Positions 1 through 64,000 of a stretch of DNA of 64,000 nucleotides are shown one piece after another. A program made the translations under genes and the position numbers. The stretch is from Mesodorylaimus sp. YZB2_4. Its lineage: Eukaryota > Nematoda > Enoplea > Dorylaimida > Dorylaimidae. The notes under the pieces were generated by a model, which was not told the DNA's origin, did no database searches, and saw only the letters and a list, made by a program, of their open reading frames with translations. Each line of letters opens with the position of its first letter. Positions within the stretch are counted from its first letter, which is position 1. The stretch lies in the NCBI GenBank assembly GCA_030248295.1, contig JASANH010000626.1:1240001-1304000 (forward strand), read 5' to 3'.

Positions 1-3000
1 TCGATTATCAATACGCTGAAACAGACCAATAAATCGAGGAGATAAACAAGTAAACAAAGTGCCCATACCGTCTGAGCCGGTGCTTTGATTGAGCGAATCG
101 CGTAAGTCCAACAATTGGGTCACAAATCTTGGTTTCATCCAAAAGAACTAAACCACATTGCGATTCTTTGTTTTGAACAGTTTCCACCGCATTCAAACAA
201 AGCTCCAAAGCGACAGCGGAACGCTCCACAATCTCCTGAAACGAATCAGATTTCTAACCTCCACGCTATGAAATATTTCAAGCCTCGACATGCCTTGCTC
301 GATGTTCCATCCGAGCTTTGCAACTGCCTCTCCAACGCATCGAGATACCCATGCCTTAGAAAGGACAGCGGAATTCAATCATCGTAATATAAAACTGCCA
401 GACAAGGCCACTTACTCACGAACTAATTTTAGCTCAGCGCCCATTTTTTCTCCATCCAGTACGCAGCATTTACTCTCCAAATCTTCCACAGGCTCGACCA
501 CATTCAAACTCTGTCCGCCGGACAGAAATGCCACAGCCAGTCTTTGATTCGTCCGATGCAGCTGGCACTCTCGCATCATTGCCTCCACTACGTGTCGAAA
601 ATGCTGGACCATCTCCACTGGACGGGCAGCGTACTTGTTCTTAGTGATGTATTTCGATTGAACAACGGGAGTCCAATCGTATATCGGCTTCGACGGCGTG
701 AACGTTGGCCGCTCCAATTTGACCAATATTCCGTCCAAGGCCGCTGACAATGCTCTCATCGATGACCACTTCGGCCTCAACTGCCAGGCGAGGTTCAACA
801 AAACATCGGCCAGGCTCGAATCGATGGGTTTCTTCAACTGACTGGGCAATGCTGGACAGTGGTCCCCCAGCAAGGCGCGCAGTGTCATGGCGACACCTTC
901 GGCCAACGAGTCCAAGCAATAGCCGCCTTCGAGCACGACGCACACTCGTCCACTGGCCAACGGCAATAGCATTCGAGTCAGGTGCCCGTAACACAGCGGC
1001 GACACTTCCATACGCCCTTCGGGACACCCCACAGCAGCATCGTAGCCAGCACTAACAATGATCAACTCCGGGTCGAATTCGGTGGCTAACGGCAACAGCA
1101 CGTGTGCAAATATGGCCAAATACTCGGCATCGCCCATTCCAATCTTATTCAATGGCACGTTCACATTAAACCCTTCGCCCGGCCCCGATCCAACGTAGTC
1201 CCAATTCGATTCGCGCAAATTCGGCCAAAATCTGCCCTGCTCGTACCTACCATGAAAGAAGCTGTGCCTAGTTACCAAAGCTGGCATCAAGACTCACCTA
1301 TGTATCGAGAAATACAATACCCTAGGGTCGTCGTAGAAGGCTCGTTGAGTTCCTTGGCCGTGATGTCTGAAACAGGCAGCAATGTTAGCACGAACCCCCA
1401 CACAACTCAATCCCACTTACACATCCCAGTCCACAATCAGTATCCGTTTCAATCGATGCACTTCCAGAGCCATTTTCGCTGCAATGACTACATTATTGAA
1501 AATACAAAATCCGTTAATTTCTGCCTTCATGGCGTGATGACCAGGCGGGCGAACCAGCACCATTGTGTTTCTACATTGGCCATTCAATATTGCTTTCACC
1601 GCGTCCACTGTCGATCCAGCAGCGATCAAGGCCGATTCGTAAGTGTGGTCATTCACATACACGTCGTCGAAATCGCCCGAAAGAGACTCCAACTCGGCTT
1701 CATTCAAGTTCGGTGTCTCCGATAATTTCTCTACCAAATCCATATCGTGGTAATGACCCACTTCCGACACATCCGCCCTTCGTGGTGGAATAGGAATGCA
1801 TCGATCCATCAAACCGCGTTCACGGATCTTTTGCAAGGACGTGGTCAAACGAGCCGGGCATTCGATGTGATTCGGATCCCACGGACAATAATGTTTGGAC
1901 GACACGTATTCTTCGTACACTAATCCCGTTCGGGACGACGAGATGGACGAACTGTCTTGACCAGAGCCCTCTGCAATCTGTAATTGTTCTTGAATATCGG
2001 CCGACAATTTTTTGATAGCCCGTACAGTCTCCGCAGCCTCCTCGATAACGGCTTCCACATCCATTTTCTCGGCAGGGCGCAAGCTTGTCCAGAACTCGCT
2101 CAACACATCGATCGTGTCCTTGATTATCTTTCGAGCCCCTTCCGAGCACGGCTTGATCGTATCATCCGGTTCGACAGGGTCTTCTCCGAGCAGCACGCGA
2201 ACGCAGGCGGCCATGGACGCGCTGATCGAAGTCAAATTATATCCACCTTCCAAGGCCAACACCATACGTCCGTTGGCCAAGGTGGCTAGCATCGACGTCA
2301 TTTGAGCAAAGCCATAGGGCGACACACGATAGCCGCCCAGTGGGTCTCCACGAGCTGCGTCGAAACCAGCCGAAACGAGCACCAATTCGGGCTTGAATTC
2401 ACAAGCCACTGGCATGACGATCTGGAAAGGTAAGGTCCTTCTGGGCTCCAGGACAGACCAGATAGACCACTATTACGATCACAGCCATGACACTGCTAGG
2501 CGGTGAAAGAGGGCGTCGTCAAGGGACAAGCAGACCAGCACAACTCACCTTCTTGAACGCCTCCAAATATTCCCCATCGCCGATTCCTTTCCCGTTCCAA
2601 GGAATGTTCACGTTGAAGCCGCGGCCAGCGCCCTCGCCAATGTCCGTATAATTGTTCAGTTCGTTTGACGGGAAAAATCGGCCGTGATCGTAACGATGCA
2701 ACGAAATATACAAAACAGTAGGATCCGTCCAGAAAGCCGACTGCACACCGTTTCCGTGGTGCACCTGGAAATAGATACATTATTCTGACTTTTTCCAAGC
2801 GGTGCAGGCAGGTGTTGGAAATGGCCGCTAGCCTCACCCGCCAACTCTAGGCGTCTGAGCTTTTTCCTGGGACACCCCCATTGGGCACAAACAAGGGACA
2901 CAGGATGCCCCCTACGCATGCTTCACGAGTACCCACCGATGTCAGAGAGATGACGACTACCAAGACAGCCCTTTCTCTGGTTTCTTCAGCAGCCTAACAA

Positions 3001-3853
3001 CCACTTTTAACAACTTTTAAAATTTAGAAATGGCGGGAAAAATCGGGTGAATCACCTCCCCCAGATCTAAACTCGTCATCCTCCCCCGCCAGAAACGACT
3101 TACATCCCAATCCAGTATCAGTATCTTGCCGATACCCAGCATCTTCTTGGCATAGCGCGCAGCGACTGCCACATTGTTCAAGAAACAGAACCCATAGGCG
3201 GCGTCAGGCTCGGCGTGGTGGCCGGGTGGTCTGATCACAGCCGCCCCATTCAACGCACGTCCATCCACAACCGCGTCCACGCACTCCAGCAAGTTGCCAC
3301 AGGCCAGCAAGGACGCTTGCCAAGTGTCGTAGCAGGCATAGATCGAATTCCATTTCTGCTGCCACTGCCTCAATTCATCGATTTCCATACGCGTCGTGTT
3401 GGAAAATTCTTGCACGTACGATTCCTCGTGGATCAACAGAATCTCTTCTATGGTAGCCATTCGTGACTTGACTCGAACGCATCGATCGACCAATCCTTCT
3501 TCTTTCAATTTTTCAAAAATTCGCTCAATTCTTTCAGGTCGTTCAGGGTGATTCATCATTTCCGGGCATTTGTGCAACATGCACCGTTCCTCGTAGGCCA
3601 AACACGTCTTATTGTCGGGTCCTGGTTCCCGTTTCTGTTTCTTCGGTTCCTCAACTTGACAAGACTTGGATGCCTCTTCCATATGCACATCGGTCGCCGA
3701 CCCACTCGCCACAGCTCCTTGACTCTGAGGCGTCTGATTTAATCGTGGCGATCGACGAATCTGATGATTTCCATTTTTCGAATTCTGGCCACCTCCATTT
3801 CCTTGCCTCGATCTAGGCATTTTCGATTCTCCTACAACCTCTCGTCCAGACAT
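1..3853 (-). CDS. HDAC6: HDAC6-like tandem-domain histone/tubulin deacetylase, 3' end cut by window
   Basis: Class IIb zinc deacetylase; HDAC6 family members deacetylate tubulin and other cytoplasmic proteins. Exons I can splice: 3104-3853, 2549-2764, 1421-2421, 1298-1366, 420-1246, giving about 954 residues from ATG 3853. A basic, disordered N-terminus of about 80 residues precedes deacetylase domain A (residues ~85-425), with [28 protein letters not shown] and LEGGYNL. A roughly 90-residue linker leads to domain B (~495-880), with [28 protein letters not shown] and LEGGYCL. Both domains lie in one continuous spliced frame (exon 3 holds the end of A and the start of B), so they are not two genes. 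By my comparison with remembered human sequence, A resembles catalytic domain 2 and B domain 1, the reverse of the usual order. In B the usual zinc-ligand Asp of the GDP motif is Cys. A donor follows position 420; downstream exons are unresolved and no ubiquitin-binding zinc finger is visible before the window ends. The start lies 173 bases from the stop of the upstream SLC35C1 gene. Confidence 0.92.
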
Positions 3854-4026
3854 CTACCATTGCCAGAACCGGATCAAGTAGACAGGCAGGAAACCAATCA
3901 TCCAGAGCCTCTAACAGTCTATAAAACACTTTACTTCACACAACACAAGAGTACGACTAGTCAAAGTGCAAGTCGTGACCAAAAGACACCAACAGCAATC
4001 GAAAGCTTCATTTCCAAACCAAGGTT

Positions 4027-6844
4027 CTACTTCTCATCCCTCCCACTATTTATATCAATCTTGTGCGCTGGCTCAGGCTTCTCAGGTTTGTGCGATTGTG
4101 ACTTTCCAAGCAAGAATCTAGCCTTCATTTCGTGTTGTTTGACCCAAGTATAGGCGGCCGATCCGATCAGAACCACCGAATTACTCAGCCACCACAGGAA
4201 TGGTTTGTACTCGTTGTAATAGACCACAGCCAACACAGTTTGGGCCGCCGCTTTCGCCGTACCACTGATATTATGCGTGAGTGCCGATGTGACTTCGATC
4301 TGCAAGCCTGTGACATAGCCCATGGCGAACCCGAACACTCCACTCAACGACATCAATGACCAAAATTTCAAATCGTAGAAATGCTCAAATAACCCGAGCA
4401 GACGGAATTCGTTGTTCAAGAACATCAACGGGATAAAAATAAGGCAAGCATTAATGTTATTGTACATGGTAAGCTGCCAAATATTGCCTTTCACCAACGG
4501 AAGCATCTTCTTCGTATAAATAGCGTTCAACGCCACGCATAGACTGGCCAACACGCCATAAACCACACCAGCAATCGACAACGAACCTACAACGCGGGTG
4601 ATTGAAAAAGACCGACTTTGGTTACCCTGAGAAATTTTGGTCAAATCACAGGACAGTCTTAATCCTACCCTCCATCGACAGTATGATATGGCTGCCCTAA
4701 CTTTGGGACATGTTCTACATGATTGCGGAGGTGGCCCCTGGGGCCCCGAGGTACTCCTACCAGTATATGTAGATATTCCTCGGGCACCAGGGCACCAGGT
4801 CTATTTCTCAGGCCACACAGCAGGAATCCAGGACTACGACAAACACGAGACCCACACGACCCCAGGAAAGACCCAATACTATGACCCCAGAGGACGGAAA
4901 TACATACCAGCGACGTCTTCCTGATCCACTCCTAATCCGTAACCTCCGATAATAATCCCGCAGCAAGCAATGGCTCTCCAGGACGTCGTCTCACCCAGGA
5001 CGATGTAAGTGCATATCTAAAAGAAGACGCATTTACGGGGTCTCAAACGGAAGCGTTTTATCCCTACCCCCAATAAGAAGACGATGGGCTCAAAAAACTA
5101 AGTAAATAATCTCAAACAAATGCCGCTAGCGCATGTTTTTGTTGTAAAATATAGCTAGAAATACAGTTTCTTCGCCAAAAAAGTCAAATTTAGTTTAGAA
5201 ATTTAAATGCATGGGATTTGCTCCAAGGCCCCTCCCCGGCATCCTGATCTTGCCCATACAGGAGACACGGCTAACGTGCAATCGATCGTCATAAGACAAC
5301 TGTAATCTGGCACATTTCTAGCTCGCATAGACTTACCACATTGAAAACGGTGGTCAGTGAACGACCGATATAATAAAACGATACGCCTACGTATTTCAGG
5401 CATAAACTATTGAAGGCAATCATCGCCACGAAAACGAATGATAACGGCAGAAACTAAAACGAAAAAAGTCGTATAATTCATCATACAAAATTCAAATAAA
5501 GGCAAAACGCTATTCGAGTCTAATCAAGCTTAAAACTAGTTTCTCCATCAGCTGCAAACAGACTCAGTTCTATAATTGCTCCGACACAGTACCTAGTACT
5601 AATCAATCAGTACCGCAGCTATGCTGTGCTCAAGTTAGAAAAGTTAGCTATTGCAAACATAGACTACTGTGCTCTAGACCTAATGCGTCCCCGCCTATAT
5701 TCCCTTCCAAAATATAGACCAGCTTCCAGTCGGTATCAGAATACGATGTTCGCATTTTGTCGTGGCAACTGCGAAGAGTCACTCAATTTGGGCAGTGGCC
5801 AAGTACAAAACCAGACTCGACGTTCTATGCAGAGCAGCGCCTGGTTTTGCAAGTGAATTCAAAGAAACCAATTGATTTCAAAAAAAGTGACGGTCGACAT
5901 TTCAAAATACACAGCTAAATGCCATCAGGAATTTTACCGCAAGCGCAGGAAGCGTCGTGATAAGCAGTTTTTTCGGTGTATCATCGGCCTTTGCGAATAC
6001 CAACACCTGCAGAATCGGTATCGGTGTACCGACCGATATAGACATGCCCCAGCGATTCATCCCCATTCTCACAAGTGCCAGATTCGTAAACCGAGTAAGG
6101 AATTGATCCCAAACAAAACCCACAAATTTCTGATATCCCAATAGTGAATTTCGCTTACCGAAACTAAAATTTTTCTATCCACATTAAAACCGGGAAACGA
6201 AACGAAACCAGGGAATCGTTTCCCCACGACTCCTAATCCCACTAATAATATCAAGGTAACGACGCATTGATACCAAGTCACGAACAACGGTGCATCGAGC
6301 TAAAAATAGAAATATCATTGCACGAAAAAAGATCCATCATGTCCTCAAACTCACCTTCAAGTCATCGCTGCTCAATAAATATTTATTTAGAAATACTAAT
6401 GTGATCGAAACGAACCTAAAAATCAAAGGATTTTAATTGCATCCATGGGCTCCGCTGTCATTTGTCGAGTACTGTCTCGATTCTCGAATTGGTCTCTTTC
6501 TTTTTGCTCCGAAAAAATCTTTTCTCACTCTTCTCAACCCACTATTCATTTTTCCCTTCCCATGCACATGTCATCTCGGTGTCTTCTTCGCTCCTTACAC
6601 TTTTCAAAATTCACAGAATAAATGAACTCACAAAAATACCCGGAATTCTCAAATGTCAAAACCTCAGAGCGAATTTCTTTCCCAAACCCGGACGGGCCCG
6701 GACCCGGACTTACCAATAAAGCGATACGGCGACAACAATTTTCAAGTATTGTGCGCTAAGGAGATCCCGATTGGAAGTGCTCGAAGGCGGCATAGTTTCA
6801 GTCGATAGCGGCTCAGAAGATTCCGATTTCTCTTCGGTTGGCAT
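4027..6844 (-). CDS. SLC35C1: GDP-fucose transporter of the Golgi (SLC35C1)
   Basis: Multi-pass nucleotide-sugar antiporter that imports GDP-fucose into the Golgi lumen for fucosylation. Six exons splice in frame: 6714-6844, 6355-6415, 6159-6299, 5337-5453, 4908-5016, 4027-4586, giving 372 residues (human is about 364). Family-typical stretches include [26 protein letters not shown], the glycine-rich [14 protein letters not shown] and, in the last exon, [20 protein letters not shown] followed by [21 protein letters not shown] 6844 begins a short Ser/Glu-rich cytoplasmic tail before the first helix. The C-terminus is charged and Lys/Pro-rich, as expected for a cytosolic tail. Intron 3 (5454-6158) is 705 bases and I see nothing coding in it. 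The gene lies immediately upstream of HDAC6 on the same strand. Confidence 0.95.
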
Positions 6845-8427
6845 CACAACTAAATTCGATTCTAACCAAAGTTCTCTTTATAAAATTATAAAATTCCAAT
6901 TCCAAATTCCAAATGACCGCCACGTCGGTTTCGCACATGGCGGTCTACAGCAGAAAATATGGTTTCAGATAAGAGCATACTGTATATTGAACAAGAAAGA
7001 CAGCATCATGATCCCACCCCAACTACGAACCATAAAATCACAAAAAGCATACAAAACATGTCAAAAATATCAAATGTGACCAAAGACAACTACACTGTTT
7101 ACAATACAACCAAGCCTAGGAACTGGTGTCTACACCCGAAACGAACAGAAGACGAATGCCTATCGCGGTTTATCATAGAGAACATCTTCGAATAATCAAA
7201 TTTACAAAAACGATCGATCCCCGCCCCTCTCTAGGATCACGGTGTGGGGAACCGTTCCAGCAACTGGCGATTCTCCTGGGCCATTCCTCGCATTTCCTGT
7301 ATCTCCTTCACCATGGACAAGAACCTGCAAGACAAAGTTGTTTGCGGCCGCGTGCTGTCAGCTAATGTACAGGGTATCCCTGGTATTCTCTAGCGTTCGT
7401 TCGGGATCGGGACCGGGATTCAGTCAGTCCTGGTCGGGATCGGCAGTTGATGGCGGAATCACTCGATCCGACTTGCACTTGAGCAAGATAGGTATTTATC
7501 TGGCAGTAGATAAGGCTGACTGACTGACTGTTAGCTTTGGACCCAGTCCTCGTTTTTCACAAGCGCCTTGGTTTGGGACACGGCCGCATTAAACGGCTGA
7601 CTACACATAAGACTCAGCCTAGCGGTCAAGGCGTCAGCCTCTCACGCTGGGTCGCATTTACAGGGAAGGGTTCGACTCCCGCCTGGGTAAAAAGTGATTG
7701 TCAAAGATGTGTTCCCTACCCCTCGAAGTGAGCTGTGTGTTGCTTGGCTATGAATGAAGTATGACATGATGTGATACTTTATGCATCCCCAAATGACGTG
7801 TAGTTCTGCAGGTATCTGGCAGTTTTAACAATGACCTGCGCGTCAAGTTTTATCTGAATTTATGATGGTACCAGCAACAGAAGGTATAGTCCTGGCAGCA
7901 TGGCTATATAAGCGGCCTGCACATAAGTAGAGTCGAGATTCAAGATGTCCCCAAGTCCAAAGGTAGCATACCGTCAGCCAGCCATTCAGCTGAAAAATAC
8001 GTAAGCCCCCTTCGTTTTAGATTGGCAGACTAACTAAATCTTCTCGATGTGAGAAACATACCCCAAAATTTGGCTCAAAACTGTCGTCCTCAGTCGGAAC
8101 AGAACTGCGGCCTCCAGGTCAGGGTTGCTGGCCCAAACCATCTGAGCCACATGAGCTGTTTCTGCTTTCTCCGCTCATGCGCTAGCTGGCTAAAGTCAAA
8201 ACGTGGCTTCGGCATTATTGCAATCCCGACCCACTTTTATCAGGATCAGGATCCCGAACGAACGCGAACCTCACTAGGGATGGCGTGATGTAGGGACAGA
8301 ACTCATTCGGTCAGCCCCAGCCCCTTGGGAAGGGATATCGTACTTGCGACCGCTCACCAGAGGACTCAAGCCCACGTCACTCTGGTCATCTCACAATGCC
8401 GCGGAAATGCGACCGTGACCAAGGTAC
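6845..8427. other. Intergenic region between SLC35C1 and the TBK1-like gene
   Basis: I see no gene here. It contains a tRNA-derived SINE copy (7611-7785, listed separately) and GC-rich runs built from GGGATC/CGGG words around 7395-7445 and 8235-8270. The TBK1 3' untranslated region must lie in the right part, and the promoter of SLC35C1 just right of 6844; no clear TATA box was recognised. Confidence 0.6.
7611..7785 (+). repeat. tRNA-derived SINE, copy 1
   Basis: The head looks like a class II (long variable arm) tRNA: AGCGGTCAAGGCGTC for the D-arm, an anticodon arm CAGC-CTCTCAC-GCTG, and a T-arm GGGTTCGACTCCC followed by GCCTGGGT. These are also internal A-box and B-box-like Pol III promoter elements. 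The body after the tRNA part (GATTGTC, ATGTGTTCCC, TTGGCTAT, TATGACATGA in order) recurs in the copy at 62945-63118. This shows a dispersed family rather than a tRNA gene. The acceptor stem is imperfect. Confidence 0.75.
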
Positions 8428-11400
8428 TTACGAATTGGCGACTTGAATGGACTGAATGGCATCGGTGTTCAACGGAGCAGCCGCACGTGCAGCAGGTTCC
8501 GAGATCGATGACACGCCATTGGCCTGCGATGCATGTGGCAGCGGATGATTGGCCGATTGCGTCTCAATCGGCATCTAAAGAGAACACCATCAGGCCCTCC
8601 AATTACGGCACCCTTCACTCCTCACCTTGTCTAAAGACGCGTCAAACGCGCGTATGATTTCTTCCATATTCCGCACTCCAATCTCAACTTGTGCCAACAT
8701 ATTCGACAGCTTGATTGCCTCTCTAAAATCGCAAAACCAGCTGCTTGATCACAAATCCCGCACTCAAGAAACCCTCTCCTCACTTTAAATATTTCAAAAC
8801 ATTTTGAACAATCTTTTTGAAACGTTCATCTTCTTCGACGCTCAATTTCTCTTTGCACCATTCCCAATAGCTCTGCAACTGCTTCCTGCAAAATTTAACC
8901 CCACTCCTGATCACATGACCCATCGGTCGATAAATTCTTACTCACTTTTGCAAACCGTGCCACTTCAATTCATTATGATACGTATCCTGATTCTGGTCCA
9001 CTAAAATCACAAAACTGATTTTTCAATCACCAGAGACATCGCCGAAGAGGACTTACGCCGCATAGCTTTATCCGTTCGAAACTGCACATAAATGGCCTCC
9101 AGCTTGCTTATCATCTGTTCCATGGCCAATGCCCTAAAAATCAGACTTCCTGCAACAAGCATGCACCCCTTACAACGCGTCGCATACTCTTGTTTCTCCG
9201 CATCCACTGACAAGACGGGCGCATCCAAGTTCGAAAATTCCATGCCAGCTGCTTTCATATTCAGCATCTCTCTCTCTTGCGTCGACATGGCTTGCGTTAT
9301 TTGACAAGCGCTGGAATGCTTAGCAGCAAGAAGCCCGCGGGACGAGGCCGAGCACCTGAAATTGCGTGCTAATAATAAAAAAGAATAGAAAATTGCAGAA
9401 ACTTGACTTACAGCTTATCAATCAACTCCAATCGTTTCTGCATGACGGACCAAGAGAATTTCCACGGCGACCACTCTTGACCGATCGAATTGTAGCGGAG
9501 TCCCAGACGCGTCCTACAAACTCAAGTAAATCAAATCTGTATGCCCGCCCAACACAGCACATACTTCATTTCGTTGGCCGTATCCACAAGAGCCCGACGA
9601 ATCGAACGACGGGTTCTCACTTGCACATCAATCCAATGAGCAGCACTCAAACACGTCTTCGCTGCGTCCGCGTCCCAATCCAATGTCGGGCGCTCGTGCA
9701 CAACAAAGACTGGGTCCAAAGCTAAAATCGAGCCGCCATATCCACCCGCACTCTGTCAGAGAAAACCCTATCTTACGCAATCCAATCTGAACACCAGATC
9801 GAGGCATTCCGCCACCAACAGGCACCAAAATCACCGGATATTTCTGCTCACGCAAAAAATCCGCCATATCCCAAATCTCATCTTCCAGAACCACTGCTCC
9901 CATCACCACATCGTAATCATCAATCGAACAACCAAGTTGAGCCGAAACTTCTTCTCGAAACAACGAGTAGCTAAAATTAAGTGCGCTCGAAATAAGATCG
10001 TTCCAACTGGTCGAAACGCCTCACCTCGCCGTACGATCCAAATATACCGTTCTGTAATTGAGTTCTCCCAAAACGTAAAACTTGATCATAACCTTAGACA
10101 ATATTTTCCCAGCTTCAGTGAAGTAATGCTCGTAAGTCCACAACAATCCTTCCCTCGATTCTAGAAGACCAGCCAGTAACTTCGTTATCGGTGGTCGGAG
10201 ACCGCTAAAAGTCAATAGATGCAGTTTTGCTGCTAGACTGAAATTTTGCAGAGAATTCTTGCTTACCTGGACAACAAGCAGTGAAAAGGCAGTTCTCGTT
10301 TGTAATTGATCGGGCCATTTTCAGTTTCTTGATATCCCGCAATGACGCCACTTTCTTTCTGCGTCATCATTTTGTGCCTAAAGATAATTCATTTTGCCCC
10401 TTGTTTATCTTCTGATCAAGTATGGACAAGGAGGGAAGGGGGGGGGGTAAATCCTCCCTTGTTAGGCCGGCCAGGACACTGAACCCTTCCTCTCAAACTC
10501 CCTAGCTTCAGTGAAGTAATGCTCGTAAGTTCACAACAGTCCTCCCCTCGATTCTAGAAGAGCAGCCAGGAACTTCGTTATCAGTGGTCCTCAGGTCCAG
10601 CAGGAAGGAAGAAAAGGAAGCAAGCAAAAGAGATCAAATTGTATCCGGGCTGGACAAAGACCTGACCTGACTGACCAAGCCCAGGCCTCCAAGCACAGGC
10701 CAATTGTCCGGCCAGCCTACAGTACTGTACGTAAACAGTCATACAACTCACTCACTCACTCGACTCGACCAAAACCTAACCTGGCCTGTCACAAAGGCGA
10801 TCAGATCAGGCTTAGGCGATCTGATCTGATCTGATCTCTACCCCTCCCCCAACCCAGCCGACTTTGCCTATACTAGCTTCTGATCTCTGATTTACTTACA
10901 TAACTTCCTTATTTTTCCTCCCACCGTACGGGCGAAACGGCAGCAGGGCAGTTGCCGTTTGATACAGCGTGGCGCCAATAGACCACAGATCGCTCGTTGC
11001 CGCAAATACGCCGTTTGGACCACCAAGCATCGCTCGACCAAAAATATTCGGATTCTAAAGTAAATTTGACTGCAATCCAACGAAAACTGAGACTCGAACG
11101 AAAAGCCACTCACCAAGTATTCCTCTGTCCCAACGATCGTCATGAACTGACCGTTTTCTTCACAAATTCGAGCCGCTCCGAAATCGCAAAGTTTATACAA
11201 TATCTGGCCATCAGAAGTGATAGTTTTCAAAATATTTGAAGGCTTCCAATCACGATGAATAATTTTATTTTCATGAAGGTAGCGCAAGCCATTTGCTAAA
11301 GCCAGAAGAGTATAATCTAGAGTCCTCTCGAACGGTCATCGACAGTCTTACTCATGTGCGAAAATACTAACAGGAACTGCGATTCGTTTAAACCAAAACG

Positions 11401-12285
11401 ATTCTCCGGCCGGTCCAGATTATTGAATAGACTTCCTTCCGTGCATAGTTCCATGATCAATACTTTTCCTTCCATACTATCGGGTGGAAAGTAGCGACCG
11501 CCATCCACGCGTCCATCCGGTTTTAACTAAACAAAGCTTCTATGTTTATTAATGTTGCATACTCTCATAGCGCTGGCGAAAAGCGTTACGACAGAACAAG
11601 GGGTCGTAACTGTTTGCACAACTTTTTCTTGAGGAGTGAATCACTCGCAAATTTTTAGGTGACAAGATCACAGCTGCTCTTAATGAATAAGCAAGCGACC
11701 ACTATTGGTTGCGCAAGGGACTTGCAGAGTTTTCATCGACTTCCCCAGTAGGATATAATGCAATTGAGGTTAGAAATATGTACTCTATGTCCACGTAGAC
11801 GACATTTAGAGGGTATTATTATGAGATACATGATATCCGTAACGAAAAACGATATGTGACCAAGTTTCGGCAAGATTTGGTCTCCACTTCTTCACATAGG
11901 CATCTAAACCAGCAAGCAAACATACCACTTCCTCAATGGCGATCAATCGAACAATATTTGGGTGATCAAGGCGCCTAATAATGTCGATTTCACGATACTG
12001 CGCAGTTCGCTGCCCATTTCGATTGAACGTTTTTACTGCCACATATTCGCCAGTCACCTAAACACGACCAAGCCAGCCTTGAACCAAGATTCAATGTAAT
12101 TAGCATAGAGCCAAACGAAATACCTTGTGTACCCCTTTGTATACTGTTCCAAACGCCTAAAAAAGATGACATCCGGGATGACCCGACAAAAAAATTTGAG
12201 ATTTCGTCTCACTTACCCCTTCGCCCAAAAATTCTTGACGCCACACAAAATGCTGAGAGGCACTGTAACGGTTATCACGGGACAT
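8428..12285 (-). CDS. TBK1: TBK1 / IKK-epsilon-like serine/threonine kinase
   Basis: IKK-related kinase of innate signalling and selective autophagy. Sixteen exons splice in frame: 12217-12285, 12124-12156, 11926-12057, 11352-11526, 11114-11316, 10900-11054, 10267-10377, 10025-10204, 9777-9970, 9565-9721, 9412-9513, 9057-9355, 8946-9000, 8784-8885, 8626-8722, 8428-8574, giving 736 residues (human TBK1 729). The kinase domain has GEGAFGTVYKG, VAVK lysine, catalytic HRDWKPSN, metal-binding DFGAAR and GTEEYL in the activation loop. A ubiquitin-like domain (~residues 300-400) and an alpha-helical scaffold (to ~690) follow. The activation-loop serine of human TBK1 (S172) corresponds to Thr196. Exon 2 is only 33 bases and intron 4 only 35. 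The last stop, TAA at 8430-8428, overlaps a good donor (GTAAGTACC), so a further 3' exon cannot be excluded. Intron 6 carries a duplicated exon fragment. Confidence 0.92.
10504..10589 (-). repeat. Duplicated, broken copy of TBK1 exon 8 fragment inside intron 6
   Basis: These 86 bases match 10111-10196 (inside exon 8, 10025-10204) with about six mismatches in the same orientation. Read in the exon frame, the copy keeps the LLESR and TYEHYFTEA reading, but the Trp codon between them has become TGA. No splice acceptor equivalent to that of exon 8 is retained. It is therefore a dead partial exon duplication in the 522-base intron 10378-10899. Confidence 0.9.
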
Positions 12286-12894
12286 ATTCCAGGGTTATCG
12301 AGGAGTGCAATTCCAAAAGGTCCCAATAAGAGACCACGAGGAAACCACACTCTTCTCTTGCGCAATAGTTCTAACGGCAGCTAGAGAAAACATGTGTCAT
12401 CGCGAACTTCCCGCGTCAAAGCAGACAAACAACTTGCTTGATCGGAAAGAGCGGAAATTTCAAAAATCCTCACATCGCATGCTTGTGTCAGATCCTGCTA
12501 GACCAGCACGTCCTATTTGCTTACGGCCAACAGTGTAAAATGTGTCCCTTCACCCTCGAGTGCGCATAAGCGTTTGGTGATGTGGTAAAACATGAACATG
12601 AACCCGCAGTTTAAAACATGCTTATTTTTCACAGCGATTTTACCTCATACCAGTAAATTATGCATGAGGGAATGCATTCATGTAAGTAGCGATAACAGTA
12701 CCAACCGAAGATTCCAAATGGCCAAGTCAGTCTCAAATACCACAGATGGCAAGTGCCGAATACAATGGGCCTTACAAATCCTGAATGCAGGGTACACAAT
12801 GACAGAAATCGATAAATGACACTAAATTCAACTGCTCCTCTTGCCTAAGCTATTTTAGTCCTTCCAGCAGCCACCAGTCTCGAATCTGTCTCTT
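12286..12894. other. Intergenic region between TBK1-like and copine genes
   Basis: No gene is seen. About 70 bases at 12533-12604 are a near-identical inverted copy of 42680-42751, so a mobile-element fragment lies here. The copine 3' untranslated region should occupy the right end. Confidence 0.6.
12533..12604 (-). repeat. Dispersed repeat fragment, partner of the 42.7 kb palindrome arm
   Basis: The reverse complement of this stretch matches 42680-42751 over roughly 70 bases with about one mismatch, including CTCGAGGGTGAAGGGACACA. A more diverged copy of the same end sequence is at 45567-45607. The near identity of two copies 30 kb apart suggests recent mobility or gene conversion. Confidence 0.85.
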
Positions 12895-16601
<3,707 letters not shown>

Positions 16602-18692
16602 AGTTGTTTCGCAAATCACTCCTCAAAGCTAGCAGAGGATACGTTCGATCAGCAGATCTGACACTCCAAACACCCCGCCCTTATAAACATTCTCCGACCT
16701 ACTTCCCACTGGACCAGGCGATGACGTCAGAACAATGACGAATCCTCGATTCACACACTTCCAATGTGCTAGGGCGGGCGAAACCGGTTCAAATGACGTC
16801 AATGAGCACGGGTCACCTGTAAATAGACTCAATTATTCACACACAACTGGCGACCATGGATATCGCCCATCACAGCGCTCAATGGGAGGCTCCCCTGAGG
16901 GGCCGTGGGAAATTACTTGTCACTCCCATCTAAGCAAACTGGGTAAAGAAAAGTTTCAGGTTGCGCCTCCTGAGCAAGCAATGCGGTCTTTACTACAAAT
17001 TTGAATTTTCATACTCGTGTCCTTTCGTCGAGTCGATGCCCTCCATTCGAAAGTATACGGTCCCCTTGCCCTGCCTGGCAAAGCTGTTCGACTGCACAGC
17101 ACGCTGGCACAAACGCCACCTTCTAGCTTCCTGGACTAAAAGGTGGAAATTCATCATTTTTCCCAATCTGCAAATGTACCAGTGTGCTTTGCATGATTAT
17201 AGCAACCATGAGCAATGGTTGTGATAGCCCATTCCGAGTGTGGGTGGGATCACCTGCACAGCACTCTCCATGTCAAATAACCAGAGGCGTCCAAAGGTGC
17301 CATACTTGAGTGCTCCTGATCGAAGAGCCGCCAGTCTCATATGATCCATCGGGCAAAGGGGGGGGGGCACTGACCAGCCCGTCCTGTCCCCCCCCAAAGA
17401 CTTCCTGCCAGTAAAGTCTGGAGTTTCTGGTCAGAACCGCGCTTTAGCGACTCTGCTACGAACCGTGGGATCGTTCCCATGCTTCAGCCATCCTCTGGTC
17501 ATTCCACCCCCCCGCACCCAACTCAGAAAGCGGTAGTTTTTTTTCAGTCCATCTCTTCTTGTACTCAAAATCTGTGCATCATAGATGGTCAAGCCAAGTT
17601 TTGTGGTTGCGCATTTCGTGTCTCTTTTATGAGAATTTATCAGACATATTTTGAATTCACATTTGAGTAATGCAAATATGAGCCTAGGTCAAAACAGGCT
17701 TCCTGATGTAACCAGGAATGATAGCAGTCAATGCGAGACACTCCACCACTTCATTTCCACCACTGTAATACGCCTGGACCCGTAATACTGGAGGGAATGA
17801 CCAGTGAAGCTTCCGCACCACGTCAAAAACCCATGACAGCCAATCAAGACTTCAGACCTAGCCAATGGCTGAAACATCACCCTGACGGGCAACGATCCCA
17901 GCTGCCTGCTCCGTGCAGAGGATTCATTGTTGGTGGAGAACTGATGCTCAGCAACACAAGCAACCAGGCTGAGAGATCGCCTTCAGGGTTTCACACTCTA
18001 GGACACCCAGTGCACTCTGATGCCCAGAGGATAGGATAAGATAGGACTGATTGTGAAAGTGGCCAGGGGCAGTTACACAAGCAGTGTACTCATCGGGCGA
18101 TAATAATCCTGGACTGTACCACTGGGACAGGGCAGAAACGACTTATGCTCTTGTCCATCGATCGCAAATGCTTGGTCACAGAGAATAGAAACTAAAATCA
18201 ATCAAACTCGCCGTCACTGTCGCCAATAACAGTGCTTCAACTGACAAGGCGTCCTAGACAGGAATCGATTCCCTAAAATGTTCGATAATTTCAGTTATAA
18301 ACGTCCCCCCTCCAACAGGAGAGAACATTCTTCAGACGACTCCAAACGAACGACTGGTCGCCAGAACGTGTCGCATTTGAGACGACCGCAATGCAATTCA
18401 ACTTTCTCGAGGAATTACTGCGATTCGTTCAAAACAACTCAAATGTAGGTGGAGCCAATTTACAACTACACATGGGAACTTGCCAACAAACAAATAAACC
18501 GGTATCTACTGACTACTCCTAGTCGCACAGAGCTAACGTTAGTACCATCTTTCTACGGGCAAGAAATCTTTACATACACTAAGCCAACCGAATCACTCGA
18601 TAAAGCAGATATAAAATCACAGACCTAGCGCCCCGACGGCACCGCTAATATCGCTGTACAGAAGTTAATTCGTTACTAAAACCACCCGCTAC
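16602..18692. other. Intergenic region between copine and MPV17L2
   Basis: I find no convincing gene in these 2.1 kb. It holds a poly-G run near 17356, an AGGATA-type short repeat near 18028-18046 (also seen at ~15597-15615) and AT-rich sequence near 17640-17700. The right end must contain the MPV17L2 3' untranslated region and the left end the copine promoter. A GACGTCA-like site occurs near 16793-16801. Confidence 0.5.
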
Positions 18693-20256
18693 TCATCGAA
18701 CGTGGACAGTCTCTTCGGGTATCGTGTCGTGCAAAGTGCGCATGAAGCTTTGTTGGAAATCCTGCTGAAATGGATACTTCTGCCTGACACCCACAAATGG
18801 CAAGCTAGGCACTGCTTACCTTGTGTTTTATGTACGAATTCAAAGTATACCACACCATATCGATGAAAGTAATGTACCTAAACGCAGTGACGTCATTTTG
18901 ATCAGCTAATTGTGAGACTAGTTGGATTTTACAGAACAAGATTCCAGGGGGCTGACAAGCACGCGCACAGTAAAAGTTACTTACACAACTCGGAATTGTG
19001 GCGGCATGAAAAAGAAGTTAATAGCTTGCGACGGTGGCCATATAAACCAATCCATCTAAAATGGAACATACATAGCCGACATACTTTGACCAACATGATT
19101 ATTCGTTACCAAATATATCGCGGGGAATTTCTCCACAAATTCCCGAATCGCAGAACGCAGTTCCTGTCCTTCCAACAAACACATGCCTAAAAAGGGCGCT
19201 GTTAGCAGACTAACACAATGGAAAATGGGTTATCAAAACCCTGCGAAGGATATGGACTACAATAGCCCTTGTTCAGAAGCCTCAACTTTAGGATTAGAAA
19301 ATGAAAGTGATGCAAAATTCATACCTAGCCCCTTCAAACAGTTCAAACTATTCTTACCAGTAATGAACGTGAATGAAAAAGTAGGCGCCGCGATGGATTG
19401 ATCCCACATTATCTTCTTCAGGACGACCTTCCCCGTCGTCACTTTGTACCTACGGTCGAGGAAACCGTACCAGATATGAGCCATCGGTCCGAGAGCCAAG
19501 CCCATGGTGGCCATGCGTGCTGCAAAAGTGTCAGATCAGTGAGACTAGGGTAATCCAGCGTGCGTTCACCATGCTTCTCATAATCAAGTTGGCAAGTCCC
19601 GCGGTCGGCACACAGTCTAGTCAGCACGAGATACGAGACGTTCCTCGTGTAGTCCAAGCATGAAAGAAGTCACGGCGAGACTTCGATTCCTCAACCTTCT
19701 TGCTCATAAATCAAGCTTTAAAATGCAAACGTACTGCGAAAGACCCGACTGGGTGTACCAGGACGTTTGGTACAAGACCAGCTTACCATGGTTCCGGCAC
19801 ACGAAAAGGCTTTGGCGCTTTGGGAGCATTTTCTTGTCAGTGAACTCGACTGTACGCGTTTAAAAAGTTGCAGTCTATCAGCCTGACATTTGATGGCGAC
19901 AAAATTGGACAAAACATTCTTCTTGAGCAGTTCATGTTCAAATCCCAGAATTTTTCAGTACCTTCTTTATTTCGGTCTGCGTTTACTATACCTAACTATT
20001 TATCAGGCCTATCAGCCTCTCCCTAAAAGATACCTCTTTTCGGTCCCCTTGGTCCCAATGCTCTAGATGCTGTTCTTTATCCCGCCTCCTCACCCGTTCG
20101 CCTCCAATCGTTTGGTGTTGAATCAAATCCATGATGGATCCTTTGCTGTATCCAATCACCGAAACCCATCAATGTACAACACGAGACCGTGTTTGTTACA
20201 AATAAATGCCTTCGAAACAACCGGTTATACCATAATTTTGCAACCGATAGCGCCAT
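18693..20256 (-). CDS. MPV17L2: MPV17L2-like mitochondrial inner membrane protein
   Basis: Mpv17/PMP22 family. Human MPV17L2 is an inner-membrane protein linked to mitochondrial ribosome assembly. Six exons splice in frame: 20094-20256, 19358-19519, 19110-19186, 18985-19055, 18820-18877, 18693-18779, giving 205 residues (human 206). Family motifs in order: LFVTNTVSCCTLMGFGDWIQQ, LDRRYKV with the following VLKKIMWDQSIAAP, EFVEKFPAIY, DWFIWPPSQAINFFFMPPQFR and ITFIDMVWYTLNSYIKHK. The signature W-x-W-P-x-x-Q-x-x-N-F motif near residues 140-150 is intact. ATG 20256 was chosen because it starts the conserved N-terminal amphipathic region and gives family length. Long open frames between exons 1 and 2 (19718-19912) are intron. 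Confidence 0.93.
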
Positions 20257-20617
20257 TCGTGATTTGGAAAATGATTGTTCATCGACGGCGAGTCCTGATC
20301 CCAAGCTACAGCACAAAACACAATCAAAAGCTAGGCACAATCGAACGCACTAGAAAATTTACCCGAATCTTCGAATAGAACAGCATAAACACAACTATAC
20401 ACACACAAAACAGCTGATCACCACCACAAAATTCGAAACCGGAACCACAAACTTTGCTTTTTTGATCTTTGGACCCTCTTTCCCGCGCTCTAGCAGACAG
20501 CATTAAGCTTCTCATGCAAAACGGCGGAAATTCAAATTTTCCAACTTTACACTGAATTACGTTACCACGCTCAAACGCCAGAACCGAGTAGAAACGACCT
20601 CATAAATCAGCAACCAG

Positions 20618-20623
20618 TTTATT
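20618..20623 (-). terminator. Candidate polyadenylation signal for DLG5
   Basis: AATAAA on the minus strand lies about 255 bases downstream of the DLG5 stop at 20878 and upstream of the MPV17L2 start. It is the nearest canonical signal I could find, and assignment is by position only. Confidence 0.4.
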
Positions 20624-20877
20624 CCTCGATTTTCACAACCCTCTATGCACAAATAATATACGCTTCATAACCCAAGATCGAATGGTACAAAACATCAAGC
20701 GAATATGAGCACAAGTGGAAAATGTTCGATTCACAATGAACCCAATACAAGCGAACCTCACTAAGCAGCCGGAATAGCAAAAAGGAAGTTGACGATCGAA
20801 CAAATCATTTAAGATCCACCGTCTCAAGTGAATTTCAATCACGCTCTTCGTTCTGACAAGACTTCTCCACAACAGGC

Positions 20878-23800
20878 CTACAACGTCTCCGACGACAAAA
20901 TCCACAACGTCTTCTTCTGCTCGTGCTCAACAGCATCCGCGATTCGCTGACATATGTACTTGATATTGCAATGCTGGCCAGGAATTACGGCTAAACAAAC
21001 ACAGCACTGGACAACCAGTCTCCCCGACCAACTCAAGCCTTACCAGTGAACAGGTGATGGAACTCCGACTCCAACGCAGCCGATTGCTGGAACATTTCTT
21101 TCGCTTCCTTGCTATTCACCTGGCCTTCACTCAGCTCCCTACAATCACAACCCCGTCACTCACGCATCCCGCACCACTTCTCTCGGACCTACTTGATCTG
21201 TTTATAATCCTTGAACTTGACGTACACAACCACCGGGTAAATTTGAAGGCGATGCAGACGTTCGATAGCGTTCAAGCTGACACGCAAAATACAGTGATAA
21301 CCCTGCAACCAAATCCACTCTTTACAATCCTCTTCTAATCCCATTTACAAACCGTACCTGGTCCATAAGCTCCTTCAAGGCAGCCACTCTCGTAATCTCA
21401 AACAGTTTATCTCGCTTCTGGTAATCGATATAAATATTCTGTTGCAGGCCTTGATTAAGTATGCTTATCGATGCCGGTTGCACGCACTCTAAAATAACCA
21501 AAACCATAAACCCTGGACACCATACTCTACGATATAGCCGAGCCTACCCGGCGCGCAGTGAGCAAACACTTTCGGATAATCGTCCATCAACTTGGCCACC
21601 AGAATGTCCACAAGCGCGCCCACGATCAGAACTGGTCGCTTTTGTTTGTCTGAAAAAAACGAGCTTCACAAACACATACGCGTGGGAAAACCCGAGAATA
21701 TTACAGTCCAGTCGCTCGACTCTCTGATATAATTCGTCAGCGATCACCGCATCGACCGCGTCGATCAATTCTCTCGAGTCCTTCGAAGGAGCACGCTGAT
21801 GCGTTGAACGCGACGAGCGTCTCATGAACTTTAACGACCTTCGAATTGTGCCTCGACGCGACCCGCCCTCACTGCTGCCGTCACCACCAGAGATCTCTGA
21901 ACCACTTCGACGGAAGATGAATTCATCTTCGAGCCTAGAAACAAGCCGGCCATCTCCCTCGCTCACCACACCCCCAATGAAATAGCCTACCTCTGCTTCG
22001 ATGGGATTATACCGCAAGTCAGTTCTCTACCTTCCTGATCAACTGCCCACGCTCGCCACAGCCCAGGTACCCCGTTGAAAACCGTATTGTCCACACGCAA
22101 TATATCGCCAGCTGAAAAGAAAAGCAAAACTAGAATAGAAATCAACAAAAACCAAAAGCGACCTACCTTTGAAGGGCAGTTCATCCCTATTCTCTGCTTG
22201 ACGGTCCACTGTAACCCGAACGTAAAATAAGTCCCCGGCGCCTCTCTTACTACGCTGATACTCTGAAAACCCAAACCACCTCAATCGACGACCACTCAAC
22301 GAGATCAGCCGACTTACTGTTTTCGTTGTATTGAACCAGAACTGTAACCTCGGCACCCACTGCTCGCTGCTTAAAAAAGAGAATGGTCTTTAAACAATCA
22401 GACAAAAATTATCACAAATCCCCACCCACCTGCAACTCAAACAGCGCTTGTTCCATTGTCACTTTACGAAAGTCGACGCCATCAAACTACAATAAAGTGC
22501 ACACTCAGTCACTGTGGTGCCCTGCAGAAAGCGCAAGCCGTACTTCTAAAATCTGGTCCCCACTTCGCAGACTACCAGGCGAACCGTCACTCTCGCTCTC
22601 CTTGACAGTATCAATAAATACGCCAGTAACATTGCCACCAACTAAAACAATGACAACTTTGTATTCACCCTTGCCCCAAACCAACACATACGTACTCAGC
22701 GTGAAGGGCCATCCTGACGACTCTCGCTTGATAAACACGAAACGTGGTTCACTCCAGGCCGCACCATACGTGTCCTCTCCACCAAGAGTTTCACGGCTAC
22801 AAGAAAAATGCGGGTCACAGATCCATCAAAGGACCTGTCCACTGCTCGTACCTCTGCTGCATCTGCGTGCAATCTTTCGACGGTCCAGACGACTTGATAT
22901 AACTGCCCGTCATCGAATTAGGCGTGGCTCGGGGCGTACTGGCAGCACTCTGTTGATGATGGTAGTCACTGGCAGCACGCAAATATCGATTCTGATTGAA
23001 CTGCACGACCAAGGTTATTTGATCGAAGCGATTCAGTTGGCTCAACACATTCGTCGCCACTTGCATATTGGCCGATCGCATGTTGATGCCACACACCTGA
23101 AACTACGTTTCCATCACAAACGTCCCTATTCTCTGCACAGCGCGCAAACTTACGTCCAACAACTGATCGCCAACTCGCAGCCCGTGCCTCGCCGCCAGAC
23201 TGTCCTTCTCCACTGCCGATATGAACACGCCGTTACCGTGACTCAGAATCCGAATTCCGAGCCCTTCGCCCGTGAACTGTTTTTCGATGTGGATTGTTCT
23301 GGCTTCTCCAGAACTCGGCGACAAGGGCGATCCGTAGTCTAAATGAGGCATCAGTTACTGGCAGTCATTGATGGCATTCATCAAACACCTACCATTCTTG
23401 CCGCAGTGACTTCTCGATGCAGTATTCGCATACAGTCCTGGCGTTGGACTGTTCAACGAAGTCACTGAGCGGACGTCATCGGCGGCATCGAATTGATTTC
23501 CAGACGGGTAGACGTGCGTTGGCGATCTGGGCGCCCAAGGCGACGATGAAGTGACTGCGAAATCCAACTGATTTTGCCGAGGACTACTCGCCGCTTGACG
23601 CACAGGCGTCACGAATGCTAAATGTGTTGGATGGTGCTGCTTGACCACAGTGGCCTGCGTTGCTTTCGGAAATAACACATCGTCGAACACGGGCTCGTAC
23701 TGAGATTTGGCCTTGTTTCTTCGATTGCTCTGAGCCGACGGCGGTCGATGATGCTGGCCGCTCACAAAGGCTTGCGTGAAATTCGATGCGTGTTTCTGAC

Positions 23801-26800
23801 TATAGGCGCTACTTCCAGTCAGCGGGTCGATGATTTGACGCCCAGAATAAGACGTAGCCACAGTGCCACTCGACGACAGCCCGAATCCGATACCAGCCGA
23901 TGAAGCACAGCTATTAGAATAGACAGGAACAGCTGGATGATAACTGAGTGGGCGACCAATCTCGTGCTGCCTCCTTCGAGATGCACTGTTATTATTAGAC
24001 TGTCGAGGACGCACACCACCGCCGTGACTAAAAATGTAAGACGAGACGCACCATCACCTATTGACCGAACCAACCCATTCACCCGAAAGGTTTAGACTAA
24101 CAGTACGGACACAATGTGCTGCCCCTGCACTGGTTTGCCACAATTAACCCTCCGCCTGATACGACTGGCCCTCCACCGTCCCGAATTCCAACAGCCACCA
24201 CCTACACACAAGAAAACTTGTAGGTACTTACTGCGAAGGACTAGACACCGCATAGCTCGCCCAGTTATCGGCGGATGGCTGAGAAGGCGGAGGAGGCGAT
24301 GACGAAGAAATCGGTGGTTGGAAAACATCAAATACAGGCTTCCTGGGGGGCCCTTTCTTCGACTGCTGCTGACTGACGGTCGAGACCCCGCTCCCGATCG
24401 ACGGCACCAACGGCAAACCTCGCGACTTCGGCCACGTTCCACCGCTCGACTTGTCCGAATTAGTCACATTGGCCAAACTCCTACAACTTTCCATCCCATT
24501 TAACCGGCCTGACTCTCCCCTAACCCGCAACTCACTTATTCACTGGTGGCTCTCTTTCAGAATCCTCCAAAATCCGATCCAGTTGCTGCAAGACCTGTTG
24601 TTCAGGCGAGCCTCCATTGGCACTACGATTGCTACTATTCGAGGAGCCGCTGCAAATAGAATTCGTCCTGATGTACCTACTACGATCAAAGCGAACGCTA
24701 GGTTTCGGTCTGCAAATAGAAAACGGAAAGACACTGCAACGAAAATAAATTAAACGTGCAATATATGGGTAGAAAGCAATACTGAGTCAGGGTGCCCCGA
24801 CCCTGAAACAAGGCAAGTGGGGTGCGAAGAAACAGAAACTAATAACCAACAGTGCCCACTCCATCACAACAAACCCATTCCCACTAGTCTTACCCGCACG
24901 TCACCGAAGCATCGACACTTATATTAGCCAACGCTTTCACTGTCGACTTTTTTTCTGCTTTTCGAAAAAACTTATCGTGCACCTGAAAGAGCAAACAAGT
25001 TCAGTCTGGTAGCTGACAAACAAAAGGGGCGGCAGCACCCACCTTATCAATAAGACTGGTTTCTGGCTTCTTCGGCAGTGCCAAGTAACTCCCGCTGCTG
25101 CTGCTCAAGTTCGGATCAGCCAGTAGCTGCTCCGACGACGACGCTAACGTCTGCACCGATTCGTCCCTGTGCGCCCCGATGTTTCGAGAATTCGGTGATG
25201 AAACTGTGGCCTCACCAGATGTCTTGGCATTACTCCTATTCCCACCGACGACATAATTGTTGCCATTTGTTGTGAATCCTCCGGGCCAACTGGTGGTTGG
25301 CGACATGACTGGAGGACTCTTCATCACAGCCAACACAACCGAACATCCCTTGTAGCTCTCCAGCAAATCGTGTACGTCGGAGGCCGCCTTCCCGTGAACG
25401 GGAAGATCGTTGACCTACAACCCGTCCCGATCCTTCATTCGCTCTCCAAGGCAAAACAGCACTTACGTAAACCAGACGATCGCCAACTGCTAAATTGCCA
25501 GTTTTTGCCGCCGGTGAGCCAGTCTTGATTCTGCTTACGTAAACACCATTCTCGAAGATAACGCCCATATCTAAACATGAACACTCCTTCGAGAGTTGCT
25601 ACACTTTACCAGATACAACCAGCCTTACTTCCGTCACTCGACGAACATAGAGAAACAGAAATAAGTTTCATGCCAACCAGTCGTCTCCGACGAATTACCT
25701 GAAATTTTTTTCCGACCTGAACCCGCCGCCACCGAGCAAACTACCACTTACTCACCATTTTCACAGCAGTACTATTGCGAAGAATATCGAGCACCGATCG
25801 ACGCTCCATGTTGGTCACGTCGATATTATTTACTTGCAGAATACAATCGTAAGGCCTGAAACGCACATCAATTACATCACCTATGCCAAGCCAACATATC
25901 CCTCAATCCTTACCTCAATACACTCTCGAACTTGCTATTCTTCGATAAACTTTTAACATAAAGCGGCACCGTCCCACCAAACGCAGGGTCATCCCGACCC
26001 CCGCCTAATTCAACGCCCGACTCATCGTTTTTATGAGTCGAGTCCTGAAACATTAAACACAACGAATACACCCTAACCCCAATCCCCGCACACTCATCAC
26101 TTACCACACTCAGTCCCAAAGTTTCGATCTCCCATTCGGCCATATCGGCATCAATGGCCGAATCTCGACTGTTACTCGGACTGCACGCGTTCATTTGACC
26201 CCCTCCGCCCTGGCCCGACTTCAGATTCGTCTCGAGCTCCATTTTCTCCCTAAAATAAGACGACAGTCCTCGTTCTTCTCCCGACACAAGAGTCAACTCT
26301 TACTTGAGCTTTCTGCACTCCCTTTCGGCCAATTGCTTTTGACGTTGCAACTCGTCCGTGTCGCGAAAAACCGTCATCAAGCGAGTTATCGCATCGTCAC
26401 GTTCTCGTCTTAACGAGTCGCACATGGCTCGCATACTGTCCCTTTCCGCCACGATTCGTTGCCGTTCACTCAGCGCCCAATCGCGCCTTTTTTTTGCGTC
26501 GTCCAGTTGTTGTTTAGACACTAAAAAGAGCACTTTTCTTTCTTCTACACACCCCAAACGAATCCTCTACTTACACTCCATTTGCTCTTTGACCGATTCC
26601 ATTTGCCGACGCATTTCATCCAATTCTTCTTCCTGCGCTCGGCTCGTAATCAAAGCCACCTCGCTCTCCGAACTAGCAATGCTTCGTTGTTCGACGAACG
26701 GGTGATGTCCATGAGACTCATTACCGGCGCCGACCGACGGCGGAATGGCTGGCAACACTCGACGAATGCCCGGTGCCGGCGTGTGCTGCACGGAATGCGA

Positions 26801-29800
26801 CGATGACGAATTGAACGACATCAAGTCCTCCCGACTGTTCTCGAACTTATGCTGCTGATGTAAATGATGCAACTGTAACTCCAAACTCTTCATCTGCTCC
26901 AAAGCTGAATGATAATCATTTTCGACACTTTTCAATTTCTTGCTCAGCTGAGCCTTCTCCTCGGAATGGCGCTCATTCTCTTTCAAGATCGAATCACGCT
27001 CCGACATTACCCGACGATATTCGGTCACCACGCCCTCGTGCTGTTGCCTTAGCTGCTGATAATCGGCCTCCATCGTCTGACGCCAACTAATCAATCTTCA
27101 ACAAAGACCACCAGTTGACGTCCTCGCAAAACCATAAAACTCATAAACACCTCTCACCTCGTCCTGTCGGCGCACGCATCTTCGTATTGTTGTTTCAACA
27201 TTTCGTTGTCATTTTGGAAAAAATCGCGTTCCTGAACTATTTTGTGAAGTTGTTGACAGACGGCTTTTAATCTCGAGTCCAGCGAATTATTGTTCATACG
27301 CAGCTCGTCCATTTCTCTTCTCATTTGACACGTCTCGTTTTGATTGGACAGCAGGGCCACGCGGAGATCGGCGTTCGTGTTGTCCAAATATCGACATTGG
27401 TCACGCAATTTGTCCCTTTCGATTCTCAGCTCTTCGTATTCCTCCATCAGTTTCGACGCTAGTTCCCCCGGTTGCCGAGATAAGTCACGGGCCTGTTGCC
27501 GAAGATCGTCCACTTCCGCCTGCTTACTTTGCACTTTGAACTGCCACTCCGTGATCTGAAGAAAAGAAGAATGGGACCTTAATTTTATTAGCCCCGCCTA
27601 GCCGACTCGCCCCCGTTTCCCCTCGAGATACACCCCAGTCGATTCGCTGCCATACTTCAAAAAAACCTCCTCTGAAAAACCAAAAAAGCAGCAGCTGCAC
27701 ACGCGTGACTTATACCGCCTGCTTGCCGCTATAAATTTTTGCATTTATATACGTCGGAGAAAAAAGCATCAATCTGGAGAATACCCCTTTGAGATTGATA
27801 ATCTTTCAACGAAGCTGAATGGACCAAAGCGAAAAAAGTCATTTATGACGCAATAGCTGACCTTGTTCCGCGTTCTAACACTAGCCGCAGGTACACCGTG
27901 CCTCCCCGCCGACCAATAGGTACTCCGAGAAATCACGAAACGTCGTGCACAACAAGAACGCAGGCGCTTCCTTTTCGAATATGAAATTAGCGTCCACCAA
28001 GCAGCAATATGCTCGTCTCGGCAAGACTCAATCGGACGCCGAGCACCGAGCAAAGACTCCGCGACTCTGCTCGTCCAAGTCCGACAATGTACAACCTTGC
28101 GCCCGCCTTAATTATGCTCTCGCCACGAGCGTGACATATCCATAGCTGCAACGAAGACCGATGCAAAGTAAGCGCGGGCACAAAATCAGCTTCGCATACT
28201 TCATTGACGAGCCACAGAGCGCATTAACGGCCGCACCGGCCTCAATTATTCACGAATACAAGGTTGCCGTTTCTATGGTTTCAATGAAAAAGAGCTTCTA
28301 GTATGTACTTTGTGTACCAAAGCACCATCTTCTCCCTTTCGCCGTCTTGAAAGCACAAATGGACAAGAGTATGTAGACAGCTCTCTGAGCTCGCCAAACC
28401 AACTGCGGCCTAAAGTGAGGTTAATCGAGCGTAGACTCGGACTAGCTAAGACTCGGCCGATCGACCAAACAACGGGTCGCCATAGGACGGGCCCAGCTGA
28501 TACTGATACCCGCCAGCTCGCTCAAAGCCAAAGCTCCCCCCCGTGCATGCACACAAATCACGGCTCGATGAGGAGCTGTGACAAAAAATACCGCTTGGTT
28601 GCCCCCAACGTGCAGCCTTGATCAAAAGTGCAATATTTCACGCCACGTTTCCCAACCAACCGGCAATCACGCTACTCGCAGGCACTTCAAAGAATGTCTG
28701 CACGTAAAAAATACAAGACGAAACACAGGGGGCTTGAGTCACTTGCACCCGAGCTGCCTCGATGGAAACCAACGGCAGCAACCAACCCCGCGGCCATCCA
28801 ATCTGCATACACACGAATACATCAAAGTGCAGACAGCACCCACACATAAGCAGCCAAGCAGCAGCTGACATTTGCTGCACTTAGCTTCAATTTTTACCTG
28901 TCTTTCCAAGGCTAATCGCTGTTGGCAAGCAGCATCGTACTCGGACTTGATACGAGTCAACTCGGAAGTGACATTGGCCAAATCGACGTCCTGGCGGCAC
29001 TTTGCTGCTCTGCACAACTCCAACTGATGCAAGACGGCTTGATAATCGTTCATTGTCGCCTCGTGCTTTCCTCGTAATTCTTTCAGTTCTCGTTCCACGT
29101 TTTCCAATTTCAATCGCAGCAAAGCCACTTCGGGGGCCGTACCGGCGAATGACCACCGGTGCGTTTTATCTTTGCCCAAGGCGCTATCGAAGGCTGTGCT
29201 TGTGGTTAGTTGCGTCAGTGGCAGATCACGTTCGCTGCCGCCGGACGCCGTCTGCTTGCATTCCTCTAGCTGCTGGTAACCACCGGCGCCCCCGTGACGC
29301 AACAAGGGCAACCCGCCGCAACCACTGTTGGCCGACGCATTACGAACTCGGGCGAACAAATTCGACGTCGGAGTCGTTGATTGAGCACCAGCGGCCGGCG
29401 GGGTCGACGGCGAAAAATAGGGTGGCGCTGGGTAGGACGAGACGGGACTATAGATGGAACGCATCTCGAATGGTCTCATAACATTGCCGCCACTGCTAAC
29501 TTGCATCCACTCCAATGCCAACATCCGGTGCGACGAGTCGGTTCCGTCCAAACAACTCGTCTTGCTATCGTCCCTCGTTTCTTGGCCCAAAACGGAACTG
29601 GCGATACTATCGATCTCCTCTTTCTCGTCTCCGCACGCCCCTGAATCTGGTATCAGTTCGTTTTTACCAGAAAAAACTTGACCAACCTCGCTCGAAGAGT
29701 CTTCGTATTTTAGCACGGTCGACGACGTCGGTTGAAAACCAGTTTCACCTTGGACCAGTAAATCGGTGAAACCCATCTTCGATCTAGGTCCCGCATCTTC

Positions 29801-31262
29801 CACTGAATTGACGCCCACCCCCGGTGGCGTCGTTTCGTCGGCTCTCGCGCTCGTTGATGGACCGAGCGTCGACAAAAAAGGCGGTTCCAAAACGAAATCG
29901 GTCTTTTTTATTGTCAAGTCCTCTTCGTCCTCGTCGTCATTTGGAAGCAGTGGTGGTGGCGAACTTTCGGGCGGAGGTGGCAATCCAGCCTCCAAAAGTG
30001 GACAGTCGCCTGAAACAAGATACTTTTGATATATTACTCGCACACACCACCCCGCGCACTGCCCTAGGCCTGTGAGTGAAATCTAAATGGCATCTCACTC
30101 TTATACTCAGCTGGGCCGTAGGTGCAACTGCGTCAATACAACACCTGCTGACACTCGTAGGAAGTCCGTACACAACAGCACGGATTGTCCACCACAAAAC
30201 CATATCGCCGCCATCACAAGAGAAAACGACACGCCTTGCAAGAAAGGACTAACCGGCGGCGGGGAAACGCAGTGGTAAAAACAAGCCTCGTCCGCCTGAC
30301 CCAATGGCAATAAACGACGGAGTAAGCGCAGCCTCCTTTGAACCACGTTTCCTCTTTCAGTCTTTCTAAATCTAAGACGATGCACGAATGGCTGGGGGAA
30401 AGCGTAAGCACCCTAACAGCTCCCACTGGTACGCTGACACGCAGTTAGTCGTAATTGAATACTACGCCAATTCGCTGAGCAAAAAGATGGACATTCTCTG
30501 AAGACGACGTAAAAGGAGAAAGCGGCCGAGCGCAGGTCTTCGTCGTTAGGCCACGTCCAGCACCCGTTCTGCCGTAATTCCTTTCCTCCCTAACAGCCCC
30601 CAAGCCGCCACCGTTGGGGATGGAAACGGTGATGGGTGTTGGAAAAGCTTAGGCCGCCTCTCCATCTAACTAGCCTACGGATCTTCGATTAAAATCAAAT
30701 CAAACGAGATTTCCGGCCTCGTTTTCACCAGCGCACTAGACCTACTTGAGCACGCACGACCCAGACCAAACGCTTAATCACATAACCTGCGCGTGATCGC
30801 CATACGAATGCACTGCTGCTGACCAAGACTGACAATGACCAAAGCGGAAACCCAATAGAGCCCAAATTGAACTTTTTTTAATCAGCAATTTTCTGATCAA
30901 AGCGCAAAAAAGGAGAATCGGGAATTCCAATTCTGAAGCCTAGACTGCCCCGTTATGCGTTCTGGGAAACGATGCCGCAAGCTACACTATTTACACGCGC
31001 CACAAAAAAGGCAATATCGAGCACATAAAAGGGAATACGCTTGACCGCACTGCTCACTGTTTTCGAACCCAGTCAATCGAGAGAGCTCACCTGAATCATC
31101 CAATTGGGCATCGATCAAACTGTGATCGGTGGTGGGGGTTTCATCACAAACGTTATCGACAACTTGGTCCGAGTTTGTGTCGTCAACTGTTTCGGGCCCG
31201 ATTCCCGTTGAATCCTCTTTCTTAGAAGTATCAAGATCACTCCGCTCGTTCTCCGTCGCCAT
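20878..31262 (-). CDS. DLG5: Discs large homolog 5 (DLG5) MAGUK scaffold
   Basis: Membrane-associated guanylate kinase scaffold of cell junctions, polarity and Hippo regulation. Twenty-nine exons splice in frame to 2074 residues: 31091-31262, 28898-30009, 27158-27555, 26575-27095, 26304-26520, 26105-26249, 25914-26044, 25756-25855, 25629-25698, 25467-25570, 25043-25414, 24894-24982, 24536-24709, 24232-24480, 23393-24027, 23154-23338, 22852-23096, 22696-22796, 22544-22641, 22430-22486, 22318-22369, 22167-22262, 21991-22111, 21705-21934, 21548-21649, 21358-21488, 21193-21302, 21044-21138, 20878-20990. Order: acidic disordered N-terminus, coiled coil (exons 2-5), PDZ1 and PDZ2 (e.g. GVYVSRIKTGSPAA, AVGDRLVY), Ser/Pro-rich linkers, PDZ3 (GVFISAVEKDSLAARHGL), PDZ4 (GVFIDTVKES), SH3 (DLFYVRVTVDR), guanylate kinase-like domain (RPVLIVGALVDIL to the C-terminus KTLWILSSETL). 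I see no N-terminal CARD as in human DLG5. Introns 27556-28897 and 30010-31090 are long; nothing coding was recognised there. Confidence 0.95.
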
Positions 31263-33447
31263 CACGCCGATGCCACTACTTGAGCATAATGCAACCGATA
31301 GAGCAATGCGATAAGGCACGCGATGATTAGAGCGTAGAAGTAAGGCTGAAACAAAGAACAGCTTAGTCTTGTGCTCTCTTCAGCCGTAGCTGTTGCGCCC
31401 GTCGCCAATCTTATAAGCGTATAGCGCGATAAGACAACACCCAGAACTAACTAGCCACTAGGACAGCTACAGTCGAGGCCAGCCAGGTATATCGTCACGT
31501 CTGTAAAGAAAACACAAGGCGAATATAGTCGAATAGGAAAGAAAACCTTGCGAAATTGGTTGTCGCGGTAAAATGTATGCCTGAAAGGTTGCTACCTACA
31601 ACCAGTCTTGTACTATATATATGCCAAGCGTAAGACTGTACGGGCAGCCACCCACACTAAATCCGCCCAGTACACAACCATACGACAAGCAAAATCGGCC
31701 AGTTGGTCCGCGTATAAAGCAAGAGTGCCGAGTAAAACTTTTCAGCCACTGGTCGTCGCGACAACCATCCTACCAAACTCGACAGACGAATTGTCCGCTT
31801 TTCTTAGGCACAATTCGTCGGCGCTGGCCCGACAATGATCACACGACAAGGTAACGCACGGACGTGTGACAATATCGTAGCGTTTTTAAAAAGAAAATGA
31901 AGACAGCACTTGAACAACCGAGGTCACTCGTTCTCATGCACTGAACAGCGCCCTCTTTCAAGTGCACAGAAAACTATACATACAATCACAATAAAAGCGA
32001 AAACACGATGACGTACGCAAACCTTGTCTCTTTACAGGTTCAACGCAAACAAACCTTCAGAGAGTTCCCTTTTCAACTCTGACACCGCCTTTTCTTACCA
32101 ACGTTTCCACACAAGTAACACTTTCGCAAACACTAACTACAGTCATCGCAATCTTGCGGTCTACGTAAACACGTCCAACAGCCAAACGCGCCAGGCCATC
32201 AACGTTATCGTTAGATGGAAACAGTGTCGAACTCGACAGAGCCATTTAGGAATAAGGTATACCTATCACCCATTCCAATTCCCACCTCAATCTTAGCTGA
32301 ATGGGCACCAGCGACATATCCGGGCGGATAAAACAGGGTGGAAGTAGCCTAATCGATGTCACATCCAAGTGACAAGTTAAACTTAGTGAGGCACCACCAG
32401 TTCCCTCTTAACTTACCACAACCACGTCCACAATCACCAAAAGATTAAACCGGAACCAAAGTTCAACCGATAACAACCTCCTCTTCCGCCTACGCATTTG
32501 AAGAGTCCTATTTCACTTGCAAAAACCCGCATAGCCGATAAGTAATTGGCCCTTTAGCGCTCAATGAATAATAAAAATTAGTGAAAAGTAAACGAAAACT
32601 GACAACGACAGGCAGGCAGCTCGCTGATTCGATCAAATCGGCGAATCGAATCAAACCAAAAGGCACTTTTACGATGTGTACAGGGGTACGGATCCACGCG
32701 ACTAGACGTCCACCTGCGACTTCTTGCGACCGCAACGAAATTAAGGTGCGTGGTCGCTAGCTGCCGGGCAGCGCTCGTGCCTGGCGCTCTTTTACGATGT
32801 TAATCATGCCATGTAGATGACTCTTTGGAAAGCAGCTTGAAATCTCGAACTTATGCGATTTGTAATTGGAGAAGCTTCCGAAGTCATTTGAAAAGGCTGG
32901 CAGTGACCATTTTACTCGCTCTTGCAAAGAATTTCTTCAAACCGGTCATGAGGTTTGGGTCGTTCTCGAATTCACCCACTTTTGACGCAAGATCGAGGAA
33001 CTTTTCTCGAATTATATTTCGCGGAATCACATTACTGGTCTAAATATTCCACATTCAGCAATACAGCAAAGTACATAAAAGGGGCCTTTTTCTGCACCCA
33101 TGACCACTTTAGGACCAGCCCCAGACCCCATTGCAACATGACGTACTCCCTAGCATGGTTCCCAGCACCTTGCAAGACCAGAATTTGAGGAGGTTTTGAT
33201 GAGTATGAGGCAACCAACAAAAAAAAGGCCCCCCAACCAAAAGACGGAAGTCATCATTTGCGCACAGTTACTGGTAAAAGTGAGTTACAGATGAGGTAGT
33301 ACAGGCTGCGGACGGCATTGACGACACTGCAAGAATTTCTTGCGTCATAGAAACTAAATTTATTTAGGATGTTATCGCCAACTTTTGCTTACATATTTCC
33401 ATCATAGATCAATCACCAGATGTTCAATTTTTGATCCCTTCTTGCAG
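31263..33447. other. Head-to-head intergenic region between DLG5 and ATP23
   Basis: Upstream sequence of two divergent genes, so it should contain both promoters. I recognise no gene, RNA or clear core promoter motif. An acceptor-like TTCTTGCAG directly precedes the ATP23 start, which suggests a 5' untranslated exon further left. Confidence 0.5.
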
Positions 33448-35484
33448 ATGTCTTCCGACAAGCCTGAACCGGATCAACCCGGGCTGCCAGCCTCCATATT
33501 TCCGAATCGAAACCCCGGACAGAGCGGAGAAACGTTAAAAGCTGGTATTGCGGCGTGGTACAGAAGTTTACTGATGACACCCCAAGAAGTATTCAAATGC
33601 GAGAAGCTTGTCCAGGATACTTTGAAACGTGAGTATGGCATTCTTGTCTTTTGTTTCCTTATTTGCCACTGTGTCCTTTCTAGATCCTGCGTTGAAGCTG
33701 TTGGTTCGAGCCATGGAAAGCTCAGGATGGTATGGGAATTTTAGTTTTTCGGAAATAGTGCCTCTCGATCTTCTAGCGTACTTTTGGGATCCCGATTAAA
33801 ATGGGCCGGGATTCCAAAACAGTCAAAGCCATGGTGTGGGCGGGGAATGGATAAGATTTATTCATTGTATGCGGGGGGTCAATCATGTGGCATAATATCA
33901 GCCTAAGCTAACCTAAGTTTGGGACCAAACGGCAAAATTGCCAAAAATTTTGCGAATGACACCAACATTGAGACAGTGTAAAGTTGCTAATTCTATGAAT
34001 ATACAGGTACTAACGACAGGTCGGGATCACTTTTTTCTAGATCGGGTTTTTTAGCGTTCTTCTCATTTTGTGTGCGAGCCCACTTTCCTCACTAAAGCAC
34101 GCTTTTCAGTCATACAGCTTTTTGAAACTTGTTTTCCTATTATAATGATTATAAACTGAAATTGATCACTAAATACGCAGTCTCTGCAAGCCCAAACATG
34201 GATGAGCCATGCTAGCTTTCCTCCCGACCCTGGAGTTGCGCAAAGAGCTGGCACAGACAGTATCTTCCAGCCTAGCATGCTTTCGCCTATTATTTATGCA
34301 GAATCCTGATCAGGATCCCGACCTATCGTTAGCAGACACTGAAACCACCCCTTTTCTGTAGACTGCTTGTAATTATGGGCTGTTTCGATTGGACGAGGCA
34401 GATAAGACTTTTTGCATTCCAAGTGATGTCAACTGCCAAGACCTCCCTTATATACAGCACAGGGCCCGACCCCAACCAGGATTGGCAAAATCCCGATAGC
34501 CTGTGATCCTGAAAGAACGGTACTGGTTTTTTAAAGGAATAGCAAACGTGAAGAGAAGACTAATTTAAGTAATCTCTAACAAACCTTGGTCGGTATATCG
34601 ATTCGAAAGATAGTCTGGTCTTTGTCTGCGAGGAAAAATAGTGCAGGCCACTCCCCAGGCAAGGGTAACTTGGCTGTGACTCCTCAGGGTGTGTCCCCAA
34701 TAACATGTATCAGGCAGATGGGCATGAAGACACGCCGAGCACACCCAACTTGTTCTTTCCTTTCCAGTCGCTTCAATCCCAGACGACACATTTCATGCGA
34801 GTCGTGCACGTCCAACCGCGTGCTCGGTGCCTACGATCCCAAATACAACCAGGTAATTCGACGCCCACTTATTCCGTCTCCCTCTCACCCTGTCCGTTCC
34901 AGGTCGCTGTTTGTGCCAACATTTGTGTAACCCCTAGCGAGATGTACTCGGTAAGCTAGACCTCTATTTATCATTGTGCGCTGACATAATCTGATTCAGG
35001 TTCTCGGCTACAATATGCTCCAAATGTTCGACGCCTGTCGAGCACACGTCGATTTCCGCAACATCGATCACGTTGCCTGCACAGAAGTAAGCCCTGCCGA
35101 ATTATAGTTATCTTCTAGCCTCGTCCAAACTCGCCTATTTCAGATCAGGTCCAACAACCTGTTCGTGTGCGGGACTTATACCGAAGGGCGAAAACGCGGT
35201 GGCGCTCCCTTGCTGAATTACGAAGGCAAACAGCACGTTAGTAACTAATCCCTTGCTCTCGCCCTACCCCCTCACTTCATCACCTGCTTCAGGAATGCGT
35301 TCGCCAACAAGCAATCATGTCAGTCCAGCAGATGCTCAATGTCGATGAGCCAACAGCACGTGCTGCCGTCGATCGAGTCTTCAGTCGATGCTATTACGAT
35401 TTAGAACCATTCGGACAACGATTCGAAAACGAGAAAGTGGCCGAAATTCTTTACGAACGGCGGCGGAATTACGGTTACTATTAG
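33448..35484 (+). CDS. ATP23: ATP23-like mitochondrial protein with degenerate protease motif
   Basis: Homologue of the intermembrane-space metalloprotease and ATP-synthase assembly factor Atp23. Seven exons splice in frame: 33448-33628, 33684-33729, 34768-34852, 34903-34950, 35000-35086, 35144-35236, 35293-35484, giving 243 residues. Family-typical blocks: CEKLVQDTLKRHPALKLL, HISCESC with GAYDPKYNQVAVC, FDACRAHVDFRNIDHVACTE, IRSNNL, HECVRQQAIMSV and RVFSRCYYDLEPFG near the C-terminus. Where the family has the zinc-binding HELIH before A-F-D, this protein reads Y-N-M-L-Q (residues 124-128) followed by M-F-D. Both zinc His residues and the catalytic Glu are therefore absent. In yeast, the chaperone role of Atp23 in ATP synthase assembly does not need protease activity, so a retained chaperone function is possible. 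Intron 2 (33730-34767) is 1.04 kb. The gene is convergent with RSBN1, 306 bases away. Confidence 0.9.
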
Positions 35485-35538
35485 GTCACCATCTCGCTAG
35501 GCATCTATAGTTTTGCTAGTTAAAAAGTGCCCTCATCA

Positions 35539-35544
35539 AATAAA
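35539..35544 (+). terminator. Polyadenylation signal of ATP23
   Basis: AATAAA lies 55 bases after the ATP23 stop codon, at a typical distance, in the short gap before the convergent RSBN1 gene. Confidence 0.75.
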
Positions 35545-35790
35545 CCATAAATTCATATTACAATGATTTGCCACAAGATAAAATCAACATAAAGCTGAGT
35601 TGAAAGCCAGGCCTCTTATTATGGCCATTTCTCAGAACAAGAACTCGCCTATCGCGTCGTTCGATCAAAACAATTTTTATCCTTAATTTCAATATCGTTG
35701 CAATACTTGAATAGCCTATTCTACTCGCACAAGCCCAATCAACAAAACAGTCAACATTCACAAACTCGATCAGGACATATACTTACTGCA

Positions 35791-38700
35791 CTACAGTCCA
35801 ATGCCCACCGTCTGGCCATCGGGTTCGGACTCGTAGTAACGTTGCAGGCGAACATGCCAGGCAATACTAGCCACGGCCGATAGCGTCCGAAATTGGTGCA
35901 CGACATTGCGCGGCAGAAAATAGATGTCGTTATCGTACAACTGGAATTTGGCATATCGAATACCTTCCCGACGTAACAGATTCAACTTAGCCTCGTCCAC
36001 CCACTGCACACATTGCGATACAGGCGGTTCGAACAAGTCCAATTTCAGACGATCAACAACACGACGAAAATCGGCTGCGTGGAAACATACTACATCCTTA
36101 ACCACACGATTTTCGGTTTGCCTAAAATAATTGAGTTAGAATACAACCAAAAAGAAAAACTTGAAATCATACTTTTTCCCGCAAGTAATAGCTTTTAAAA
36201 TTCCAACAGCCGCCGTTGTCCTCCTTTCTAAACCATCCCCGACATGATCGGCGTGACAAGGCGTGCGGTCCTCGTATAAAATTTCTCGTTTTTCACTCGC
36301 TCTCATTGGCACAGCGTAGGATAATCTCTTCAGTTCAGACCCAGTGCCCCTAAAATATCATCAGATATGACCCCTTTAAAAACGGCAATTCAATACTTCT
36401 TACTTCTTTTTCTTCGTCGGACTCTGTCCGGTGGTCTTGGGTAGCTCATCGGTCGGAATCATCTGTTCTCCAGGTCGAACCCACACGATCGGACCGTCAT
36501 TACTCAAAGAACGATGCGCCAACCGGACGGAAGCCCATTCGCCCCATGGCATCATCGGTGTCAAGAAAGGACAGCTGAAATCAGTGCGCATACCAGTACT
36601 TCCCTCAGTTCCCTGCCCCCCCTTCCCAACCAAAACCAAACGCCAGCCACTTACCTCTCCAATTTATCCAACACTTCCGGACAGTAGTCACCGCATTCTT
36701 CCTGCTTCGTCCCAACTAAACTAATGGACATCAATGGGCCGGCTCGGAAAGTGCCGCACTCGAACGTTTCATGAACACGCTGTCGATAACTGCTGAAACT
36801 GGTCGTCTCGATATCTTGCTTGCTGTTCAAACTACCCACTTTCACGGGCATATGGCCGTATCGGCGACCAAAATATTCCACTAAATCAGGCAAAAATGAC
36901 GCCGCCCCGTGAACGATTCCAATCACGTGCTCGGGAAATCCATTCTCAGGCGATTCCTTCAAAGTGAAATTTAAAAAATAATTTGCGAATCGACGAAGCT
37001 CTGCCGACGTCAACGAAGCCAACTCGTCCGCGTACGAACGTACGATAACAGCCGATCCCATCGAATGATGTTCGATACGAATTAAACGACGGAATTTAGT
37101 TTCTTCATCCATGGCCGGTTCTGAAATCATGGCGGCCGATAGTGCGAGATGACGACGAGATTGCTTATTCTCGTAAAAATATGCTTCGTAGGAGCAAATG
37201 TCAATTTCCTCTTGCTCGTCCTCGTTTTTAGTCTCCACTTCGGGAATCGAAGACACAACTTCAAGCACATCTGTCTGACATTCCACATCAGCCCAAGTCG
37301 ACAATGGCCATGTCTGTGTCTCAACAACGGAATAAGCTTTGCTTTCAGTTTCCGTTTCACAGTCACTTCGTGAAATCGGATCGACTTGCGTTGCTATCGA
37401 ACTTTGATGAAACCATGAACAACCCGCTTGACAATCGAAATCAGGACCATCGTGACTTGGTAATCCAGAAGTCTGGACGCTCGAGTCGTTGACAACTGGA
37501 GGCGGAGTCGGATCGACGTGGAACTGCACGACATGGCTGGATGCATCTAAGCGAGGCCGCGTACTTTCCGTTTGCATGCAGGCATTAAATGTTTCGGCCT
37601 TTGGCGAAGGAGGGGGCGGCGATGTGCACTGATGAGTACGAGACACCAGGCAATCAGTATCCACTGAAATATGCTTGAATTTCTTCTTGGGCGGGACGTA
37701 AGTGTCGACAAGTTTTGGCGATACACGTTCACGCTCGCGCTCGTCGGGAGTCATGGCTGTTGTTTCTTCGTCGCTCACTTGTAAATTAGCGTCAACTGAC
37801 GAAATGTCATTCATTGGACTCGAGAACCCGTTTTCAGCTAAGGACGCCGCGCGAGTGATCCCATTGCTAGCAGATTTGGCCAAAGATCGGTCCGATGATA
37901 GATAAAACGAGCGCGACCGGCTCACACGACCGCGAGGACGGCCGCGGGGACGACGACCCGGTGCATGTTGAGACTTGGTATGGTAAGCGGGAAATCCTGG
38001 ATGGCTGCAATTCGTAACTGGAGCTGACAGCGGACCAGAGAAATCTGAAAAGAGCAGAAACTAAAACATTTACGCTTTAACATAAAGGATTTCTCACGAC
38101 TTACCATATTCATTAGCGGCCACTGCTGAGCTAATTTCGCTGAGATCCACGCTGGAACGGTGATCGCTATCAGGATCCTCAAAAAGATCGCATTTTTTGT
38201 CATTTTCGTTAGCCAATCCGTCTTCCTTCAGAAAAACATCGTCCATGCTGTTTCGTCCACTTTCTCTTCCTGACTCGTGATCGCTGGAACGATGACGATG
38301 CCGACGACGGAAAGACGGGCAATAAATTTTTGGAATGCGAATAGTAATCGAACGGGCCAACGGGTCTTCTCTTATCGTCAACAATCCGCCACCTTCGAAA
38401 TCATTTTCGCTTTTACTAATCTTTTCCGCGTCAGACCCGATTATTGTCTCGGTCATTTGGGCTGGCGACGAAGAAATTTCGGGTTTGATATTGAATCGAA
38501 AAGCAGACATAGGCTCGTGGTCTTCCAAGATTTTATCACTTTCTTCCTCTTCGGCGATTTTATCCTTCACGAACGGATGCCCGATATTCGAAACACGATT
38601 TCCGCGAATTCGTCCGCGTCGTCCACGACTCCAAGTTCGGCGTGTGTCCTTTCCGCTGCTATTCAGACCCGGTAAGCGATTGCGCGGTCGAATGGCGCTC

Positions 38701-38924
38701 GAATTTTTTATTTTCAATGCAGTCTTGCTCTTACTTTCCATAGCCGATCGACGTCTTGTCAACATGAGCGATTTCTGCGGCGTTTTTGACGTCATGCTTC
38801 GCAATACACGTTTTTCAATTGGTGGGAGTTTCGGAATCGGCGCCGAAGCAGCAACGGCCACTGGTATATCGATAATTGTTTCCGAAACGTCCAACATCGG
38901 GCTGGAATCAGTCACCGAAGCCAT
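35791..38924 (-). CDS. RSBN1: RSBN1 (round spermatid basic protein 1 / KDM9) homologue
   Basis: Chromatin protein related to C. elegans DPY-21 and mammalian RSBN1, reported as H4K20me2 demethylases with a JmjC-type fold. Five exons splice in frame: 38105-38924, 36655-38044, 36404-36574, 36173-36349, 35791-36121, giving 962 residues. The N-terminal half is basic/acidic and disordered, with an Arg-rich segment ([10 protein letters not shown]) and an AT-hook-like RPRGRPRGR encoded near 37925-37955. The conserved C-terminal half contains [105 protein letters not shown] and [27 protein letters not shown] supplies the H-x-D pair, and the later VHQF/AWH histidines are candidate metal ligands. The start is the first in-frame ATG. 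Confidence 0.93.
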
Positions 38925-39216
38925 ACGCAAGTATTTTAAGGAGCTCCTACAACAGCAAGCACAACTATTTATTTACCGCATAGGCTTCTAGGTTTCATAG
39001 TAGTACTGTAAACTCGTAAACTTACAATCAACAAACAATAAAAATCAATTGCTGCGAAAACGGAAAAAAGCAAAAAATCAAGTCGCTACACCCAAAATGA
39101 CGGTCAGATGAGAAGTCATGACCACAGAACTGTCATAAATTTTTAACACTCACGACCAGGCAAGACGAATGTAGCCTATACTTTTCGCAGCGCTTACGTA
39201 AACCACCCACTAGCTG

Positions 39217-41001
39217 AGGCGCGGAACATACTTCTCGTGTAGCCTGTAGCTGTAGCGACTCCAGTCGCGAGCACCGCGCACATTGGCTATTTTTTCATAC
39301 TGTAGCTGCTTACCCCAGGTACAGGCTACCGCTCAATGGTACACGACAAGTATGAAGACCCGTTTTCGGTCTCATGTAGCCTGTACTTGCGAGCTACATG
39401 GCATGTAGTTTCCGGACTACTTCTCGTTTCTGGTCCGTTTTCTACACATGAATGTAGCGGGCTCTCTCGATAAACGAAATTAATTCTTTGAAATATTCGG
39501 AAATAGTTTTTTGGGGTTATTTTGACTGGTTTTTTAGAATTTGAACGTGGAGAAAATTAGGAACAGTAAGTTTTAAGGTTTTGTGGCATATTTTTTTTAT
39601 TAAATGCTTGTTTTTTCTGAAATCAGTGAAGTTCGACTTCGCAAGTAACGAATGGGGGCGGAATTTATAGTATGTCGATGGAGACGATCTGACAAAAGCC
39701 CGGGAGAGGATGACGATGCTGCTTGGAGGCCGCGTTGAATTTTATTTACGTATATGGCCTGGCAAAGTTATTAACTCAAGAATTTTTATCTAGTATTGGT
39801 CAATTACGTCCACCGGTCAGGGCGGCTCAAGCGACGAAGGTGAATCATTAACCAGCCTAGTGACTCTAAGGTGTTCCCGATGATCAAAACGATCGAAACA
39901 CAGCCGCCAATCGAGGCTACGTCCCCGCGGCTCGACTACTGGAATTCCAGAGAAAAGTGGGTCAAAGATGCGCTTGGGAAAAAAGCGTGGCAAAAATTGG
40001 CTAACCGAGTAAGTGGTTTCTGTTGCATTGCTAATGTGATTCCTTTCTTATCCTGGCCTGTTTTCGCATGGTTACGTTGGAGAGGGGAGGAAACATTGTC
40101 CTGAACGGTCATGAAAATCGTACCCCATTAGTATCCACACCCATTGTTACTATTACTTCTCAAATCCAGTAGGTATTCCTTATCGGATATTGGGTCTCCC
40201 ATACGTCTGTAGTACCCGTGTATTCGAACATCCTTAGGTTTCTTTAAAACAGAAAATACCCCAACCTGTACATTTTTTATTTTCTAGATACCGTTCTGAC
40301 TCCAGAACTGGAATTCTCACCCTGCATCTCCAAGACAGGTTCTCCCTGAATTACCCAGACAGGTTTCACTTTGGTTGACTGTGAGTTGAGCTGAATTTCA
40401 AATGGAATTGATGTCAGGTTTCAGTCTGGTCTCATTGGTTCAGTTGATTCATGCGATAGGTGTGATCAGGTCTCAGTGTGATCTCATTGTTGTCCTGATC
40501 GTGAGACTGTTTACGATTTTGCTGATACCATGTTCGCCATCCGTTTCTGCTGGCGCTCTTGTCATTGAATAAAATGCAGTTGTGAACAGAGTTTGTAAAA
40601 ACACTTATTAACAGTTGTGGGTGCACCAGTAGCCCTAAGTAGCATGGGGATGCGAAATATACATGCGCATAGAATTTTAAAATTAGATGGTGAGACAGTA
40701 CACATTCATAGAGTATTTCAATAAGACGGGTAATTTTTTAGTTTCCGCTCAAACTCGTCAATTTTTCATTTTTCCCCAGCAGTTAACTAAACACAACAGT
40801 TTGGAGTTTCAAAACTCTTTCCTTGGCGGTCCGCCAAAGGCGCACACTCAAAAGTACAGGGTACAGGCCCCTGCTCGAAAAGGTACATGCTACCTGCTAC
40901 GCGCTACAGGCTACACGCGAAGTATGAACGGCCGCTACAGGCTACCCGACTACAGGCTACAGGTACAGCTCAACGCTACATGAGAAGTATGTTCCGCGCC
41001 T
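39217..41001. mobile_element. Putative foldback/TIR DNA element with GTAGCCTGTAGC subterminal repeats
   Basis: The ends are inverted copies: AGGCGCGGAACATACTTCTC followed by (G/A)TGTAGC on the left, and its reverse complement ending at 41001. Inside each end are many copies of GTAGCCTGTA (left ~39237-39440) or TACAGGCTAC (right ~40850-40975). No clear target-site duplication is visible. The 1785-base size and lack of a long transposase frame suggest a non-autonomous element. Confidence 0.7.
39880..40010 (+). other. Possible short coding exon inside the TIR unit
   Basis: An ATG at 39880 opens a 44-codon hydrophilic frame with protein-like composition (for example LDYWNSREKWVKDALGKKAW) that ends at a good donor (CGAGTAAGTGG near 40008). 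I do not recognise the family. It could be a remnant of a transposon protein, a first exon of an unseen gene, or chance. Confidence 0.25.
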
Positions 41002-42739
41002 GACTTTGTTCGCCAAAAATGGAATAGTGGCGCACACTTTCGCCCTGGCATGAGTCCCACCTTACTGTACACATTTGCACCTGAACGCCTAAAAAATGCG
41101 GTAATTTAAATTTGGTGAGAAGGTACGCTGAAGAAGCGGGTGAGAAATCTCAAAAGATCAACAGCATGTAAATTCTTTTAGTTATAGCGTGTTATGTTCA
41201 TTTTAGAGCCTGACAACAAATCCATTTTAACAGAACGCAGTCCAACGCTCCCTGGGAGTCGTCCGATGACCAGTCACTGCCGATCGTCACCAGCACCACG
41301 TCCAGACTTTTCTGTCGTTGAATTCTGCTGGTTTGGCGGGACTTCATTTGATCGATGGGCAGACTCGACAAGAAGGCCTGACTGGCGAGAAACTGACCTG
41401 ATACCGGCCACTTGGAACGGACACACTTGAATGTGCAATGTGATGTCCAGCACACTGAAAGGGGGCCATCGATTGCACTGTACTGGAGGAGATCCGGAAG
41501 CACCTCACTTCTTATTCTGATCAGTCAAATAATGACACTTCAGACGACTGATCACCCGACCAGGGGACACTCGGTACTTGACTGGCTCCAGAAATCCATT
41601 CAGACGGGTGGTCTCGCACGAGTCGTTCTTCAACTGAACATGCTCGGACGAGCAGCAGATTGGTATCATGCTTAAACATAGTGCTATGTCAGATGGGACT
41701 AATCGCGCGTGGGCCCTTACATATTGGCCCTGGTCGTGTTCAACTGGTAGGACAGCATGCCGCCCAGCCACTCGTTGTCACCACATGCTCCATCCTCGAA
41801 CTCGTTGGTGCACTGGATTGCTCTTCGGCGTTCGCATTTCAAGCCCTATTTAAATAAGTGTAGCCAGAGCACTTACAAGGGAACCTGAGGAAGTGTGTTT
41901 TGTAATTGCTGGGCCTGGCCATAGAACACAGCCTGGGAGTTTTGGGGGTCTGGCCAACTGGTCAGATGTGGCTAGCGATCAAAGCGGATATCAGATCACA
42001 GTGGTCGAGTGTCCGCCGGCCACTGTTCTAAGGGGGCCATTTCTGACCACATGGCTGAATGCCGCTCGATCTTTCCAAACTGTTCTGTGGTCAGCCCTTG
42101 CAGTGGCCACTAGTTCCCTTGTCCTTTCTAGAATAGGCTCTCAGATACCTTTAGTTTTGAAGTGCCAGATGCCATCAGGCGACACGATCCTGTCAGGGGT
42201 TCATTATCAATGGCCAAACCACGCCGAAGAGAAGCCACGGCATGGCCCGGCTGACATATCACTTCCCGGTCATCGTATGCTGCGGCCACAGCGATGAACT
42301 TGAAAATGAGCAGAAAACTGAAAGAGGCATGACTGCGTAATCGTTCGAAGAGTACTGGTTGGTCACTTACCAATAGTAGACCTCTCCCATAGTACTATTG
42401 ACTCACGATCAGACCAACGTCTAATAGTTTCTTAGGCGAAATGGGATCCGCGATTTCACGCGAATTATTCTTCTCATTGTCAGCCCACATTCGCAGGCCA
42501 AAAATAGACCGACAGGCGAGAAACGATGCGTGAATGGGCGACTGGTTTTACGTAATGAAGGCGAGGCATTTAAACAGTGCTGTGCAGAGGAGCACTCTGT
42601 GCCTGTCTGTGTTCCGAATGAAGACCGGCTACCTTCAAAAGGTTGATGGCTCTCTCATGCCAGGTCTGCGTGCCACTCATGTTCATGTTCATGTTTTACC
42701 ACATCACGAAACGCTTATGCGCACTCGAGGGTGAAGGGA

Positions 42740-42799
42740 CACATTTTACACGAAATGATTTACCGGCCCGGGCCGGTAAATCATTTCGTGTAAAATGTG
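42740..42799. repeat. Perfect 60-base palindrome
   Basis: The 30-base left arm (CACATTTTACACGAAATGAT and onward, ending in GGCCC) is exactly complementary to the right arm, with the centre at GGCCC|GGGCC between 42769 and 42770. After one mismatch, pairing continues for a few bases. The left side extends into a ~70-base stretch repeated at 12533-12604. It looks like a junction of two inverted element ends. Confidence 0.95.
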
Positions 42800-43304
42800 C
42801 CCCTCCAACATTGCCACTAGCCCCTGCAACATTGCTTTTGCTGCAGGCTGCAGGACTATATGCAACTGATTAGCCGAGAGGTTCACTCCTTTCAAACGAC
42901 GACACTGTCACTCTCATATAGGGAGGCAGGGTGGGGCGCAACACCCCAGGCCTAAGACAAGTAAAAAAGTTGTCAAGGGTTCTTTTGGGCATGTCTTACC
43001 AAATTTTAAGAAATAGCCAGAAAATATGCATGTTGTGTACGCGAATGATCCTCCCTCAGTATCCAAACCACGCCAACATGCAATCACTCCTGATGACAGG
43101 CTGGTGCTTTTCTCGATTATGCTGTATTCCCTCGAAGTAGCTGGGCTCGATCCCTGTTTCCGTGAAAATTTTGAGAAAACTCGTCCCAAACTCGGTCTAG
43201 AATTTTAGCATTACAGTAACCCTCTTTGGTGCATGCAGTGCACAGGCTTGTTGGGATATACAATACTGGAGAGTACGGGTCGTGATGGTTAGTGGTCCTT
43301 TTGG

Positions 43305-43475
43305 CAGGAGGATTGTGCCCCGTTTCGGCCAGTGTCCCTTTCTAGCCAAAAAAATTCCCAGTCCAGCCAGTGTCCCGATTCGGCCAGGATCCTTTTTTGG
43401 CCGGGGTCCCCTTTCGGCCAGTCCCAGTTCAGCCAGAATGTCGGTTCAGCCAGTCTCGTTTCGGCCAGCTAGGTG
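43305..43475 (+). repeat. Degenerate minisatellite, unit like TTCGGCCAGTGTCCC
   Basis: About ten imperfect units of 14-18 bases centred on (C/G)GGCCAG(T) separated by TCCC/TCTC stretches. It faces a reverse-complement version at 44280-44410, and together they could form long hairpins. Confidence 0.8.
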
Positions 43476-44279
43476 GTTGCGAAAGAAACTATAAACTAGG
43501 AACACAGTGTCCTATTATTTCATACGAACAGCACAGCACTTTTTATAACAACAGCATTCTTCATTCTCAGCGTCCGACTCACGAATTTTGCTTAGTGTCC
43601 GAGTAAATGAATCAAATGGTCCGAGTAAGCTTGAATTTCTCGTACGAATCATGAGGAGCATTGATGGCGAGCAGGTGATCGCGCATTTGAAAAAATGAAT
43701 TTTCGCGTTTTGAATGTTCTGATCAGCATATCTTTGGTTACGTGGACAGGGAGCAGGACCGTTTTCGAGTTGCGCAATTCGTACCTACAAACAGTATAAC
43801 ATGGAATATCCCTTGATGACCAATAGAAACGACCGTTTTGAACCAGTGTTTTCGTTGTCGTCAGTTACCTTCAAGCCGTGGGTCTGGATCCATCGAGTTA
43901 GAGATTGCCTGAAATGAAATAAGCAGCCTAGAGGTTTGGTATTGTACACGTTTCGAACGGCCTGGTGAGATGCTAATTCAAAATTAAGTATGAAACGTTG
44001 GACCGGTGGCCGATTCTCATCGTTTTGCAACAGAACATCGATCCGAAGCCGTGCAGCGTATACAACTGGCTATATGCATTAGGGACCATCTCAAAAGTCC
44101 CATCGCCAATACCGTAGTCTGACATTCCGAGAGTTCACGAATCAGCGTCCGAAGGAAACAAAAGGATGTCTGCATCTTGATGTAACAGAAAGCGTCCGTT
44201 TTCGAGAGGCTCCTGTGGATTCCGATTGCGGGACTCGCGATCTTGAAAAGTTCGTTTGCGGGATTTGCTTGAATATCCA

Positions 44280-44410
44280 GGCTGGTATGCAGCCTGACCG
44301 TTAAGGGACGCTGGCCCTATCGGGACTGGCCTTAAAAGGAAACCGGCCGAAACGAGACACTGGCCAAAAAGGTATGCTGGCCATAAGGGGATTCTGGCCA
44401 CAATGGGTGA
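44280..44410 (-). repeat. Inverted counterpart of the 43.3 kb minisatellite
   Basis: About seven ACTGGCC-type units spaced 14-18 bases apart, for example GAAACGAGACACTGGCC. They are the reverse complement of the array at 43305-43475. The 0.8 kb between the arrays has no gene that I can recognise. Confidence 0.8.
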
Positions 44411-44925
44411 ATGGAGATGGGACCTGGCAGGAGCGGCCCGTCTTTCGAACTGTTTGCCTTGCCACTGGCCACTGCACATGCGCATATTAAAAGAATGAAT
44501 AGATCGTTCTGCGATTACATCCTTCGCCTTTTTCCAGGTGCTAACGATGACCTTTTCGTCTCTCTAATGTTGACCTGATATTTTATACAACTTTTTTCTG
44601 ATCTTATCGATCGACACAGAACCGTTGAATATGCCATGCCTGCCACGTAGGAGGTATTGAGCCTCCTCCTTTTGAGAATGACTTCCATCATTCACTCCAA
44701 ACATAGACATACGCCCTTTTAGTAAAACTCTTCGGCAACGCCTTTAAACCTGGCCAACGACCACCTCGGGGGACGCAACACGACTGGAACCACTTTGTTT
44801 AGAGCCCTTGAAACTTTAGCTTCGGGGACCCAAGAGCATCGGGGACCGCCAAAATATTTGCTCCAGGCCAAATATCATTAACCAATGTACATGCCAGGGA
44901 AGGCCTGATCGAGGCGGCCTCGGCG

Positions 44926-45010
44926 GTGCAGCGGTTCGGCATTCGTCTCTCCGTATTTCTTGGGACCGAGTGGCTGGACTCGTTTCGGGTTCGACCCCCG
45001 GTGATGGAGG
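44926..45010 (+). repeat. tRNA-like repeat (possible second SINE family)
   Basis: GCAGCGGTTCGGCATTCGTC and, about 50 bases on, CGGGTTCGACCCCCGG resemble A-box and B-box tRNA arms of a class II tRNA. The anticodon arm is not convincing and no second full copy was found in the window, so this is tentative. Confidence 0.4.
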
Positions 45011-45566
45011 TCAATTTGCGAACCATAAACCCTCGCTGACCTTGCACACCACCCGGTACCCTAGAGGTGCTTTGAGTGGAGGGACGGAAGTCAAACGGGC
45101 AGGCAGTCTCGGCTGTCCAACACCGACAGGGTTCAAAGCCCGCCCGCCATCGTCCAAGGAAGTCGGTGTCCAATTCAGGATGCCCGCGCGTGGTGCTCCC
45201 AGAGGGGACACGCAGAGGACGCTGCTTGTGTGTGCCGGTTCCGCACAGCCCTGCATGTAAGGTTTGACTGCTGGCCAGCTGGAGGCAAAACGGGGTTAGG
45301 CCCACAAAAATTAAAAAAGGCTTGATCGAGCCTGAAGCCCCAGCTCACCGATGTGAGCCAGCAGAAAAATCTTATGTAAGCAGCAGATGATCTGCACTTT
45401 AGGCCACGTGGCAGACCACCACGCACCGAGGGCAATGTCGGCGGACTTGGAACTCTGATTCGACGGGAATGTCAATTTGGCTCCCTCTATTCAGGAGCTA
45501 CGATGGAGTTAGATGTGGGCTATGGGCTCAAGGCCTCATGCTCATGCTTCACAGCATCAACAGGCA

Positions 45567-45607
45567 GACTCGAGGGTGCATTGACACGTTATACGCAGAA
45601 TGATTTA
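45567..45607 (+). repeat. Diverged copy of the palindrome-family end
   Basis: The order CTCGAGGGTG, GACAC, TACGC, AATGATTTACC parallels 42724-42764 with several mismatches and one small gap. It is an older copy of the same repeat end. Confidence 0.6.
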
Positions 45608-46351
45608 CCCAGCCGCGAGTTGACGACAGACTATCACGCACTGTCATAATGCCACTACTATGCAAACGTTGCGAGCCAGCAGAGTGTTGATGGCCAGAGT
45701 GAAATCCCCTCGGCAACACACGCCATCGCCCCTTCTTGGGGCTCGTCCAACAGGTGCCTTGGGGCCTTGACCTATGATTAGAAGGAGACACCCAAGTCCA
45801 CACGTGTCGTTCGGTCTTGGTTCATCTGGCCAGGTTTTACAATCACCCAGGACATGTCCTAACTAAGTCCTATCCTACATAATTGAGATTTAATCGTCCC
45901 AACTTTAGGACATGTCCCAGCTGTGAAACCGGCCGCAGTCCCAAAGTCTCTTCATTTCCACGCAGATTTGAATTGCCGCTCCATATTGATCCCGCTGCCT
46001 AGGCAGCCGCATCTATATGTCACCCATTAAAATACCTTTTTATTAGAATTTTCTTTACAGAATTAAAAACAAACAGCTTCTTCTGAATCAAAACTTTATA
46101 TAAATTTAACAATTTTGTCCAGATTTTATGCTTAAAAAATTACTTGATCGCTGAATCTAGCCTTCAGTGGGTGCTATCTATGCGCGCTATAGGGCGGATG
46201 AAGCAGTTATCTTGCATTTGCCTTGTGTGAGAGAACTTTTTATCGTGGCTAGCTTCTAGTAAATGTGTAAAAAATAAGGTCAAAGCTTTACTATTTGCCG
46301 CTTTATCTATTTTTCGCCTCTTTTTCGTATGAAAATTCAAATTTCTTGATC

Positions 46352-48946
46352 ATGGCCGCTTCGGAAGCGAATAAGGAAGAAAGCGAAAGATGCATTCAGC
46401 TGGGCCTGATGTGTCTTCGAGAAGGATTTCGTGACAAAGCTTTAAAATTTTTCCTGAAAGCTGAAAAGTTGCATTCATCCCGTCGGGCAAGAGGTGAAGG
46501 GATTGTTTTCAAGTAGAACTGGGTACTTGAGAACATTTCGATTTCCACTCCTTCTAACACTTCTACTTTTCGTTATCAGAACTGGTCCGTCAACTGGAGA
46601 ACTCGAAACAAAATGGAACCACACCCATGAACGGTTACGGCGTCTTTGACCATTACGAGCAGGCCGATGGTCTGAAGTAAGTTATGCACGCGCTATTGTG
46701 GTTATTTGTTTGAGGGACTAGACTTTATCAGCAGAGGAATATATAGGAGGGAGAGACATTCGAATTTGACTTTAGGCTTACGTAAAATGGCAATTTCACT
46801 ATTGTATGCCCAGGCTTTTGCCAAGTTCAGCTAGCTCTGTCTTAAAAGGCCGTTTTCCGTTTTCAGCAACCGATTTCGCTCTTCAAGCAACGCGCAAACA
46901 AAACCGCCCTCCGGGCATGCTGCCAATGCTCAATGGTCAAAAACGAATCAAAGAAACAATAAGAAAGAAGAATTCACCGACAGAAACACTGCTGGTCCAA
47001 AAGTTCGACCTGAATCACAAACTACTCGAGAACGTTCTCGGTCCCGAGTTCGATCGGCCAAAACTGGTGGAACAGGCGGCTCTTCGACCCCTGCATTTGG
47101 TCATCGAGCCACGTCTGCCCCGCAGTTGGGCGTCGATTACACACAAGAGCAACTTGAAGCTGTGCAAAGGTACGTGCTGTATTAAGTAATCCTGAGGTGA
47201 ACCATCGGGCCATTTGTGCAGAAAACAATGGTGTTCCCCGGGAAAACTAAAAGACAGGCGGGCGTACTTGTCACAATCCAGCACCCACTGATCCGATTTC
47301 TTAATCGGCCGTATCTGCCGTTTAAATTTGATGCGCTTTATCTGCCCAGAAATCATTTTTTTGTGCTGCTGTAATGACACGTCCTATTGTTCCCAAATCC
47401 CTATAAAATCGCTAGTCAGTTCTTCTCCTGCGTCCGAACTAGGATAGTATTAGCGAAAAACCAGAACAGTTCGGGGAGCCTGTGGCGTCAAATATGGCAT
47501 CCGTCTGATCGTAAGATTTTAATTTTTGGTCAGATCCGGATTATGATTAATTGTGACTCTGCCATCGACCGATTATACATATCTTGATTAGGATCTAATC
47601 GGTCGATGCCGGAATCACAAATCATAGGATAACAGTTATCGGCATGATCAAGCACAACACTACTATCTTCTCAAATCCAGAACTGTTCGTTTTCCTTAAC
47701 TATACGCCTTACAGTTTGTTCTTTTTAGAGTTCGTTTGTGCAAAGACTATTACGAAATTCTTGGTGTGCGAAAGGATTTTGCCGAAGATGATTTGAAGAA
47801 ACAATATCGAAAACTTGCATTGAAACTTCATCCTGACAAGAATCAAGCGCCCGGCGCCGCGGAAGCCTTTAAAGGTACATGTAATTTCGTTTAAAATTTG
47901 TGGATAATTTTTCAGTTTTTCTTTGCGTGCTTTAGCTGTGGGCAACGCGTATGCAGTCTTGAGTGATCCGGCTAAACGGCAACGATACGATATGTACGGC
48001 GGGAGTGAACAAAGTTCGGAAACCGCAAGAGGCCATTACAATCGCAGGGATTCGTATTTTTACGAATACGATTACAACAGGGGGTTCGAGTGTAAGCCTT
48101 GTTCAAGTGCCATCGTTTATATGGTCCTATCCATGATCTTATACTTTTTAGCTGACATGACAGCCGAAGAAATCTTCAACATGTTCTTCGGTGGTGGTTT
48201 TCCCAACGGCAATCTCGGTCGGCGCGGAGGTCACCACACAGGAGGGCACGGAAATGAGGTATGTGCTTATCGGCTGGTTGGACCCGACTGGCCACACCCT
48301 TTCCCGACAACCATGCACGATTGGTTGTTCGATTTATAATGTGGCGAGAATATAATCAATCAGAAACAGTTTGTGGGTGTTCGATTCATGAAACGAGTTC
48401 TTTGGTTGAGCACATTTTGAACACAATTATTTCCTTTTCAGAACAACTACAGCGCTCTGTTGCAACTGATGCCCTTATTGGTCTTGGTCTTATTGAGTGT
48501 AGTGAGTCAGTTTTTTATCGCCGATCCTGTTTTCAGCCTTCAACGAAACGAGTTAGTTGGCTTTCTTTATTTCACGAAGCGTTTGAAATAACGGGTGCGT
48601 TTCCTTTTAGCAAATACACTCAACAGCGAACGACGAGGGAGATGCGAGTGACGTATTACGTGAAACCGGATTTTCTCAAAAACTATCGCAGTAGCGTCCA
48701 TCGAATCGAGAAACTAGTCGAGGAAGAGTACATAAATAATTTGCGATCAAGCTGTTTCAGTGAACGAAGTCATAGTAAGTAGCCCAGGACGCTTTATTTG
48801 CTATTGCCCTCAAATTCAACCGTGCCTTACTTTCAGGAGAGACAATGCTGTGGCGAGCCAGAGCTTTCGGCGATCCAGCGTTGTATGAAAAAGCTCAAGA
48901 GTTAGGTACGCCTTCGTGCGATCGATTATCGGCCATTTATGCCTGA
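46352..48946 (+). CDS. DNAJB12/DNAJB14-like ER membrane J-protein
   Basis: Tail-anchored ER Hsp40 co-chaperone that recruits Hsc70 for membrane-protein quality control. Nine exons splice in frame: 46352-46493, 46580-46676, 46867-47169, 47729-47874, 47936-48091, 48152-48258, 48442-48551, 48611-48774, 48837-48946, giving 444 residues. The order is: an N-terminal helical repeat-like segment ([20 protein letters not shown]), a Ser/Arg/Asn-rich linker, a J domain with KDYYEILGV and intact HPDKN, a G/F-type stretch ([13 protein letters not shown]), one hydrophobic segment ([17 protein letters not shown]), and the DUF1977-type C-terminal domain ending in [10 protein letters not shown]. Vertebrates have two paralogues (DNAJB12 and DNAJB14); which one this equals cannot be told. 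It is convergent with RPA12, with 167 bases between the stops. Intron 3 (47170-47728) has no feature I recognise. Confidence 0.94.
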
Positions 48947-49063
48947 GACGAGGAAGCGCCGATTATTTATTTTTCACTCCAATTATTTTTCTACCTGTGC
49001 CATGCCATGCAGCTGTTCCATATTCTCGCGTGTAACCATTGCGAAGTGACTGCTTAGCTTTAG

Positions 49064-49069
49064 TTTATT
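49064..49069 (-). terminator. Polyadenylation signal of RPA12 gene
   Basis: AATAAA on the minus strand lies about 45 bases beyond the RPA12 stop, within the short gap to the convergent DNAJB12/14 gene. Confidence 0.75.
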
Positions 49070-49113
49070 GATCATCATAGGTCCGACACGATTTGTAGAG
49101 ATTGGTTCACAAT

Positions 49114-50222
49114 TTACGTGTATTCGATATCCTTATGCCCGCATTTGGTGCACCTGAAACCAAAATGAATGTTCTAGCTCTGATGAATGTGTAAGAGGCG
49201 CTTACGTGAAGAAAACGGTCATGCCTTCATCGGCCGAACGAGTTTGGCGAGTGGCATAGCTCATAGAATCATTGCCGCATTTTGCGCATTTTCGATGTAC
49301 CTGAAACGATCGTGGAATGCACTCTGATTAGGTATAGCAAGAACCAGGCAGCGAGTAACAGCTTGGATAAGGCGTCTGAATACACAGACGCGTCCAGAAG
49401 AAAGTACAGAAAGACCCCTCCTGCCATTGCCCCAGTATTTTGGTCCTGAGGGTAAGAAAATATGCGAGGTGAATGGCTACGAAGTTGAAATTTGAATCTT
49501 TCATCGGAACTAGGCCGCATGTTCAAGTTTCAGCTGCTGATGCCATCCCAGCGATAAACGCAGGTCAAAGACCCCGGACATTTGACCCTGTGTTAAGAAA
49601 TACGGATAGGTGACCAGTACGGTATGCCCAATCTCATCGTCATTTTGACAGATGGCCGTTTCTGATCACATGCTGATGAAACTTTGAGAATGTGTTGCAT
49701 GGCACTTGTCAAATCACATTCAAATTTCAACTTGTCGCAAATGGTAGGTCTGTCCCGACAGCTCAGTGTGCCATGGCCTCATAAAGGACAGGAATGCCTG
49801 GAAAAGCCGTCTGATGCGGTAAAGGAGCTATCTTGGTGAAAGTATGTGTGAGTGGAGAGTGCTAGAGGTTCGATGGAAGCACTTGGTGACCCGCCCAGTA
49901 TATTGTTATTGCATGCCCAACGGCCCAGGGACACGCGGACTCCACTCCTTATACGACCCACGAGCACCATGCTTACCGTTGGTCCAGCAGCACTGACCGA
50001 CGCGTCGACTTGGTCCTGTTCCTGCTTCTCCCCTTTCAGTTGGTCATAGACGTAGTGGAAGGTGGCCTGCACTTCGGCATTGATCTCCTTCACAATCCAC
50101 TTCTTCTTGCATCGCACGCACGCCACGTAGCCAGCTTTCGGGCCCGCATCGGGCAGCTTGTTGCCGCACTGCGCGCAGAATTCCTCCTCCATCTCGCGCC
50201 GATGCCGTGAAGCCTTCGACAT
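49114..50222 (-). CDS. POLR1H: RNA polymerase I subunit RPA12 (POLR1H/ZNRD1)
   Basis: Small Pol I subunit that supports transcript cleavage and termination. Three exons splice in frame: 49977-50222, 49206-49300, 49114-49153, giving 126 residues, the same length as I recall for human. The N-terminal zinc ribbon has CAQC and CVRC. The C-terminal TFIIS-like ribbon has CAKC and CTKC with the acidic hairpin RSADEG, whose Asp-Glu pair is needed for cleavage stimulation in this family. The middle linker is Gln/Glu/Asp-rich. Intron 1 (49301-49976) is 676 bases and holds nothing I recognise. Confidence 0.95.
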
Positions 50223-50545
50223 TGCTTCGCCAACCTGAAAATAACTGGTTCCTACTTGCCGAAACCGCACACCAACAAAGGAAATGATAGTTCCAAGGAC
50301 TGACGCTATTACGTCCCCAAATTCCAATGCCAGCCTTTACTGTCAAGCTCACGAACGACTAGCCGCCACCAAGATCGACAGGGAAATTCAAATCTCATAA
50401 AACACGGAACACATCTACAATAAATATTCGCACAAGCCAACCCGCAGCTACCCCCGTCTTCCAACCATCCGAACCTGAACTACACGAACGCAGTCATAGA
50501 AAGAGAGCCTATCATACTCGCTACCAAAACCGACCCTGAACGTTA

Positions 50546-53500
50546 TCACTCTACTTTCGGCCGCGTCCATCGAATCAACGTCTCCGGAGACCGAAATAGG
50601 AATATCAATTTGGCGAATAGATCTTGTTCAAGGAGAAAATCGCCAGCTTCTCGCACAAGGAATACGTCCAAGCACAACTGCAGTACGCGATCTACATTGG
50701 GCATTTCGTACAAGATCACGTCCAAAGGCGATTGAACAACCAATGTACGAATAAAACGACCAGCCGCCAGCACGACGACCACATAGACTCCGATTATCCT
50801 GAAGTGACAAGCCGCGTCAGTCTCTCGGGACACACACCACCCTGTCACTTACCCTCCACTCGTGAACGTGTCCAAATAGGTTGGAAACACTCGATCGATG
50901 AAGGCCGTCACCTCGACCTCGCCGTCCGGTTTCAGATACTTGCTACTATTATTATTCATCCACTGAGGCGGGTCCATTTTCATGGACCAGTATTGCACGA
51001 CGGACCCGTTGCGAAAGTCTTCTTGCACGGTCGACATGTACAGCTTGACGCCAGAATACATTTTTTTAATATCATCCGCCTGTTCGGTATATAAAATGGC
51101 CTTTGCCGGTTGCACGAGCCCGATCGAAGGGACGACGAGGAAGGGCGGGAATGCGTAAGGAATGTGCACTCCACTTCGGCTCCGCCCTTCCAACGTATCG
51201 ATCAATTCTTGCCGAATCCTCGCCCCGTTCGGATCGCTTTTCTTCAGCTCGACACTGTTGTGGTTCGTATGCAGCTGAGGCAACTGTTTCTGGCTTTGAC
51301 TCGGCCTAAAACGGGCACCTATCAATTCAAGACTATCCCCTAGTTATCACACAAAGTTCATACCTCTGAAACTGCCACATAAAATTCATAACCACACCAG
51401 TTTCGTTCTTCAGAGCGTGCAAAAGGGCCGCTCTCGATGCTGGCGATATCGCCCATTCGCTAATACTGCCGCTTCGGAAATGGGCTACGTAAATGTCTGC
51501 TTCCCAATACTGTTTCAGAAAGGCCAGTCCTTGCTGAAAAGGTCGATCGCATTGATGACCTCCTCGCGCATATGCATCACAGTTACACGCTTCACATGAA
51601 CCCATGTGCTTTGCCAATCCTCTCCTTCCACTCTACTGTTACATCCCGACCCTCGAAGCAGGGAGAATTGCACCACAGCTCACCTTATTCAATCGAGTCA
51701 AATCGTACAGTGCGTCATATTCGGTTTCGTTGATTGCCCGCAAATATACTGGTCTCTGAGCTTCCATCACGTACAAGGGCTGCAACAAAGACTTCATGAC
51801 ACAACCGGTAAAGCCACACATAGAGGTTCAACCTACCGCATGCCCTTCGACTGCGACAGAAAACTGCGCTTGTTCCGGAGGAGCACGATTTCCGATGGCA
51901 TTGACCAACGCGAATAACAGCAGAGGCAACCACAGCAACACTACGATCAAGATCAGAATCGGCAGCCCCAGTCCGTACTTGATCCATTTTGCTAAAACCA
52001 CAACCGTATCCCGCACTGCTATAACCCTCCCACACAATGCCAGCAAAGAACTTACGTTTCGGAATGTCTCGAGGAACTGGGTACTCCTGCAACAATCGAC
52101 AATTTACATCTCATTCAGACAACAACACACTCCAAGCCATACCATCTCGTACTGACGCATGCACTTGGATCGAAATACACAAGCGTACATATTCTCCATA
52201 GTAAAGTAATCGAACAGCGGCATACTAGTTTCCGTCCAGATCCAATCGATCAGTGTACGTAGCTCGAACAAGAACGGAGCCGCCATGAACCTGAAACCAC
52301 ATAATGGTCTGAGCTGCTGTACAGCAGTCGGCAATTCTTAACAAGCCTTACCCAGTAAAAAGACAGTAATTCGTCAATCCGTACTTCTTCGCCAACAGAT
52401 TGCCTTGAATTCTCGATCTGGAAGTTTTTCGCTGAATAAGTCTGCATAGAAGGGGCAACAAGCACGACTTACGGATAAGAATTGCGGATCTGCCAGGCTG
52501 ACAACAAGAAATAGATGCACTTGACAAAATACCACAGTTGCGCTGATCCATTCTTATTTATCGGCCTACAAACCCAAAGCACATTTACTCCCTGCAATTA
52601 TTAAGCGGTAAACAGGATGATCCAAAAGTTCTGACACAATTATCAAGTCATATATAGCAAGCAACATGTATCCATAAATATGCCCTCAAACGTATGATCA
52701 AGGACGGACGTGTCTGAACCCAAACCAATGCCCTTAACTCTTCCAACACTGCTTTCCATCCTATCCCACCTGGAATTCCCAAAGCAAAAAATAAAATAAA
52801 CCTAACTCACCAGTCAGTCATGGCAGGTAAGCCGAAGAATATCCAAGCGTGCATAACCGTTACCAGAAGGTACTGGAAGATCAGTTTGCCAACTACGCTC
52901 TTGCTCAGATAAATCGCCCGGTCCACAATGATTAAGAACATCAGCGTAATAAGCATGCCAACAAACGGCAGCGGCACCTTATTCTGCTGGATCTCGGACA
53001 CGACGTCATATTTCTTTCCACGGAATTCCTAAAACACAGCAAATACTTGCATAAACTTAACAAACCCGCACACACCAACTAACCCCAAACGCCGAATATC
53101 CGAATGCCAAGATGAGGAAGCAGATCAGATCGCACAGAAACATGAACGAGTACAGGTCCATTACGTAACAAAAGGGAGGGTTGAGTAGTCGGCGATAGAA
53201 GGAAATAAAGCTCGAACAATAAGCCAGTCTCCTGCAAGAAACACAGATCATAGACGACAATCTAAAAAGAACATTAAACACCAATCTCACCCTTGCAATG
53301 CCACTGACTTTCGTCTATCGAAAACATCAATCGACTCAACCGGCTCACCAATATCTGAAAAACATTATTAATTTTACTAAAGTAAACGCGAAAGTGCCTG
53401 CGCTCAGGACCAGAAGCGAGATTATTTTGCCTGCATCAGCGGAACCTTTCAGAAACTAAACAGCCGCTTCCTTACCATCTGAGATAAAACTTCGTGCGTT

Positions 53501-56500
53501 TTTTCCATCGTCTCTTTGCTGCGAAGCGCTTTCCTGCAACAAAAATATCGCAAAACCAACAGAAAATCACTCTTATCAGAAGCCTCACCTCATGTTCCGA
53601 CTCGACCAAGGCATTCGATGGCCTTCGCTCATCCAGCACTTCAGCGTCCATCTCGGACACGTCCTCTTCGTTGTGAGCATCCTTCCACAGTCCCAGCGTC
53701 TAAATTGCAGATTAAAGTCGAGACTGTGCAGCATAGTCCAAGCCACAAGCACCATCCTTCACCGCATTCCAGTCACTCACCTTCAATACGTATCGATGGA
53801 AAAACAGGCACATCAACAGCGCAACATCGTAAGCAGCGTAGTAATTGCCCTGTTCGATCCCAAGTATTTTTGGCCCATTGAAAGGATCATCATGACGTTT
53901 ACTTTCGAATTGCCAAAATCCAAATTGGAACATGAACTTGACGACAATCATGGCCTGGAACTCGAAGTATATGTTTACGATTGCCACTGGACAGATACTT
54001 GAATCTTACCTCCGTATAGGTGATCACCGTAACCCAAAAGAATTTCGGAGGTCTTGGTGAACACAGCGTGCCCCAGAAAAACGCCAAGAAAGGCAGCGGT
54101 AAAGAAATGATGGCAGCGTTTCCCATATGATCAAGTACCTGAAACACAACCACAAATGTCCGCGTCACCAGAGGCAGCTTATGTTAACTTACAATCATCA
54201 AGTAGCACAATAATTCCGTGTGCGACACGAGCAAGTAGTAGATCGATATCAGGAATCTGGCCACCACATTGTGCTCCAGGGCGTGCTCTTGAGCTTCTCT
54301 CTCGGCTCTGCAAATAAAAAGGAAGTCAGTACTACAAAAACCAACTGCTTTTTGCACCATTCTCTGATTTCGCCGCACAGCCCACACCATGCCTGCATAT
54401 CAAAATAGGATGCAGCCGATATTGGAGTCGGCAAGCAGAATCGTTCAATTGTGTACCATAGAAAACATAAAGCAAACAATACAAGACATGGCTCATTCGA
54501 TGCCAGCACGTAGGTACTGTCCATCTTCTTTGTATTGCTTGCTTCGTCTATTCTACTACATAAACCGACTTATGCCTACGAAGCTGTTTTGGCAAATTCT
54601 TATATGGTATATGGAACCCGGAAACAAATGATTCTTTATCGACCCCGAACTACTTACGTTTCGATATCCCTCGTCGAATGGATGTAATGAATCTTTCGGC
54701 TCACTTCCTGATTGAATAAAGTTTCCCGCACTCGCCGGAAGTCGTTCTCATGTTCCAGTTCTTGCATCAGTGTTTCTTTCAATCGTCTTTTCTCTCCCTT
54801 CAGAACAAACGCCACGTATCGATAATCACGCGACCATCGATTGAATGTGTTGGCCAGACTGTTCAGCACGCTTCCCAAGAGCATTCCGCAGAACTTCAAG
54901 CCGTAGGTAACGTTGTTTCCAGCCTTTGGCTCATCCTCGACATCCTTTTTCTCTTCTATTGCCTTCTCTTCATCCTCGCGCTCAGGAATCGACTCCATCG
55001 TGACGCGTATATCGTTCAGATTCAGGCCACCAGACGACGACGATGACGGCGCCTGACTAACCGATGAATCCCTGGACGTTTCCCTTTTGATGACCGCTTC
55101 TCGTTTCTCCGCCTCCGATACGATTTCTTTCATATCGAAGCTGCCTTGACCAGCGATGTGAAGTAACTGAAAGAGCCCACACCACTGTTCCCTCAGACCA
55201 ATCTAAAGCAGGCCGCCGTACCTGAGTTGGCCCAAGGCCCTTGTGCTCTCCGTTATCCGTCTCAGGAGCAACAGGTTCGTGCTCCTCCAACTCCTCCGGC
55301 TCCTCATCGCTGTCACAGTCGTAATCGAACATGTAGTAATCGCCACCCCGTTTCGCTAAAACAAGAACCATTTCATGCTTTAGCAAGCGTTAGCGTTAGG
55401 TCGAGTCAAATGTTATTCACACCCGCACTTCAGCATGCCGTTATGACACGCTGACGCAATCAATAAGTAATCTCTTCTATGTACAGCCTTTAATTCAGGC
55501 AGTGCATGCAGCAAACCCACAGGCCTTCTTTTACCAGCATAGTAATCGCCGTCGATGAAAGCCGAATGAAAAGATTCAGTGAAAGAACGCAGCATAGGAC
55601 AACTTCCTTAGCGCAAGAGAAAAACCCCATTAAGCTGTATAGACTCGTTGCGCTGCGATCTATCTCGATCGACAGCCTTCATATTCTCTAACATCAAAAT
55701 AGGGGACTTACTCTCTGCGTACGTATTCGGCTCAAAATGCTTCTTTCCTTCCATTTGCTTCAAATAATGCTTCCGAATCCGACCAGTTTTCGCCTTAATT
55801 TTTCTCAAAATTCGGTCTTCCTTTTCTTTCTGCTCATGCATTTCTTTTCTGATCAACTGATTGATCAAATAAGCGCCTCTAGAAAAAGATATTGTCCTTA
55901 TATTTGTTCAAGTCACATATCCACTTTTGCATCCTCACCTGGCGCTCAGAATTCTTTCGGCCCTGAACTCGGCGATCGAATGTCGAAAATACCAACTCGA
56001 AAAGATACGAACTTGAAAAATGAGAAATCCGAAACATAGACCATCGTACAAGATTTCGGCTTCGCTCTTGGCCACTGTGCATTTAGCACCAGACGCACAT
56101 TCCTCTAAAACTGAATCTATGTCGTTGACCAAAGAAACCAACAAATGGCTCGCTCACCTTCCTGTCCTCGGAGACACGCAATACTAAACAACTGCACAAC
56201 CCACGATGTCGAGGAATCGCACACGCTGCACTTGTACACGCAACCAACCACCTGCAAAGAGCCAGTGTATGCAGATTGTGAGAACGCAGGATAAGCCCCA
56301 AAAAATGCTCTTCGTAAGTTTTTAAATTTCACTCTTCTATAGCGCAGAAGTTAGGAGGAAACTGTCCGGCCAAAGACAGGAATGCCAGTCGCTTTGAAAT
56401 GTCATGCTAGTGATTTGTCACACTCCCTGCACCCAACAGACCACAACTCCTTAGCTCAAGTCACCTACCTAGGCAATACAGCAACGGACTTACTTGCAAA

Positions 56501-59500
56501 CTGATTTTCAGCATGATAGCGAATACGTTATAGAATAGCAGTATATACCACCTGCAAAGCAAGCACCAATCAAATACATTTCGCGCACGTTTCTGTTATT
56601 CTTACCTAATCATGATTCGACTATGAGATTCCAAATACAGATCGTTCCCTTTCCACAGCAGTGCGAACGCGGCCACCAAATATCCGAATGCGAATCCCGA
56701 AATTCCACCGACCCCAGCGGCGAAGATTATGAACAAAGTGATCCAATGGAAATATACAAAAATAAATACTTTAGCAACGTCCAAGTACGACCTCGTACAA
56801 TTTATAAAATTCGGTGTCGGATTTCCCGCCGTGTTCTCATCGCCACGTTGATGCTGTTCTCCGCCTTCCGTATCGATCGGGTCCATCTTCACCATGGGCG
56901 TGTAATGGCTGATGGGGGCGTTGTCACCACCTTCGGACAACGAGGATGCAGTTGGTGACGTTTCCACTCGAAATACGTACAGTTGCGCCGAGGCCAACAA
57001 TAACACGAAGAAGTCCCCGATTACGAAATACTTATTCGGTTTCACTTCATAGTCGGGTAGGAATAACCAATTGGCCAACTTGCTGCTGATCCCTGACCAC
57101 GGATAGGAAAGACAAGCTGAAGGTGGCAGTCCGACGCACACTGCGTATTGCGTGGGAAGCGACACGGCAACGAACGTTACGAACAGCCACCAAAAACGAG
57201 CCAGTGTCCGTCGAGGCAGCGCAAGCATAACCAACAGCCAAACCGTGTAGACGAATGCCACCGCATCCATCCGAACTCTAAAAAATATTTAAATACAGTA
57301 CCCCCGTGACAGAAAATAATCGTCCAGACTTACCCCACATCGATAATAACCATAATGAACGTCATCTGAAAGAACGTATTTTCACATAAAAACTTGTCCA
57401 TCTCAAAATCCAGTCTAGCATACCTCCAATCCGAACTTATAAAATCCATAATTCGCCAAGAACATGAGACACTTGCTGACATTTTCATCCGCATCTTGCC
57501 GCCCAATACCTGGAAACAGCACTCCGCGTGCCGGCGTCGGCTGACCTAGCACCTCCCGACAGTACTTCTGACGGATTTTCACTATTGCTTGAAACGTAAG
57601 CAGCACTAACACGGTCACATAGCCCTGGAAAAGAAGCCATGATCACGTCTGGTTTACTAAGTATACGAATCCATCCTCACTTACTTTTAGGTATTTGGCC
57701 ACCATTAGTTCTGGTCCAAGCCGGGCGAAACCGGCCCATGTCGCTGGATCTTGGATGAATGTTATTGACTGGAAATAAACTCAGTTAGAATCTCCAAGGT
57801 CCACCCATTGCAACTAAAGGCATACCGTGCAATTCTTATGATCGAAGTCTACTCTCGACAGATCAATGAATTTCATCTGATAAATCATTTTGGCCACGAT
57901 GACCAACGCTGACCAAATCGTGGCGATCACCGACAGGGCAGTGTTCATTCGACGACAGGGCAACATGCAACTGGTCACCACACTGAATACGAAATTGACT
58001 GCGTTGATCTAGAAAAAGGGGAAATAGCACAGAAACTGATGTCTCGACCTTGAACAGCTTACCTCGGACACAGCCAATATTAGCATGGCGAACGCCACTA
58101 CTTTCGTGAAATGGATCTCAGCTACTCGCCAGAAGAAATCGCATCCAATCTCGTAATAATTTTTAATTATCGGAAACCAATTCGATTTGACTGACACAGC
58201 TACAACAGAAACACTATGCCCGACGTTCTGTCTCAAACAACAGGCCAGCCACACTCACTCGAGTTGAATCGTTCTTTCGATCCTCCGCCAGCAAAATCTG
58301 TCAGCTTCATAAAGCTAGCGTGGAAAAATTTCATTTGCAAAATGACCACAATAAGAAAGGAAATTGGAGTCAACAACTGAACGAAGAGGGTCCCAGGATA
58401 GTAGCTGACCAAACCGAGGTCATCGAATCTGAACGAAGCAGGAATGTATGCACAACAGTTAGATCAAGCAATCACAACACTTACGCATCGTCCGGCCACC
58501 TCGTCCAATTGTGCCACCACGTCGGTACTTCACTGAACTGGTACGTGTAGACCAGAAGCAGCACAGCGATCGAGAAAGCAGTCAATACTGTCCAATACAA
58601 GAATAGCATCAGACGCCAGAGTGTGAATGACACCTGCAACAAACCGAGTCAAGCAACGGGGCTCGATGGACGATTGGAAATCAATCATACCTGAAGGACT
58701 GTAATCAATACGACGAAAAATGCCATATAACACACTTCGTAGGCCACTACCGGTGTCCTTATTGAAATCAGCAGCAAGACCAACCCCACGACGTAAATCC
58801 AGTACTTCACCAGCACGTTGCCGACCACTCCGTTGGCCACAAACCCGCTGCTGGTCGACGGCGATGACTCGAAATGCAAATACGCTGCGGCCGATGAACT
58901 CGTCGCCGATACTCCGAGTTGACGTTGATAATGCCGCTCACGTAAATGCAAACGTAGAGTGATCCAGAAAGGTATGGAGAAGAAAGCCTGAACACGGCCA
59001 CTTATAAGTCCCCGCGCTGGCTACACGATACACCACAACCATACCTTCACAAACAAAGGAACACAAGCCGCTCCGATTGGTTTCATTAACCCGATTTGTT
59101 GCATGGGCACACCATTGACCAGCGATCCGTCAGGTAGCTCTTCCTGACTCAAATTCAGGCCGTAAATGAACTGAAGACATAGGAGAACCTAAAACAGACC
59201 AGCTTGTCTACGATCAGAATACTACAAAAACCTGATTGGCTCACCTCGGCATAAAATACAATAAAGGGTGACAGCAGAAAACAGGCCCGTCGACTATCGG
59301 CCATCATCCAAATAATGCAAGCCAACGCCAGCCATATGAATGCCAGCCAACTGTGGTACGTGATAGCCCAAGCCATCATCATGACCAAAGCCAAAGCGTA
59401 GCTGTGTCGCACGATGAACGCCACCGCCGCTCCAATCGTCTTGTTCTCGCTCTGTTCCACTGGAACCGTCCCGATCGAGAACAGCCGCTTGTAATCGTGG

Positions 59501-61902
59501 CCAATAACGGCTCTATGACCCGTCGATCGAGTGGAACCACGCGCGTGCGGCAGTCCGCTGGCCGAAGTAGAATTGACCCGACGCGAATTCTGTGAACCAT
59601 CATTCTCTGGCGCCGACTCACCTCCCTCTTCTTCCGAATCGTTTGCCAGAAGCTGAAACGAAAGAACGCACATCACTCGGCTCAAGTACAAGCACATATC
59701 ATGCACGTCATCTACAGCAACAAACGCTCTATCAGCATAATTATAAAAGATGCAAGCAGCTTAAAAGCCACGGGAGATAGATCATAAACTAAACCAGTGC
59801 CAAAGGAATACGAAAACTTGTTTTTTTAAGCGAAAGCGATGTCTAATCATCACAACACATGATTTACCGATCGACGATCAGCCGACAGCGCATGGTATTC
59901 GATGACCTTACAAGAAAATATAATTAAGGAACGAGCAAATGATGAATTCAGCGAAGGAAGTTAAACAATGCAGTGCTTATCGTCTTATATTCAAGTACCT
60001 TTGCGACTAAGCCCTTGGCTAGTTCTCGAACACGAGTCAGATAGAGCAGCGTTAGCATCGTCATGTCGTCCTGACGACCAAGCTCGTTTTAGCAGGCAGA
60101 AGATGAAAGACTAGCGCAAGCTTTACGCGTAACATACTTCGCCATGTACCGAGGAATGATCGTCCACCAACAGGTTTTTATGATGATTGAAACCCGATGT
60201 CACCTTCAGTCCATTGTACATGGTTCGAAAACCAGTCTACAGCGTCATTGGAACAAGCTAACACATGTATAATCGTCTGATCTCGATTTGTCCACCTTTT
60301 AAAAACTTTTTAGAACCCAAATGCAAACAAGATGTCAAAATAGGGGGAGAACAATAGGATAAACAGTGCCGTTAACTCAGAACGTGCTGCAACACTCGCA
60401 TATAGGCAAGGCTATTAATGATTTTAGCAGCAGGGACAAATCTCTGAGTTTTAGTTGATGAGTACCAGCAGGCATAATTTCAATTCCCACCATAATTACT
60501 TCTATGCAAAGTTATGCACTATGAACACATCATGTTTCTGACACCCCTGTCGCATTAGTAAGGAACCGGCTGGGAAACATCGGAAATACTTACTCGATAG
60601 GTCGACACAGTCTGCAGTGCAACGTAGACGTAGAAGACGAAAATGACAGCTGGGTTGGCAAAAATGGGCCATCGTTGTCCAGGAACAAATTGCATTATCC
60701 AAAACTCAGAGCAAGACGTATTGACAATCACGGTCAGTCCCATAAGTCTAAAACAATACATTGTCAATTAAAACTGACAGCTGACTTTGAACCATACCTC
60801 GCTGCTAAAGTCTCCGGGGGCAAGGCGACTTGGAATTCCCTTGTTTGGTACAGGTATAATACGATCAAATGGAACGCGCTGTAGGCGGCCAACAGCAACT
60901 TGACGATGTTGAATGCCCCCGCTGACATCGGCTTGTACAATGCCCACCACGTCATGATGAGAAGAAATGCCAGAAAATATACTGACGACAGCACGGATGG
61001 ATGAATGACGGCCGCGCAACACAACAGTACCACAACCATGGCTTCCGATAATCGAGCCAAACAAACGGCCAATAACTGCGCCATATATGGCCGACTGGTT
61101 TCTTCCTTTCGATTGTTATTCGAACCGACACCATCTGCGTTAACGGGTGACGATGATGTTGTCCGCTCTCGTCCCGATATTGACGACTGTCGATAGGTTC
61201 CTGACAATTGCTGGGGTTGCCCATTTCGCTCTTCGCTTGATACGCTGGCCTGGGAACGACTGTACAATAAGAATACGATCAATGTGGAAATCGATGACAA
61301 GCAGGCAGCGACATCGGGAGTGATCAACCGAAATGCGTGCCCAGCATGCGAGAAATTCAGCCTAAACCAGAAAGCATATGTTGTACAGGCAAAGGGATGG
61401 TCATGTAATCTTACCTTTGTAATCCAATCACTCTCAGTATTGACGCCAACTCGCCGCAGTCTAACAGACGATCCCCAGGAATACGCGCAACGGAGAGCAC
61501 AACTTGAAAGATGGACTGTGCAACCAAGCCGACGGTGGTAACGATAACCGACACCAACAGGTATCGCTTTGTGAAATCTGAAACATGCGCGATCTAGGAA
61601 CCACCAGTCAGCAGTCAGGATTGGAAAAGTGGCACAGGTCAACCAGCCCACCCACCCCTGCAAATAGATGAACCTCATCCGACCGAACTTACCCGGCACA
61701 CTTTCATTCACTCCTGGAACAAACGGCCAAATGAGGAGTAGAATCCCATAAAATGCTGATACCAATGATGGCCTCAGGACGAAAGCTAAATCACAAAACA
61801 TTGAAAATTCTGCGATTGCACAGAACTGAATGCTTACTTACCAAGAAACAAACAGAAAGGCAACACGACATTCAAAAAAATCGTCGGAACAAGTCGTAGC
61901 AT
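50546..61902 (-). CDS. PIEZO: Piezo mechanosensitive cation channel
   Basis: Very large multi-pass channel opened by membrane tension. ATG 61902 begins [20 protein letters not shown], a Piezo-like N-terminus, followed by exon 2 (61693-61785). Dozens of short exons follow down to stop 50546; I did not splice every one, so length is only estimated (above 2000 residues). Landmarks: KRLFSIG and [16 protein letters not shown] (~59.3-59.5 kb), acidic cytosolic linkers (54.9-55.3 kb), [18 protein letters not shown] (~52.2 kb), the cap domain (exons ~50.85-51.8 kb, with [10 protein letters not shown]-like and [16 protein letters not shown] segments), and the C-terminus with [19 protein letters not shown] and [17 protein letters not shown], close to the human Piezo end. 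Most introns are 40-100 bases. A long one lies at about 59.74-60.59 kb, with no other feature recognised. Copy number in the genome is unknown. Confidence 0.93.
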
Positions 61903-63538
61903 TTTTAGTCGTGAATCGACGTCTTTTATTTAGTAATTTCCATCACCAAATTCCCACAGTAGTTTTCGCAATGCCTAAAAACCAACTTCCTTCATGTAGA
62001 CTATGTACCTCAAGATTTAGGTCCTACCTAGATCCCACCTAGGCCTACTACAAAATAGTACGATCTCACCTTGCGGATGCGCCCGTCACGACTTGAATAT
62101 ATCTGTATTGCAAGCAAATATGAGATCAGAAGCGGAAAGTGTGCTTTCTACCAAGAATGGAAGTCAGTTCAAACAACGCCTCTTCAGTCCCTGGCGCAAA
62201 TGATGACCCCGACTCGTCCCGTGCATCATATAGCCCGGCATAGGAATGAGCCATATTTCGTGGAATCGCCGATCATGAATGCCAGCTGTATCAACATTCC
62301 CATTCTCCTCAAAATATAGAAAACACCGACAGTCCCGACAGTGCAGCCCCAAACTGCCTGCATGCTACTACCAACCAGCCGTTCGCCAAGTTTTAACGGA
62401 TTTCGCACACTTGTACCGGAAACACTATCGTTTTGTCATAAGCAGTAAATTTAAATTTTTTACTCCATCGATTTTTAATTAATCGATAATGAATCAAATT
62501 TATTCAATTTCTTGAAATTTTACGAGAAATTTCACTCGTATCTCACAAACAAAATTATCGCGACACAGGAAAGACGCCAATTGCCACAGCCATTAGCGTT
62601 TACCCAGTCCATTCATTTCTTCAGTTTCCTGACGTAAGTAGATCTAAAATGGCACGTCAACTGGGCCAGGCAACCTATTGTCGTTCTATCCAGCACGGGA
62701 CAAGAAATGTTCTATTCAGTACCAATAAAAAAGCAAACACCGCCAACTCTGCTCACGCAAATCCAGAGTGTTTACGTTTCAAAAAAACCTCTCGAACGCA
62801 CGAGTCGGCCAAGTGTGAAAAGGACAATGTCACTTTCCCAAGCGACTGGGAGGGCAATTGGAGGAACTTACTGTGGAGCAGTGTAAAGTGGGCACCACTG
62901 CCAGCACATCCCCTCACTTCAGTGTTGTCCCCAGCCGCATGTCTGGTCGAGACGTCGTGTCATGTCATATTTTATCAATAGCCAGCAGCATAAGGCGCAC
63001 TGGGAACACATAAAAGACAATCATTTGTTACCCAGGCGGGAGTCGAACCCTCCCCAGCAGGTGTGCGCCCAGCGTGAGAGGCAGACGCCCGAACCCGCTG
63101 GGCCACGCTCAGACTTTGCGCCCATATGGCTTCAAAAAGTGAGTTAATTCAGCCAGAGGGCTTAAACCATCTTCTCCATAACACCTACTTCAAATAACCG
63201 ATTTGTTGGCCAATAACCCTCAGCTTTAGCTCGCACATAATGAACATACACAATGCATAAAATAAGGATGCACAAGATGAAGCGGCTCACCTAAGCTAGT
63301 GGCTGACTGTAAGCGACACACGACTAAGCAAGAAGAGGCACTTCCGAGAAACAAGCAAACCACAATCGCTTTTCAGTCCTATCATGGATTCCCGCCCAAT
63401 ACTATGCTCATACTCAATGCATTGCGGCAACACATAGACAGCCTATCAGCCAGATAAATAATAATACTCTGCAGCTAACAAGTACATGAAGCTAAATCTG
63501 ATAAATCACTGTTCTTTGTACAGTAGGACGCGAATGAA
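61903..63538. other. Intergenic region between Piezo and SLC35D-like gene
   Basis: No gene is seen. It contains a SINE copy (62945-63118) and AT-rich sequence around 62440-62530. The Piezo promoter should lie just right of 61902 and the 3' untranslated region of the SLC35D-like gene at the right end. Confidence 0.55.
62945..63118 (-). repeat. tRNA-derived SINE, copy 2
   Basis: Read on the minus strand: a class II tRNA-like head (GGCCCAGCGGGTTCGGGCG, CTCTCACGCTGG, GAGGGTTCGACTCCC, GCCTGGGTAAC) followed by the same body words as copy 1 at 7611 (GATTGTC, ATGTGTTCCC, CTGGCTAT, TATGACATGA). The tRNA part and the body match in the same order, which defines a repeat family. Confidence 0.8.
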
Positions 63539-64000
63539 TCATATTTTTCCATTTTCGGCCACTCGATTTGCATTGCCACTACTTTCTTTCACCTTGACGT
63601 AGGTGTAGAGACAGCAGCCAATTGAGTTGATCAAAATTCCTACCACGTTCCAGAAACTGGGTACCACATCGTAGAACAAGTATATGCCCATCACGTATCC
63701 TATGATCGATTGCGCTACGGCCTTCGCATTCCCGACAACCGTCGTCGTTAACGCAGAATTGCGAGTCGTGCACAAGAAAATCGAGAAATTCAACATGGCT
63801 CCTACAAAGATCGCTCCCAAAAACGCCGCCCAAAACATAACTGATGCCGACGTCAAGAAGTACATGAACGCGTCGCGGATCTCGTCGTAAATCAAGTCGG
63901 CGATCAAAAAGAAAATAAGGCCGTTAAAACTGTTCAAATAAATCATATCCAGAACGGAATATTGGGAATTCAACGATAGACGTTCGATCAGAATTAAATA
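63539..64000 (-). CDS. SLC35D-like nucleotide-sugar transporter, 5' part outside window
   Basis: The last exon of a multi-pass Golgi/ER nucleotide-sugar antiporter. The reading frame is open to the right edge, so the start lies outside. It keeps hydrophobic helices and the family-typical LCTTRNSALTTTVVGNAKAV, followed by GILINSIGCCLYTYVKVKE, before a short polar tail and the stop at 63541-63539. SLC35D carriers move UDP-sugars. The GTTTVVG-type block also occurs in other drug/metabolite transporter subfamilies, so the exact substrate is uncertain. Confidence 0.75.
   Translation of the reverse strand, partial: YLILIERLSLNSQYSVLDMIYLNSFNGLIFFLIADLIYDEIRDAFMYFLTSASVMFWAAFLGAIFVGAMLNFSIFLCTTRNSALTTTVVGNAKAVAQSIIGYVMGIYLFYDVVPSFWNVVGILINSIGCCLYTYVKVKESSGNANRVAENGKI

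Follow-up and report, generated by a model that had tools for sequence, protein, structure and literature searches.

A probable nematode HDAC6 in which a CD2-like deacetylase domain precedes a CD1/HDAC10-group domain

The window analyzed here is a stretch of 64,000 nt from Mesodorylaimus sp. YZB2_4 (contig JASANH010000626.1), in which five exons on the minus strand (window 3853-420) encode two intact deacetylase domains, A and B (Table 1). Translation of the spliced exons 1-5 gave a single open frame of 954 residues with GT-AG introns, and Pfam Hist_deacetyl matched A and B exon by exon, scoring 140.7 bits for exon 1 and 212.1 bits, in two stretches, for the open frame of exon 3. As an earlier sequence-only reading of this DNA had claimed, exon 3 (1001 nt) physically links the two domains, holding both the end of A and the first half of B; the length of the linker was taken from residue numbers. 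All motifs quoted in that reading for A and B are present in the translation, and its 173-base gap to the next gene is also correct. The neighbor across that gap is a transporter-type open frame whose Pfam scores of 24.8 (TPT) and 19.1 bits (EamA) fall short of the respective curated cut-offs (30 and 28.2). The locus looks operon-like, with genes for the transporter, HDAC6, a G-patch protein and a Pex2/12 protein following one another on the same strand at intervals of 173, 184, and 148 bases. The genome had no exact match to the 22-nt nematode SL1 leader, and Rfam detected no match in the window at gathering thresholds. The genome itself looks like that of a nematode, with 133 matches to the nematode-typical cuticle-collagen N-terminal family.

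The coding sequence runs on for 1.2 kb beyond the window start, through a third deacetylase domain, C, to an HDAC6-type ZnF-UBP. The spliced stretch past exon 5 matched Pfam Hist_deacetyl with 71.8 bits (C) and, following it, zf-UBP with 66.9 bits; the latter was also detected on the unspliced DNA there, at 45.3 bits. From exon 7 onward the frame matches the codon usage of exons 1-5 (0.167 versus -0.285 and -0.320 for the other frames), while exon 7 taken singly has a codon score near zero (-0.02), the remaining two frames scoring lower (-0.30 and -0.24). More than one splice route leads from exon 5 into C: among 1203 stop-free paths, the best two-intron paths scored 1.1 and 0.9, and the best one-intron path scored 0.1. 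The tentative exon 6 belongs to the second highest-scoring path, where it is flanked by introns of 65 and 54 nt, similar in size to most others, and has a weak donor (GTCGAG) and an unusual acceptor (TCTAAG). The best gene model, with an uncertain exon 5-7 junction, encodes 1373 residues in the order A, B, pseudo-C, and ZnF, and we infer that these are carried by one message.

An in-frame stop lies soon after the exon 5 donor (KLVRE, with the stop at 412-414). If this stop were used, A-B would end there, and C-ZnF would form a second cistron whose start codon, the ATG at 352, follows a splice acceptor, a division into two genes with which the uncertain exon 5-6 junction and the operon-like, single-strand series of neighboring genes are also consistent. 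Against this, the exon 5 donor fits the consensus on its intron side (GTGAGTAA), although not on its exon side (TTC), and an in-frame path exists whose introns are of the usual size for the locus. The gap between A-B and C-ZnF would be just 59 bases, unlike the three other gaps, and HDAC6 zinc fingers share a chain with catalytic domains, as is established for the vertebrate protein. We consider two genes quite unlikely and favor a single message encoding A, B, degenerate C, and ZnF-UBP.

Table 1. Positions of the exons and of the upstream neighbor (window coordinates unless stated otherwise).
Feature	Position	Strand	Description
Upstream neighbor	4027..4800	minus	TPT/EamA-type transporter open frame; 173 bases before ATG 3853
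Exon 1	3104..3853	minus	N-terminal tail and first half of A, up to DWD; ATG 3853, GT donor
Exon 2	2549..2764	minus	Domain A, VHHGNG to FKK; GT-AG, both flanking introns in phase 0
Exon 3	1421..2421	minus	End of A, linker of ~41 residues, first half of B; single 1001-nt exon
Exon 4	1298..1366	minus	Domain B, HHGQG to FSIHR; GT-AG, phase 2 entry
Exon 5	420..1246	minus	Remainder of B and ~104 more residues; gatekeeper glutamate is residue 755
Exon 6 (tentative)	290..354	minus	In-frame bridge from exon 5 to domain C; from splice-path enumeration
Exon 7	69..235	minus	First part of degenerate domain C; open frame, TTTCAG acceptor
Exon 8	1..15 onward, to L009:8787 (C1:1239787)	minus	Leaves the window
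Exons 9-11	L009 8731-8558, 8503-8072, 8015-7824		Finish domain C and ZnF-UBP

Catalytic residues were compared at the equivalents of zebrafish HDAC6 H573, H574, D612, H614, D705, and Y745, in what we take to be the zebrafish numbering, with the gatekeeper at 712. All six are kept in A and in B, and all six are lost in C, as aligned. Judged by these residues, A and B appear catalytically intact and C non-catalytic.

Domain A is most like CD2 in sequence. It is 53% identical to human CD2 and 42% identical to human CD1, and among solved structures it scored 375.9 bits with zebrafish CD2 versus 344.0 with zebrafish CD1. Its N-terminal half, taken separately, leans slightly to CD1 in zebrafish (135.7 versus 132.2) and to CD2 in human (144.4 versus 129.0 for CD1). 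The AU test rejected A as a CD1 (p-AU 4.4e-5). The best tree placed A, with a branch length of 0.80, beside class IIa HDACs at a support of 45/43, and constraining A to join CD2 cost 1.27 log units (p-AU 0.21). Of the 27 columns diagnostic for vertebrate CD1 versus CD2, the class IIa HDAC that this genome also encodes has 12 in the CD2-type and three in the CD1-type state. Given that many supposed CD2 hallmarks are thus present in class IIa HDACs too, the exact branch of A within class II is not fixed; the identification of the first domain as CD2 holds insofar as A is CD2-like and not CD1, but in the trees A and CD2 do not form a group that leaves class IIa outside. Nor is its leucine gatekeeper (equivalent to zebrafish 712) a mark of CD2, since leucine is the common state in most HDACs according to passages of PMC5454378.

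Domain B scored higher with CD1 than with CD2 in solved structures from both zebrafish (374.6 versus 323.5 bits) and human (367.3 versus 306.4), and it clusters with HDAC10 and both vertebrate CD1s at a support of 100/100. B, on a branch of 0.86, grouped with zebrafish HDAC10 at 88/88, and a grouping of B with CD1 that excludes HDAC10 was not rejected (p-AU 0.098). B as a CD2 was rejected by the AU test (p-AU 1.9e-5), as were A and B as sister copies. When half-domains were used to look for mosaicism, B stayed with the CD1/HDAC10 group in both halves (88/93 and 100/99); neither half fixed A, and the vertebrate CD2s were not united in the C-terminal half. B belongs to the HDAC6-CD1/HDAC10 group. 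Because A with CD1 and B with CD2 were both rejected, the result that would have counted against the earlier reading in a phylogeny of the separate domains did not occur.

In vertebrate CD1 the gatekeeper is lysine, and in HDAC10 a P(E,A)CE insertion sits in loop L1. B has an HDAC10-type glutamate at the gatekeeper position, an aspartate at 531 that corresponds to HDAC10 D94, and a two-residue alignment gap in place of the PACE insertion. The proposal that the second domain is CD1 was upheld as to its group, but its gatekeeper is HDAC10-like and not CD1-like. No separate HDAC10 was recognized among the 16 deacetylase matches of the genome. Passages of PMC5454378 describe the HDAC10 specificity logic from which we take the meaning of the glutamate gatekeeper, and report that mutation of HDAC10 D94 has little effect.

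All six of the best matches of the ZnF in solved structures are zinc fingers of HDAC6, scoring 95 to 108.5 bits (the top two 108.5 and 101.3), and its C-terminal end reads KFG..MP, as in human. Domain C scored about equally with both domain types, in zebrafish (CD1 108.7, CD2 103.0), in human (CD1 105.3, CD2 100.8), and with CD1 and CD2 profiles (121.1 versus 121.8). At 19 diagnostic columns it has five CD1-type, one CD2-type, and 13 other states, and its identity to the references does not exceed 31%. The unconstrained tree placed C on the CD1 side (support 85/90) on a branch of 3.75, which is too long for C to be typed by tree; p-AU values were 0.048 for C with A, 0.062 with A and the CD2s, 0.124 with the CD2s, 0.18 with B, and 0.042 with class IIa. 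C is an unlikely counterpart of the HDAC10 pseudo-deacetylase domain, ranking 8th of 10 with 33.1 bits; that HDAC10 fragment was closest to human CD2 (45.1 bits). One intron of A and one of C coincide in both alignment position and phase (AFKK/IVMP and AVHH/IILP), and B has no counterpart. With 2 x 3 introns and 723 aligned sites, and with site preferences ignored, such a coincidence would arise by chance ~1% of the time. The trees do not unite A and C.

These features of C bear on the origin previously suggested for the gene, in which tandem duplication produced CD1-CD2-CD1-CD2 and the first CD1 was lost. The further CD2 that this route predicted downstream was found in part: a third deacetylase domain exists, but it is dead and not assignable to CD2 by sequence. 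Both its presence and the intron shared by A and C, but not B, are in keeping with the route. However, C is not demonstrably CD2, the A+C grouping is slightly disfavored, the trees do not firmly place A in CD2 itself, and alternatives such as one added domain fit equally. We regard it as one doubtful, if conceivable, route to the anatomy described here.

The apparently reversed order of the intact domains A and B was confirmed, although what had been described as a reversed two-domain HDAC6 reads in our best model as A, B, degenerate C, and ZnF-UBP. An assembly error could in principle create such an order, and a single assembly was examined; given that the A-B junction lies within an uninterrupted exon, that the frame is continuable into C and ZnF, and that the contig spans 2.5 Mb, we consider this highly improbable. 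There is about an even chance that the order, possibly together with the dead third domain, is old and shared as the normal nematode HDAC6 layout, which would be compatible with the explanation that we favor. The long branches of both A and B are consistent with such an age and leave nothing to mark the rearrangement as recent, and the low identity of C to references points the same way. C. elegans HDA-6 may start with an HHGNG-type domain, a possibility to which we give no weight as evidence. Passages on C. elegans hda-6 in two papers gave no domain order, and in open-licence PMC literature, the only literature covered, none of six phrases denoting a third deacetylase or HDAC domain was found. 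Searches for relatives of the A-B exon gave 10 pattern matches in viral contigs and 31 in prokaryote genomes, none of which was confirmed.

Our findings are probably best explained by a cytosolic nematode HDAC6 composed of an intact CD2-like A, an intact B of the CD1/HDAC10 group, a degenerate C, and a ZnF-UBP. In such a protein, A would perform the work of vertebrate CD2, namely broad removal of acetyl groups from lysine, for example on tubulin. B would be a domain of narrow specificity whose glutamate gatekeeper favors a cationic substrate such as acetylpolyamine or similar, and since it lacks the PACE insertion of HDAC10, it may have mixed lysine/polyamine activity. C might serve as a structural partner, like the pseudo-deacetylase domain in HDAC10, and the ZnF is predicted to bind ubiquitin C-termini. 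Internal duplication may have given HDAC6 one extra intact deacetylase domain, after which the copy adjoining the ZnF would have decayed; B, C, and ZnF would then hold the places of CD1, CD2, and ZnF, with A assuming the role of CD2 from an N-terminal position. A bolder and rather unlikely proposal is that a single polypeptide covers the roles of HDAC6 and HDAC10 alike, with A acting on acetyl-lysine, B on acetylpolyamine (or both), and C as pseudo-enzyme partner, the CD2-like activity having moved frontward when the ZnF-side copy died.

Many of the CD2 states of A are common to class IIa HDACs of the HDAC4 type. This genome has its own class IIa HDAC elsewhere (C360; HDAC4 match, 450 bits), and none of the seven zf-UBP matches in the genome is on C360. 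Like HDAC10, the worm gene has a glutamate gatekeeper and an aspartate at the D94 position in B, and a dead deacetylase domain after an active-looking one; unlike HDAC10, it has no PACE insertion in B, its C is not specially similar to the HDAC10 pseudo-domain, and it also has domain A and a ZnF-UBP. Like vertebrate HDAC6, it has two deacetylase domains that are intact and class IIb-like, and it ends in an HDAC6-type ZnF-UBP (in one message if the exon 5-7 path holds), A being nearest CD2 and B falling in the CD1/HDAC10 group. It differs from the CD1-CD2-ZnF-UBP layout of vertebrate HDAC6 in having CD2-like A first and CD1-like B second, an extra degenerate domain ahead of the ZnF, and a B gatekeeper of glutamate instead of lysine. 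Because the order of CD1 then CD2 is known from vertebrate HDAC6, this difference bars the name canonical HDAC6, but not HDAC6 homologue. HDAC6 is a drug target whose two domains are thought to be fixed in place and role. An HDAC6 that opens with a CD2-like domain, follows it with one bearing an HDAC10-like gatekeeper, and also carries a dead third domain would serve as a natural experiment on the importance of domain order, would inform how HDAC6 and HDAC10 diverged, and would test the transfer of HDAC6 inhibitors and of CD1/CD2 assignments to worms.

In the window, which spans 1240001-1304000 of contig C1, the HDAC6 gene lies on the minus strand, and its five exons there, joined through GT-AG introns, encode one frame of 954 residues. 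Exon by exon, the Pfam deacetylase family matched both the first domain (A) and the second (B); the end of A and the start of B share the single 1001-nt exon 3, and the preceding same-strand open frame ends 173 bases before the HDAC6 ATG. A sequence-only reading had seen here an HDAC6 with its catalytic domains in reversed order, CD2-CD1, and the features it described were borne out. However, the chain probably does not end with B. The start of the window cuts through one of the genome's 16 deacetylase matches, and the coding sequence continues in L009, a stretch of the same contig. There it encodes a third domain of this family, C (Pfam, 71.8 bits), followed by a ubiquitin-binding zinc finger, ZnF-UBP (Pfam, 66.9 bits). 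The finger was detected on raw DNA as well, and the six solved structures that it matches best are all HDAC6 zinc fingers. C lacks the zinc ligands and catalytic residues, as judged at six positions aligned with zebrafish HDAC6 CD2, all of which are intact in A and B. The HDAC6 architecture is real and unusual, and A-B-pseudo-C-ZnF describes it better than "reversed".

Our best model of the whole gene has 11 exons and 1373 residues, with introns of 51-65 nt in eight of 10 cases and of 127 and 339 nt in the remaining two. From exon 7 onward, codon usage scored against exons 1-5 gave 0.167 in the coding frame versus -0.285 and -0.320 in the other two, a score that partly reflects amino-acid make-up; exon 7 by itself scored weakly (-0.02). 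The model is uncertain where exon 5 connects to C, a link that 1203 stop-free paths can make. With one intron the highest score was 0.1; with two introns the top paths scored 1.1 and 0.9, and we preferred the latter because it keeps exon 5 whole and has introns of 65 and 54 nt.

Coordinates of annotated features (window positions, except for the last row, which gives genome, contig and position)
Feature	Position	Strand	Remark
HDAC6 exon 1	3853-3104	minus	open frame, GT-AG
HDAC6 exon 2	2764-2549	minus	open frame, GT-AG
HDAC6 exon 3	2421-1421	minus	open frame, GT-AG
HDAC6 exon 4	1366-1298	minus	open frame, GT-AG
HDAC6 exon 5	1246-420	minus	open frame, GT-AG
Open frame	22335-23339	plus	no Pfam match
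Open frame	23358-24053	minus	no Pfam match
Open frame	28742-30082	minus	no Pfam match
Open frame	36654-38060	minus	no Pfam match
Open frame	38097-38972	minus	no Pfam match
Piezo channel exon	56605-57288	minus	
Piezo channel exon	60767-61837	minus	
HDAC11-like gene (by motif)	G000:C4:1614917-1615965		

We compared A and B with their vertebrate counterparts. A scored higher with zebrafish CD2 than with CD1 (375.9 vs 344.0 bits) and was most identical to human CD2 (53%), followed by zebrafish CD2 (49%), zebrafish CD1 (44%), HDAC10 and this genome's own class IIa HDAC (43% each) and human CD1 (42%). B scored higher with CD1 than with CD2 of both zebrafish (374.6 vs 323.5) and human (367.3 vs 306.4), and 368.4 with zebrafish HDAC10; its identities were 48% to HDAC10, 47% to human CD1, 46% to zebrafish CD1, 44% to both CD2s and 36% to class IIa. 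Maximum-likelihood trees were built from nine domains, two rows of class IIa serving as outgroup. The assignment opposite to the earlier one was rejected for A with CD1 (p-AU 4.4e-5) and for B with CD2 (1.9e-5), as was A grouped with B (7.4e-4); a run with one outgroup row agreed on these rejections. B joined HDAC10 and both vertebrate CD1s in one group with 100/100 support. Within it B stood beside HDAC10 (88/88), but a pairing of B with CD1 to the exclusion of HDAC10 was not rejected (p 0.098).

The reading of A as CD2 needs qualifying. The best tree placed A beside class IIa with support of only 45/43. Relative to this tree, joining A to CD2 cost 1.27 log units (p 0.21) and setting it basal to the CD1 group 0.70 (p 0.37). 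At 27 columns separating vertebrate CD1 from CD2, A was CD2-type at 18 and CD1-type at five; B was CD1-type at 10, CD2-type at five and neither at 12. The wavering of A between these placements is explained by the same genome's class IIa HDAC, which is also CD2-type at many of these columns (12, with three CD1-type); much of the apparent CD2 character of A is probably an older state. We can safely say that A, which is not CD1, most resembles CD2 and that B is of CD1/HDAC10 type. In each of the two domains an intron immediately precedes HHG(N/Q)G, at DWDV-HHG (window 2764/3104 in A, 1366/1421 in B); the two lie two bases apart, in phase 0 in A and 2 in B, as if one old intron had slid.

A further CD2 downstream had been predicted. 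A third deacetylase domain does exist there, but its CD1 and CD2 scores are about equal (zebrafish, 108.7 and 103.0; human, 105.3 and 100.8) and its catalytic residues are lost. Profiles gave 121.1 for CD1 and 121.8 for CD2, or 123.0 and 118.9 once B, HDAC10 and A had been added to them. The tree set C on the CD1 side (85/90) on a branch 3.75 long. Among alternative placements, joining C to A gave a p-AU of 0.048, to A plus the CD2s 0.062, to the CD2s alone 0.124, to B 0.18 and to class IIa 0.042. Of the diagnostic columns, 19 could be scored in C, which was CD1-type at five, CD2-type at one and neither at 13. A and C nevertheless have in common an intron, missing from B, that matches in aligned position and in phase (AFKK|IVMP, AVHH|IILP), a coincidence expected by chance at about 1% by simple arithmetic (2 x 3 introns, 723 aligned sites, site preferences ignored). 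From this intron alone, we lean towards shared descent of C with A.

HDAC6 belongs to an operon-like same-strand run from window 4800 (minus) to L009 4720 (C1:1244800 down to 1235720), in the order TPT/EamA-type transporter, HDAC6, G-patch protein and Pex2/Pex12-type peroxin, the genes being separated by 173, 184 and 148 bases; start codons of the latter two genes and the G-patch exon grouping were set by eye. Elsewhere in the window, exons of a Piezo mechanosensitive channel matched Pfam Piezo_TM25-28 (67 bits) and Piezo_TM1-24 (146 bits), and five long open frames (232-469 aa) had no Pfam match at E 0.01.

The 145 Mb genome was searched for the deacetylase family exon by exon, and only the best candidates were scored. 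The 16 matches fell in HDAC6 (six), a class IIa gene on contig C360 (two; HDAC4, 450 bits), contig C4 (two; HDAC11-like by motif) and contigs C3 and C7 (three each; class I by motif). No separate HDAC10 was recognised among them. The cuticle-collagen N-terminal family, which is typical of nematodes, had 133 matches in the genome, which we accordingly treat as nematode. The arthropod-type chitin-binding family had none, an absence that alone proves little since 14 prokaryote controls also gave none, and the canonical SL1 leader had no exact match.

C. elegans appears to lack a class IV HDAC, according to a passage of one review (PMC7288346), and hda-11 is listed among its class II HDACs in an excerpt of another paper (PMC8012573). 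Passages of PMC7288346, PMC10707265, PMC8012573 and PMC11984871 mention nematode HDACs or hda-6 and not the domain order of nematode HDAC6. Across the open PMC literature, mostly at the level of listings, we recognised no report of a three-domain or reversed-order HDAC6, a silence that is weak evidence of novelty. The importance of the A-B-pseudo-C-ZnF order hinges on whether nematodes generally share it.

At gatekeeper position 712, in zebrafish CD2 numbering, A has leucine, like CD2 and class IIa, and at 531 serine, like both vertebrate domains. B has glutamate and aspartate, like HDAC10, where vertebrate CD1 has lysine and serine, and its alignment lacks the PACE insertion. As described in parts of one study (PMC5454378), the CD1 lysine selects C-terminal acetyl-lysine substrates and the HDAC10 glutamate favours N8-acetylspermidine. 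In HDAC10, changing this glutamate to leucine caused a 20-fold loss, with a gain of approximately 100-fold in lysine deacetylation, and removing the PACE insertion a 15-fold loss and a 16-fold gain, both shifts towards lysine, the latter enzyme being bifunctional; mutating the D94 aspartate had no substantial effect (PMC5454378). Because B has the glutamate and lacks the insertion, we predict a mixed or relaxed cationic specificity for it. The dead domain of HDAC10 packs on the active one (PMC5454378), and a similar packing of C on an active domain would be a plausible role for it. Since the same source likens the HDAC10 assembly to that of the two HDAC6 domains, the comparison suggests that A and B could still pair despite their order along the chain.
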